This document shows, piece after piece, positions 1 through 43,813 of a stretch of DNA of 43,813 nucleotides. Location: contig DAOUWZ010000008.1 of assembly GCA_030666865.1 (NCBI GenBank), positions 1-43,813 of the forward strand, given 5' to 3'. Every line of letters begins with the position of its first letter. Within the stretch, counting starts at the first letter, position 1. The stretch is from a bacterium. Its GTDB lineage: Bacteria > Patescibacteriota > Patescibacteriia > S139-126. The notes beneath the pieces are model-generated. The model did not search any database and had not been told where the DNA came from. It saw only the letters and a list, made by a program, of their open reading frames with translations. The position numbers and the translations under genes were made by a program.

Positions 1-115
1 CGCAGGAATGACAAAATTGCACTAATAATGTTTTGTTATGTAATTTATAGATATGTTCGTCATTCTCTTTTTCCATGTTCTAATTATATATCACATACAT
101 CTGTTGCGCCACGTA

Positions 116-136
116 CCCCGCAGCAAGCTGACGGGG
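116..136. repeat. GC-rich hairpin in the left-edge non-coding stretch
   Basis: Arms CCCCG+CAGC and GCTG+CGGGG pair around an AA loop, with one bulged A at 131. It lies in the 208-base stretch left of the CofE-like gene, in which I see no gene. It has no T-run on either side, so a classical terminator is not supported. It looks like a short dispersed palindromic element. Confidence 0.5.
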
Positions 137-208
137 AATTCTTTTGATTAATAGATTTATTAAGTTTATCAATAGATTTACTATCAAATAGGGATAATCA
201 GTATAAAT

Positions 209-946
209 TTATTCTTCCCATAAATCTTGCCGGAAAATATCAGCATAATTGTCATCTTCTAAATTCACAGCCACGCTATCACCTATTTCAGCAAAATTAA
301 TATTTGGAATACTACTAATCTTAGCAATTGGGGTTGTTTCATTACCTTCACCCATAGACAAAACTGCGGCAACTGCCAAAGAGTCAACAACATTTACCCG
401 TACTGATTTGAACTCTCTACCAAAAAGATCTTCCTCACCTTGATATGAATTAAGACCAGCAAAGCCAAAATGAGATAAGCTAAAACCAGTTGCCCCCAAT
501 CTGAAAGGATTGCTTTTGGTATCAGTAATTATTAGACCAAATTTATCCAATTCAAACCTTTCCTGCAAATATAAATAAATTTCCTTGGTAATCTCTGCTA
601 AATTATCCGGCCATAAAATATAATACCCATCTCCGTTTGATTCGTCTATACCTGATGACGTTATCAAAATATTATTTTTCCAAGTCAAAACAGGTCTAGC
701 TAAACCTTGATCATTTTTTCTTTTGATATATTTATCAGCCTCTTTGATAGCCAGTTCATTTTTTTCTTGCCTATCTCCATTTTTAATAGGCACACACCTG
801 CCTTGATGAATGCTAACAATTTTTGAGGTAATAACAAAAATATCACAATTATTTAAATCAAAATCAATTTTAGACAACCATTCAAACAAATCGTCTTGCG
901 GTGGTTTGATTAATTTAGTTTTAATGGGTTGAATTTTCATATTCAA
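209..946 (-). CDS. CofE-like coenzyme F420-0:L-glutamate ligase family protein
   Basis: The 245-residue protein matches the CofE fold family, which in archaea and actinobacteria adds glutamate to F420-0 using GTP. Visible family features are the segment SKIVSIHQGR (41-50), SSGIDESNGDG (from about 97), the ITDT...FRLGATG block (about 140-153) and the DSLAVAAVLSMGEG segment (about 188-201). It is the last gene of the heat-shock run, about 56 bases after dnaJ, with a degenerate palindromic repeat in between. Nothing else for F420 synthesis or use is in the window, so the substrate may be another acid or peptide. Start could be Met1 or Met3. The family assignment is fairly firm; the reaction is not. 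Confidence 0.75.
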   Translation of the reverse strand: MNMKIQPIKTKLIKPPQDDLFEWLSKIDFDLNNCDIFVITSKIVSIHQGRCVPIKNGDRQEKNELAIKEADKYIKRKNDQGLARPVLTWKNNILITSSGIDESNGDGYYILWPDNLAEITKEIYLYLQERFELDKFGLIITDTKSNPFRLGATGFSLSHFGFAGLNSYQGEEDLFGREFKSVRVNVVDSLAVAAVLSMGEGNETTPIAKISSIPNINFAEIGDSVAVNLEDDNYADIFRQDLWEE

Positions 947-960
947 AAACTATAACCTAA

Positions 961-1000
961 AACCCCTGCCTGCCGATAGATAGAAGCAGGTATGAACTAA
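961..1000. repeat. Degenerate copy of the CCTGCC-type palindromic repeat
   Basis: The stretch reads CCCCTGCCTGCCGATAGATA followed by GAAGCAGG and TATGAACTAA. It is clearly the same sequence as the copy at 16266-16309 (CCCCTACCTACCGATAGGTA, then GAGGCAGATATAAGCTAA). It sits between the CofE-like gene and dnaJ. The palindrome is imperfect here (CCTGC...GCAGG arms). Confidence 0.6.
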
Positions 1001-1002
1001 CT

Positions 1003-2130
1003 CTATATTCCCTCACCTTGCAGTTCTTCTAATAATTTTTTTTGTTTTCTAGATAAATTTTTTGGAGTCTCAATAACCACTTTAATCAAATGGTCACCTC
1101 TGCCTCTTCTATTCATATGAGGCACGCCCTCGCCGGATAATTTCAAAACTGAGCCTGACTGAATACCAGCTGGTATTTTCAAATCAACATCACCATGAAC
1201 AGTGGTAATTTTTATTTTACCTCCAAGTGATGCTTGAGTAAAGCCAATATTCATTTCTTCAAAAATATCATCGCCCCGACGGTCAAATTTATTTTGAGGT
1301 TGAATATTTATTCTGATATATAAATCTCCAGCTATGGTACCATTTGCTCCAACTTGTCCCTGGCCAGCCATTTTCAAAGTTACACTGTCATCAGCGCCAG
1401 CCGGAATTTCTATGGGAATCCTCACTCGCTTTTTAACTATTCCCTGACCCGAACATTCTTTACATTTCTTGGCGTAAATTTTTCCCCTGCCAGAACAATC
1501 AGGACAAATTTGCCTATTTCTAACCGCGCCAAAAAAAGATCTTTGCAAAATTTCAACAAATCCACTGCCCTGACATTTTGAACAAACATCAATTTTACTG
1601 CCCTGGGCTCCGCCTGAACCTCCACAAGAACTGCACACAACATCTTTCTCAATTTCAATTTCTTTTTTTACTCCAAAAACAGCTTCTTTGAAATCAATAA
1701 CCAGCCTCACCTCTAAATCTAAGCCTTTTTTACTTCTTGCTCCGCCTCTAGCACTCGAAAAACCGCCGCCAAAAATACCAGAAAATAAATCTTCAATATC
1801 GCCAAGATCACCAAAATCAAAATTAGCGCTTTGACCATTAGACCCTTGATTGAAATCAAATCCGCCTTGTGAATTAGCTCTGGCAAAATCTTGCCAATTC
1901 ATTCCCCCTGGTCCTGCCCCTGAAAAAGATTGGCCAAACTGATCATACTGTTTTCTTTTTTCAGGCTTAGAAAGCACTTGATAGGCTTCATTTATCTCTT
2001 TAAACTTTTTATCATCGCCATTGCTCTTATCAGGATGATATTTATGGGCTAATTTCCTAAAAGCTTTTTTTATTTCATCTTGTGATGCACTTTTAGTAAC
2101 ACCTAACAATTCATAATAATCTTTTGACAT
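1003..2130 (-). CDS. dnaJ: Chaperone DnaJ (Hsp40)
   Basis: This is the co-chaperone that stimulates DnaK ATPase activity and delivers unfolded clients. The 375-residue protein has the full type-I layout. The J domain carries HPD at 32-34. A Gly/Phe-rich linker (about 66-130) follows. Four CxxCxGxG zinc motifs lie at 166-173, 183-190, 209-216 and 223-230, then the C-terminal substrate-binding domains. All zinc cysteines are intact. It lies downstream of dnaK with a DUF3467 gene in between, so it is probably transcribed with hrcA-grpE-dnaK and controlled by the CIRCE site. Length is normal for the family. Confidence 0.97.
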
Positions 2131-2154
2131 AATCTAATTCTATTAAACCTGCAC

Positions 2155-2175
2155 GGACAGAGCAGTGCTCTGTCC
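2155..2175. repeat. Perfect intergenic palindrome (GGACAGAGCA-G-TGCTCTGTCC)
   Basis: Two exact 10-base arms flank a single central G, between dnaJ and the DUF3467 gene. On the minus-strand transcript it would form a stable stem just upstream of dnaJ. No T-run follows, so it is not an obvious terminator. It is unlike the CCTGCC-type repeats and may belong to a second repeat family or act as an mRNA processing or stability hairpin. Confidence 0.6.
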
Positions 2176-2201
2176 CTACATGATATTACTAATAAATTTA
2201 A

Positions 2202-2510
2202 TTAACCATTAAAACCTACTTTGCCATCTGACTTTGGTGTTTCAGCCATAACAATTTCTCCAAACTGCTCTTCATATTTTTTCAAATTATCTTGCAAAGC
2301 GGAAACAATCCGTTTCGTATGTCCAGGACTAAGGAAAACTCTTGATACAGCAATCCCCTGAGGCGGAACCAAATTCATATAATCCAAGATAAATTCTTCT
2401 TTAGTGTGTCCAACTTGCAAAGCGTTGGCATAAACTCCTTTTAAAACATCATCGCCAATCTTAATCTGCATTTGCCCATTTTGTTGGTTTGGATTTGGTT
2501 GATTTTGCAT
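2202..2510 (-). CDS. DUF3467 family protein
   Basis: The 102-residue protein resembles the DUF3467 family, short proteins of unknown biochemical role found in many bacteria and some archaea. Recognisable features are the G(V)YAN...TKEEF.LDY block (roughly residues 25-45), the PPQGIAVSRVFLSPGHTKRI segment (roughly 49-68) and a following amphipathic helix (ALQDNLKKYEEQFG). The first 14 residues are Gln/Asn/Pro-rich and probably disordered. It has no signal peptide or membrane segment, so it should be cytoplasmic. Its place between dnaK and dnaJ suggests a link to protein quality control, but that rests only on position. Confidence 0.75.
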   Translation of the reverse strand: MQNQPNPNQQNGQMQIKIGDDVLKGVYANALQVGHTKEEFILDYMNLVPPQGIAVSRVFLSPGHTKRIVSALQDNLKKYEEQFGEIVMAETPKSDGKVGFNG

Positions 2511-2574
2511 AAATTTATTTTAGTTATTTAATAATTAAATAAAAAGCGAGGCAGAAAAGCCCGCCTTAAATAAT

Positions 2575-4515
2575 TTAAGCTGCTGACTCTTCTTTTTTAT
2601 CTTCTTCGGACTTAGTCTCTTCTTTGGTAAATTCAGCTTCTTGAGTCTTACCATCCCCAGTAGCTTTAGCTTTATCTTCACCTTCTGCTCCAGCAGTTTC
2701 TGGCTGTGCTTGGTCTTTATACATTGCTTGTCCAATTTTTTGAACGACTTCATTCATATCATCTATAGCCTTTTTAATTACTTCCATATCATCACTATCT
2801 TTTACTTTTTTCAAAGCTTCCAATTTTTCATTAACTTCTGTTTTCACATCTTCAGGAATCTTATCTCCATTTTCTTTAAGAATTTTTTCTGTATTAAAAA
2901 TAATAGACTCAGCATTATTTTTAGCCTCAATTACATCATGTTTCTTTTTATCCTCCTCAGCATGAGCTTCAGCATCTTTTTTCATCTTTTCAATCTCCTC
3001 TTCAGACAAACCAGATGAAGCCGTAATAGTAATTTTTTGTTCTTTATTAGTAGCTTTATCAACTGCTTTAACATTCAAAATACCATTAGCATCAATATCA
3101 AATGTAACTTCAACTTGAGGAATGCCTCTTGGTGCTGGCGGAATTCCAGAAAGAATAAATCTGCCAAGCGACTTGTTATCTTGAGACATTGGCCTTTCAC
3201 CTTGAAGCACATGAATCTCTACTGAAGATTGATTGTCAGCGGCAGTTGAAAAAATTTGTGATTGTGATGCTGGAATAGTAGTATTTTTTTCAATCAATTT
3301 TGTTGATACCCCGCCCAAAGTTTCAATACCAAGCGAAAGCGGAGTTACATCAAGCAATAAAACATCCTTAACATCACCTTGTAGGACACCAGCTTGCACA
3401 GCCGCGCCAGTTGCCACCACTTCATCAGGATTTACACTCATATTTGGCTTTTTACCAAAAAACTTTTCTACAATATTTTGCACAGAAGGCATTCTAGTCA
3501 TACCACCAACCAAAACCACCTCATTGATGTCTTCTTTTGTTAAACCTGAATCTTTCAAAGCTTTCTTAACCGGCTCCATGGTCTTAGCAACCAAATCACC
3601 AACCAATTCTTCCAATTTTGCTCTAGTCAACTTCATTACCAAATGTTTTGGACCATCTTCGCCTTGAGTAATAAACGGCTGATTAATCTCTGTTTCTTGG
3701 GCTGTTGATAATTCAATCTTAGCTTTTTCAGCTGATTCTCTAACTCGCTGCAAAGCAAGCGAATCACTGGATAAATCAATCCCTTGATCTTTTTTAAATT
3801 CTTTAACTATCCAATCAATTATCTTTACATCAAAATCATCACCGCCAAGCTTAGTATCACCATTGGTAGCTTTTACCTCAACCGTATCAGCGGATACTTC
3901 TAAAATAGAAATATCAAAAGTTCCGCCGCCAAGATCATAAACAGCAATTTTTTGATCTACTTTTTTATCAAAACCATAAGCAAGAGCCGCAGCAGTCGGT
4001 TCATTGATAATTCTGCTTACTTTAAGTCCGGCAATTTCACCGGCGTCTTTGGTGGCTTGTCTTTGTGAATCATCAAAATATGCTGGAACAGTAATAACTG
4101 CTTCTTCAATTTTTTCACCCAATTTTTCTTCGGCATCAGCTTTTAATTTTTGTAACACCATAGCTGATATTTCCTGAGGAGAATACTCTTTCCCAGACAT
4201 TTTTATTTTACAACCTTCTGATTTACTGTCTTTGACAATTTCAAAAGGTAAAATTTTCATTGCTTCCTGAATCTCTGGATCAGAAAACTTCCTCCCAATC
4301 AAACGTTTAATTGAGTACAAAGTATTTTTTGGATTGGTAACCGCCTGTCTTTTAGCAGTTTGACCGACTAAACGCTCGTCATTCTTTGACATTGCCACAA
4401 TAGACGGTGTAGTTCTGCTTCCCTCCTTGTTTTCTAAGATTTTTGGTTCACCACCTTCAATAAGAGCCATAGCGCTATTGGTGGTTCCTAAATCAATTCC
4501 TAAAATTTTTCCCAT
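2575..4515 (-). CDS. dnaK: Chaperone DnaK (Hsp70)
   Basis: This is the ATP-driven Hsp70 chaperone. The N-terminal ATPase domain opens with GIDLGTTNS, carries the DLGGGTFD phosphate-binding motif near residue 195 and the VGGMTRMP motif near 337. The interdomain linker [13 protein letters not shown] and the beta-sandwich substrate domain follow. A helical lid and an acidic/lysine-rich tail close the protein (646 residues, normal length). It does not end in the EEVD-like tail; the last residues are KKEESAA. It lies between the zinc-ribbon gene (13-base gap) and the DUF3467 gene in the hrcA operon. Confidence 0.98.
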
Positions 4516-4528
4516 ATATTTTTGTTAA

Positions 4529-4849
4529 TTATTTATTAATTTTTAATATTCCTTTATCAGTTAATATTTTTACATTTAATACTTCTTCAGCAGAAATCGG
4601 CCTATTTTCTTTGACCAAAATCACTTCATCCCTGTTTAAATCAGTCAAAACTCCAACACCGACAAATCCCTGCGGCATCAATGATAATTTAGCTACCATA
4701 CCTACTCCACAATTTGAACAAGTAGAATATGCCATCAACCCGTTTTCCATCTCTTTAATGATTTCCATATCACTGTCATTAAATTTTTCATTGCACATTG
4801 GACAGCGTTGATTGATACGCTTCGGATAATTGCTAAAATTCTTTTCCAT
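4529..4849 (-). CDS. Small zinc-ribbon protein of unknown function
   Basis: The 106-residue protein has two cysteine pairs, CPMC (16-19) and CSNC (44-47), that fit one four-cysteine zinc ribbon. After them comes a mainly beta segment (residues about 50-106) with VGVGVLTDL and an EVILVKENRPISAEEVLNV stretch. There is no signal peptide or membrane helix. I do not recognise a named family. It sits with 3- and 13-base gaps between hsp20 and dnaK, so it is very likely co-expressed under heat-shock control. The ribbon could bind protein or nucleic acid; a role in the chaperone system is inferred from position alone. Confidence 0.7.
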   Translation of the reverse strand: MEKNFSNYPKRINQRCPMCNEKFNDSDMEIIKEMENGLMAYSTCSNCGVGMVAKLSLMPQGFVGVGVLTDLNRDEVILVKENRPISAEEVLNVKILTDKGILKINK

Positions 4850-4852
4850 AAA

Positions 4853-5272
4853 TTATTTTGATTTAATTTCTATTTGTTTAGGACTGCTTTTTTGTTCTTT
4901 AGGAATTTTAACTTTTAAAATTCCATTTTCATATTCAGCCTCGGCTTTGTCGCCATTGACTGAAACTGGCAAGGCAACACTTCTGTGAAAACCACCTTGT
5001 CTAATTTCTTTTCGATAATATTCTTTTTCATCTATTTCTGTTCTTTGCTCCTTACTGCCTTCAATTGTTAAAACATCATTATTAATAGAAATTTTAACGT
5101 TTTTTACATTTATTCCTGGTAATGGTGTTTCCATAAAAACATTATCTTTATCTTGGTAAATATCCATAGCCGGAACAAACGATCTGCCCTGAGAAAATCC
5201 TGACCATTCAGTCATCATTTTCTCAAATTCTTCAAATGGATCATTGGTTGGAGTCCATTTTACTAATGTCAT
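4853..5272 (-). CDS. Hsp20/alpha-crystallin small heat-shock protein
   Basis: The 139-residue protein is an ATP-independent holdase. The N-terminal arm (MTLVKWTP...DPFEEFEKMM) is followed by an alpha-crystallin domain from about residue 33 to 130. That domain has the PLPGI.VKNVKIS and DVLTIEG strands and the AEYENGILKVKIPK motif that marks the end of the fold. The tail is short and basic and lacks a clear IxI motif. It sits between grpE and the zinc-ribbon gene. A strong purine-rich ribosome site lies just upstream, so it is probably translated well relative to its neighbours. Confidence 0.95.
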   Translation of the reverse strand: MTLVKWTPTNDPFEEFEKMMTEWSGFSQGRSFVPAMDIYQDKDNVFMETPLPGINVKNVKISINNDVLTIEGSKEQRTEIDEKEYYRKEIRQGGFHRSVALPVSVNGDKAEAEYENGILKVKIPKEQKSSPKQIEIKSK

Positions 5273-5280
5273 ATTTTTTT

Positions 5281-5288
5281 CCTTTCCT
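5281..5288 (-). promoter_or_regulatory. Ribosome binding site of hsp20, next to a small hairpin
   Basis: On the minus strand AGGAAAGG lies 8 bases before the ATG of hsp20, an unusually clear Shine-Dalgarno for this window. Just upstream, TGTTGAC (5288-5294) and GTCAACA (5308-5314) can pair as a 7-base stem. The stem ends next to the ribosome site without sequestering it, so a thermometer role is not supported. Confidence 0.55.
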
Positions 5289-5320
5289 GTTGACCTGACT
5301 AAATCCTGTCAACAAATTAA

Positions 5321-5815
5321 TTATTTATCTTCTTGCCAATGATTAACGATTACTCTGGGATGGATGATAACTTCATCTCCCAATTTAAATCCACTGGACA
5401 ATTCTTTTAAAATCACATTATCTTCAATCTTTTTGTCATGCTTAACTTCTACTGCGTCATATATATTGGGATCAAACTCTTCGCCTACTGTTTTTATTTT
5501 GATGACTTTTTGTTCTATCAAAAAGTCTTCTAATTGTTTTTTGATATGAAAAAATCCAATCGCCCAACCTTCGTTTCTTTCAGTTTCTGGAATATGATCA
5601 AAAGCGCTCAATAAATTTGTATAAATCGGTAAAAATTCTATAAAAATATTACTTTTTACCAAGGTGCTATTTTTCAATATTTTATCATCAGCTTCTTTTT
5701 TCAAATTCACATAATCAGCTTTCGCTCTCTGCCAACCTGCTAAAAACTCATCGACCTGGGCTTGCAACTTTTCAAATTTGTCTTTTTTATTATCTTTGAT
5801 TTTTGCTTTTCTCAT
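5321..5815 (-). CDS. grpE: Nucleotide exchange factor GrpE
   Basis: GrpE releases ADP from DnaK. The 164-residue protein has the N-terminal coiled-coil helix (KDKFEKLQAQVDEFLAGWQR, then the RAKADYVNLKKEAD segment). The later part carries the family signatures IYDAVEVKHD and GDEVIIHPRVIVN. It is short compared with E. coli GrpE (197), mainly because the disordered N-terminus is reduced. The start overlaps the hrcA stop by 4 bases (5812-5815), indicating translational coupling. Identification is supported by both motifs and position between hrcA and dnaK. Confidence 0.95.
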   Translation of the reverse strand: MRKAKIKDNKKDKFEKLQAQVDEFLAGWQRAKADYVNLKKEADDKILKNSTLVKSNIFIEFLPIYTNLLSAFDHIPETERNEGWAIGFFHIKKQLEDFLIEQKVIKIKTVGEEFDPNIYDAVEVKHDKKIEDNVILKELSSGFKLGDEVIIHPRVIVNHWQEDK

Positions 5816-6516
5816 TTATCTTCTGAAATTAATTGATTAGAATAAGCCAAAATTGAATAATTATTCTGATAATCCATACGCATCGGACCAAGCATGCCAA
5901 TAATTCCTTCCTGCACAGGCTCTGGCATCTTGAATTTGGTAATTACTGAACTGCATTCTATACCAAAGGGATTATCTTTCCCAATTAATATTTTCATATC
6001 TTCAATTTCACTAAACAGCTGTGACATAACTTCATCTAAATGATCAATTACTGCGGAAAAATTTCTTACCATATCAACCTCTTCAAATTCAGGCTGAGCA
6101 AAAAGATTTGATAAACCGGTATAGTACACATCATTTGAATCAAACCCGACCAAAATTGCATTCTCAGTAACTTCTGCCAATTTTTTCGATAAATTCTTAA
6201 TTAAAATATTCTGATTATCATCAGAAGTGGCAACCGTCTCATCAATAGCTTTTTTATGTCTTTTCTGTATCTCTTTGTCTGGCTGTAGAAAATCATTCAC
6301 AAATAACTTATAACCCAACTCGGTTGGCACTCGGCCTGACGATGTATATGGCTGATAAATAAGACCCAATCTTTCCAATTCAGCCATTTCATTTCTGATT
6401 GTAGCCGATGATAAATCAAAACTATCACAAAGCAAATTTGAGCCAACTGGTTCAGCAGTTTTGATGTAATTATCAACAACCTTTTTAAATAAATTCTTTT
6501 GCCTTTCTTTAAGCAT
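5812..6516 (-). CDS. hrcA: Heat-inducible transcription repressor HrcA
   Basis: HrcA represses chaperone operons by binding CIRCE. The winged helix (MLKERQKNLFKKVVDNYIKT...ATIRNEMAELERLGLI..PYTSSGRVPTELGY) is textbook, followed by a reduced GAF-like/dimerisation part ending in IGMLGPMRMDY...LAYSNQLISE. I place the start at the ATG ending at 6516, giving 234 residues. An in-frame ATG at 6561 would begin inside the CIRCE/promoter region, upstream of the expected transcription start. HrcA is usually about 340 residues, so the middle domain is short here. It is the first gene of the heat-shock operon and presumably represses itself. Confidence 0.95.
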   Translation of the reverse strand: MLKERQKNLFKKVVDNYIKTAEPVGSNLLCDSFDLSSATIRNEMAELERLGLIYQPYTSSGRVPTELGYKLFVNDFLQPDKEIQKRHKKAIDETVATSDDNQNILIKNLSKKLAEVTENAILVGFDSNDVYYTGLSNLFAQPEFEEVDMVRNFSAVIDHLDEVMSQLFSEIEDMKILIGKDNPFGIECSSVITKFKMPEPVQEGIIGMLGPMRMDYQNNYSILAYSNQLISEDK

Positions 6517-6542
6517 ATTTAAGGGTATTTTATGTACTTTAC

Positions 6543-6572
6543 ATTTTATCAAAATTAGCACTCTCCTGTCAA
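6543..6572 (-). promoter_or_regulatory. Sigma70-type promoter of the hrcA operon
   Basis: On the minus strand TTGACA (6567-6572) and TAAAAT (6543-6548) are separated by 18 bases. The predicted transcription start is near 6536, about 20 bases before the ATG at 6516. The -35 box lies exactly in the CIRCE spacer, so HrcA binding would block polymerase directly. Confidence 0.75.
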
Positions 6573-6581
6573 GAGTGCTAA
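6555..6581. promoter_or_regulatory. CIRCE operator (HrcA binding site)
   Basis: TTAGCACTC (6555-6563), nine bases, then GAGTGCTAA (6573-6581) is a perfect match to the classic CIRCE inverted repeat. It sits just upstream of hrcA and only 16 bases past the end of the divergently unrelated MacB permease gene, which reads into it on the same strand. Confidence 0.97.
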
Positions 6582-6597
6582 TTCAAAATATATTATT

Positions 6598-7842
6598 TTA
6601 TTTTCGCAAAGCTTCTATTGGATCTAAATTAGCTGCTTTTCTAGCCGGATAAACACCAAACACCAATCCAACCAATACGGCAAACCCGGTAGCCAGCATT
6701 ACTGACCACCAAGGCACAATATATTGAAAATCATATCCATATCTTTGCGCCAAAGTAGCCACTATCCAAGCGAGTACAACTCCAATAATAATACCCAAAA
6801 TCCCCCCGACTAAAGTAATAAATATCGCTTCCCATAAAAATTGCCAAAGAACATTACGACGTGTAGCGCCAACACTTTTTCGGAGTCCAATTTCAAATGT
6901 CCGCTCAACCACTGATACATACATAATATTCATAATACCAACCCCGCCAACAATCAAAGAAATTGAAGCTACAGCAATTAATAATATTTGAATACCTCCC
7001 ATGATAGCGCCAAGCATATCCTGCATTTCTGCCTGAGTAGTCACAGCAAAATCGTCTTTTTTTGGATCAGTAATATTATGATTATTTCTTAAAATTTCTT
7101 CCATTTCCTGTTTAGTTTCCAGATCCCGGGATGGATCTTTCATGGTTCCCAGTAAATATGTAATATAATCAACACCCATTACTCTTTTCTGCAAAGTCTT
7201 AAGCGGTAAATAAACTATTTCATCCCAATTAAAAAACATCGCTGAACCTCTTTGCTTCATTATTCCGATCACTCGGTAACTTTGCCTGCCTAATTTTATT
7301 TTTTTGCCAATAGCTGGCGCATCACCAAATAAATCTTGTTTTATATCATAGCCGAGTACTACTACGGGAGCTGTGCTATTATTTTCCTCTTCGCTAAAAA
7401 ATCTACCAAATTCAACCTCAGAAGAATCTATATCAATAAAAGATTCAGTTACACCAAACAGGGTGGTTACTTTATTTTCATTACCTCGGGTAGCTAATGC
7501 TTGTCCCATCAAACCTGAATAAGTTTTATCAATATTAGGCAACCTGGCTATATCTTCGGTGTCATCATCTGACATGGTAGTAATGGATATTCCCATAGCC
7601 ATTCCCTGAATATTTTCTGTTGATTGATGATCAGTAGAAGGCACTTTAATTTCAGCCTGAATAATATTTGATCCAAAAGATTGAATTTCTCCCATCATAT
7701 ACTTATCAATAGCTTCACCAGCTGATAGAATCATAATAACTGATGAAATCCCAATCACCACGCCTAAAATAGTCAAAATAGACCGCAGACGGTTTGTCTG
7801 CAAGGCTGTTTTAGCAACAACTAATGGTGTAAAAATATTCAT
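6598..7842 (-). CDS. MacB-like ABC transporter permease (FtsX family), second copy
   Basis: The 414-residue permease has the MacB layout. A first membrane helix (about 22-42: LRSILTILGVVIGISSVIMI) is followed by a large extracytoplasmic MacB core domain (about 45-270). Three C-terminal helices lie in the FtsX domain (about 285-305, 335-360 and 378-400). The ending YPARKAANLDPIEALRK is the family signature. It is paralogous to the permease at 7983-9218, and the two probably pair on one ATPase dimer. It is the last gene of the TetR-controlled efflux operon, 140 bases after the first permease. No terminator is visible before the CIRCE promoter, so readthrough into hrcA is possible. Confidence 0.9.
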   Translation of the reverse strand: MNIFTPLVVAKTALQTNRLRSILTILGVVIGISSVIMILSAGEAIDKYMMGEIQSFGSNIIQAEIKVPSTDHQSTENIQGMAMGISITTMSDDDTEDIARLPNIDKTYSGLMGQALATRGNENKVTTLFGVTESFIDIDSSEVEFGRFFSEEENNSTAPVVVLGYDIKQDLFGDAPAIGKKIKLGRQSYRVIGIMKQRGSAMFFNWDEIVYLPLKTLQKRVMGVDYITYLLGTMKDPSRDLETKQEMEEILRNNHNITDPKKDDFAVTTQAEMQDMLGAIMGGIQILLIAVASISLIVGGVGIMNIMYVSVVERTFEIGLRKSVGATRRNVLWQFLWEAIFITLVGGILGIIIGVVLAWIVATLAQRYGYDFQYIVPWWSVMLATGFAVLVGLVFGVYPARKAANLDPIEALRK

Positions 7843-7857
7843 ACAATAAAATTAATA

Positions 7858-7980
7858 AATTTCTAATTACTAATTTCTAATCAAATCCCAATTGACAAAT
7901 GTCCAATTAATAAAAATCGTTCCTCTGTAATAATTTAATTGTTATTAAAATTTTATAGATCAATTAGAAATTAGAAATTT
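7858..7980. repeat. Inverted repeat bracketing the gap between the two permease genes
   Basis: The left part reads AAATTTCTAATTACTAATTT then CTAATC (7858-7883); the right part (7963-7980) reads ATTAGAAATTAGAAATTT, its reverse complement with small differences. The region between (about 80 bases) has no gene. On the transcript this could fold into a long AU-rich stem between the two permease cistrons. Such AATTAGAAATT-rich runs look like a dispersed intergenic element rather than a terminator. Confidence 0.5.
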
Positions 7981-7982
7981 TT

Positions 7983-9218
7983 CTATTCATATCTCAAAGC
8001 ATCAATCGGATTTAATTTAGCTGCCTGGCGGGCTGGATAATAACCAAAAGTAATGCCAATCAACGCAGCAATGCCACAAGAAATCAATACGGAATTTAGT
8101 CCGATTTTAAAATCCCAAGCATAGTCTAAGCTTTTAGCAGCTAAAGCAATTCCGCCTGCCACCAAAACACCCGCCATAATCCCAATCAGAGCTCCCAGAA
8201 CTGTTAACATGATAGATTCAATCAAAAATTGCGCTTCAATATCTTTAGCTCTGGCGCCAATAGCTTTTCTAAGACCTATCTCGTTAACCCTTTCATTAAC
8301 TGAAACTAGCATAATATTCATTATACCTATTCCGCCAACCAACAAACTGATTGCGCCTATAGCTGCTAGAAAAAAAGATAATGCGCCGGTTAGATTACCT
8401 AATAAATCCAAGGCTTGCGCGCTATTACGTACGCTAAAATCATCATTACTAGGATCAGATATATTGTGCTGATCTCTTAAAACTTGTTTTATTTGTTCAC
8501 CAACAGCTGTCATATTAGCCCCATCCTCTACACGAACCCTGGCTAATGAAAGATAATCAATGCCAAGCATTATTTTCTGAGCAGTTTTTAAAGGTATTAT
8601 TACTTGACGATCTTGATTGCTAAAACCAACTACCCCGCGCTCTTTCATAACACCAATAACAGTAAAACTTTCTTTTTTTATTTTTATTTTTTGACCTAAT
8701 GCAGACATACCAAGAAATAATTCTTCATTAACAGCGCTGCCTATAACAACTACTCTGGCTAATCCTCTATCTTCATCATTAAGAAAAAATCTACCGAACT
8801 CAACCTCTGCGTCTTCTACCTCTAAATAATCACTTTCTACTCCGATAAAATTGATATCCATTTTTTGATTCTGCCAAGACGCAGAACCACGTCCTTGAAC
8901 ATAACCAGAAGCTACCACTACCTCACTTATTTTTTTTTCTACTTGATCAATATCTTTATTTTTTAAAGTGGTAATCGTGATGCCCATAACAGATGCGGGC
9001 GGTCCGTCGTCATCAGATGCGCCAGGTAATATACCTATCAAATTTGACCCTACTGAAGTTATCTGATTTTGAATCAAACTCTCTGCCCCCTTGCCGACTG
9101 AAAAAATTGTTATTACCGCAGCAATGCCGATAATTATTCCCAGCATAGTCAAAAATGAACGATTTTTATTCGCCCCAAGCGCTCGCCAAGCTGTATTTAT
9201 TGGTAATAATAAATTCAT
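7983..9218 (-). CDS. MacB-like ABC transporter permease (FtsX family), first copy
   Basis: The protein has an N-terminal helix (LTMLGIIIGIAAVITIFSVG), a MacB core extracytoplasmic domain and three C-terminal membrane helices. It ends in YPARQAAKLNPIDALRYE. I choose the ATG at 9218 (411 residues), which begins one base after the ATPase stop codon; an upstream in-frame ATG at 9242 would overlap the ATPase by 23 bases and adds only MKRYYKSN. It likely moves a drug, peptide or lipid-type substrate by a mechanotransmission cycle, as known for MacB. Tight spacing to the ATPase supports one transporter with two different permease halves. Confidence 0.9.
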   Translation of the reverse strand: MNLLLPINTAWRALGANKNRSFLTMLGIIIGIAAVITIFSVGKGAESLIQNQITSVGSNLIGILPGASDDDGPPASVMGITITTLKNKDIDQVEKKISEVVVASGYVQGRGSASWQNQKMDINFIGVESDYLEVEDAEVEFGRFFLNDEDRGLARVVVIGSAVNEELFLGMSALGQKIKIKKESFTVIGVMKERGVVGFSNQDRQVIIPLKTAQKIMLGIDYLSLARVRVEDGANMTAVGEQIKQVLRDQHNISDPSNDDFSVRNSAQALDLLGNLTGALSFFLAAIGAISLLVGGIGIMNIMLVSVNERVNEIGLRKAIGARAKDIEAQFLIESIMLTVLGALIGIMAGVLVAGGIALAAKSLDYAWDFKIGLNSVLISCGIAALIGITFGYYPARQAAKLNPIDALRYE

Positions 9219-9219
9219 G

Positions 9220-9942
9220 TTACTTTTGTAATATCTCTTCATTAGAAGCCAAAATCCTGTCTTTAACAGGCACGTCAGTAGTTATTAAACCATCTTTTAT
9301 AGTAATAATCCTTTTAGCATGCCGAGAAGTATATTGTTCATGGGTTACTAAAATAATCGTTCGTCCTTGGTTGTTTAACTTCTGTAATATAGACATTACT
9401 TGCAGGCCTGATTTAGAATCTAAATTACCAGTTGGTTCATCAGCAAAAACAATTGCTGGATTATTGACTAATGCTCTGGCTATAGCCACTCGTTGTTTTT
9501 CACCACCTGATATTTGATTTGGATTGTACAATAATCGATGTGATAACCCAACTAATTCCAACGCCCTCTTAGCCGCTTGCTCCTTATCTTTCACCCCATT
9601 ATAAATCAGAGGTAATTTAACATTTTCTAAAATATTTATTTTTGACAATAAATGAAAAGCTTGAAAAACAAAACCTATTTCTTTATTACGCATCTTAGCT
9701 AGCTCATCATCATTATGCTTGCTAACATCTTTCCCTTTAAAAATGAATTGACCGCTAGTGAGCGTGTCTAACAAACCTAAAATATGCATTAGAGTTGATT
9801 TGCCAGATCCAGACGGACCCATTATTGCTACAAACTCTCCTTCGGCAATATTAAAAGTTACACCATGTAATACTTTGGTGATAACCTCGTCAGTTTGGAA
9901 CTGCTTAGTTAAATTTTTTACCTCAATTAATGATTTAGACAT
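9220..9942 (-). CDS. MacB/LolD-type ABC transporter ATPase
   Basis: The 240-residue nucleotide-binding protein has Walker A GPSGSGKS (42-49), the Q-loop FVFQ (91-94), signature SGGEKQ (145-150), Walker B VFADEP (165-170) with the TGNLD D-loop, and the switch His in VTHE. These are the hallmarks of the MacB/LolD/FtsE branch that pairs with FtsX-type permeases. The gene starts one base after the adaptor gene stop (9944) and is followed directly by a permease. It powers export at the cytoplasmic face. The tail after about residue 215 is short and variable. Confidence 0.95.
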   Translation of the reverse strand: MSKSLIEVKNLTKQFQTDEVITKVLHGVTFNIAEGEFVAIMGPSGSGKSTLMHILGLLDTLTSGQFIFKGKDVSKHNDDELAKMRNKEIGFVFQAFHLLSKINILENVKLPLIYNGVKDKEQAAKRALELVGLSHRLLYNPNQISGGEKQRVAIARALVNNPAIVFADEPTGNLDSKSGLQVMSILQKLNNQGRTIILVTHEQYTSRHAKRIITIKDGLITTDVPVKDRILASNEEILQK

Positions 9943-9943
9943 A

Positions 9944-11713
9944 TTATTTAAGTTCTTTAATATAAGTTATAACTTCTTCACCCTCAGTTAAACCTAAAAT
10001 TATTTCTACTAAAGCTTCATCACCACGAAGACCAATGGTAACACTTTTCTTTTTTTCATATCCGTTTTCCAGCACTTCTACATATTTATCGCCATTATCT
10101 TTGACTGACCTCAAGGGTACCACTAAAATATTATCTTTTTCTGCTGTAATAATATCTATATTAGCCGTCATGCCTGGCTTTATATTTTCACCAATATCAT
10201 CAAACATAACTTTTACTTTATAATAAACAACGTCCTGGATTACAGTTTCAGCTGGATCAATAAATGTCACATGCCCATCAAATTTTTTATCATCACCAAA
10301 AGCATCAAGGGTAATCATAGCTTGTTGCCCAAGAGCAATTTTTGCCACATCAGATTCGGGAATATCAACTTCAATCTCCAGACCTGACTCACCAAGTACA
10401 GCAATCACTGATTTGCCTAAATCTGTTTTTTCACCGATTTCATAATTTACTCTAGTTACCAGTCCATCTATTGGTGAATATATTGTCATTTGATCAAGCA
10501 CTGCCCGAGCTCTTGAAACTGCCGCTCTAGTTTGAGCAACTTTTGCCCGCTGCAGAGAAATATCTTCTGATCTGGTAGGAGCTTTTTTCAATTCTAATTG
10601 AGCTTTTGCTAGATCCCAAGATCCTTTTGCGCTTGTTACCATACCCTCTGCTGTTTGAATCTGCGAATCTTTATTAGCCATAAAAACAGCCAAATTATTC
10701 TTTACTGTTATCAAAGAAGATTTACTGCCATCCCATAAATTTTTTGCTGTTTGAATTGCTGAAATACTAGCGCTAATAGTCGCTTGATCGGTTTTAATAT
10801 TTGCTTTATCAGTTACTATCTCGGCAGCCGTATATTTGGTACTTGACAGGGTATTCACCAAAACAGCATATATATCAGACAATGCCTCTGATGTTTTTAT
10901 TAACACATCAAGCGCAGCGCCTTCAGCCAAATCAACATCTATATCTGATAAGGTAAGATTAGATGTATCTAATTTAGTATTAGCTATACTTAATAAACTT
11001 ACTCCTTCGGCTCGGCTGTTCTCAGCCAACTGCTTTGAACTGCTATCAAGAGCCCCTAGAGTATTTTGAGCGTCATCTTCTTCCAGAATATCTTTGATTC
11101 TATTAAGAGCGGTATCAGCATCAAACAACTCATTGCTAATTGTTATCAATAATGAATCACGATAATTCACCAAATCATTTTCTTTATTGGTAACATCATC
11201 CATATAAGAATTTTCATCAGCAGCTAATTTATTTTTTAGATTTTGTAAATCAACAATTTTATTATTATAAGCTATTTCAGTATTTTTTACACTCTCTTCA
11301 CTAACAGCTATATCTTCACTGCTTGCTCCAGCAATTAATTTTTGCAAAGTAGCGTTGGTAGCCTGCAAATTTGCCTCAGATTCAAGCACAGCATTATATT
11401 GATTGGCTGAGGATAATTTAGCCAAAATATCACCGACTTTAATCTTCTCAGCTTTAGCTACATTCAATTCATTTAAAACACCTGTCATTTCAAAATTCAA
11501 TTCAATTTCTGACGCTCCTTGGACCGAGCCGGTAACTGAAACAGTCTGTTTTAAATCCTGCCTGACAACCTTAGTAGTCACATATTCAGGTTTTGGCTCA
11601 GGTTTTAGGGCAGCATAACTAGTTCCGCCAATAATCAAAACTATTAAAATCCAAAATAATTTTGATTTAAACAGTTTTTTTAGCTTGCTTGATTTTTTGT
11701 CTTTTCCTTCCAT
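9944..11713 (-). CDS. HlyD/MacA-type efflux adaptor with an extended coiled coil
   Basis: One N-terminal membrane helix (about residues 18-36, SKLFWILIVLIIGGTSY) anchors an extracytoplasmic membrane-fusion protein. The lipoyl half-motifs are near 60-110 (TGSVQGASEIELNF...GDILAKL) and near 415-450 (YSPIDGLVTRVNYEIGE). Beta-barrel and membrane-proximal domains follow to the end. The segment between the half-motifs, about 300 residues and largely helical, is much longer than in E. coli MacA, giving 589 residues in total against about 370. It is the second gene of the operon after the TetR regulator. In a bacterium without an outer membrane it would not meet TolC, so the long hairpin may reach the cell wall. 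Confidence 0.88.
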   Translation of the reverse strand: MEGKDKKSSKLKKLFKSKLFWILIVLIIGGTSYAALKPEPKPEYVTTKVVRQDLKQTVSVTGSVQGASEIELNFEMTGVLNELNVAKAEKIKVGDILAKLSSANQYNAVLESEANLQATNATLQKLIAGASSEDIAVSEESVKNTEIAYNNKIVDLQNLKNKLAADENSYMDDVTNKENDLVNYRDSLLITISNELFDADTALNRIKDILEEDDAQNTLGALDSSSKQLAENSRAEGVSLLSIANTKLDTSNLTLSDIDVDLAEGAALDVLIKTSEALSDIYAVLVNTLSSTKYTAAEIVTDKANIKTDQATISASISAIQTAKNLWDGSKSSLITVKNNLAVFMANKDSQIQTAEGMVTSAKGSWDLAKAQLELKKAPTRSEDISLQRAKVAQTRAAVSRARAVLDQMTIYSPIDGLVTRVNYEIGEKTDLGKSVIAVLGESGLEIEVDIPESDVAKIALGQQAMITLDAFGDDKKFDGHVTFIDPAETVIQDVVYYKVKVMFDDIGENIKPGMTANIDIITAEKDNILVVPLRSVKDNGDKYVEVLENGYEKKKSVTIGLRGDEALVEIILGLTEGEEVITYIKELK

Positions 11714-11732
11714 ATAATTTATATAAATTTTA

Positions 11733-12437
11733 TTAATTAATAAACATTTTTTTTATTATATTCATTCCTTGCGGCGTCAATTTGATAGATCCTTTTTTTA
11801 AACCTAAGATTCTTTCCATAAAATATTCCAAAAATTTAATTTTAACATATATCAATTTTACCTTATCGGTATTATTTTTACATTCTTTTATTTCAAAAAG
11901 CATTCTTCTTTTAAAACTGCTCATAAATTCTACATACAATTTACAAGTTTCTTCTGGATAAGTAATATTAAAAGATTTTTCTTCTATTCCCTGTTCAAAT
12001 ATTTTTAATAAAAAGGGACTAAACTTTATTGCAGTATAATTCTGCATTTTATCAAATAATTTAGCGCTGTCAATACGAGTTATCAATTGTCCAAGTTTTA
12101 TAAATTTTCTAAGATTTAATTTTTTAATACTGGCAATATCATGAGGCCATTTCATTATTTTTTGAAATTTTTTTAAAGCGGTCAATTTTTTATCATTAGC
12201 AATATTCTCAAACGCCACTGCGCTTTGATCTATAAATTCAATAACAATTTCTTCCAGAATCGCATCTTTAGACTGAAAATAATGATAATAAGCGCCTTTA
12301 GAAACTTTAGCTTTTTTTACAATAGCTTCAACAGAAGTCTCATTAAAGCCTTGCTTACAAAACAAAGACAAGGCTATATTCATAATAGCTTGTTTTGTTT
12401 TATTCAGATCTTCCAATTTTGTCATTTTTTTATTCAT
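11733..12437 (-). CDS. TetR/AcrR family transcriptional regulator
   Basis: The N-terminal helix-turn-helix is clear: AIMNIALSLFCKQGFNETSVEAIVKKAKVSKGAYYHYFQSKDAILEEIV (quoted here in pieces: FNETSVEAIVKKA and SKGAYYHYFQSKD). The C-terminal ligand-binding part matches nothing I can name. I place the start at the ATG at 12437 (234 residues; another ATG at 12425 is possible). The longer frame from 12500 would start inside the promoter and cover the operator. The first gene of the efflux operon, it likely represses its own promoter and is released by an efflux substrate. Confidence 0.92.
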   Translation of the reverse strand: MNKKMTKLEDLNKTKQAIMNIALSLFCKQGFNETSVEAIVKKAKVSKGAYYHYFQSKDAILEEIVIEFIDQSAVAFENIANDKKLTALKKFQKIMKWPHDIASIKKLNLRKFIKLGQLITRIDSAKLFDKMQNYTAIKFSPFLLKIFEQGIEEKSFNITYPEETCKLYVEFMSSFKRRMLFEIKECKNNTDKVKLIYVKIKFLEYFMERILGLKKGSIKLTPQGMNIIKKMFIN

Positions 12438-12446
12438 ACTTATACA

Positions 12447-12465
12447 CATACCGACCGTCGGTATG
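12447..12465. promoter_or_regulatory. TetR-type operator palindrome
   Basis: CATACCGAC-C-GTCGGTATG is a perfect 19-base palindrome. It starts 5 bases after the -10 box on the minus strand and covers the expected transcription start, 9 bases upstream of the regulator ATG. Position and shape fit an autorepression site for the adjacent TetR protein. Confidence 0.85.
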
Positions 12466-12470
12466 TTTTC

Positions 12471-12500
12471 AGTATAACACAATTTGCAGATGTCCCTCAA
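12471..12500 (-). promoter_or_regulatory. Promoter of the TetR-efflux operon
   Basis: On the minus strand TTGAGG (12495-12500) and TATACT (12471-12476) are 18 bases apart. The transcription start would fall in the palindrome at 12447-12465. The promoter begins just after the end of the GT2 gene at 12515. Confidence 0.65.
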
Positions 12501-12514
12501 CCCCCTTTCAATAA

Positions 12515-13240
12515 CTATTTAAACCAAAATCTTATCCGCATTCTTAATAATGACATCAACATCTGCCAGCTAGTTGTTATAAATTTAAATTTTGAAGTAG
12601 AAATTGTTGAGGCAATATTTTCCCGCCAAATAATAGGTATTTCTTCAATAGTAAAACCTGCTTGTTTTGCCAAATAAAGCATTTCCACATCAAATGTCAT
12701 ATCATTAACTGCTTGTTTCGGCAATATTTTTTTAAGCACTGAATTTTTATAAATTTTTCCGCCACACTGAGTATCACTATATGGCAGGGAAAATAATATA
12801 GCTACATATTTACGATATAAATGAGAAGCTATAATACGCAAAATTGAATCCCTTTCTTTCAAAAATGATTCTGGTAAATAACGCGAACTTATCACCACGT
12901 CATAATCAACAACAACCTTTTTCAATTTGGCAAATTCAAGCGGTCCAATTGAGTCGTCAGCATCAACAAAACCAATATAATCAGGATTATATTTTTCCAA
13001 AACATACAAAAAAGCATCACGAATTGCTTTGCCCTTGCTATTCCCTTTAATCGGCTCTATATCAATATATTCCAATCTATTTTCATGTTCTAACATTATT
13101 TCTTTGACAACTCTAAGAGTATCATCAGTGCAATTAGTCAAAGCAATAACAATATTCATATCAGGAAAATATTCCAAATATTCTCTGATAGTCCTGCCTA
13201 TTCTTTTTTCCTCATTACGAGCTGGAATTACTAAATACAT
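12515..13240 (-). CDS. Family 2 glycosyltransferase (polyprenyl-phosphate sugar synthase type)
   Basis: The 241-residue protein starts with the GT-A nucleotide-binding strand MYLVIPARNEEKRIG. It has the DADDS metal-binding motif near residue 144 and a CGGKIYK segment typical of dolichyl-phosphate mannose synthase-like enzymes. Such enzymes move a sugar from a nucleotide carrier to a polyprenyl phosphate at the membrane. No membrane helix is fused to it. The GtrA-like gene lies upstream on the same strand, and GtrA proteins are commonly thought to move polyprenyl-linked sugars, so the pair may decorate a surface polymer. The donor sugar cannot be told. Confidence 0.85.
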   Translation of the reverse strand: MYLVIPARNEEKRIGRTIREYLEYFPDMNIVIALTNCTDDTLRVVKEIMLEHENRLEYIDIEPIKGNSKGKAIRDAFLYVLEKYNPDYIGFVDADDSIGPLEFAKLKKVVVDYDVVISSRYLPESFLKERDSILRIIASHLYRKYVAILFSLPYSDTQCGGKIYKNSVLKKILPKQAVNDMTFDVEMLYLAKQAGFTIEEIPIIWRENIASTISTSKFKFITTSWQMLMSLLRMRIRFWFK

Positions 13241-13257
13241 GGTTATAGTTTTTAGGT

Positions 13258-13290
13258 GTTACCTGCCTGCCGGCAGGCAGGGGTGTTAGT
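13258..13290. repeat. CCTGCCTGCCGGCAGGCAGG palindromic repeat
   Basis: A perfect 20-base palindrome occupies 13262-13281, with related flanks (GTTA on one side, GGGTGTTAG on the other). Related degenerate copies are at 961-1000, 16266-16309 and 35581-35607. It lies in the 159-base gap between the GT2 and GtrA genes; the rest of the gap shows nothing. Confidence 0.8.
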
Positions 13291-13399
13291 GAATCACTAA
13301 TAAATTATGCAATTTTTATACTGAAACTGGATAACATAATTTTAAATATTGTAATTTGTTTGGAAATTGTTTCTTGTGTCTTGTTTCTTCTATTTATAC

Positions 13400-13852
13400 T
13401 TATTTAAATGCCCAAAATCTGGAACCAAAATAATTGATAATAACACTAACAAACAATGCAACTATTTTAGCATATACATCCCAAACGCCAAAGACAGAAA
13501 TTGATAAATATAATGTAAGTTGAACTAACAATAAAGAAAATAGACTAACAATTAAAAACTTAGCATATTGGGAAGTGTATTTAGTTGATTTGTTGGAAAA
13601 AGTCCAGTGCTTATTAGCTATAAAACTAAACAGATTGGCAAAGAAAAAAGCAAAAATATTGGCAAATAAATAATGGTTGGAAAAAAATTCAAAAACTCTG
13701 GTCAAACCAAAAAAAATACTAAAATCTATGACTGTATTTATCAAGCCAATCAAACAAAATTTAACAAATTGTTTAAGGTCGTAAAATTTTATTTTAGTAA
13801 AATTAAATTTATTAAATATTGTTTCCAGCTTTGATTCTCTTTGATTCTCCAT
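13400..13852 (-). CDS. GtrA-like membrane protein
   Basis: The 150-residue protein has four predicted membrane helices after a short N-terminal cytoplasmic part. The pattern LKQFVKFCLIGLINTVIDFS near residue 25 and ANLFSFIANKHWTFSN near 90 are GtrA-family hallmarks (PF04138). It ends in a conserved basic/aromatic tail (YFGSRFWAFK). GtrA proteins work with a GT2 enzyme to place polyprenyl-linked sugars on surface polymers, and the GT2 gene downstream supports this. It follows the subtilase gene by 42 bases on the same strand. Confidence 0.9.
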   Translation of the reverse strand: MENQRESKLETIFNKFNFTKIKFYDLKQFVKFCLIGLINTVIDFSIFFGLTRVFEFFSNHYLFANIFAFFFANLFSFIANKHWTFSNKSTKYTSQYAKFLIVSLFSLLLVQLTLYLSISVFGVWDVYAKIVALFVSVIINYFGSRFWAFK

Positions 13853-13894
13853 ATAAAACTATATTCTAAATCTAACTACTATATACTATAATAA

Positions 13895-16126
13895 TTATCT
13901 ATTAATAATATCCGTAAACACCCCTCCTTTAAACCTTGGATTATATGCCATAATACTTTTAATAAAAATACCATTTGTAGAAAAAGCTCTGATTTCAGGC
14001 AAATAATCTCTCACTGGAGCAGTAACTATTTCTACATTTCCATCACCTGTCAAATCTCCTGTACTTATACGGACTCCGCTTCTAAGATCCGGATCATAGG
14101 CAAAAAATTGTTTAATCAATTTTCCAAAATTATTAAATACCCGAACGTGCGGTCCGCCGCCATAGCCCGCGCCAGTAATTATTTCACTCTTACCATTATT
14201 ATCAATATCACTTATAGATAAATTAACCCCGCCGCGAAAATTTTTATCATATGCAAAAAATTGTGACTTAATCCTGCCTTGCCGACTAAATACCCGAACG
14301 TGCGGTCCGCCGCCATAGCCCGCGCCAGTAATTATTTCCTGATTTGTATCACCATCAACATCACCAATAGCCAAGTGGGCGCCGCCAAAAAAATTATCAG
14401 CATAAGCCAAAAACTTATATCGCAGATGTCCGGTATAATCAAATATTTTTACAATTGCTTCTTTATCTGACTGTGGCGCAGTAACAATCTCTGCCTGTCC
14501 ATCACCATCCAGATCACCAACCGCTAAATTAACTCCGCCTCTAAAACTATGTTCATAAGCAAAAAACTGCCCTTTCAAATTGCCTTGTTTGTCAAATATT
14601 CTAATATGCGGACCGCCAAACTTTCCAGCTGCGGTTATAATCTCATTCACTCCATCATGATCAACATCTCCAGTAGCTACTGCTACTCCGCCGCGAAAAT
14701 TTTTATCATATGCAAAAAACTGATTCAAAACATTACCTTGATAATCAAATACCCGAACGTGCGGTCCGCCACCCGCGCCCGCGCCAGTAACTAACCAATC
14801 TTGACTAACTGGATCTGAAACTCCAATCAAAGTAGCTTTAGCCGCTCCAACTGCTCTAGAAAAGTTTACTAATCCGCTGCCCAATTTACCTTCATTGCCA
14901 GGATTGACTGCATCAATATTTGTAGCGGTATTTACAATTATATTACTTATTTGTTCATTAGTTAATTTTGGATTAACTGATTTAATCAAAGCTGCAAGCC
15001 CAGAAATCAAAGGTGTAGCTACTGAAGTTCCGGAATATCCACCTTTGAAATGATGATTAAAACCTGGATATTCTTCATTATAAACAACAGTTGAATAAAA
15101 ATTTATCCCTGGTGCCGCAATATCACTACATTTATTACCATAATTAGAAAATTCTGCTCGTTGATTATTCCAATCAACTGCTACTACTCCTAAAACAGTA
15201 TTTTTACTGCCATCATTACAAACAGGATAAGCAGGAGTAATATCCATATCTACTCCCTTGCCAACTTCATTGCCAGCAGCGGCTACTATCAAAAGGCCAG
15301 CATCCCAAGCTCTAGTGATAGCATCTTGCAAAGATTGACTAAAATTTGAACCAACTACAGATAAATTTATAATATCAGCATCGTGATTAATAGCATAATC
15401 AATAGCTCTAATAACTTGCAAAGAATCACCTACACCGCTGGAATCCAATACTTTCAAATTCATAATCTTTGTTTGCCAAGACGCGCCAGCAATACCAATA
15501 TTATTATTTCCCCTAGCAGCAATTATTCCTGATACTACTGTACCGTGATTGATCCCCAATTCGCTAAAACTTGAAAATACCGGCTTGATATTATTATTAT
15601 TATCAACAAAATTCCATCCATAAAAATCATCAACCATGCCATTGCCATCATTATCAACTCGGTCAAATGGCTTCTCATTGGCATTAACCCAGATATTATG
15701 TTTTAAATCAGGATTATCATAATCAACTCCACTATCAAGCACTGCTACAACAACTTCCGAACTGCCAGTGGTCATATCCCAAGCAGCTAAAGCTTCAACT
15801 TGCCGCAAATAATATTGTTGCAAAAAATCCGGATCATCAGGAACCATAGAAGCATAATATTTATAATTTCTTTCAGCATATTCTATTTGATCGTTGTTCT
15901 GATAATTATTCAAAATAAAATCTATATCAGAATCTGATTTTTTTTCTAACAAATATAATTTATCACTATTTTTCAGCTTTATTATCACTTCGCCGCGGGT
16001 AGCTTCTACAACTGACCCCTTGGCTACCGTTTGGTTAATAAAAAAATCGCCAATAAAAAAAGATTGACTGATTATTAGGCTTATTATAAGGAATAAATAT
16101 ATTTTAATTTTATTTTTTTTGTTCAT
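13895..16126 (-). CDS. Secreted S8 subtilisin-like protease with C-terminal FG-GAP/VCBS-type repeats
   Basis: The 743-residue protein begins with a basic start and a hydrophobic signal or anchor segment (about 8-34). A short propeptide-like region comes next. The peptidase domain (about 105-430) has Asp131 in VAVLDSG, His194 in NHGTVVSG, oxyanion Asn286 in AAGN and Ser368 in SGTSVATP, so the triad is complete. A calcium-like D.VDNDGNG.VDD loop is near 156. Residues about 445-743 hold roughly six 50-residue repeats of the form GAGxGGGPHVRVF...FFAYDxxFRGGV...GDxDxDGxxEI, likely a calcium-bound beta-propeller. The role is probably secreted or surface-bound proteolysis; substrates are unknown. 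Confidence 0.93.
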   Translation of the reverse strand: MNKKNKIKIYLFLIISLIISQSFFIGDFFINQTVAKGSVVEATRGEVIIKLKNSDKLYLLEKKSDSDIDFILNNYQNNDQIEYAERNYKYYASMVPDDPDFLQQYYLRQVEALAAWDMTTGSSEVVVAVLDSGVDYDNPDLKHNIWVNANEKPFDRVDNDGNGMVDDFYGWNFVDNNNNIKPVFSSFSELGINHGTVVSGIIAARGNNNIGIAGASWQTKIMNLKVLDSSGVGDSLQVIRAIDYAINHDADIINLSVVGSNFSQSLQDAITRAWDAGLLIVAAAGNEVGKGVDMDITPAYPVCNDGSKNTVLGVVAVDWNNQRAEFSNYGNKCSDIAAPGINFYSTVVYNEEYPGFNHHFKGGYSGTSVATPLISGLAALIKSVNPKLTNEQISNIIVNTATNIDAVNPGNEGKLGSGLVNFSRAVGAAKATLIGVSDPVSQDWLVTGAGAGGGPHVRVFDYQGNVLNQFFAYDKNFRGGVAVATGDVDHDGVNEIITAAGKFGGPHIRIFDKQGNLKGQFFAYEHSFRGGVNLAVGDLDGDGQAEIVTAPQSDKEAIVKIFDYTGHLRYKFLAYADNFFGGAHLAIGDVDGDTNQEIITGAGYGGGPHVRVFSRQGRIKSQFFAYDKNFRGGVNLSISDIDNNGKSEIITGAGYGGGPHVRVFNNFGKLIKQFFAYDPDLRSGVRISTGDLTGDGNVEIVTAPVRDYLPEIRAFSTNGIFIKSIMAYNPRFKGGVFTDIINR
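14134..14338. repeat. Exact 52-base repeat inside the subtilase propeller
   Basis: Positions 14134-14185 and 14287-14338 are identical and 153 bases (51 codons) apart. A diverged copy is near 14746-14790. The repeat encodes the GAGYGGGPHVRVF part of a blade. The identity points to recent duplication or gene conversion of propeller blades. Confidence 0.85.
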
Positions 16127-16148
16127 AAAGCGAGATGGTTGTAAAACT

Positions 16149-16177
16149 ATTATACAAAATTTACACTAAAAAAACAA
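16149..16177 (-). promoter_or_regulatory. Promoter of the subtilase gene
   Basis: On the minus strand TTGTTT (16172-16177) and TATAAT (16149-16154) are 17 bases apart, and the ATG is about 23 bases downstream. A perfect -10 supports it; the -35 is weaker. Confidence 0.55.
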
Positions 16178-16265
16178 TCAAAATTTTGCTTTTATCTAAT
16201 TTATAATATCCCTTGGTAAAATAATTTATTCGCAATCGCGGGAACAAAGCGTATTTCTAATAACT

Positions 16266-16309
16266 AAAACCCCTACCTACCGATAGGTAGAGGCAGATAT
16301 AAGCTAAAA
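16266..16309. repeat. Copy of the intergenic palindromic repeat, CTACCTA variant
   Basis: CTACCTA (16273-16279) and TAGGTAG (16284-16290) form a perfect stem around CCGA. It matches the copy at 961-1000 across about 40 bases. It lies in the 253-base gap between the divergent subtilase and sugar-transferase genes. That gap also holds both promoters and two direct copies of AAGCTAAAAACTA (near 16301 and 16351). Confidence 0.65.
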
Positions 16310-16315
16310 ACTATT

Positions 16316-16344
16316 TTGATTTTTTCCTCATTTCAAGCTAAAAT
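16316..16344 (+). promoter_or_regulatory. Promoter of the sugar transferase gene
   Basis: TTGATT (16316-16321) and TAAAAT (16339-16344) are separated by 17 bases. The ATG at 16380 follows after about 35 bases. Confidence 0.5.
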
Positions 16345-16379
16345 TAAATCAAGCTAAAAACTAAAAATATTAAAATTTC

Positions 16380-17705
16380 ATGAAAAACTTCTGGTTAAAA
16401 TTTAGAAATTGGTTATTGCTTTTTGGAGATATTATAATTTTATATCTTGCTCTTTGGATAACTTTGATTATCCGCTACCAAGACAGATATAGCGAAATGA
16501 TTGGATCTCATATTATTCCCTTTTCCATAATATTCCTGATCTGGGTTATTACTTTTTATATTGGAAATCTGTATGATCTTAGAAAAGCCAAAAATAAATC
16601 TCAATTCTTTTTATCTCTGCTGTTAATTCTGACTATATGCGGATTTATCGGTATGGGATTCTTTTATCTGCTGCCAAATATTGGCATTAGTCCAAAAACA
16701 AATTTGGCTTTAGATTTATTGATTACCACCATATTCATTTTCATTTGGAGAATTATTTTCAATAAACTTGTGTCGGCGCCAAATAAAAAAATAATCTTTA
16801 TCGGTGATAATGAACAAGTCCAAAATATAATTAAGGAAATAAAAAATAACCCACAATGGGGTTATGAAGTAGAAACAATAATTCCGGCAGATAATTTTTC
16901 TGATTTTGATAATTTTTTACAAAAAAAAGATATCGCTACCTTGGTTATTTCTGACGACTTGTATCAAACACAAAAATTGACTGATAAACTATACGCCAGT
17001 CTTTCAAAAAATATTGAGATATTCACACTCACCCATTTTTATGAACAATTGCTTAAAAAAATTCCTTTAGCAGTAATTTCTAAAATATGGTTTTTGGAAA
17101 ATTTAGCCCTAAGCAATAAATTTACTTTTGATAAAATCAAAAGACTGATGGATATAATTTTAAGTATTATCGGATTGATAATAACCCTGCCTTTTTATCC
17201 GCTGATATATTTACTGATAAAAATTGATTCCCGAGGATCCCTGTTTTATACTCAAAATCGGATGGGAATATTAGGTGAAAAATTTACCATAATAAAATTT
17301 CGCTCTATGGTAAAAGATGCAGAAAAAAACGGCGCCGAGTGGGCGCAAACAAATGATCCGCGTATAACTAGTGTAGGAAAATTTATCAGAAAAACACGGC
17401 TTGATGAACTACCGCAACTTTTCAATGTTTTGTGGGGAGAGATGAGTTTTATTGGTCCGCGTCCAGAAAGACCGGAATTTATTGAACAACTAGAACAAGA
17501 AATACCATTTTATAAACAACGCTTACTGGTTAAGCCGGGACTTTCCGGCTGGGCGCAAGTGAATTATAAATATTCATCTGATGTTGAAGGCGCTTTGGAA
17601 AAACTGCAATTTGATTTATTTTATGTCAAAAACCGCTCTTTATTTATTGATTTGACCATTATACTTAAAACTATAAATATTGTCCTCCGTGGCGGTGGTC
17701 ACTAA
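16380..17705 (+). CDS. Polyprenyl glycosylphosphotransferase (WbaP/CpsE-type initiating sugar transferase)
   Basis: The enzyme starts polysaccharide assembly by moving a sugar phosphate from a nucleotide sugar onto undecaprenyl phosphate. The 441-residue protein has four or so N-terminal membrane helices (to about 135), a soluble Rossmann-like middle domain (about 135-235) and the catalytic domain from about 247. Catalytic-domain motifs are KRLMDIILS, a re-entrant hydrophobic segment, KFRSM, the TRLDELPQL motif, IGPRPERPEF and KPGLSGWAQ. All key blocks are present. It stands alone on the plus strand and faces the KdsC-like gene, with a shared terminator. Donor sugar is unknown. Confidence 0.93.
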   Translation: MKNFWLKFRNWLLLFGDIIILYLALWITLIIRYQDRYSEMIGSHIIPFSIIFLIWVITFYIGNLYDLRKAKNKSQFFLSLLLILTICGFIGMGFFYLLPNIGISPKTNLALDLLITTIFIFIWRIIFNKLVSAPNKKIIFIGDNEQVQNIIKEIKNNPQWGYEVETIIPADNFSDFDNFLQKKDIATLVISDDLYQTQKLTDKLYASLSKNIEIFTLTHFYEQLLKKIPLAVISKIWFLENLALSNKFTFDKIKRLMDIILSIIGLIITLPFYPLIYLLIKIDSRGSLFYTQNRMGILGEKFTIIKFRSMVKDAEKNGAEWAQTNDPRITSVGKFIRKTRLDELPQLFNVLWGEMSFIGPRPERPEFIEQLEQEIPFYKQRLLVKPGLSGWAQVNYKYSSDVEGALEKLQFDLFYVKNRSLFIDLTIILKTINIVLRGGGH

Positions 17706-17731
17706 AAAACTGACCATAAGGTTAGTTTTTT
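17704..17731. terminator. Bidirectional hairpin terminator
   Basis: AAAAAACT-g-ACC and GGT-t-AGTTTTTT pair around ATAA, with a T-run on both strands. It lies between the convergent sugar-transferase gene and the KdsC-like gene and starts next to the stop codon of the former. Confidence 0.8.
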
Positions 17732-17741
17732 GATTATAATA

Positions 17742-18308
17742 TTATCCCTTTATATCAGGGTGTATATTTCGGGCGTACAAAAATAATTCACACAACTCCC
17801 TGATTGCTCCTTGACCGCCAGAATGAATGGTCACATAATCAGCCTTAACTATTACTCTAGAGTCAGCATCAGCCGTAGCTACTGACAAACCCACTAAATC
17901 AAAACAATGTAGATCATTTAAATCATTACCCATATACAAAACCTGCTCTTTTTTATAACCATAACGATTCATCTCTTCCTGTAGGGCTTCAGGTTTTTTA
18001 TAAGTTGATTGAGTACAAGTTAAGTGCAATTTTTTAGCAACACTGGCTACCACCAAACTTGTTTCTCTGGATAAAATTAACAATTTTAACTCAGTCTCTT
18101 TATTTGTCTTTCTGTCAATCAAGCCAGCGTCCTCCAATAAATCAAAACCTTGACTATCATAACGAGACCTCTTTACAACTTCAGTACCATCAGCTGAATG
18201 CCAAATACTATTATCAGTAAAAACTCCGTCAAAATCAAAAACTACAAACTTTACTTCAGCCAATTTTCTCTTTAGACTATTATCTAAATTTTCATACAAA
18301 TTTTTCAT
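17742..18308 (-). CDS. KdsC-like HAD phosphatase (nonulosonate 9-phosphate or KDO 8-phosphate type)
   Basis: The 188-residue protein belongs to the HAD family branch of KdsC. The nucleophile motif DFDGVFTD is at 25-32, a Ser in LILSRET near 75, a Lys in YKKPEAL near 100, the GNDLNDL motif near 125 and GGQGAIRELCEL near 165. The branch removes phosphate from 3-deoxy-octulosonate 8-phosphate, and related domains act on 9-phosphorylated sialic-like acids. No KDO synthesis gene is present, but NeuB and NeuA are close by. The likeliest substrate is therefore a nonulosonate 9-phosphate made by the neighbouring NeuB. It forms a two-gene unit with the cupin gene. Confidence 0.8.
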   Translation of the reverse strand: MKNLYENLDNSLKRKLAEVKFVVFDFDGVFTDNSIWHSADGTEVVKRSRYDSQGFDLLEDAGLIDRKTNKETELKLLILSRETSLVVASVAKKLHLTCTQSTYKKPEALQEEMNRYGYKKEQVLYMGNDLNDLHCFDLVGLSVATADADSRVIVKADYVTIHSGGQGAIRELCELFLYARNIHPDIKG

Positions 18309-18315
18309 ATGTTTA

Positions 18316-18690
18316 CTAATATTTAGTTAATAATAAATCAAACTCTTCTAGAGGCACTTGACCGCTGGGAACATCTCGATAACTATCTTTTTCTTCATGG
18401 TGAGTGGAAAATTCCATTATCTCACTATTTTGTAATCCGGTAAAGCGATGTTTGTCGCCTGATTTTATGTCGATTTTTTCTCCTGGATTCATAACCCACT
18501 CCCTATCTCCAACTTCCATCAAGACTTTGCCCTTCAAAATATAAAAAGTTTCTTCCTTATTTTTATGATAATGAATACTACAACGCCAACCTTTACTTAA
18601 TTTTAATAATTTACCACAATAATCTTTATTGGCAATCCACTGCTCCTCACCCCAAACTTTAGAATGTATTTCAATATTTTTATCTGTCAT
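18316..18690 (-). CDS. Cupin-domain protein
   Basis: The 124-residue protein is a single cupin barrel. The first motif is WRCSIHYHKNKEETFYILKG (about residues 35-54) with two His and one Glu, and the second is GEKIDIKSGDKHRFTG (about 68-83). These keep most of the usual metal ligands. The closest general type is the C-terminal domain of type II mannose-6-phosphate isomerase and small sugar isomerases. It is cotranscribed with the KdsC-like phosphatase (7-base gap). A role in sugar isomerisation for the nonulosonic-acid pathway is plausible but only inferred. Confidence 0.75.
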   Translation of the reverse strand: MTDKNIEIHSKVWGEEQWIANKDYCGKLLKLSKGWRCSIHYHKNKEETFYILKGKVLMEVGDREWVMNPGEKIDIKSGDKHRFTGLQNSEIMEFSTHHEEKDSYRDVPSGQVPLEEFDLLLTKY

Positions 18691-18712
18691 TTTATTCTTA
18701 ATTATATAATAT

Positions 18713-18741
18713 ATCTTAGCCTATAACACTATTAATGTAAA
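18713..18741 (-). promoter_or_regulatory. Promoter of the cupin-phosphatase unit
   Basis: On the minus strand TTTACA (18736-18741) and TAAGAT (18713-18718) are 17 bases apart. The cupin ATG is 22 bases further on. Confidence 0.5.
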
Positions 18742-18760
18742 TAATAATTCTACTTTGTGC

Positions 18761-18777
18761 TTGACAAATATTGTCAA
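18761..18777. promoter_or_regulatory. Palindrome TTGACAA-ATA-TTGTCAA in a divergent promoter
   Basis: A perfect 7-3-7 inverted repeat sits between the divergent cupin and isomerase genes. Its right half supplies the TTGTCA -35 box of the plus promoter. It could be an operator or simply back-to-back -35-like sequences. Confidence 0.5.
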
Positions 18778-18799
18778 TTATAACTTTTAGATATATAAT
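18771..18799 (+). promoter_or_regulatory. Promoter of the isomerase-neuB unit
   Basis: TTGTCA (18771-18776) and a perfect TATAAT (18794-18799) are separated by 17 bases. The ATG at 18829 lies 29 bases past the -10. Confidence 0.65.
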
Positions 18800-18828
18800 A
18801 ATAAAGTATAATATTATTAATTAAATCG

Positions 18829-19662
18829 ATGTTTATCGGAATATTACAGGGACGTTTGTCTCCATCACCCTCAGGATCATTACAAAACTTTCCAAAAGAT
18901 TGGGAAGCGGAATTTGCTATAGCTCAAAATATCGGTTTTACTGCTCTAGAATTGCTTTTCCCAAAAAATAATTACGATGATAGTCCGCTACTTTCCAGCC
19001 AAGGAATTAAAAAAATTATCAAACTAAAGAAAAAACATCAAATTAATACTCCGTCAATCTGCTGTGATTGTTTTATGAAAGGATTCTTATTCGGCTCAAA
19101 GGCAAAACCAAATGTTGAACTTCTCATCAAACTGCTTGGGCAAGCCAAAAAAATCAATTCCCAAAGATTAGTTTTGCCTTTTTTGGAAGATAGTGAACTA
19201 AATAATGAAACTAAAAAAAAGGAAGTTATATCCAACATGAATGCTATTACGAACAAAATAGCAGAATATGGAATTGAATTAGTCCTCGAAACCTCCCTGC
19301 CTGCGCCTGAACTTAAAGAGTTTATCAGCCAATTCACGAGCCCTCTTATTAAAGTCTGCTATGACATGGGCAACACTACGACTTTCTGGGGAGATAAGGT
19401 TGCTAATGATGTTATTAAGTTAGAAAATCTTATCACTAGCATTCATGTTAAAGACAGAAAATATGGCAGCAATACCTCCTATCCCCTTGGCGAAGGTGGA
19501 ACTGATTTTGAAGGTATTTTCAAATCCTTGAATAGTATAAAATACCAAGGTCCATTTATTATTGAAGCGGCTAGAGTATCAGGCAGAGATGAAATAATAA
19601 TGGCTCAAGAGTATTTAAAATTTACTAAAAATTTAATTAATAAATATTTAAATAATAATTAA
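18829..19662 (+). CDS. TIM-barrel sugar phosphate isomerase/epimerase
   Basis: The 277-residue protein resembles the xylose isomerase-like TIM-barrel family (AP-endonuclease family 2). It opens with IGILQGRLSPSP, as in UlaE-type hexulose/pentulose epimerases. Metal ligands appear in ALELLF (near 45), VLETS (near 154), YDMGN (near 183), SIHVKDR (near 206) and FIIEAA (near 243). It is 5 bases upstream of neuB and starts the plus-strand transcript. It may supply or rearrange a sugar precursor for NeuB, but the substrate cannot be assigned. Confidence 0.8.
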   Translation: MFIGILQGRLSPSPSGSLQNFPKDWEAEFAIAQNIGFTALELLFPKNNYDDSPLLSSQGIKKIIKLKKKHQINTPSICCDCFMKGFLFGSKAKPNVELLIKLLGQAKKINSQRLVLPFLEDSELNNETKKKEVISNMNAITNKIAEYGIELVLETSLPAPELKEFISQFTSPLIKVCYDMGNTTTFWGDKVANDVIKLENLITSIHVKDRKYGSNTSYPLGEGGTDFEGIFKSLNSIKYQGPFIIEAARVSGRDEIIMAQEYLKFTKNLINKYLNNN

Positions 19663-19667
19663 CCAAT

Positions 19668-20546
19668 ATGCATATCAATTTACATGATAAAAAAGTCGGG
19701 GATGATCACCCAATTTTTATTACAGCAGAAATTGGGATCAACCACAACGGAGATATTGAACTGGCTAAACAGCTAATTGACAAAGCAATTGATGCCGGAG
19801 CCAATGCAGTCAAATTTCAAAAAAGAACCATTGATACTGTTTACAATCCAGAAGAACTAGCCCGTCCGCGGGAAAATCCATTTGGCTCCACTAATGGCGA
19901 CTTAAAACGAGGCTTAGAATTTGGACAAAAAGAGTACGAAGAAATTGATCGCTACTGTAAAGAAAAAAAAATCCTATGGTATTCATCTTGTTGGGATGAA
20001 GATTCTGTTGACTTTATGGAACAATTCAATCCGCCGTGCTATAAAATTGCTTCTCCTAGTCTTACCGACCACAACCTACTAAAACACCATGTCAAATATA
20101 ATCGACCTATTATTATTTCTACCGGCATGAGTACTCTTGACGAAATTGACGCTGCTATTAAAATTCTCGACAAGAATAAATTAATTATTCTCCACTGCAC
20201 CAGTACTTACCCTTCAGAACCAAGAGAATTAAATCTTCGCACTATTAACTCGCTAAAAAAACGCTACAGCATACCTGTTGGTTACTCCGGTCACGAAGTA
20301 GGGCTGGCAACTTCTCTGGCTGCGGCTACCTTAGGTGCTTGTATGATTGAACGGCACATTACTCTAGATCGGGCAATGTGGGGTAGTGATCACGCTGCCT
20401 CTGTTGAACCAGGTGGTATTGCCCGCTTAATTAAGGATGTCCGTGCTATAGAGCAAGCTTTAGGCGACGGTGTTAAAAAAATTTATGATAGCGAAAAACC
20501 AATTATAGAAAAACTCAGACGTAAACACTATAAAGACAATAAATAA
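19668..20546 (+). CDS. neuB: NeuB-family nonulosonic acid synthase lacking the SAF domain
   Basis: NeuB enzymes join phosphoenolpyruvate to a hexosamine derivative, making sialic, legionaminic or pseudaminic acid (or a 9-phosphate). The barrel is intact: ITAEIGINHNGD near residue 19, NAVKFQKR near 45, SSCWD near 103, ISTGMST near 145, HCTSTYPS near 173, GYSGHEVG near 203 and the RHITLDR...GSDHAAS block near 228-245. At 292 residues it stops after the barrel. Family members near 340-350 residues carry a C-terminal SAF (antifreeze-like) domain that contacts the partner active site; it is absent here. The gene ends at a normal stop followed by a terminator, so this is not a sequencing artefact at an edge. 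Confidence 0.93.
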   Translation: MHINLHDKKVGDDHPIFITAEIGINHNGDIELAKQLIDKAIDAGANAVKFQKRTIDTVYNPEELARPRENPFGSTNGDLKRGLEFGQKEYEEIDRYCKEKKILWYSSCWDEDSVDFMEQFNPPCYKIASPSLTDHNLLKHHVKYNRPIIISTGMSTLDEIDAAIKILDKNKLIILHCTSTYPSEPRELNLRTINSLKKRYSIPVGYSGHEVGLATSLAAATLGACMIERHITLDRAMWGSDHAASVEPGGIARLIKDVRAIEQALGDGVKKIYDSEKPIIEKLRRKHYKDNK

Positions 20547-20559
20547 AATCTCTCAATAT

Positions 20560-20590
20560 AAAAAACCACCAATAAATTGGTGGTTTTTTT
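20560..20590. terminator. Hairpin terminator after neuB
   Basis: AAAAAACCACCAAT and TTGGTGGTTTTTTT pair around AAA, with a T-run after the plus-strand arm and an A-run before it. It serves neuB and, from the other strand, the remnant gene at 20599-20977. Confidence 0.9.
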
Positions 20591-20598
20591 GGATTTTA

Positions 20599-20977
20599 TT
20601 AACCCAAAATTCTCAATATTCCACTGCTAATCCTTTCAGCATTTTTACCGTCAGAATTGAAATGTTTTTCCTGTTGTCCAATAAAAAAACTATTTGATGA
20701 TAAAAATTAACGGAATGTTTTTCTGATTAGCTTCCAACGATAGTTGGTTTTCTAAATTAATTGGCGCGCCCAACGTAGATACGACCATATCAACATCCTG
20801 TGGTAAACAATTGACTATTTCAGGATTAAATCCCGCCTGTTTCCATAAATCAAATGTCACCCCTTCTGGATCAGCAATAATAGTTAAATCATATTCAGAT
20901 CGCAAAAGTTTGGCGACTGGCATAGCTACTTGAAAACCGCCTTTGTCTTTAGTGACGAATAATATATTATTTTTCAA
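20599..20977 (-). pseudogene. Internally deleted glycosyltransferase/epimerase-like gene remnant
   Basis: The N-terminal part (95 codons, TTG start at 20977) opens with NILFVTKDKGGFQVAMPVAK and runs through VVSTLGAPINLENQ, like the first Rossmann half of a GT-B glycosyltransferase or sugar 2-epimerase. It stops at 20690. In the next frame the strand then reads SFFIGQQEKHFNSDG followed by KNAERISSGILRILG and a stop at 20599-20601, like the extreme C-terminus of such a protein. About 200-300 residues of the middle seem to be lost, with a frame change at about 20690. A strong TAGGAGGAGG ribosome site lies just upstream. The start and end survive; the enzyme is almost surely inactive. Confidence 0.65.
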
Positions 20978-20980
20978 AAT

Positions 20981-20990
20981 CCTCCTCCTA
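20981..20990 (-). promoter_or_regulatory. Strong Shine-Dalgarno before the TTG-started remnant gene
   Basis: TAGGAGGAGG on the minus strand with a 6-base spacer to TTG. It is the clearest Shine-Dalgarno in the window and decides the TTG start. A possible -35 (TTGACA, 21068-21073) lies further upstream with a weak -10. Confidence 0.6.
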
Positions 20991-21075
20991 TTATTAATTA
21001 TTACCCTGTAATTTGTTATTTTTAATGTAATGCAAATTTCGGTATATTGTTACACAAAAAACATAAATGTCAAGG

Positions 21076-21104
21076 TTGATAAAAAACTGACTGTTTAGTA
21101 TACT
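21076..21104 (+). promoter_or_regulatory. Promoter of the neuA-SDR-Gfo/Idh operon
   Basis: TTGATA (21076-21081) and TATACT (21099-21104) are separated by 17 bases. The ATG at 21124 follows after 19 bases, so the leader is very short. Confidence 0.7.
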
Positions 21105-21123
21105 AGATAAAGATTATTAAACT

Positions 21124-21876
21124 ATGTCCAAAAATAAAACCGTTATCATTATCCCAGCGAGGGGTGGATCTAAATCAATTCACAAAAAAAATCTCCACCC
21201 AATTTTAGGCAAACCACTTGTTGTCTGGACTATTGAATCTGCTCTTGACTCTCAGCTAGCTGATCGAGTTATTGTCTCGACTGATGATAAAGAAATAGCT
21301 AATGTAGCTAAAAAACATGGGGCTGAAATTCCTTTTCTGCGCCCCAAAGAATTAGCCGAAGATGATGTGCCAGATTTACCTGTTTTCCAACATGCTTTGA
21401 ATTGGCTAAAGAAAAACGAAAATTATATTCCAGATTTTATTGTGCATCTTTGGCCTACTTCACCATTGCGAGAATATGGTAGTATTGATGAAGCAATCAG
21501 ACTATTGGAAAAAACACCAGGGACTGATGCCGTTCGTTCGGTAACACTAGCGCAAGAAACTCCTTTCAAAATGTGGCGTCTTGATAAAGGCAAATTCCTT
21601 CATCCTATACTTAAGGCTGAATACCAAGACTTATACCAAAAAAATGAAACCAGCGAACCTCACACCTTGCCCCGGCAACAACTACCACCTATTTATGTGC
21701 AAACAGGATATCTATCTGTTATTCGTTATCAGACAATTATGAAAATGAATTCCATGCAGGGAAAAAATATTCTGCCCTATATACACGATCCCGAAAACTA
21801 TACCGAACTGGATTCACATAAAGACCTTTTTTACACTAAACACATTTTAAAAAATTATTTAAATGATAAAAAATAA
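21124..21876 (+). CDS. neuA: Acylneuraminate cytidylyltransferase (CMP-nonulosonate synthetase)
   Basis: NeuA activates a nonulosonic acid with CTP to its CMP form. The 250-residue protein has the signature IPARGGSKSIHKKN (10-23), the VSTDDKEIA motif near 57, and LWPTSPLRE near 109 with DAIRLLE-like helix after it (here EAIRLLE). Later it has the PRQQLPPIYVQTGYLSVIRY segment. No phosphatase domain is fused to it, which fits the separate KdsC-like enzyme at 17742-18308. It is first in a three-gene operon and the SDR starts 2 bases after its stop. Confidence 0.92.
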   Translation: MSKNKTVIIIPARGGSKSIHKKNLHPILGKPLVVWTIESALDSQLADRVIVSTDDKEIANVAKKHGAEIPFLRPKELAEDDVPDLPVFQHALNWLKKNENYIPDFIVHLWPTSPLREYGSIDEAIRLLEKTPGTDAVRSVTLAQETPFKMWRLDKGKFLHPILKAEYQDLYQKNETSEPHTLPRQQLPPIYVQTGYLSVIRYQTIMKMNSMQGKNILPYIHDPENYTELDSHKDLFYTKHILKNYLNDKK

Positions 21877-21878
21877 GT

Positions 21879-22631
21879 ATGCCTGTAAATAAAGATAAAA
21901 TTGCTAAACTTTTTTCCCTGCACGGTAAAATAGCCGTCGTCACTGGCGGTGATGGAATGCTGGGACTAGAATACCAAAAAATATTAAAACTGGCTGGAGC
22001 AAAAGTTTATTCTTTTGACATAAAAAGCGGCGTAGATATCACCAATGTCAAAATCCTCAAAAAAGCTGTCAGGAAAATAATACAAAAACATAAAAAGATA
22101 GATATCCTAATCAATAATGCGGGTCTCAATCCCCCTCCTGATGACACAGAGAACTACAAGCCTTACGAAAAATTTGAACTAAAGCGTTGGCAAGAAGAAA
22201 TAAATATTGGATTAACTGGAGCCCTGATCTGTACTCAGGCTATAGTTCCGTCAATGAAAAAACAAAAATCGGGTGTCATTATAAATATATCTTCTGATCT
22301 TGGTTTGATAGCACCTGATAATCGTATCTATGACAAAGGAAAATTCAAGTCTTTAGCATATCCGACAGTCAAAGGAGCTATACTGCAATTCACTCGCACT
22401 TGGGCTTCATACCTGGCGCCACACGGTATTAGAGTAAATACTTTAGTTCCAGGCGGTGTCTATACGGGCCAGGATAAAAAATTTGTTGAACGCAATACCC
22501 GACTAAATATGATGGGACGTATGGCCCAAAAAAACGAGTATAATGCCGCTATTCTCTTCCTATGTTCAAACGCTTCCTCTTATATGACTGCTTCAACTCT
22601 GGTTATTGATGGTGGACGTACTGCCTGGTAA
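21879..22631 (+). CDS. SDR-family NAD(P)-dependent oxidoreductase
   Basis: The 250-residue classical short-chain dehydrogenase has TGGDGMLG at 22-29 for the dinucleotide, NNAG at 79-82, Ser138/139 in NISSD and the catalytic Tyr161-x3-Lys165 pair in AYPTVK. It ends in the usual ...ASSYMTASTLVIDGGRTAW. This kind of SDR is often found beside NeuA/NeuB-type genes in flagellin or surface-glycan loci (PtmA-like). It may oxidise or reduce a sugar intermediate for the nonulosonate or its carrier. Co-transcription with neuA is strongly suggested by the 2-base gap. Confidence 0.88.
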   Translation: MPVNKDKIAKLFSLHGKIAVVTGGDGMLGLEYQKILKLAGAKVYSFDIKSGVDITNVKILKKAVRKIIQKHKKIDILINNAGLNPPPDDTENYKPYEKFELKRWQEEINIGLTGALICTQAIVPSMKKQKSGVIINISSDLGLIAPDNRIYDKGKFKSLAYPTVKGAILQFTRTWASYLAPHGIRVNTLVPGGVYTGQDKKFVERNTRLNMMGRMAQKNEYNAAILFLCSNASSYMTASTLVIDGGRTAW

Positions 22632-22639
22632 TTAATTTA

Positions 22640-23650
22640 ATGTATATGAAATATCTAATAACTGGACTTGGAAGCATTGGTTTCCGTCATTTAAATAATT
22701 TAGTCACCATGGGTATTCCACGAGAAGATATTGGCATACTAAGGAGAGAAAAAAATAATCCCTGGGGAACTAATAAAATACAAAAAGATCTAAAAAAACA
22801 TCCTATCTTTCATGATATCAACAAAGCTTTAAAAGAAAAGCCTGAAGCTGTCCTAATCACTAACCCTACTTCCCTGCATCTAGATACAGCCCTAGCGGCT
22901 GCTAATGCTGGCGCTCATTTATTTATTGAAAAACCATTATCTCATACCTCAACCAATATTACGAAACTAGAACAAATAGTAAAAAACAAAAAACTAACAG
23001 CTATGGTTGCTCATAATCACCGTTACCATCCATTTATCAAAGAAATAAAGCAATGGCTAAAACAAAACAAAATAGGAAAAATAATTTCTATCCGAGCTGA
23101 GATGTCAGAAAGGGTTACTGACTGGCACCCTTGGGAAAACTATAAAATTTCTTATGCCAACAGACAGGATCTTGGCGGCGGTGTCATCTTGACTCAATGT
23201 CATGAAATTGATTATATTATGCATATTTTTGGACGCCCGCTTACTGTCTATACTACTGGGGGTAGTTTAGGAGAATTAGGAGTGCAGGTTGAAGATATAG
23301 TGGAATCTATTTTTACTTTTAATAATAATATTATCCTATCACTGCATCTCGATCACTTAAAAAGGCCACCTCAAAGATATCTGGAAATTATGGGTACTAA
23401 AGGAAGAATTTATTGGAACTATTTTCAGGGACAAATTGAATTCATACCTCTTACTGGTAAAAAAGAAATTATAAAAGAGTTAAAAACCTTTGAACGCAAC
23501 ACTATGTATCTTGATGAACTCAAACATTTTCTTAGTTGCCTCAAAAATAGAAAAAAAACAGACATTGATCTTGCTCAAGGCAAACGAGTAGTAGAGATAT
23601 GTCAGGCTATGTCTAAATCCCTTAAAACTAAAAAAATAGTAAAAATATAA
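22640..23650 (+). CDS. Gfo/Idh/MocA-family sugar oxidoreductase
   Basis: The 336-residue protein has an N-terminal Rossmann fold with GLGSIGFRH at 9-17, the ITNPTSLHLD segment near 74 and the EKPLSHT motif near 95 that marks the family. The C-terminal half has HNHRYHPFIKEIK and HEIDYIMHIFG, the active-site His region. Either Met1 or Met3 can be the start. It likely oxidises or reduces a nucleotide-linked or free sugar in the nonulosonate module. It is the last gene of the neuA operon and ends just before a hairpin terminator. Confidence 0.88.
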   Translation: MYMKYLITGLGSIGFRHLNNLVTMGIPREDIGILRREKNNPWGTNKIQKDLKKHPIFHDINKALKEKPEAVLITNPTSLHLDTALAAANAGAHLFIEKPLSHTSTNITKLEQIVKNKKLTAMVAHNHRYHPFIKEIKQWLKQNKIGKIISIRAEMSERVTDWHPWENYKISYANRQDLGGGVILTQCHEIDYIMHIFGRPLTVYTTGGSLGELGVQVEDIVESIFTFNNNIILSLHLDHLKRPPQRYLEIMGTKGRIYWNYFQGQIEFIPLTGKKEIIKELKTFERNTMYLDELKHFLSCLKNRKKTDIDLAQGKRVVEICQAMSKSLKTKKIVKI

Positions 23651-23664
23651 TAAATAATATTAGC

Positions 23665-23700
23665 AAAAAATAAACTCCCAAGCGGGAGTTTATTTTTTTT
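23665..23700. terminator. Bidirectional hairpin terminator
   Basis: AAATAAACTCCC and GGGAGTTTATTT pair around AAGC, with a long T-run on the plus side and an A-run on the other. It separates the convergent Gfo/Idh gene and methyltransferase gene. Confidence 0.9.
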
Positions 23701-23711
23701 ATCAACCCTAT

Positions 23712-24494
23712 TTAATTTTTTTTCAAATAATACAAACCAGTAGCGCCACTATACTTTGTCTTATATTTGTAATGCAGAATATTGTTTCCCAACCAAGCAA
23801 GCAACGAATCAATATTTTTTCTCTTATTCGGCAATTTTGCATCCCTTAAAACATTAGGAATTCTTTTTTTAAAATCTTCCAAAAGATCTTTACCATAAGC
23901 GCGATCATAATCAAAAGTATGCCATTTTAATTTCATTTTAAGTTTTCTAGCCCAATCTGTAAAATCAGCTGGACTAAGATAATGAATATCAGCTAGTGTA
24001 ATAGGAGCATCAAATAAATGCAATAAAGTCATCAATATATAACCGCGTGGATTTATCCAATTGGGGCAGGTCATAATCATTGAACCTTTAGGTTTAAGGT
24101 GTTGTTTAAGTAACTTCAAAGTATCAAAAGGCTTATCCATATGTTCAAGCGTCCCTAATGATACAATTACGTCAAATTTACCTTTTACATTTTTTACATT
24201 CATTTTTTTAAACTCTAACATAGGATGCTGATAATTTTGTTTGGCTAATTTAATAGCCTCAGCAGAATAATCAATTCCCAAAACTTGCGCCCCCCGTCTA
24301 GCAGCTTCATAAACAAAATCTCCGTTGCCGCAACCAACATCAAGTACTTTTTTGCCACGCCAATTTATTTCTTTGATTGCTTCACTCTCATCAGACGGCA
24401 AACCTTTATTCTCTTCATATTTAGTAAAATGCTTTCTGTTTCCTTTAGTAAATATCTTGTTATAAATTTTTTTTAAATCTTTATTTTTTTTCAT
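23712..24494 (-). CDS. Class I SAM-dependent methyltransferase
   Basis: The 260-residue protein has motif I VLDVGCGNGDFVYEA near residue 49, GIDYSAEAIKLAKQN near 73, the VIVSLGTLEHMDKPFDTLKLL motif near 110 and a ...LKPKGSMIMTCPNWINPRG post-motif. These fit the UbiE/Methyltransf_11 class. The gene overlaps the 3' end of the preceding glycosyltransferase-like gene by 14 bases. It is last in the long minus-strand locus and precedes a terminator, so it may methylate a sugar of the glycan. The substrate is unknown. Confidence 0.85.
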   Translation of the reverse strand: MKKNKDLKKIYNKIFTKGNRKHFTKYEENKGLPSDESEAIKEINWRGKKVLDVGCGNGDFVYEAARRGAQVLGIDYSAEAIKLAKQNYQHPMLEFKKMNVKNVKGKFDVIVSLGTLEHMDKPFDTLKLLKQHLKPKGSMIMTCPNWINPRGYILMTLLHLFDAPITLADIHYLSPADFTDWARKLKMKLKWHTFDYDRAYGKDLLEDFKKRIPNVLRDAKLPNKRKNIDSLLAWLGNNILHYKYKTKYSGATGLYYLKKN

Positions 24495-25872
24495 TTAGCA
24501 AAGTATTAATAATAAAATTCGCGATTCTTTCACCTGACCGACCGTCAAATTTAAAACATTGTTCCTTGACTATCTGGTCTCTACCTGTTTTATCCAATTC
24601 ATGATCAGCTAAATAATCATTAATAGCTCTAATCAATTCCTCTTCATTATTGGGTAACTTCAATCCGCCAGTCTCTATAATAGGAATATAATGCTCCCGT
24701 TTAAATAATCTTTTAACCGAGCGCCAATAAGGAACCTTAGACGAATTGGCGTCAAAATTGATATTAATTAGCGGAGTATCAAAACATGCGCACTCAATTG
24801 ACATAGTCGAGCCTTCATTGATTGCTACATCTGCATATTTTACAGTAGCCGCTAAATGTTTAGTATCATCTTCATGAAATTCCCAACCGCTCCTCAAGAC
24901 AGTAGAACTAGTTGTAGATCTAAACGAACCAGGACGATCAATAATTATATTGGGTATATTCTTCAATGTAGCATCCTCACTGGTATAAGCTGGATGTAAA
25001 CGTACTAATAACTGAGCTGGATACTTTAATTTTCCCTTATTTATAATGTCGGCTAACATAATAATAATTGCTTTTTCAGTAGGTACTAGCCAAGATCCCA
25101 TAGCAGAATAAAGAATAACTTTTTTCTCCGGATTGAGCTTCATTTTATGAAAAAATTGCTCTTGTGTTTCTATAAAATTATCTTCCAGATAACGATCAAA
25201 CTGAGGAATGCCAGAAATAAAAATTTTGTCTTTTGGATAATCTGCATAATAATTAAGCTCTCTGGCTATAATCTCATTATGTACAATCATATAATCAGGA
25301 TAAATCAAAACAAAATCTTTACTAGTGAGATTGTCCCAACTTTTTATCATTCCAATAACTTTAATATTATTATCTTTTGCGCATCGAATTAATCTAATAT
25401 CATTGGTTGAATAAATAGTTGGGGAAAAAATTATATCTGGCTTATATTTATCAAAAATTCCTTGATAAATACCTCTTTGGAAAAATAATGGCGCAATACT
25501 GCGCAACAGCTTGCGATAACTACCGTACTTTCCCAATAACCAAGCTAAACAAGCTATTATATATTTGTCCAAACGCAAGCGACCACTTCCATCTAGCCCT
25601 TCTTTCATTATCTGCAATACTGTATGAGTTGGTATACTATTACGTATTATAAAATTGGCTATAATCTCGCTTCGACTTGCTGGTACTTTAGGTAATTCAT
25701 CAATTATAACATTGTCATGCTTAAATTCATCTTCATAAAACTCTTTCTTGATATGAGGAACTAGTACAACAAGTTTAAAATTCTTTTCTTTTTTTAGTTC
25801 CTTAAAAACATTAGTCCGCAATATATTGCGGGCAATATTACTATCAAAAATATTAATCAAAATAGTTTTCAC
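24481..25872 (-). CDS. GT-B-like glycosyl/glycerophosphotransferase-type protein
   Basis: The 463-residue protein looks like a two-domain GT-B fold. The N-terminal part begins MKTILINIFDSNIARNIL and has FSPTIYSTNDIRLIR near 150. The C-terminal half has PKDKIFISGIPQFDRYLE near 215, a KKVILYSAMGSWLVPTE strand near 245, and LLVRLHPAYTSED near 290. Late features are YADVAINEGSTMSIECACFDTPLI near 350-373 and FKFDGRSGERIANFI at the end. This resembles CDP-glycerol glycerophosphotransferases and 2-epimerase-like transferases. I cannot name the donor or acceptor. Membrane helices are absent. It sits in the polysaccharide locus. Confidence 0.6.
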   Translation of the reverse strand: MKTILINIFDSNIARNILRTNVFKELKKEKNFKLVVLVPHIKKEFYEDEFKHDNVIIDELPKVPASRSEIIANFIIRNSIPTHTVLQIMKEGLDGSGRLRLDKYIIACLAWLLGKYGSYRKLLRSIAPLFFQRGIYQGIFDKYKPDIIFSPTIYSTNDIRLIRCAKDNNIKVIGMIKSWDNLTSKDFVLIYPDYMIVHNEIIARELNYYADYPKDKIFISGIPQFDRYLEDNFIETQEQFFHKMKLNPEKKVILYSAMGSWLVPTEKAIIIMLADIINKGKLKYPAQLLVRLHPAYTSEDATLKNIPNIIIDRPGSFRSTTSSTVLRSGWEFHEDDTKHLAATVKYADVAINEGSTMSIECACFDTPLININFDANSSKVPYWRSVKRLFKREHYIPIIETGGLKLPNNEEELIRAINDYLADHELDKTGRDQIVKEQCFKFDGRSGERIANFIINTLLNEKK

Positions 25873-25961
25873 AGTTTATTCTTAATCTTATTAACTAATT
25901 TAGTATAAATTATTACCTTGAATCAAAAATACTTTTACTTTCACTACTAATAATTATAAAG

Positions 25962-26771
25962 TTATACTCTAAATAAATAATGATTAGTTGGATGTAATTT
26001 AAATCCTCGTTTCTTATATAATTCATTAGCAGCCACTCGCTTCGGATTACTGGTTAATTCTATTACTTCAATCTGTTGTTTACTTGCCCATTCAATTAAA
26101 TCACCTAGAATTTCTCCGCCCAAACCCTTGCCACGCAATGATTCATCTACTATCATATCTTCAACGACCGCCTGTTTTCTCAGAGCTGTTTGACGAGAAA
26201 AAATCCAACCCATCCCAACTAATTTTTCATTTTGATACTTAACAACTAAATGCCCACTTAATATAGCCTCATATAAAAAATGTTCCTTAAACTCGGCTGT
26301 CGAATCAAGTTGATTAATCAAATTTCTTACTTGTTCTAGACCAAATGTAAAATTTTTCTTAACCCATTCTACGAATTTCTGATTTGTATCATAAACAATA
26401 TTCTCAGGCAATAAACCGGCAATTGAGACCCATTCATATTCAGAATTTTCTCCATTTAACCTGATTTCTTGCTCTCCAATATCACCTAAATAAAAAAATC
26501 CTAAAACTGAAAACTCTTTTTCTTTCCAAACACTATTACCTGGGATATGCATAATAAATTTTACTTTGATATCAACACCTAACTCCTCTTTCATCTCTCT
26601 CTTAATCGCCTCCTCAGGACTTTCATCTTCTGACATATAACCACCAGGCAAGTCCCACTCTCCTTTATACGGTTCACTTTTTCTTTTTAACACGAGCAAT
26701 TTATTATCTTTGATTATAGCCGTGGTCACCGTCACGCGAGGAGTATTAAAAGAACATAGCTCACATTTCAT
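25962..26771 (-). CDS. Nudix hydrolase fused to a GNAT acetyltransferase
   Basis: The 269-residue protein joins two enzymes. It starts with a CxxC pair (Cys3, Cys6) and a Nudix domain whose box is perfect: Gly44, five residues, Glu50, seven residues, then REMKEELGV (58-66). The C-terminal domain (about 165-269) has the GNAT acetyl-CoA loop in RGKGLGGEILGDLI near 214-227, followed by VAANELYKKRGFKL. Nudix enzymes cleave nucleoside diphosphate compounds; GNAT enzymes acetylate amines. A fused pair could act on a nucleotide sugar or be a housecleaning enzyme. It follows the sulfotransferase gene by 20 bases on the same strand. Confidence 0.88.
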   Translation of the reverse strand: MKCELCSFNTPRVTVTTAIIKDNKLLVLKRKSEPYKGEWDLPGGYMSEDESPEEAIKREMKEELGVDIKVKFIMHIPGNSVWKEKEFSVLGFFYLGDIGEQEIRLNGENSEYEWVSIAGLLPENIVYDTNQKFVEWVKKNFTFGLEQVRNLINQLDSTAEFKEHFLYEAILSGHLVVKYQNEKLVGMGWIFSRQTALRKQAVVEDMIVDESLRGKGLGGEILGDLIEWASKQQIEVIELTSNPKRVAANELYKKRGFKLHPTNHYLFRV

Positions 26772-26791
26772 ATTTTTATTTTTTTAATTAT

Positions 26792-27601
26792 TTAAATTTT
26801 AATACTTTCTAGTGTTTTATAAACACTAACTACAGATTCAGATAAATCATTTACATCAATATCAGCACAGTTAGAAAGTTTATTTCTATTTAGATCTGGC
26901 TTAAGATATTTCATTGGATGGTCAGTGTATTCCGCTTCTAAATATTTTGATATAGTAGCTAACTTTTCCTGTGATAAATTTGGATCCATTAAATCTTCAT
27001 ATTTAACCAAAATACCACCTTTACTAATTACGTGAAAAATTAAATCTAGATTTGATTCTTTCCAATATTCCAATAACTGACTAAAAGTATCACCATTATA
27101 TAATATTTTGGAATGAGAAACACAACAAGACACAGGATTTCTATAAACAGCTATAAGTTTATTATTACTAAGAATTTTGGATAAAAAATAAGCCAACTGC
27201 GGTGTTGTCTTCATACCAAACTTACCACTATTAGATAAACCCTCTAACTGAGCAACTAACTTATTTCTATATATTACTCGCTTTATTCTATTTAAGAAAC
27301 CTTTAGCACGAAAACTATTTAATCCAAAATAATATGATCTCTCAATCTTGGCTTGATTCATGAGTTTATTAAGAATAAAACCAATTTTTTTATTTTCATA
27401 AAAACCTAACGGATTGATATCGCTTGGTTTTTTTAATTCTTCTTTACTTCCAAAATTATAACCACAAAGACTAACTAATAACGAAACTATACTAGTGCCA
27501 CTTCTTGGAAAGCCAATAATAAGACAAGATGAATTACTACTTCTAACCTCTTTATTTATAAAAGAAATTTTCCAAATGTTTTTTAAAAGTCTACTAACCA
27601 T
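26792..27601 (-). CDS. Sulfotransferase family protein
   Basis: The 269-residue protein has the P-loop-like PAPS-binding motif GFPRSGTS (30-37), preceded by a hydrophobic strand, as in carbohydrate sulfotransferases. A 3'-phosphate-binding region of the form AVYRNPVSCCVSH appears near residues 150-162. Later it has ILVKYEDLMDPN near 200, again family-typical. It would move a sulfo group from PAPS to a hydroxyl or amine, likely on a sugar. The CysD and CysNC genes that would make PAPS are in the same strand run at 36473-39198. No signal peptide or membrane helix is obvious, so sulfation is probably cytoplasmic, before export. Confidence 0.85.
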   Translation of the reverse strand: MVSRLLKNIWKISFINKEVRSSNSSCLIIGFPRSGTSIVSLLVSLCGYNFGSKEELKKPSDINPLGFYENKKIGFILNKLMNQAKIERSYYFGLNSFRAKGFLNRIKRVIYRNKLVAQLEGLSNSGKFGMKTTPQLAYFLSKILSNNKLIAVYRNPVSCCVSHSKILYNGDTFSQLLEYWKESNLDLIFHVISKGGILVKYEDLMDPNLSQEKLATISKYLEAEYTDHPMKYLKPDLNRNKLSNCADIDVNDLSESVVSVYKTLESIKI

Positions 27602-27615
27602 TTATCATTTTTTAA

Positions 27616-28146
27616 TTATCTTATTTTAATTTTGGCAGGTATGCCATATGCAACACTATTATCCGGCACACTTTTATTACAGAGAGTTAGAGCCCCCACA
27701 ATAACATCATTTCCAATTTTTATATCCCCAACTATTTTTGATCCTGTAGATAAAACAACATTATTACCTATAACAGGCATGGATTTACCGCCATTTACTT
27801 CCTTGAAACCAATTGTAACACCATTAAATATAGTAACATTCCTACCTATTTTCACTCTACCTCCGATAACAATATCAATTAAATGAACCAATCTTAATCC
27901 AGGTCCAATTTCAGCAATATAAGATATGTCATTAGAAAAAATATATTGACGAATCACCCCCAATAGCATGGCTCCAGGAATTTTTTTTTGATAAAGATAT
28001 CTGTTAAACCTATACCAAAAAACACAGGCAAAACCTGGGTAAAAAATAAGTGCAAATATAATATGCTTGAAGATAACAATTTTCTTAGAATTTATATTTA
28101 CATCTACTTTATGAATTTTTAAATCATATATTAAATAATTCCACAT
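27616..28146 (-). CDS. Hexapeptide-repeat (CysE/LbetaH) O-acetyltransferase
   Basis: The 176-residue protein has a hydrophobic N-terminal part (about 25-45) and a left-handed beta-helix from about residue 80. Repeats such as IGGRVKIGRNVTIFNGVTIG, VIGNNVVLSTGSKIVGDIKIG and NDVIVGALTLCNKSVPDNSVAYG follow the V/I-G-x4 pattern. It resembles serine O-acetyltransferase but is far shorter and has a membrane-like start, like colanic-acid acetyltransferases. In a polysaccharide locus acetylation of a sugar is the more likely role. It sits between the sulfotransferase and the flippase. Confidence 0.8.
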   Translation of the reverse strand: MWNYLIYDLKIHKVDVNINSKKIVIFKHIIFALIFYPGFACVFWYRFNRYLYQKKIPGAMLLGVIRQYIFSNDISYIAEIGPGLRLVHLIDIVIGGRVKIGRNVTIFNGVTIGFKEVNGGKSMPVIGNNVVLSTGSKIVGDIKIGNDVIVGALTLCNKSVPDNSVAYGIPAKIKIR

Positions 28147-28209
28147 AAACTTTAATCAAAATCTATTACATTATACAATAAACAATAAAATAGTCAAAAT
28201 ATTTATGAA

Positions 28210-29598
28210 TTACTTCTTAATAAAAATAATTCTATTAAGAATCTTCTTTGCCAGCCTAATATCAAATTTATCTAATACAATCAGATTATTCCAATTTATT
28301 TTAAACTCAGAAGCAATTCTACTGATATTATGATTACGTAATAACACATAGCAATAAATTGTTATCACATATTCTATTGCCGAACCAATAACCCCTATAA
28401 ATGGTATTAATAATAAACTTAGTAAAATTATCATAATATTTTTGACTAAAGTCAAAAAAAACATATCTTTCTGCCTTTGCATAGCATTATAAATAGGGGT
28501 CTGTAAAAGTAATAGAGAGATAGCAGGCATAGCAATCAATAACACTCTAAATACATATATTGAATCCAAATACCTCGGAAATATTATCGCGACAATCCAA
28601 GGAACAACAAAAGCGCTAACTACACCTACTAGTATAAATATAATCAAACTATATTTAAAACTTCTATTTAATATCTGGCCAATTTTTATCTTATACTTAA
28701 ATTCTCGTGGGAATATTTGTGCTAAAACATCTTTTATTGGCAGTAGTGAAATTAAATGGTTGTAAAAACTCTGAGCTACTGAAAAAATAGCCACCATCTC
28801 TACATTCAAAAAATATGCAATAAACCATGGACGTATTTTCTTGGTAAAATCACCAAAGTAATTTGTTAGTAACGCCCATTTGCCATGATTTTTTATAATT
28901 TGCCAAAAATAATTTCCTGGCGACCTCTTCTGTTTCAATAAATATAACCCTACTTTTATCAAAAATGGACCAAAAATTATCAAAGATATTAGGTGATAAA
29001 TCAGTTCTGCATAAATTACTCCTTTAATACCAAAATCAAATAACCACACCAACACTATCACTAATCCCAAATTAATATAGCTCTCCGAAACGCTCCAATT
29101 AACCAAATATTTGAACTTTAAATGAGTTTTAAAAATTGTCGTATATAATGTTCTTAATGGTGTGATAAGAATTATAAAAGAAAATAATTTTATGTACGGT
29201 AAAACTGAATTGTCATAATATAGCCCAATCAAATCAGTACCAAAAAATAGCAGTGCCCAAAAAACAATTGCTAGTAAACAAACTGATTTGATATAGCCAA
29301 TAAGTAACGCTTTATAAACATCTGTTTTACCTTCTCCTTTAATGCGATTTAAATCTGCTGTCACTACTTCGCTGATTCCCATAGTAACTAGGCCATTAAA
29401 AAAATATACAGCTGTAATAGTCAAAGAAAGCAATCCGTAATGAAAAACTGATAGAAATCTTATTTTTATCAATGAAGTAGCGAACCCAGAAAATTTATTG
29501 ACAATACTGCCGGCTGAATACATCGCCACACCTTCACCAATAATATGAGTTAAACTTTTATTATCTTGATTTTTATTATCCTTATCCATTATTGACAA
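28210..29598 (-). CDS. Polysaccharide flippase (Wzx/RfbX type)
   Basis: The 462-residue protein is almost entirely membrane helix (about 12-14 segments), with the N-terminal pattern GEGVAMYSAGSIVNKFSGF...RFLSVFHYGLLSL typical of the MVF/MATE-like polysaccharide export family. It moves lipid-linked oligosaccharide units across the cytoplasmic membrane. Its start overlaps the upstream glycosyltransferase stop by 17 bases, so the two are translationally coupled. It supports export of the glycan made by this locus. No polymerase of Wzy type is obvious in the window. Confidence 0.88.
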   Translation of the reverse strand: MSIMDKDNKNQDNKSLTHIIGEGVAMYSAGSIVNKFSGFATSLIKIRFLSVFHYGLLSLTITAVYFFNGLVTMGISEVVTADLNRIKGEGKTDVYKALLIGYIKSVCLLAIVFWALLFFGTDLIGLYYDNSVLPYIKLFSFIILITPLRTLYTTIFKTHLKFKYLVNWSVSESYINLGLVIVLVWLFDFGIKGVIYAELIYHLISLIIFGPFLIKVGLYLLKQKRSPGNYFWQIIKNHGKWALLTNYFGDFTKKIRPWFIAYFLNVEMVAIFSVAQSFYNHLISLLPIKDVLAQIFPREFKYKIKIGQILNRSFKYSLIIFILVGVVSAFVVPWIVAIIFPRYLDSIYVFRVLLIAMPAISLLLLQTPIYNAMQRQKDMFFLTLVKNIMIILLSLLLIPFIGVIGSAIEYVITIYCYVLLRNHNISRIASEFKINWNNLIVLDKFDIRLAKKILNRIIFIKK

Positions 29599-30724
29599 AA
29601 TTTATAATTCTTTTTATTCTATTTTCCCAAGTATATTTTTGCACATCTTGAAAGGCTTGCTCTGCTAAACTATAACTTTCATTTTTATTTTCAATTGCAA
29701 ATTTAATTTTTTCTGCTAAATCACCAGAATTATCCGCTTCAAATAAATATGCATTATTTTCATTCAATATTTCTGTTATTGAAGGAATATTACTAGCAAT
29801 TACTGGTCTTTTACTCGCCATATATTCAAATAATTTCATTGGCGAGGTATAATACTTTGAAATATCTTCTCTAGCAGTATTTGGTAAAATTAATAAATCA
29901 GCGGCTTTTTGCCAATATGGTATTTCACTATGATTTACATAACCGATAATTACAATATTTTTTTTAGTTTCATACTTTTGTTTAAATTTTTCTATATCAT
30001 CATCAGTCCCACCAACAAATACCAATTTTATATTATCAGATAATAAATCAGCTACCTGTGCCATAGTATCAACTCCTTTCCAACCGTATAAATGACCAGT
30101 ATACACAGCATAATATAAATTCTTGTCTAAATTAAGTTTCTCTCTTGCTTCTACTTGACTAATATTGATATCTATTTCATCTATATCAACTGCATTTGGT
30201 TCATAAAATAACTTTTCATCAGGTAATTCAAATATTTCTTTAATTTTAGCTAATTTCCACTTATTAGTCACTATTAATCCTTTTAGATTTTTAAACAACG
30301 TTTTATAAAAATTTTTCTTTTTTTCAGGAAAATCATGAACTTCATAATAACATTTATCAAAAACAAAAGAAGAAATTAATAATGGTAATGATTCATTTGA
30401 ATAAATTATATCTTTTCTATTAGCTTTAAATAAAAAATAAATCAGAACTGATAAAGAAAAAAATAAACAACTTACATAAAAACTAAGATTACTAAAAATT
30501 CTAAAAGGAAATAAATCAATAGTTGGTAAATAAACTACTTTGAAATTATTTTTTAAATTGTAATAATCTGAATAATCTTGTTTAACACGAAATAAACGCC
30601 TAGGCGCTAATAAAACAACTTCTAAATTATTATCAGCAAAAACCTCGCAACTTTTAGCTACGAATAATGAAGCGGCCTTTTCTGAAGGAAATCTGCCATG
30701 GAATATCAAAAATAATTTATTCAT
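29582..30724 (-). CDS. Family 4 (GT-B) glycosyltransferase
   Basis: The 380-residue protein has an N-terminal acceptor domain starting MNKLFLIFHGRFPSEKAASL and a C-terminal donor domain. The donor domain carries YTGHLYGWKGVDTMAQ near residue 215, the VIIGYVNHSEIPYWQKAADLLILPN segment near 260-285, and the EX7E-type motif in SPMKLFEYMASKRPVIASNIPSI near 300. It ends with LAEQAFQDVQKYTWENRIKRI. It likely adds a sugar to the lipid-linked unit. Donor and linkage cannot be told. It is coupled to the flippase and 5 bases after a methyltransferase gene. Confidence 0.88.
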   Translation of the reverse strand: MNKLFLIFHGRFPSEKAASLFVAKSCEVFADNNLEVVLLAPRRLFRVKQDYSDYYNLKNNFKVVYLPTIDLFPFRIFSNLSFYVSCLFFSLSVLIYFLFKANRKDIIYSNESLPLLISSFVFDKCYYEVHDFPEKKKNFYKTLFKNLKGLIVTNKWKLAKIKEIFELPDEKLFYEPNAVDIDEIDINISQVEAREKLNLDKNLYYAVYTGHLYGWKGVDTMAQVADLLSDNIKLVFVGGTDDDIEKFKQKYETKKNIVIIGYVNHSEIPYWQKAADLLILPNTAREDISKYYTSPMKLFEYMASKRPVIASNIPSITEILNENNAYLFEADNSGDLAEKIKFAIENKNESYSLAEQAFQDVQKYTWENRIKRIINFVNNG

Positions 30725-30728
30725 AAAC

Positions 30729-31352
30729 TTACTTTTTTAATATAAAAAAATGATGATAAGGAGAATCAAACGCAATATAATCTTTCTCAATATGAAACCC
30801 TGATTTTAGAATATCTTTTTTTATTAACTTTAAAGGATACTCCTTTTTACCGATTTCCCAAAAATGTTCTCCTTTCATATTGTGTTTTCTACTTAGAATA
30901 TTAATTTTTTTCTGCCATTTTATTTTTTTGAAAAATGGAATCCTTACTTGCAAAGAAAAATGTCTTCCCCAGTGAGGCAAACTTAGTATAACTTTATTAT
31001 TAGTAACTCTATGTAGTTCACTTAAAGCTTTGGAAAACTTCTCATAAGGCAAATGTTCAAGCACTTCGGCGCAAACAATCACATCAAAATTATCATCTGG
31101 TAAAGGAATTTCTAAAACACTCCCAACAATATCCGGATTAATATTTTTATTAATATCCAAAGTAACAACTTCGTGACCAAAATGACTTAATAAATTGGTA
31201 ACAATTTTATTTCCACATCCGATTTCCAAACATTTTATACTATTTCCAATCTCTGATACTTCTTTTATTTGACACCAATAATCCATCCACCTTTCTTCAT
31301 CTAGGTAAGTAGGATTGAAATAATCATTATAATTTTTATTTTGTTCTGGCAT
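30729..31352 (-). CDS. Class I SAM-dependent methyltransferase
   Basis: The 207-residue protein has motif I CLEIGCGNKIVTNLL near residue 43, a VVTLDINK acidic loop near 60-70, and the FDVIVCAEVLEHLPYEKFSKAL motif near 88-108. An HRVTNNKVILSLPHWGRHFSL post-motif follows. It likely methylates a sugar or small acceptor. The gap to the next glycosyltransferase gene is 4 bases, and the gap from the upstream GT2 gene is 5 bases. Confidence 0.82.
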   Translation of the reverse strand: MPEQNKNYNDYFNPTYLDEERWMDYWCQIKEVSEIGNSIKCLEIGCGNKIVTNLLSHFGHEVVTLDINKNINPDIVGSVLEIPLPDDNFDVIVCAEVLEHLPYEKFSKALSELHRVTNNKVILSLPHWGRHFSLQVRIPFFKKIKWQKKINILSRKHNMKGEHFWEIGKKEYPLKLIKKDILKSGFHIEKDYIAFDSPYHHFFILKK

Positions 31353-31357
31353 TAAAT

Positions 31358-32179
31358 TTATTTAAAAATATTTTTTAAATATTTAATAAAAATAATTTTC
31401 ATAATAAACAATTGCGAATAAATCCTAAACATTTCATAACGCAATGGAATATTCTCATCTTTTTTATATTTAATTCTACAATAAATAATTTTTATCAAAT
31501 ATTTTAGAATTGATTTTAAGGGATCAATAACACCTTTCTTAAAAAATTGAAAAAAATTTTTACTATTATATTCCAATATCATTCTTGTCAACCTATATTT
31601 AACCTTACTTTGATAATCTTTAAAACTTAAATTAATATCCAACGGCACATACCACGGTGAATCAATCTTCCCGATTTTGCAGTCTAATTTTTCAATATTA
31701 ATCCTTTCATGCATTTTTTTAACAAATCTTGCGCCGCTTTTCTTATTAAAAAATCTTGACTGGTAATAAGTTTTATATTGCTTTAATATTTTTCCAGTAT
31801 CTTTATTTGTCAGATAATAAGCGACATTGTAAACTAAAAATTTTTCACTGCTTTCTTCAGATATTCTTTTTATCTCATTCTTCAATTCTTCAGACATTAT
31901 TTCATCAGAATCCAAATAAAAAAACCAATTATAAGCAGCTGCGTCAAGCATTCGATTTCTCTCCAAAGCAAAATCGTCAATCGGAGTATTTAATTTGCTT
32001 TGCTGAATAATCTTACATCCGAACCTTTTTGCAATCTGCAAGGTATTATCACTGCTTCCCCCGTCTGAAATGATAATTTCACAAAAACCTCTAAGACTTT
32101 CCAAACATTTTCCCAAAGTTTTACCGGAATTATAAGTCAATACTCCTATACTCGCTTTTATACACTTATTTTTTTCCAT
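31358..32179 (-). CDS. Family 2 glycosyltransferase (WaaE/KdtX-like)
   Basis: The 273-residue protein has the GT-A start IGVLTYNSGKTLGKCLESL, the IIISDGGSSDNTL strand near residue 34, ERNRMLDAA near 72, and the metal-binding LDSDEIMSEEL near 90. These fit the lipopolysaccharide-core GT2 group. A basic, aromatic C-terminus may touch the membrane. It probably extends the polysaccharide unit. Its start overlaps the deacetylase stop by 22 bases, a large overlap, so a slightly later Met is possible but none is near. Confidence 0.85.
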   Translation of the reverse strand: MEKNKCIKASIGVLTYNSGKTLGKCLESLRGFCEIIISDGGSSDNTLQIAKRFGCKIIQQSKLNTPIDDFALERNRMLDAAAYNWFFYLDSDEIMSEELKNEIKRISEESSEKFLVYNVAYYLTNKDTGKILKQYKTYYQSRFFNKKSGARFVKKMHERINIEKLDCKIGKIDSPWYVPLDINLSFKDYQSKVKYRLTRMILEYNSKNFFQFFKKGVIDPLKSILKYLIKIIYCRIKYKKDENIPLRYEMFRIYSQLFIMKIIFIKYLKNIFK

Positions 32180-32961
32180 ATTTTCTTTCTTATAAAATCT
32201 ATAAACTTTCTATTTAAATCAACGGCTTTGGTTAATCTCATTTTAAACAGACAAAAATTCATAGTTCTGTCAATTTGTGTTCTTTTAATATTAAATAAAT
32301 CATCACCTTTATTAATCAAACCTTCGTTTATTGTAAAAGCCGCCTTAAAATCTGATTTTTTTATAAATTCAACAACCTTGTCATTCTTATGGCCAAAGGC
32401 ATAAGCCATATATTTAGGTGTTATGCTTAACTTTTCTGCAATAATATTTCTGCAATACAAAACCTCTTCTGCTAGTTTATCTTGATTGTCAATAATATTT
32501 TTCAAATTCAGATGATTGTGTCCATGTACTTGAAAACTGACTAAACCGCTGTCTGACATCTCTTTGATTTGTTCCCAGTTCAATCTTGGTAAATTTTTTG
32601 ATTTGGCAGTTGATTCCAAATTAGTTGTTAAAAAAATTGTGATTGGAAAATTAAATTTTTTAACCAAAGGAAACACATTGTAATACATAGATTCAAAACC
32701 ATCATCAAAAGTCAAAGCAATAGATTTTTTATCTAATATCGTTTCTCCTTTTACATACTTTACCACATCATCCAATTTCACTATTTTATAATTTCTAATC
32801 AAATAACCAATTTGTTTATTAAAATCTTTTATATTCACATTCAGCTTCCAATCTGAATCATCAATTGAATGATACATTAACACACCAATATCATTACTTT
32901 TGATAAATTTACTAATAATAAAAAAAAATTTATATATTATTTTTTTTATTATTTTATTCAT
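32158..32961 (-). CDS. Polysaccharide deacetylase (NodB-type)
   Basis: The 267-residue protein has a hydrophobic N-terminal helix (about 8-20) that may anchor it. The NodB catalytic motifs are TFDDG (84-88) and HGHNH (146-150), with the two His and the second Asp as likely metal ligands. A later YMAYAFGHKNDKVVE motif near 205 replaces the common YPFG. NodB enzymes remove acetyl groups from N-acetylhexosamines. Its action would give free amines on the glycan or wall, which could also be targets for N-sulfation. It overlaps its neighbours on both sides, so it is translationally coupled. Confidence 0.85.
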   Translation of the reverse strand: MNKIIKKIIYKFFFIISKFIKSNDIGVLMYHSIDDSDWKLNVNIKDFNKQIGYLIRNYKIVKLDDVVKYVKGETILDKKSIALTFDDGFESMYYNVFPLVKKFNFPITIFLTTNLESTAKSKNLPRLNWEQIKEMSDSGLVSFQVHGHNHLNLKNIIDNQDKLAEEVLYCRNIIAEKLSITPKYMAYAFGHKNDKVVEFIKKSDFKAAFTINEGLINKGDDLFNIKRTQIDRTMNFCLFKMRLTKAVDLNRKFIDFIRKKIWKKISV

Positions 32962-33547
32962 TTAACATCTCTAAATTATTTTTACTACTATTAAAAAATA
33001 CTACCTGAGACTCAAAATTTTCCTGTAAAAAATCAAATAAAATATCATAATTCTCCTTAATTGTGCTTCTCCAATTATTGTCATCAATTATTATGCTTTC
33101 ACGAGCAAAATAACCTCTTTTACTAATCCTGTCATCCCATTCTCTATCATTAATTCGAAACATGACAACTTTACCTGATTTTGGCAAAAATTTGATATAT
33201 CTTTCAATCGTCTTTATATTTATTCTTTTATCAAAAATAGATAACAAATTTTGCCAATGACCCTGATCAATAATCACTCTTTCCTTCCCCGCTGCTTTGA
33301 TATATTTGGCATTACTTTGAAAATAACAATTCATCAGTTTATAATAAAAAATCTTCCATGACAATGAATATTTTACTATATAATAAAAAGTTATCATACA
33401 AAAAAATGGATTTTTTATAAAAAAAATCAAATTATAAAATAACAATTCCTTATTATTATCAACTATGATTATTTGATAGCCATAATCTTTTTGTAATTTT
33501 TTTGCCGTAGTCGTTTTACCGCTGGCTGGCAAACCAAAAAATTCCAT
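32954..33547 (-). CDS. Small P-loop kinase-like protein of unknown substrate
   Basis: The 197-residue protein begins MEFFGLPASGKTTTAKKL, with a Walker A GLPASGKT at 5-12 right at the N-terminus. A later VIIDQGHWQ (about residues 110-118) could be the Walker B or substrate motif of the thymidylate/shikimate-kinase group. A stretch near 45-75 is hydrophobic and aromatic, which is unusual. It overlaps the deacetylase gene by 8 bases and lies 3 bases after a methyltransferase. It may phosphorylate a sugar or lipid carrier, but no function can be named. Confidence 0.6.
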   Translation of the reverse strand: MEFFGLPASGKTTTAKKLQKDYGYQIIIVDNNKELLFYNLIFFIKNPFFCMITFYYIVKYSLSWKIFYYKLMNCYFQSNAKYIKAAGKERVIIDQGHWQNLLSIFDKRINIKTIERYIKFLPKSGKVVMFRINDREWDDRISKRGYFARESIIIDDNNWRSTIKENYDILFDFLQENFESQVVFFNSSKNNLEMLNE

Positions 33548-33550
33548 TTA

Positions 33551-34273
33551 TTATTTTCTAAATTTGATTAGATATGATTCTGAAAAAAACTTACTAACAA
33601 AATTCAATTCAAATTTTTCCAAAAATCTATATAATAATTTACTCAACCAAACCGAACTAAAAAAAGGAAAATTGACTGTTACCGGATATAATTTTATATC
33701 CTTAAAATTATTTTCTAATAATATTTTTTTCATTTCTTTTGGACTTATTTGACCCTTATGAATATCAGATATTTTCCTACCTAATATTTTATTTCTCAAA
33801 TTTTTAGGTGTTTTGGTAATAATTATTCCTATACCATCATCAGCTAATAATTTATATATTTTTTCAATAACTATTTTTTTATCTTTCATATACTCAATAG
33901 CCCGCGAGGAAAAAAATAAATCATATTTTTTATCCAAAAAAACTCCTGTAAAATCACCATCAATATATTCGTTAACAATCGAACCAAATCTATCCTTAGC
34001 AATTCCCAACATTTCCTTTGAAATATCAACCAAACTAAAATTTCCTTTATCATTTTTATCGATAAAAATTTTAGTCCATGTGCCAGGTCCTGGCCCAACT
34101 TCCAAATAATTAGAAAAAATAATATCTTTACTATGTTTTAAAATTGATCTTAATGTCATTTCATAGCCTGCTTTTTTCAATGGCGTTTCCAACCAACGTT
34201 TATATTCATACTCATATTTATATTTATTTTTTACAACATCGTTATAAAAATTTTTTATATCATTATGTTTCAT
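33551..34273 (-). CDS. Class I SAM-dependent methyltransferase
   Basis: The 240-residue protein has motif I YLEVGPGPGTWTKIFID near residue 53, SLVDISKEMLGIAKDRFG near 77, YDLFFSSRAIEYMKDKK near 116, and the LLADDGIGIIITKTPKNL post-motif near 143. The C-terminal end is hydrophobic (VNFPFFSSVWLSKLLYRF). It likely methylates a sugar of the glycan. Its start overlaps the upstream glycosyltransferase stop by 4 bases. Confidence 0.85.
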   Translation of the reverse strand: MKHNDIKNFYNDVVKNKYKYEYEYKRWLETPLKKAGYEMTLRSILKHSKDIIFSNYLEVGPGPGTWTKIFIDKNDKGNFSLVDISKEMLGIAKDRFGSIVNEYIDGDFTGVFLDKKYDLFFSSRAIEYMKDKKIVIEKIYKLLADDGIGIIITKTPKNLRNKILGRKISDIHKGQISPKEMKKILLENNFKDIKLYPVTVNFPFFSSVWLSKLLYRFLEKFELNFVSKFFSESYLIKFRK

Positions 34274-35283
34274 ATTTTGTTTATTGAATCAATAATTTTC
34301 TTTATCAAAGAATCTAAACTATGATTATTTATTATTTCCGCTCTAGAATTTTTATTAAAATCATTTAATAGAAGCAATGCTGTGCTTTCTACCTTAGAAA
34401 TATCAGATACAAAACATTCACTTGGAACTATATTTTCAAACGCTTCGTTGGTCGTAACTACTGGAATATTGCAAGCCATCGCTTCTAACACCGCTTTATC
34501 TAAACTTCCTGTCTTGCTTAAATTGATAAATAAATCAGCTTGTTGATAATACTGCAAAACATTTAAATGAGGCATTGATCCTTTTAATACAACTTTATCT
34601 TCTAATAAATTATCTCTTAAATATCCGTTAACCTTATTAAAATATTTTTTATCTTCCTTGTATATCGGACCGCCCACAATGATAAATTTCAATTCAGGAA
34701 TCTTTTTAATAAGATTTTGATATATTTTTATCATTTCTAAAATCTGCTTAGTGGCTGAAAATCTACCTACTGAAAGCAAAATCTTTCCTCTTGTATTTTT
34801 CTCTGCTGGTTTGAATATTTCTGTATTAATTCCATGACCCATTACATACAATTTTTTACTTGGCAATCTAAAACTTTTTTCTGAAGCAGTGAAGATTATA
34901 TGAACTAATTTTTCGGCTATTCGCAACTTCCAATCAACATTTTTATGGGTGTACCATAAACTAATCCTTTTTTTCCACATTCTCCATAATAATCCTCCTA
35001 ATATTACATACTCCGTATTCATATGAACAAAAACTCTATCGTAATTATTTTTCTCTTTTAAAATATTTCTGTAAAATCTATACAGATATTTTAATTTTGA
35101 CTTTCCTGATTCTTTACCCAATGAAACAACTTTAACATTTTCTGGTAACCTATAATCCCCTTTGTACAAACAAATCACGGTTATTTCTTCACAAAAATTA
35201 CTAAACATACTCAGCCATTCATGAAAAAAGCTAAGATTATCATCTTTAATATCTACAACTTGTGTGATTATCAATAATTTCAT
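34270..35283 (-). CDS. Family 4 (GT-B) glycosyltransferase
   Basis: The 337-residue protein starts MKLLIITQVVDIKDDNLSFF, typical of the acceptor domain. The donor domain has GKILLSVGRFSATKQILEMI near residue 165, the KLKFIIVGGP-like strand (here ELKFIIVGGP) near 194, and YQQADLFINLSKTGSLDKAVLEAMACNIPVVTT near 246-278 with the EX7E pattern. It likely adds a hexose to the glycan. It begins directly after the AbrB-like gene stop (adjacent bases 35283/35284), so that gene and this one form a tight unit. Confidence 0.88.
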   Translation of the reverse strand: MKLLIITQVVDIKDDNLSFFHEWLSMFSNFCEEITVICLYKGDYRLPENVKVVSLGKESGKSKLKYLYRFYRNILKEKNNYDRVFVHMNTEYVILGGLLWRMWKKRISLWYTHKNVDWKLRIAEKLVHIIFTASEKSFRLPSKKLYVMGHGINTEIFKPAEKNTRGKILLSVGRFSATKQILEMIKIYQNLIKKIPELKFIIVGGPIYKEDKKYFNKVNGYLRDNLLEDKVVLKGSMPHLNVLQYYQQADLFINLSKTGSLDKAVLEAMACNIPVVTTNEAFENIVPSECFVSDISKVESTALLLLNDFNKNSRAEIINNHSLDSLIKKIIDSINKI

Positions 35284-35487
35284 TTATTTTTTTCTGGGGT
35301 TTTTAGAGACTGGCCAATCTTTAATAATTATTCTTTTTCTTCTTCTGTCTAATTCAACGACCAATTTTTGTTTGCCCTTCCATTTTAATTCTCGAATAAA
35401 CTCAACTGGCAGGGTCAAGCGATAGCTACCGCGCATAGTTTTTAACAATTTACGAATGTTTCTTAATTGAATTTTTGTTCTAGCCAT
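35284..35487 (-). CDS. AbrB/SpoVT-like swapped-hairpin DNA-binding protein
   Basis: I take the ATG at 35487 as the start, giving 67 residues (MARTKIQLRNIRKLLKTMRG...). A GTG at 35529 would start inside a perfect palindrome. The segment GSYRLTLPVEFIRELKWKGK (residues about 20-39) then KLVVELDRRRKRIIIKDW resembles the AbrB fold, seen in transition-state regulators and in antitoxins. It is very basic. No toxin gene lies next to it: the following gene is a glycosyltransferase and the upstream gene a methyltransferase. A DNA-binding switch for the polysaccharide operon is the best guess. Confidence 0.65.
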   Translation of the reverse strand: MARTKIQLRNIRKLLKTMRGSYRLTLPVEFIRELKWKGKQKLVVELDRRRKRIIIKDWPVSKNPRKK

Positions 35488-35493
35488 ATTATT

Positions 35494-35529
35494 ATGATTT
35501 ATCGTGTGATTAATCGTACGATTAATCAC
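35494..35529. promoter_or_regulatory. Operator-like array of three 12-base half-sites
   Basis: Positions 35506-35529 are a perfect 24-base palindrome: GTGATTAATCGT joined to ACGATTAATCAC. Immediately after it on the minus strand is a third half, ACGATAAATCAT (35494-35505), differing at two positions. The array ends 6 bases before the ATG at 35487. Such tight sites next to a small DNA-binding gene suggest autoregulation. Confidence 0.7.
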
Positions 35530-35580
35530 TATAATTAAATGTAAATATTTTTATTTTAATAATATACGCTGTTTATCGTT

Positions 35581-35607
35581 CCTGTCTGTTTGCCGGCAGG
35601 TAAGCGG
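35581..35607. repeat. Fragment of the CCTGCC-type palindromic repeat
   Basis: It contains TTGCCGGCAGGTAAGCGG, matching the GCCGGCAGG centre and right half of the palindrome at 13262-13281. The left half is eroded (CCTGTCTGT). It lies between the AbrB-like gene and a methyltransferase gene. Confidence 0.55.
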
Positions 35608-35613
35608 ATGAAT

Positions 35614-36393
35614 TTATTTTTTGATTGCCCAAACTGTAACAGCTGGAAATAATAGTTCTCTTTGTTTTTGATCAATTTTGTATAAAAATTTTGATATATC
35701 ATATTCCCATTCAAGAATTTTTTTAGCTAAACTAACTTTTTCAGCAGTATCAGTATTAAATAATTTTAAAAATCTTTTGTGATTTGGCATTTGATGATAA
35801 GTAATTTTTTCAATCCTTGCTCCATTATTTTCCAAAATCTCACATACTTTTTTTTCTTCGAGATATCTTACAAATTTATTTTCGGGCAATATTCCTGGAA
35901 AATTATTTCCTAAATATACTTGAAATTTTTCTTTAACTGAACTTGGGTAAAGTGCATGCCCTAAATCATATCTATGAATAATATAACCCCCTTGTTTCAC
36001 GTGTTCTATACTGTTGATTAAAAATCTTTCTAATTGTTTAACATGTTCTAATACACTTAAAGAAATACAAATATCAAAATTTTTATAATCTTCAATTTTA
36101 TTATAAGCTAATTGATTAAAAATTTTTGCGTTTTTAAAATTTCTCAACAGATCAGTTGCTACTTTGGCGTTACTAGCACTAGGTTCAACACCGACATAGT
36201 ATAAATTAGGGAATCTTTCTAAGAGAGGAATAATGGCTTTTGATTGTCCACTCCCAAATTCTAAAATTTTTGTACTTTCTTTAATTAAAAATTGACTCAC
36301 TAATCTTTCCATAAAATAATCTTTTGGTTGTATTGTCATATTAGTTGTATTAATAATATACTCACGTGGGAAACTTATATTTATATTATACAC
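35614..36393 (-). CDS. Class I SAM-dependent methyltransferase
   Basis: The 259-residue protein has motif I ILEFGSGQSKAIIPLLERF near residue 42, YVGVEPSASNAKVATDLL near 65, and FDICISLSVLEHVKQLERFL near 105-124. The YIIHRYDLGHALYPSS segment near 137 is unusual and may be a substrate site. A start at Met19 (MTIQPKDYF) is possible and would suit the fold better. It follows the cysNC gene by 79 bases with a hairpin in between (36421-36437). Substrate is unknown; a sugar is likely given the locus. Confidence 0.8.
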   Translation of the reverse strand: MYNINISFPREYIINTTNMTIQPKDYFMERLVSQFLIKESTKILEFGSGQSKAIIPLLERFPNLYYVGVEPSASNAKVATDLLRNFKNAKIFNQLAYNKIEDYKNFDICISLSVLEHVKQLERFLINSIEHVKQGGYIIHRYDLGHALYPSSVKEKFQVYLGNNFPGILPENKFVRYLEEKKVCEILENNGARIEKITYHQMPNHKRFLKLFNTDTAEKVSLAKKILEWEYDISKFLYKIDQKQRELLFPAVTVWAIKK

Positions 36394-36420
36394 TATTTGT
36401 TATTCCTACGCGCAGGCAGA

Positions 36421-36437
36421 CGAGGCATTTAGCCTCG
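36421..36437. terminator. Hairpin between cysNC and the methyltransferase gene
   Basis: CGAGGC and GCCTCG pair perfectly around ATTTA. No T-run follows directly on the minus strand (AAATGCCTCGTCTGCCTGCG), so termination would be inefficient. It could instead be a repeat-type hairpin or a processing site between cistrons. Confidence 0.35.
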
Positions 36438-36472
36438 CCCTTTCTCCTGTTATTCATACCTGTATGGGAATA

Positions 36473-38293
36473 TCAAATAAATAATTTTAATTTATTCTTT
36501 ATAAATTTCGTCACTTTATCAACCGCTTCATCTACAGACAACTTGTCTGTTTTAACTTCTAAATCCGGAGTTTTTGGCTGCTCATAGACATTATCAATAC
36601 CAGTAAAATTAACAATTTCTCCTTGTCTGACTTTTTTATAAAGACCTTTCACATCCCGTTGTTCACAAACTGCCAAAGACGCATTAATATATATTTCATA
36701 AAAATTATCAAATTTATTTTTAAATTCTTCTCGTTTAAATTTGCAAGGAGATATTAAAGCAACAATCACTACTACACCGTGCTTACTCAACATATTTGCC
36801 AAGAATCCAGCTATTTCCATATTTTTTAACCTATCCTCTTTACTAAATCCTAAATGATTATTTAAATTCTGACGAATAACATCGCCATCCAAAATTTCAC
36901 AATCAATGCCTTTAGTTTGTAAATTATCAAAAACTTTGTTAGCGATAGTGCTTTTACCAGAGCCCGATAAACCAGTCAGCCATAAAATTGCCCCTTTTTT
37001 CTTTACTGAACTGGCAATATCTTCATTGGCATATTTTTTATCCTTAATAATTACACCAGCGGCTACGGTATTATTACTAATTTCATCAATTAGAATAAAA
37101 TTACCCAGATTTTTGTTTTGAATATAAGGATCAAATAATATTTCTTCGTTAGTATTAATAATAACTCTGCCAATTTCATTCAAATGCAAAGTCTTGGCTT
37201 TTTTTCTATGTAAATTATCAGTATTAATTCTATACCTCAAAACATCCAGTGAACAACGGATCTCTTTACTAGTGTGTTTCAAAATATAAGTCCTACTTAA
37301 ATCTAAAGGTCGTTTGTCTAACCAACAAAGACTAGCTTCAAAACGACTAGCTATACGTGGTAAATTATCTTGTCTAACTACTATATCACCCCGACTAATA
37401 TCAATATTATCCTGCAAAGAAAAAACTATGCTTTGCCCAGCTGAAGCTTCCTTGACTTGATTTAAACCGAGAATAATAGATTTAACTATACTTTTTTGTC
37501 GAGAAGGTAGAATCATTATTTCTTCCCCTTTTCTGAAAACCCCACTTTCTACTAAACCAGCATAATATCGATGATCTTGATCTGGTCTTAAAATTATCTG
37601 AACAGGTAAACGAAAATCAATTAGATTTCTCTCACTAACCACTTGAATATTTTCTAAATAATCCAATAAAATCCAGCCTTTATACCACGGCATCTTGCCG
37701 GTACTTTTGGTAACCATTTCTCCTTTTAAAGCTGAAATAGGTATAAAAGTTAAGTTGGAAATATTAAGTTTTATAGAAAATTCTACAAAATCTCTTTTTA
37801 TTTTATCATAAACAGCTTGGCTATAATCAACCAAATCCATCTTATTTATCACAATCGCTACATGCTGAAGACCTAAAAGACTGGCAATAAATAAATGCCG
37901 TTTTGACTGTCTTAGAAGCCCCTTTCTAGCATCTACCAATATCAAAGCTACTTGAGCGTTAGAAGCTCCGGTTACCATGTTTCTGGTATATTGTTCATGT
38001 CCAGGAACATCAGCAATAATATATTTTCTCTTATCAGTAGAAAAATAGCGATAAGCAACATCAATCGTAATTCCTTGTTCCTGTTCAGCGCTTAAGCCAT
38101 CTAACAGAAAAGCAAAATCTAAATCTTCTCCCCCATTTTTCTTTCTTATCTTTTCTAAAAGTTCTAACTGATCACTGTAAATAGCATTACATTCGTAAAG
38201 CAAACGACCAATTAAGGTTGACTTACCGTCATCAACACTGCCAGCCGTAGTTAAACGCACTAATTCTTTATTTTTCATCTTATTTTCTTCCAT
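36473..38293 (-). CDS. cysNC: CysN-CysC fusion: sulfate adenylyltransferase GTPase subunit and adenylylsulfate kinase
   Basis: The 606-residue protein has two enzymes. The N-terminal half is the CysN GTPase, with G1 GSVDDGKST (18-26), DVPGHEQYTRN (G3) near 94 and NKMDLV (G4) near 149. EF-Tu-like beta-barrels follow to about 430. The C-terminal APS kinase (about 432-606) has Walker A GLSGSGKS (441-448), ILDGDVIRQ near 470, RDVKGLYKK near 546 and FTGIDNVYEQP near 563. With CysD it turns sulfate, ATP and GTP into APS and then PAPS. Its ATG overlaps the CysD stop by one base (TAATG). It matches bifunctional NodQ-type enzymes, which often serve sulfated glycans. Confidence 0.95.
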   Translation of the reverse strand: MEENKMKNKELVRLTTAGSVDDGKSTLIGRLLYECNAIYSDQLELLEKIRKKNGGEDLDFAFLLDGLSAEQEQGITIDVAYRYFSTDKRKYIIADVPGHEQYTRNMVTGASNAQVALILVDARKGLLRQSKRHLFIASLLGLQHVAIVINKMDLVDYSQAVYDKIKRDFVEFSIKLNISNLTFIPISALKGEMVTKSTGKMPWYKGWILLDYLENIQVVSERNLIDFRLPVQIILRPDQDHRYYAGLVESGVFRKGEEIMILPSRQKSIVKSIILGLNQVKEASAGQSIVFSLQDNIDISRGDIVVRQDNLPRIASRFEASLCWLDKRPLDLSRTYILKHTSKEIRCSLDVLRYRINTDNLHRKKAKTLHLNEIGRVIINTNEEILFDPYIQNKNLGNFILIDEISNNTVAAGVIIKDKKYANEDIASSVKKKGAILWLTGLSGSGKSTIANKVFDNLQTKGIDCEILDGDVIRQNLNNHLGFSKEDRLKNMEIAGFLANMLSKHGVVVIVALISPCKFKREEFKNKFDNFYEIYINASLAVCEQRDVKGLYKKVRQGEIVNFTGIDNVYEQPKTPDLEVKTDKLSVDEAVDKVTKFIKNKLKLFI

Positions 38294-39198
38294 TAAAAAT
38301 AGCCTTCCCGTTTTTTATCTTCCATTGCAGAAAGTGAATTATTATCAATAACTCTATTTTGCCTTTCTGATATTTTTTCTTTTTCTAATTCCTTAATAAT
38401 ACTGTCCAAATCTTTGGCTGAGGAAAAAATTGCTCCAGTAGACGGCGCACAACCTAAAGTCCTAAACCGCGCCATTCTAGAAAACACCTTTTCTCCTTTC
38501 TGAGGCTGAACATGATCTCCAACTTGCAAATAAACGCCATTACGCTCAATCAAATCCATTTGTTGCGCAAAATAAAGCGGAACCATTTCTATTTTTTCTC
38601 TCTTAATATATTGCCAAATATCCATTTCTATCCAATTGGAAAGAGGGAAAACACGCACACCCTCTCCTTTTTTTATTCTAGTATTGTATGTATGCCACAA
38701 TTCTGGTCTTTGATTTTTAGGATCCCAGATACCCTCTTGATTACGATAAGAAAAAAATCTTTCTTTGGCCCTAGACTTCTCTTCATCACGCCTAGCACCG
38801 CCAATAGCGACATCAAACTCATGCTTTCTTAAAATTTCCAATAGGGGCTTAGTCTTTTTATAATATATATATTCCTCACTTCCGGCATCTTCTGATCTAA
38901 AGGACATAGCTTGAGACTCAGTATTTTGATGAACAATTAATTCAACACCAATCTTCTTAGTATAATAATCTCTAAATTCTATCATCTCTTTAAACTTATA
39001 ACCGGTATCAATATGCAAAAACGGAAAAGGAATCTTACCGGGATAAAAAGCCTTATAAGCTAAATGTAGCAATACCGAAGAATCTTTACCAATAGAATAA
39101 AGCATTACTGGATTATTAAATTCAGCAGCCACTTCTCTTAAAATATGGATACTTTCGGACTCCAAAAAATCTAAATACTCTATATTATAATCACTCAT
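38293..39198 (-). CDS. cysD: Sulfate adenylyltransferase catalytic subunit CysD
   Basis: The 301-residue PP-loop enzyme forms APS from sulfate and ATP. It has the pyrophosphate loop SIGKDSS (35-41), LHIDTGYKFKEMIEFRD near 72-88, GGARRDEEKSRAKER near 138-152, and RVFPLSNWIEMDIW near 198. The terminus REGYF is also CysD-like. The gene is one base from the CysNC start and 4 bases after a glycosyltransferase stop, so it is embedded in the polysaccharide operon. No sulfite or PAPS reductase gene is in the window, so the product is probably used for sulfation rather than for cysteine. Confidence 0.96.
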   Translation of the reverse strand: MSDYNIEYLDFLESESIHILREVAAEFNNPVMLYSIGKDSSVLLHLAYKAFYPGKIPFPFLHIDTGYKFKEMIEFRDYYTKKIGVELIVHQNTESQAMSFRSEDAGSEEYIYYKKTKPLLEILRKHEFDVAIGGARRDEEKSRAKERFFSYRNQEGIWDPKNQRPELWHTYNTRIKKGEGVRVFPLSNWIEMDIWQYIKREKIEMVPLYFAQQMDLIERNGVYLQVGDHVQPQKGEKVFSRMARFRTLGCAPSTGAIFSSAKDLDSIIKELEKEKISERQNRVIDNNSLSAMEDKKREGYF

Positions 39199-39202
39199 TT
39201 TA

Positions 39203-40315
39203 TTATTTTATATACTTAACAAACTTTTTTGCTTTATCCCACGATAGCTTATACTTATCAAGTGTTTCTTGTCTGGTTAAAATATTTTTTATTTCTTCAC
39301 TAGCACCTTGAATTAACCTTTTCCTTAACATTTTATTATTTATAAACTCTTTCATAGCTTGAATAAATCTGTCTTCATCTCCCACCGGAACCACCAATCC
39401 ATTAATATTATTTATCACCACTTCACCAGCTAAGCCAACATTAGTCATAATTACTGGGGTGCCACAAGCTAATGACTCAACCGCTGTCATTCCCCAACCC
39501 TCAGCCTTGGAACTGATTAACAGAGCATCAGCGCCCTTGTAATAACTCGCTAAATTATCTTGCCAGCCAACAAATTTCACATTATCAGTAATGTTTAATT
39601 TTTCCGATAATTTTACTAAATCATTTTTCAATTCTCCGTCACCCACTATTATCAACTTTATTTTTTTATCAATATTATCTTCTTTTATTTTAGCCATGGC
39701 TTTGAGCTGTAATTCAACATTTTTTACTGGCGCCAACCTTTGCGCAGAAACAAAAATAAAATCAGCATCATATTTTTTATGCAAATCAAAATCTACTTCC
39801 TTGTTTTGCAGAGACTGGCAATCAACATAAATCGGCACTTGAGTAATCTTTAGAGGATCTACCTTAAATTTCTTCACCAATAAATCTACCAAGCGCATAC
39901 TCACTACTCGAACACTATCAGCTCGTTTGACCACATATCTGGCTATTCCTTTTCTTACAAAATTATATTTTTCAAAACCATGTATTTGAATTTCCAAGCC
40001 AAGATTATATTTTCTTGCCAATTTCACTCCAAGCAGTCCTAAAAAATAAATATCTTGGATGCTAATTACATCAACTTCTTTTTCCTGCAACAACTTTTCG
40101 GCTTTTTCTTTTATTTTTTTTAATTTACTGATTTTATTATTACCGCTGACTCCATAAGCAAATATATTTTCGCCTAATTCTACTTGTTTATCATTTTCTG
40201 CTGGCACTATAACTGTATAACTATTTACCAGGTCGCCATAAACCTTAACCCGCTTGGCTAAAGACGAATCTGGATTTAATATTGATTGATCTAGACCTAA
40301 ACTTAAAATATTCAT
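39203..40315 (-). CDS. Family 4 (GT-B) glycosyltransferase
   Basis: The 370-residue protein starts MNILSLGLDQSILNPDSSLA. The donor domain has FVSAQRLAPVKNVELQLKAM near residue 193, KLIIVGDGELKNDLVKLSE near 223, and LLISSKAEGWGMTAVESLACGTPVI near 272-296 with the EX7E motif. It ends ILTRQETLDKYKLSWDKA. It likely adds a sugar in the glycan. It sits between CysD (4-base gap downstream) and another GT4 gene, with a 26-base inverted repeat in the gap upstream. Confidence 0.9.
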   Translation of the reverse strand: MNILSLGLDQSILNPDSSLAKRVKVYGDLVNSYTVIVPAENDKQVELGENIFAYGVSGNNKISKLKKIKEKAEKLLQEKEVDVISIQDIYFLGLLGVKLARKYNLGLEIQIHGFEKYNFVRKGIARYVVKRADSVRVVSMRLVDLLVKKFKVDPLKITQVPIYVDCQSLQNKEVDFDLHKKYDADFIFVSAQRLAPVKNVELQLKAMAKIKEDNIDKKIKLIIVGDGELKNDLVKLSEKLNITDNVKFVGWQDNLASYYKGADALLISSKAEGWGMTAVESLACGTPVIMTNVGLAGEVVINNINGLVVPVGDEDRFIQAMKEFINNKMLRKRLIQGASEEIKNILTRQETLDKYKLSWDKAKKFVKYIK

Positions 40316-40325
40316 ATTTTTATTG

Positions 40326-40449
40326 TTTTACCCTGTTAAATAATTTTAAATTTTTAGTATAACCCACATAATTCTTATTGTCCTTAGAACTTCGGAGTAC
40401 ATATACATAATACATTCAATTTGATTTAAAATTATTTAACAGGGTAAAA
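40326..40449. repeat. Perfect 26-base inverted repeat around a 72-base spacer
   Basis: The arms are 40326-40351 (starting TTTTACCCTGTTAAATAATT) and 40424-40449 (the exact reverse complement, ending AACAGGGTAAAA). The right arm lies inside the 3' end of the glycosyltransferase gene at 40416-41549; the left arm is in the gap before the next gene. No target duplication is seen and no gene lies inside. Confidence 0.8.
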
Positions 40450-41549
40450 ATACTTAAATGCATAGCTAAAACATCATCCCAATTAAAATCAAAATCATCA
40501 ATCACATTTCTTTTACTAAAATCTTCATAAAACTTAGGATCAGTGAGACTTTTCATCTTATTCTTAATATCATCCAGTGAGCTAGGATCAATTTTTATCC
40601 AATTGGAAGTATTGATTGGCAAAAAATTCTCTTTAGTCATTAAAACTGGCAAGCCTATACTTAAACATTCATAAACTTGATTCGGCGAAATGTCTGTCCA
40701 ACTCGGCAAAATAAAATAATATGAATTTACAATTTTCTTCAATAATTCATCCTGTCTCATTTCCGAAATAAAATTAACCCGCCCTGCTATGTCCAACTTT
40801 TTTACTAAATCAATAAGACTGTTCTTTTCCGGACCTTTGCCTATTATGGTAAAAGTAAAATCTTTATTATATTCTGCAAAAGCAATTAAAGCTGATTTGA
40901 TATTCTTTACTTTTATTAATCTGCCAAAATAAACTATTTCCTTATTGATACTTTCTCGCTTAGGAATATTTTCAAACACTGGAATGGGATTATAAATTGT
41001 TTCCAATTTATTGGCATCAAGGCTATAATACTTGGCAAATAACTCTCTTAGCGGATCAGAATTAAAAATTATTTTAACAGCGCCCTGAACAACTCTTTTA
41101 CTCAGATTAAAAAATCTTTTATATTGCAAAAATATTTTATCGTTATAAAATTGTTCCAAAGTGATGGGTTTATTGCCTGTATTGATATATTTTTCCCAAA
41201 TAAAATCCCCGCCAATTCTAATAATATATTTCTTCCTTATAATTCTAGTAGCCAAATAAACTGGCAGACCAGCAGATGAGTAATCAAGCGAATAAACTAA
41301 ATCGCATTTTTTTAAATTTTTTAAAACTGCAAAAAAATATTTGAAATAATTTAACAATTTATTTGATCGTTTTATTCTTTTAACAGGATAAGTATAATTC
41401 TTGTCAAAATCATACCTATTTTTATCTGAATAAGTAATCACGCTTACTTGATGACCGGCTAAAACAAGTTTATCGGCTAGTCTCGCTGTATAAATAGCCG
41501 GGCCACCCGGCTCTGGCTCAAATATGCCGGTAGTAATTAAAATTTTCAT
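40416..41549 (-). CDS. Family 4 (GT-B) glycosyltransferase
   Basis: The 377-residue protein starts MKILITTGIFEPEPGGPAIYTARLADKL, a classic GT4 acceptor-domain start. The donor domain has EIVYFGRLIKVKNIKSALIA near residue 210, FTFTIIGKGPEKNSLIDLVKK near 234 and YFILPSWTDISPNQVYECLSIGLPVLMT near 280-305. The last residues LLNNFKSN are encoded by one arm of a 26-base inverted repeat, so the C-terminal tail may have been altered by that element. It likely adds a sugar to the glycan. Confidence 0.88.
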   Translation of the reverse strand: MKILITTGIFEPEPGGPAIYTARLADKLVLAGHQVSVITYSDKNRYDFDKNYTYPVKRIKRSNKLLNYFKYFFAVLKNLKKCDLVYSLDYSSAGLPVYLATRIIRKKYIIRIGGDFIWEKYINTGNKPITLEQFYNDKIFLQYKRFFNLSKRVVQGAVKIIFNSDPLRELFAKYYSLDANKLETIYNPIPVFENIPKRESINKEIVYFGRLIKVKNIKSALIAFAEYNKDFTFTIIGKGPEKNSLIDLVKKLDIAGRVNFISEMRQDELLKKIVNSYYFILPSWTDISPNQVYECLSIGLPVLMTKENFLPINTSNWIKIDPSSLDDIKNKMKSLTDPKFYEDFSKRNVIDDFDFNWDDVLAMHLSIFTLLNNFKSN

Positions 41550-41552
41550 AAA

Positions 41553-41588
41553 GAAGTATAAGGTATAAAGTATTAAGTATTAAGTATG
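41553..41588. repeat. Tandem AGTATTA-type repeat between two glycosyltransferase genes
   Basis: About four imperfect copies of AAGTATTA/AAGGTATA run across the boundary and supply the last codons (ILNT) and stop of the upstream glycosyltransferase. Slippage here could change its C-terminal tail. Confidence 0.5.
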
Positions 41589-42769
41589 GATAAAAAAACC
41601 TCTCTCATTTGCTTGGTGATTTTGTCCCAAGAATAATTTTCCAAAACTAATTTTTGTCCATTTTGAACAATTCTATTATATAAATCCTTGTCTTCAATAT
41701 ATTTTTTTACAGCCTCGGCAATGCTCTTTGGATTTTTTACTTCACAAAACAGACCAGTCTCTCCGTCAATCAAAAAATCAGGAATACCCCCGACTGGAGT
41801 TCCAATAATAGGAACACCCACTGCCATTGCTTCTAAAAATGAATTTCCCAGCCCTTCTGATAAAGATGGCCTGATAAAAATATCAGCTAGGCGCAAATAT
41901 TTAACCATATCTTTATGCTCCATAAAATTTTTCAAAATGACCCTATTTTCTAATTTTAATTCGCTAATAGTCTTTCTCAAATTTTCTAGTTCTTCTCCTT
42001 TTCCAATTTGCAAGAATTTCACATTATCTGGCAAATAAACCAAAGCTTGAACCACATCATTTAGCGCGTTTTTGTAATTCAACCTGCCTGTATGGATCAA
42101 ATATTTTTCTCCTTCTTTCTTATTAAGCTCTAGCTTAATATCACCAGGCACGTCGTTACTAAATTTTTGACTGAATTTATCTATATCTACTCCGTTTGGA
42201 ATTACTGAAATTTTACACTTCACTCCGTTGTCCAAAGCGCGTTTTTTCAAATAATTACTGATAGCAGTAATAAAATCTGCTCTACGAAAAACTGATAAAT
42301 GCCATGGCCTGATTAAAATACGGTATAAAAACTTATTTCCACCAACATAACGCCTGAGATATTCTTCTTCATCTCCTTCTTGCAGAGTTAGCACTAATTT
42401 CACTTGCGGAAACTTCTTTTTCAAAAATACGGCGGCAATACTGGCCTGACTGGCCATTAAAGACCAAGCAATATCATATTCATTTTTTTGATATAATTTT
42501 TTTGCTTGAATATATCCCCAAAATGGCAGTAAAAATTTATCTAAAATCCTGCAGCCAAAACCAACGCGATAAATATTAATATTATTATTTTTATCTTCGC
42601 GTGGTAATTTTTTATCCATGCGCGCGCAAATAAGATCAAATTCGTAATCCTGCATTCTTTTTGTAATTTCATCTACAGCCATCTCGGCACCGCTCATAAA
42701 TGGATAATATGCAGTTGAGAATATTAATATTTTTGACTTTTGTTCTGACATATTCTTGTTTAGCAGCAA
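41573..42769 (-). CDS. Family 4 (GT-B) glycosyltransferase
   Basis: The 398-residue protein has ILIFSTAYYPFMSGAEMAVDEI near residue 14, with the Gly-rich acceptor loop of GT4 enzymes. The donor domain has VIPNGVDIDKFSQKFS near 190-205, YLIHTGRLNYKNALNDVVQAL near 225, FLQIGKGEELENLR near 255, and IFIRPSLSEGLGNSFLEAMAVGVPIIGTPVGGI near 300-332 with the EX7E motif. It ends ENYSWDKITKQMREVF. It likely adds a hexose to the glycan. A Met at residue 7 is an alternative start. Confidence 0.92.
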   Translation of the reverse strand: MLLNKNMSEQKSKILIFSTAYYPFMSGAEMAVDEITKRMQDYEFDLICARMDKKLPREDKNNNINIYRVGFGCRILDKFLLPFWGYIQAKKLYQKNEYDIAWSLMASQASIAAVFLKKKFPQVKLVLTLQEGDEEEYLRRYVGGNKFLYRILIRPWHLSVFRRADFITAISNYLKKRALDNGVKCKISVIPNGVDIDKFSQKFSNDVPGDIKLELNKKEGEKYLIHTGRLNYKNALNDVVQALVYLPDNVKFLQIGKGEELENLRKTISELKLENRVILKNFMEHKDMVKYLRLADIFIRPSLSEGLGNSFLEAMAVGVPIIGTPVGGIPDFLIDGETGLFCEVKNPKSIAEAVKKYIEDKDLYNRIVQNGQKLVLENYSWDKITKQMREVFLSILNT

Positions 42770-42798
42770 ACCGCTTTAAGCGACCCGGACCACTAATA

Positions 42799-43743
42799 TT
42801 ATTTTAATTTATCTTGCCAGTACGCAATTGTTTTTTTAAGACCATCTTGCCAATCTATTTGTGGTTGCCAATCAATTTTTTCTTTAGCAAGCGATATGTC
42901 TGGTTTCCGACGAACTGGATCATTTTCTGGCAAGGGTTTATAAACGAGTTTACTACTACTGCCTGTTTGTTTGATAATCTCTTCTGCCAGTTCTTTGATG
43001 GTAATTTCTTGAGGATTGCCAATATTTATCGGCCCTACAAATCCATCCGTATTCATAAATTTAATCATCCCCTCTACTAAATCATCAACATACATAAAAC
43101 TTCGTGTTTGCTGACCTTCACCGTAGATTGTTATTAGCTTATTTTCCAGCGCTTGAATAATAAAATTGGTTACCACTCGGCCGTCATCACCTGCCATATT
43201 TGGACCAAAAGTATTGAAAATTCTTATTACTCTGATATCTATTCCGTACTCTCGGTGATAATCAAAAAATAGCGTCTCAGCGCAACGCTTGCCTTCGTCA
43301 TAGCAACTACGCGGGCCAATTGGATTTACATTACCCCAATACTCTTCTGTTTGCGGATGCACTTTCGGGTCGCCATATATTTCTGAGGTTGAAGAAAACA
43401 AAATTCTAGCTTGATATTTTTTTGCCAGTTCCAAAGCATTGATTGACCCAGATACATTTGTTCTGACAGTCTCCACTGGATTTTTTTGATATTGCGGCGG
43501 TGAAGCTGGACAAGCTAAATGATAAATCTGATCAACTTTCATATCAGGCAATTTGTTTATGACATCATACTCAAACAGAACAAAGTTATTATCGTTTTTA
43601 AAACTTTCTAAATTTTTTTTGCTACCAGTAAAAAAATTATCCATCACAATAACTTTATGCCCTTGGACTAGTAATTTTTTAGCTAAATTTGAACCAATAA
43701 ATCCAGCTCCGCCGGTAATTAGAATTGTTTTTTGTTCAGGCAT
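42799..43743 (-). CDS. UDP-glucuronate decarboxylase-like SDR (UXS type)
   Basis: The 314-residue extended SDR has the NAD motif [10 protein letters not shown] (11-20), then [16 protein letters not shown] near 32. [17 protein letters not shown] near 73-90 is a hallmark of UDP-xylose synthase. The catalytic [10 protein letters not shown] and [12 protein letters not shown] segments (near 117 and 143) contain the Ser/Thr, Tyr and Lys. [11 protein letters not shown] and [18 protein letters not shown] are also UXS-like. It would convert UDP-glucuronate to UDP-xylose, a sugar donor for the many glycosyltransferases downstream. UDP-glucose dehydrogenase, its usual partner, would be expected nearby but is not seen. 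Confidence 0.92.
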
Positions 43744-43762
43744 TTTTAGTTTAAAATTATTA

Positions 43763-43813
43763 TTATTTATTATTAGCGATTAACTTATTGTTTATTTCTT
43801 CAACTACTTTCCA
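43763..43813 (-). CDS. 3' end of a gene cut by the right edge
   Basis: Reading on the minus strand from the edge gives [16 protein letters not shown] and a TAA stop (43763-43765). The codons are free of stops and the stop lies 19 bases before the UXS ATG, as expected for a preceding operon gene. Sixteen residues are too few to name a family; a sugar-nucleotide enzyme would fit the setting. Confidence 0.4.

What the first reader, a model, noticed from the sequence alone, without database searches (positions are those of the whole stretch)
35284..35529. AbrB-like regulator with a three-half-site operator within the polysaccharide locus
A perfect 24-base palindrome plus a third adjacent half-site precedes a 67-residue basic protein with an AbrB-like fold, directly joined to a glycosyltransferase gene. 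A GTG start would bury the palindrome in the coding region, so the ATG at 35487 is preferred. This could be an autoregulated switch for the downstream glycan genes, or an orphan antitoxin recruited as a regulator.
Basis: partly seen in the sequence, partly recalled or inferred. Interest (0 to 1): 0.6.

Follow-up and report, generated by a model that had tools for sequence, protein, structure and literature searches.

The report
Small autoregulators with private 12-bp operators
A very small DNA-binding protein at the head of a sugar-polymer operon is preceded by three copies of its own 12-base recognition unit, and it belongs to a toxin-free family in which each protein carries a different unit, with copies at other places in the same small genome; this probably makes several parallel private switches and a readable protein-to-DNA code.

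Summary
The only perfect palindrome of 24 nt or more in the window (35506-35529) plus a third unit (35494-35505) precedes a 67-residue AbrB/MazE-fold gene whose stop abuts a glycosyltransferase. The gene belongs to a patchy, toxin-free family (65 members analysed). Tandem units at exactly 12-bp period precede its members: 38/65 at z>3, against 0/107 neighbouring genes and 1/16 other AbrB/MazE genes. Unit sequence is private to each subfamily and co-varies with the protein (Mantel r=0.38, 0/2000 permutations). A same-family genome keeps regulator-glycosyltransferase-methyltransferase in the same order, with its own three-unit array. The palindrome recurs at four other places in the 1.09-Mb genome and in none of 56 relatives; three other operator types are likewise dispersed. 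Best explanation: dimers bind adjacent 12-bp units over the promoter/leader and repress their own operon. Autoregulation is strongly inferred, not shown. The role of the dispersed copies is less certain, since some lie between convergent genes or inside genes. This is a new variant of MazE/AbrB autoregulation: toxin-free, with a fixed 12-bp array and several orthogonal systems per genome.

The parts
35518..35529 (-). Operator unit 1 (distal to the gene), GTGATTAATCGT in gene orientation
   Evidence: Arm of the 24-nt perfect palindrome; recurs in four other places of the genome
35506..35517 (-). Operator unit 2, ACGATTAATCAC in gene orientation
   Evidence: Second arm of the palindrome
35494..35505 (-). 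Operator unit 3 (proximal to the ATG), ACGATAAATCAT in gene orientation; in direct register with unit 2 at 12 bp
   Evidence: 10/12 match to the half-site; the X,X',X' order with the third unit next to the ATG is seen in paralogues
35284..35487 (-). 67-aa AbrB/MazE-fold regulator P0001 (ATG start)
34270..35283 (-). Glycosyltransferase abutting the regulator; an orthologue (50% identity) follows the orthologous regulator in G002
33551..34273 (-). Methyltransferase, third gene of the unit; a similar gene is third in G002
   Evidence: similarity judged by reading the two sequences
27616..33547 (-). Further closely packed same-strand genes (kinase-like, deacetylase-like, glycosyltransferases, flippase-like, acetyltransferase-like) presumably in the same transcript
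   Evidence: ORF map with overlaps or short gaps; co-transcription inferred

Best explanation
P0001 is a toxin-free AbrB/MazE-fold regulator. Its dimers bind the three adjacent 12-bp units GATTAATC/GATTAATC/GATAAATC, which lie between the promoter and its own start codon. By occupying this stretch side by side they block initiation or early elongation, so that they repress their own gene and the polysaccharide operon it heads (negative autoregulation). Each family member does the same with a private unit sequence read by its N-terminal strand-loop, so paralogues in one genome do not cross-talk. Isolated two- or three-unit copies elsewhere in the genome are further binding places of the same protein, some at promoters (thymidylate kinase-like gene, alaS, prmC, trmD). 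Shown here: the architecture, its family-wide significance, co-variation with the protein, conserved gene order, and recurrence. Inferred: binding, repression rather than activation, occupancy by dimers, and the function of the dispersed copies. The signal that would relieve repression is unknown.
For: 12-bp period upstream of 65 members: mean z 3.21, 38/65 above 3; other periods tested gave mean z of at most 0.87 (24, the harmonic) and -0.16 to 0.67 elsewhere; 0/107 for neighbouring genes. Arrays lie a median 9 nt before the ATG, where binding would block transcription. An exact TATAAT lies between 31 nt before and 3 nt after the array start in 12 of 36 members, against roughly 2 expected by my estimate. 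Protein and operator similarity co-vary: Mantel r 0.378, 0/2000 permutations; cross-genome pairs with 65% identity or more share 11/12 or better units in 58% of cases, against 1% below 45%; same-genome paralogues below 65% identity share none. TTACGTA arrays occur in 5 of 5 searched genomes with that protein subfamily, in one genome without a detected member, and in none of 24 others. Conserved regulator-glycosyltransferase-methyltransferase order in G002 with array ATAATTTATTAT ATAATTAATTAT ATAATTAATTTT, sharing the ATTAAT core. Four operator types are dispersed in G000 with zero hits for reversed control patterns. Fold.
Against: No binding or expression data. About a third of the dispersed copies in the own genome that I could place lie between convergent genes, and one lies inside a gene, which a promoter regulon does not predict. 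G326 has nine TTACGTA matches but no detected cognate regulator, and one of them lies inside a glycosyltransferase gene. 19 of 65 members score z of 2 or less for the direct 12-bp test; most of these still show a palindrome by eye. The window promoter itself has only a weak -10/-35 match.
Confidence: 0.82

Rival explanations
1. Orphan antitoxin: P0001 is the DNA-binding half of a former MazEF/VapBC-type module whose toxin was lost, keeping antitoxin-style autoregulation without a regulatory job for the glycan genes.
For: Same Pfam family and fold as MazE; E. coli mazEF is autoregulated through a three-arm 'alternating palindrome'; one genuine MazE-MazF pair in the same class (L160) also has 12-bp-spaced units.
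Against: No toxin family recognised among the downstream genes of 65 members, so loss would be ancient and shared; gene order with the glycosyltransferase is kept across genera; the regulator carries dispersed extra sites. As an account of origin it is compatible with the best explanation.
Confidence: 0.3
2. The palindromes are small mobile or amplified repeats that happen to lie before abrB genes; the dispersed copies have no regulatory function.
For: Copies occur between convergent genes and inside genes; in G326 they sit beside REP-like repeats; outer arms at three extra sites are complementary but differ in sequence.
Against: Only about 22-36 bp are shared and flanks are unrelated; units precede orthologous regulators across genomes and track the protein subfamily; period 12 is fixed although sequences differ completely.
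Confidence: 0.12
3. The array acts in the mRNA: hairpins formed by the palindrome over the start region control translation, with or without the protein.
For: Arrays end a median 9 nt before the ATG and therefore lie in the leader.
Against: Many arrays are direct repeats of non-palindromic units (for example AATTCAGTAGTT three times at L114, AAATCCTTGAAT at L074) that form no hairpin; AbrB-fold proteins bind double-stranded DNA (established knowledge); copies in convergent intergenic regions.
Confidence: 0.06

Closest known systems
E. coli MazE/mazEF autoregulation (alternating palindrome operator)
   Same: AbrB/MazE fold; first gene of an operon; autoregulatory operator built of three related arms over the promoter (review PMC4803016)
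   Different: No MazF-type toxin follows; arms here repeat at a strict 12-bp period, which the E. coli mazE upstream region lacks; the operator sequence is private to each paralogue and recurs at other places in the genome
Bacillus AbrB / SpoVT transition-state regulators
   Same: Fold of the N-terminal DNA-binding domain
   Different: P0001 has no C-terminal multimerisation or sensor domain; AbrB is described as binding varied DNA sequences (abstract of PMC4022651), whereas here each member goes with a sharp, specific unit
Other PF04014 genes in the same class (VapB/MazE with toxins; regulators before ABC/HlyD operons)
   Same: Pfam family; small; operon heads
   Different: 15 of 16 lack the 12-bp array, and many have PIN, RelE or MazF toxins next to them

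Membership tests
AbrB/MazE/SpoVT superfamily (PF04014) | Profile match to the domain | tested here: met
   P0001 24.5 bits, 0.2 below the curated cut-off; 59 of 62 family members match at E<=0.01
AbrB/MazE/SpoVT superfamily (PF04014) | Swapped-hairpin fold | tested here: met
   Model pLDDT 83.5; the top 20 Foldseek matches are AbrB, SpoVT, MazE or archaeal relatives with probability up to 0.99, though E-values are 0.2 or weaker because the chain is short. Dimer exchange not modelled
Type II toxin-antitoxin antitoxin (MazE/VapB) | Adjacent cognate toxin gene | tested here: not met
   P0001 is followed by a glycosyltransferase; downstream genes of other members are diverse and no toxin family was seen in the 25 Pfam families listed of 37
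Type II toxin-antitoxin antitoxin (MazE/VapB) | Disordered C-terminal toxin-binding tail | tested here: not met
   Most members end within a few residues of the conserved DW motif; P0001 has a 9-residue basic tail
Autoregulated MazE-like operator | Multi-arm palindromic operator at the own promoter | tested here: met
Autoregulated MazE-like operator | Protein binds the operator and represses | not testable with these tools
   Needs gel shift and reporter assay

The most novel reading that the evidence does not exclude
A toxin-free branch of the MazE/AbrB fold has become the transcription-factor toolkit of some very small genomes. Within one 1.09-Mb genome, at least four orthogonal protein-operator pairs run side by side, each with a private 12-bp unit reused in dispersed arrays, sometimes stacked in one intergenic region. 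The unit is set by a few residues of the N-terminal strand-loop, so this is a natural recognition code for the swapped-hairpin fold.
Probability: 0.5. Interest if true: 0.75.

Novelty: new variant of a known kind. Interest (0 to 1): 0.62.

Why it matters
Small-genome bacteria of this sort seem poor in recognised transcription factors and most are uncultured, so their regulatory logic is nearly unknown (general knowledge). The literature library held no paper naming AbrB together with Patescibacteria or candidate phyla radiation. Here the operators can be read from sequence alone, because each regulator carries its own array. That gives dozens of natural protein-operator pairs to test specificity of the AbrB fold, whose DNA recognition has been described as elusive (PMC4022651), and predicts regulons without any experiment on the organism.

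Tried and rejected
Half-site TAATTAATCGT hits near contig ends were pursued and found to be part of a shared repeat that breaks the assembly, with the look of an IS200/IS605 end, unrelated to the operator. phmmer of P0001 alone against PDB sequences found nothing meaningful; the family profile did. NCBIfam and PADLOC gave no match. Genome contigs found only one relative, L001, but with a four-unit array. Rfam and tRNA scans of the window were empty. E. coli mazE was tested for a 12-bp period: none. Residue columns tracking the operator (P0001 positions 8, 10, 17, 18, 20, 29, 45) are reported as leads only, because phylogeny is not fully removed.

Full report
Observation. The 24-nt perfect palindrome at 35506-35529 and the third unit at 35494-35505 are present as described. 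It is the only perfect palindrome of that length in the window and shuffled windows have none. The ATG at 35487 gives a 67-residue basic protein whose stop abuts the glycosyltransferase ATG. Homologues align from that ATG.

Protein. PF04014 matches at 24.5 bits against a cut-off of 24.7. The profile of 62 relatives matches AbrB, SpoVT and MazE chains of the PDB, 59 of the 62 match PF04014, and the predicted fold has AbrB, SpoVT and MazE as nearest structures, with probabilities up to 0.99 but weak E-values because the chain is short. The AbrB-like assignment is sound.

The palindrome is not unique. In the own genome (G000, 1.09 Mb, 55 contigs) TGATTAATCGTACGATTAATCA occurs at five places (four exact, one with a mismatch), all intergenic; the reversed control pattern has none and 56 relatives have none. 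The other four lie upstream of a thymidylate kinase-like gene (17 bp before the ATG), about 280 bp before a valyl-tRNA-synthetase-like gene, before tRNA-Met genes, and before a GIY-YIG gene. Flanks are unrelated; at three sites the outer arms are also complementary but with different sequence.

Paralogues. Six family members exist in G000. None of the others has the GATTAATC palindrome, but each has its own array of two or three units at 12-bp spacing just before its ATG, with a different sequence: TTACGTA (two members), GGTATGTTCA, CTCTAGAG, and AATTACNTA. L001, from another assembly, has four units.

Family-wide test. Searching relatives and the class found members in 33 of 381 genomes, patchily, up to nine in one genome. 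For 65 non-redundant upstream regions, self-match at offset 12 had mean z 3.21 against dinucleotide shuffles (38 above 3); other offsets had mean z of 0.87 or less, the largest at 24. 107 upstream regions of neighbouring genes had mean z 0.27 at offset 12 and none above 3. With inverted units allowed, 36 of 63 exceed the 99% shuffled level. Sixteen other PF04014 genes from the same class gave mean z 0.53 with one above 3, a genuine MazE-MazF pair. The E. coli mazE leader has no 12-bp period.

Position. Arrays end a median 9 nt before the ATG. An exact TATAAT lies between 31 nt before and 3 nt after the array start in 12 of 36 members; by my estimate about two would be expected. This placement suggests repression, which is inference. 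The window region itself has only a weak sigma-70-like match.

Co-variation. Protein identity and operator similarity correlate (Spearman 0.378; 0 of 2000 permutations reach it). Cross-genome pairs with at least 65% protein identity share an 11/12 unit in 58% of cases, against 1% of pairs below 45%. Same-genome paralogues below 65% identity share none. Protein columns that track the operator after regressing out overall identity include positions 17, 18 and 20 of P0001, in the loop after the first strand; this is a lead, not a proof.

Profile across genomes. TTACGTA arrays are found in the five searched genomes that have that protein subfamily, in G326, and in none of 24 others. G326 is an exception: nine matches and no detected member of the subfamily. 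Its copies sit next to other paralogues' arrays upstream of clpC-like and radA-like genes, and one lies inside a glycosyltransferase gene. TGGTATGTTCA arrays occur in G000 and G126, which have the cognate member, and once in G326, and in none of 11 others. CTCTAGAG arrays occur at five places in G000.

Context. The regulator heads a run of closely packed same-strand genes. G002, a different genus of the same family, keeps regulator-glycosyltransferase-methyltransferase in that order; the glycosyltransferases are 50% identical. Other members precede unrelated genes (RlmH-type SPOUT methyltransferase four times, nuclease three times, TspO twice and others); no toxin family was seen among the 25 Pfam families listed of 37.

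Weak points. Of the dispersed copies in G000 that I placed, about a third lie between convergent genes and one within a gene, so they are not simply a promoter regulon. They may be regulatory, structural, or partly spread as repeats. No binding experiment exists.

Literature. The library holds no paper with AbrB together with Patescibacteria or candidate phyla radiation and none found on 12-bp arrays of AbrB proteins; subscription journals are not covered. The nearest known system is the alternating palindrome of mazEF (PMC4803016).

Noticed in passing
L036, L041, L042, L050, L056 (first ~140 bases); L048, L049 (last ~140 bases): Many G000 contigs begin or end in the same ~140-bp sequence with a GC-rich hairpin (CCCCGTCAGCTTGCTGCGGGG), looking like the end of an IS200/IS605-type element that breaks the assembly.
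   Followed up: partly
L002:1354-1522: One intergenic region holds both a three-unit TTACGTA array and a GATTAATC palindrome, as if two different paralogues of the family shared one target.
   Followed up: no
L150, L152, L153, L155, L156 (G326): TTACGTA palindromes stand side by side with arrays of other paralogue types (GGGGCCCC, GATGCATC, GCTCCGGAGC, CGTACGTACG) in single intergenic regions; the GGGGCCCC array has an 11-bp period.
   Followed up: no
L107:~1440-1522 and L139:~1460-1550: Two TTACGTA sites share a similar 48-bp flank containing a promoter-like TTGACY-17-TAATAW, one of them pointing into the 3' end of recA, possibly an unannotated small RNA or gene.
   Followed up: no
L160 (G134), upstream of ATG: A genuine MazE-MazF pair whose operator GTATATACTTATGTATATAC also has 12-bp-spaced units: a possible link between toxin-antitoxin modules and the toxin-free family.
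   Followed up: no
window 36473-39198 and 26792-27601: Sulfate-activation genes (CysD-like, CysN/C-like fusion) and a sulfotransferase-like gene lie in the polysaccharide locus, suggesting a sulfated glycan (by eye, not tested).
   Followed up: no
window 17742-21876: Phosphatase, NeuB-like synthase and NeuA-like cytidylyltransferase genes suggest nonulosonic acid synthesis (by eye, not tested).
   Followed up: no
L068, L115, L065, L128: In four members the gene after the regulator is an RlmH-type SPOUT methyltransferase, in four different genomes.
   Followed up: no

Follow-up and report, generated by a model that had tools for sequence, protein, structure and literature searches.

The DNA analysed here (the window) is a stretch of 43,813 nucleotides from a bacterium of the Patescibacteriota (assembly GCA_030666865.1, contig DAOUWZ010000008.1). 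Two glycosyltransferase genes follow one another on its minus strand, an upstream gene of 377 amino acids (40416–41549) and a downstream gene of 370 amino acids (39203–40315), and at their junction lies a perfect inverted repeat with two 26-nt arms (40326–40351 and 40424–40449) that are 100% complementary and 72 nt apart. Beside the glycosyltransferase cluster are open reading frames (ORFs) of 606 and 301 amino acids (36473–39198), which we take to resemble sulfate-activation genes of the CysN/C and CysD types. The initial annotation of the window regarded two exact 26-nt arms as beyond chance, and simulation confirmed this. The longest perfect inverted repeat in 200 first-order Markov windows (GC 32%; arms of at least 14 nt, loop of at most 400 nt) was 16 nt. 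The next-longest perfect inverted repeat of the window itself measures 17 nt (35681–35697, with its partner 373 nt further). Within the 1.09 Mb genome a 13-nt core of the arms, ACCCTGTTAAATA, is found exactly only in both arms and at one extra place with one mismatch, and the earlier statement that no family member lies elsewhere in the window is true for exact copies of a 12-nt core. One arm had been said to encode a glycosyltransferase C-terminus; the right arm indeed forms the last codons of the ORF at 40416–41549, and the repeat supplies this gene with its last nine codons (TLLNNFKSN) and TGA stop (40416–40445, minus strand).

A DNA search of the same genome with the repeat region found three other places (E<0.01, 71–72% identity), which match the interior and not the full arms, and all three are the starts of GIY-YIG genes. 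Searching the genome with the Pfam GIY-YIG profile gave 22 matches, 21 of them above cut-off, and the weakest is the repeat interior itself (40344–40415, minus strand, profile positions 1–24 of 78). The 31-residue ORF at this position (MYYVYVLRSSKDNKNYVGYTKNLKLFNRVKQ, 40320–40415, minus strand) scores E=1.4e-5 against the profile on its own and is 84% identical over 25 amino acids to the consensus of the nuclease group termed clade A below, and its ATG comes directly after the glycosyltransferase stop. From the profile match and the genome matches to gene starts, the sequence of the loop can be recognized as the beginning of a minus-strand GIY-YIG nuclease gene.

The ends of the repeat recur in other genomes. 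Among 144 relatives (own genome included), 12 match the arms at E≤0.001, and three of the matching loci (L067, L068 and L069) contain full GIY-YIG genes between identical ends. The exact end sequence ACCCYGTTAAATAA is present in 44 of 380 genomes of the class, again with the own genome included, giving 199 matches (summed by hand); some single matches are probably due to chance, since the reversed pattern yields 15 matches in 13 of the same 380 genomes. A scan for ACCCYGTTAAATAATTTTAAA in genome contigs of 84,980 species returned 94 stretches. Among the 80 of these that were listed, as labelled in their records, most come from Patescibacteria groups (Moranbacteria, Falkowbacteria, Magasanikbacteria, Buchananbacteria, Nomurabacteria, Levybacteria, Shapirobacteria and others), and the remainder include two from Omnitrophota and one gammaproteobacterial record that lacks a partner end. 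Of the 80 listed loci, 69 have such an end no more than 900 nt away, and some of the other 11 loci end sooner. The two Omnitrophota loci (L147 and L152) hold an 82-bp copy with the family ends, apparently at one site in two genomes of another phylum. The number of copies per genome ranges from one in the own genome to as many as 15+17 end matches in others. Spread by viruses was rejected, with no exact 21-mer match in IMG/VR and a single match, of 40%, in phage records. An inverted duplication, one of the options initially offered for the repeat, is disfavoured because the same ends surround different interiors in many genomes. Single-copy arms and a structure fixed in relatives had been named as signs against the options offered; the arms are indeed single-copy in the own genome, but the structure is not fixed at this locus in the relatives examined and recurs elsewhere in other genomes.

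We collected 99 elements from these loci, each with both ends present at no more than one mismatch per end. The 99 copies are not independent, since they were chosen by their arms and some represent one insertion in related genomes. They comprise 33 long copies of 281–322 bp, 36 of intermediate length (131–160 bp) and 30 shorter ones. An intact element has the form ACCCYG...CRGGGTAA, is mostly 285–290 bp long, and encodes one single-domain GIY-YIG protein of about 84 amino acids, typically with the C-terminus RLKSYLTG, whose TAA stop codon is the last triplet of the element. The ORF is intact in 31 of the 33 long copies. The median dN/dS of these clade-A ORFs is 0.135 (202 pairs within set limits, 29 sequences), a rough value because the median dS is 1.31, and all 29 sequences agree at the Y, G, R, H and E positions. 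The solved sequences closest to the element protein are UPF0213 proteins (PDB 1zg2, E=6e-5; 1ywl, E=7e-4), a GIY-YIG group that it resembles in sequence. We know of no UPF0213 protein encoded between terminal repeats.

Several shorter copies depart from this plan. Those of 52–66 bp (L174, L092, L103, L105, L107, L123 at 3917 and L165) keep the ACCC...GGGT stem, and their other two arms are unrelated hairpins, often GC-rich; judged from these copies, the arms of the elements look interchangeable. L204 has a foreign third arm together with a shortened gene start. Copies of 70–72 bp in the JAQULB records (L146, L149, L163, L164, L183 and L195), which are often flanked by TTAC or GTAAG, appear as if inserted into another palindromic repeat.

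Three pairs of segments within the element are complementary. Stem 1 is formed by the two ends. A motif within the gene contributes to both other stems, its first half pairing with the left subterminal segment (stem 2) and its second half with the right one (stem 3). A single strand can therefore fold into a three-way junction whose branch has no unpaired base, with loop 2 holding the 5′ half of the gene and loop 3 its 3′ half. The motif of coding copies is ATTTAAAATT-AAGATTTGAG; it codes for part of NLKLRFE, and its subterminal partners are AATTTTAAAT on the left and CTCAAATCTT on the right. DNA folding produced an outer stem closing exactly two further stems in 84 of the 99 copies (19/30 short, 34/36 mid-sized and 31/33 long), compared with 43/600, 153/720 and 127/660 interior shuffles of the respective classes (7–21%); the window copy is among the 15 without this fold. 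Every one of the 20 junction pairs is present in 33 of the 39 copies that measure at least 280 bp and in 27 of the 37 of 130–279 bp. In a rigid junction test, 39/39 copies of at least 280 bp, 34/37 of 130–279 bp and 4/19 of 66–129 bp beat all 50 of their interior shuffles; the rigid search is poor at 66–129 bp because stem lengths differ there, 11 copies below 66 bp were unscored, and fold topology serves as the measure for short copies.

Covariation was in excess in both sets of sequences. The 19 distinct coding rows contain 12 pairs changed on both sides, where shuffling gave a mean of 3.25, and the 32 distinct non-coding rows contain 15, where it gave 5.7, with none of 300 shuffles as high in either set; these shuffles ignore relatedness. 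The position of the motif is the one that paired best, and in coding copies it falls on homologous codons. Extra pair types showed no excess in coding stem 3, where 268 of 300 shuffles reached at least the same level, and the covariation of stem 1 in the non-coding set was not significant (31/300). Compensatory changes include AGTTTTAAAT/ATTTAAAACT in L068 and L087 and ACGATTTGAG/CTCAAATCGT in L157, L200 and L212, and in the end stem ACCCCCTGAAAT/ATTTCAGGGGGT (L254) and ACCCCGTGAAGT/ACTTCACAGGGT (L255).

The copy in the window extends from 40328 to 40445 on the minus strand, with ends common to the family (ACCCYGTTAAATAA / TTATTTAACRGGGT, an exact match) and a boundary taken from the empty sites of other copies. 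In coding orientation it reads ACCC...GGGTAA and is 116 bp long without the final AA, the boundary being uncertain by 1–3 nt. Alignment to the intact copy L196 revealed one large internal deletion, which removed arm 3 between TTA microhomologies and joined ATTTAAAATTA to TTTAACAGGGT (40341–40343, minus strand, placed to within the microhomology), as well as a 7-nt gap in the leader. Of the clade-A gene the 5′ part is retained and the remainder is deleted. With arm 3 lost, stems 1 and 2 fuse into a single hairpin, and DNA folding of the window copy accordingly gives one hairpin made of stems 1 and 2, the third stem being absent. The 26 bp of the repeat are made up of 12 from stem 1, 10 from stem 2 and four from the T/A pairs that flank them. 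The arm at the coding 3′ end (40326–40351) contains flanking TTTT (40326–40329), a stem 1 strand (40330–40341) and a stem 2 strand (40342–40351), and that at the coding 5′ end (40424–40449) a stem 2 strand (40424–40433), a stem 1 strand (40434–40445) and flanking AAAA (40446–40449).

By its sequence, the window copy is thus a derivative of a clade-A GIY-YIG three-way-junction element, a class defined here, and not an intact member. It has lost the R and E positions that never vary in intact copies, and the own genome has no close partner gene, because its best other GIY-YIG protein is only 58.5% identical to the clade-A consensus; on these two grounds the copy is probably an inert relic. The initial suggestion of a miniature transposable element was essentially right, and what it did not see was the nature of that element: the truncated GIY-YIG interior, the nuclease-encoding full-length relatives and the arms made of two fused stems.

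Evidence of insertion was sought by searching ten genomes with the joined flanks of eight sites. At six of the eight (L068, a coding copy, L087, L120, L123 at 3917, L131 and L139) a relative has continuous flanks and no element, with 72–97% identity across the joint where a figure is given. The alignment at L080 is weak, and at L123 position 5171 the relative also carries the element. Direct repeats of 3, 4, 5, 7, 8 or 9 nt in the flanks were found in none of the 99 copies, and one of 6 nt in a single copy. Judged by these flanking sequences, the copies show that the elements insert without target duplication. Of the 88 oriented copies, 36 are flanked by TTC and AAA and 14 by TTT and GAA, and sites resembling TTC^AAATG are frequent. 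Elements often insert directly ahead of a start codon: 51 of the 88 have an ATG no more than 12 nt from the right end, and 7 have a CAT equally close to the left end. A short copy at L089 (G072:C24, locus position 1441) lies in an open frame near the N-terminus of what by eye is a glyA-like gene, to which it adds about 20 codons, and recalls the Rickettsia palindromic elements.

The window locus itself was compared with homologs of the upstream glycosyltransferase, which are present (E≤1e-50) in 7 of the 144 genomes, the own included. Inspected by eye, the start of the downstream gene overlaps the upstream stop or lies within 4 nt of it in G002 (of the same family), G051 and G111; a similar start lies 9 nt on in G046, and G035 and G041 are arranged otherwise. 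The element hence occupies a glycosyltransferase junction for which three of the six other homologs provide an empty site at the gene level: the downstream gene abuts the upstream gene in these relatives, and in the window the element has taken over the 3′ end of the upstream gene. We consider it very probable that the repeat is an internal-deletion derivative of a mobile GIY-YIG three-way-junction element, which inserted between abutting glycosyltransferase genes and supplies the stop codon of the first.

GIY-YIG genes are also found between other end families, such as CCCGTTAGA and CCCGGTxxTACAACTTCGA. Loci with CCCGTTAGA-like ends beside or around the gene are L283, L285, L288, L289, L263 and L033, those with CCCGGT/CCCAGT ends are L259, L284 and L264, and those with CCCTTCACATA ends are L036 and L048. 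Mostly, each end family is on its own nuclease clade. In a tree of 55 proteins (four rows dropped beforehand, 19 unlabelled, labels assigned by eye), which comes from a short alignment and has many open forks, families A (98/93), C (92/89) and D (99/89) form single clades, two changes are required for family B and three for the tRNA-linked group; the labels as a whole take 5 changes, where shuffling them gives a mean of 17.4. In the own genome, 10 of 20 GIY-YIG matches (the UvrC-like one and the window remnant excluded) adjoin a tRNA gene (L034, L035, L039, L041, L042, L043, L044, L047, L049 and L050), two of them as a tandem pair beside one tRNA. Exact copies of 13–34 nt of the 5′ end of the adjacent tRNA lie upstream of the nuclease gene at L035, L039, L041, L042/L043 and L044, and by eye are often interrupted by a GC-rich palindrome. 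These units look as if tRNA genes were invaded and then restored.

The family has features of several known systems. MITEs are short, non-coding, dispersed elements with terminal inverted repeats that arise as internal-deletion derivatives of longer coding elements. The window copy resembles them in being short, bounded by terminal inverted repeats and devoid of a functional transposase. Related coding elements with the same ends exist in other genomes and are candidate autonomous partners. Unlike MITEs, which are found in several copies per genome and with target-site duplications, the window copy occurs once in its genome, and its family lacks target duplication, conserves a three-way junction and has a coding partner with a GIY-YIG nuclease and no transposase. 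Folded ends, the absence of target duplication, a short preferred neighbour sequence and tiny non-coding relatives recall the IS200/IS605 and REP/RAYT systems, but here a GIY-YIG nuclease replaces the HUH Y1 transposase and no association with Y1 genes was found: Y1_Tnp is present in 19 of the 44 arm-bearing genomes versus 183 of all 380. The GIY-YIG insertions in rRNA genes of CPR bacteria (PMC11270868) likewise place such genes on non-intron sequences in Patescibacteria; they differ in lying inside rRNA genes, and the accessible passages of that report mention neither terminal repeats nor a junction fold. SLX1 and ANKLE1 share the GIY-YIG domain, and ANKLE1 cuts branched DNA close to branchpoints, three-way junctions being among the substrates tested according to the part of the study available (PMC7610144); these are eukaryotic repair enzymes outside mobile elements. 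A GIY-YIG protein is counted among the genes donated by Patescibacteria to other bacteria in the available part of a further report (PMC12455944). In the literature searched, as far as its accessible parts go and with most subscription papers and all preprints outside it, we recognized no earlier description of GIY-YIG genes between bacterial terminal repeats.

We propose that the element would fold into the three-way junction while single-stranded, and that its own GIY-YIG nuclease would cut at the base of the junction, at TTC^ACCC and GGGTAA^A. Host repair or ligation would then place the piece, or a copy of it, at a TTC^A-like site without target duplication and often just before a start codon. 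Non-coding copies would retain the folded ends and move in trans, and the joining step would need host functions. Against this mechanism, GIY-YIG enzymes act by hydrolysing DNA and are not known to carry out a joining step. That the nuclease cuts the junction of its own ends to move the element is suggested by the association of clades with ends, the lack of Y1 enrichment and the cutting of branches by ANKLE1, and we judge the proposition to be evenly poised. Clade-A genes (at least 71% identity to the consensus) occur in 13 of the 380 genomes and all 13 are within the 44 that bear arms, an overlap that is partly trivial because the gene sits between the arms. When 20 arm-bearing genomes were searched, a clade-A gene was present in 12; a close one is absent from the other 8, some of them incomplete, which speaks against the proposal.

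Mobilization by a transposase from the host or elsewhere, such as a Y1 enzyme of the REP-associated type acting on the folded ends with the nuclease as a passenger or homing parasite, is the most serious alternative, although we think it unlikely. The traits shared with IS200/IS605 and REP/RAYT fit it, three Y1_Tnp matches are present in the own genome, and G331, G247 and G143 carry the MITE-like copies without a clade-A gene. Against it, Y1_Tnp is not enriched in arm-bearing genomes, by which mobilization by RAYT is disfavoured, the arm-rich genomes G271, G162, G080 and G118 have no Y1_Tnp, and each end family accompanies its own nuclease clade. Long transposase-bearing versions were sought in 21 of the 94 loci, outside the 99-element set, and no partner end lay at transposase distance (up to 4 kb) apart from one doubtful case at 2188 nt with two mismatches; some of the 21 do have a close partner and had been left out as element repeats or for a second mismatch.

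It is improbable that the element spreads by homing, in which the nuclease would cut the site and repair across homologous flanks would introduce a copy, the route of intron homing endonucleases. In the accessible passages of PMC11270868 GIY-YIG counts as a homing-endonuclease domain, and the recurrent TTC^AAATG-like sites would suit such an enzyme, but the insertion sites have only a few bases in common around the joint, too little for homologous repair, and no Rfam intron family matches in the window. A regulatory RNA hairpin or terminator in place of a mobile element is very unlikely: the RNA fold is strong (z of −5.3 and −6.1) and many copies precede an ATG, but the window has no Rfam match of any kind, no T-run follows the hairpin on either strand by eye, and mobility is indicated by the empty sites, the scatter of positions and the copies that encode a nuclease. 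Some copies may have a secondary role as a mobile 5′ leader. An invertible segment altering the glycosyltransferase tail, as the perfect arms around a 72-nt loop might suggest, has no support at this locus and is most improbable, since the loop holds the first part of a decayed GIY-YIG gene, arranged as it is in intact copies, and the arm itself encodes most of the tail, so that inversion would alter only the last residues.

The relic in the window thus leads to a dispersed family of tiny elements whose sole protein is a GIY-YIG nuclease and which conserves the shape of its DNA and not its sequence alone. We put forward tentatively, as a possibility slightly weaker than the cutting step itself, that Patescibacteria carry ultra-compact self-mobile elements (about 290 bp, with one 84-residue nuclease) whose substrate is the junction formed by their own ends and a motif within the gene, that several end families have coevolved with their nuclease clades, and that related nucleases have invaded tRNA genes, which can also be folded into junctions. 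If this is true, a junction-cutting nuclease does the work of a transposase, and the elements may be among the smallest autonomous mobile elements. Transposition by a nuclease through a three-way junction would be a mode unmatched in the literature searched, and nuclease-driven mobility could explain the presence of some twenty GIY-YIG genes in a 1.1 Mb genome.
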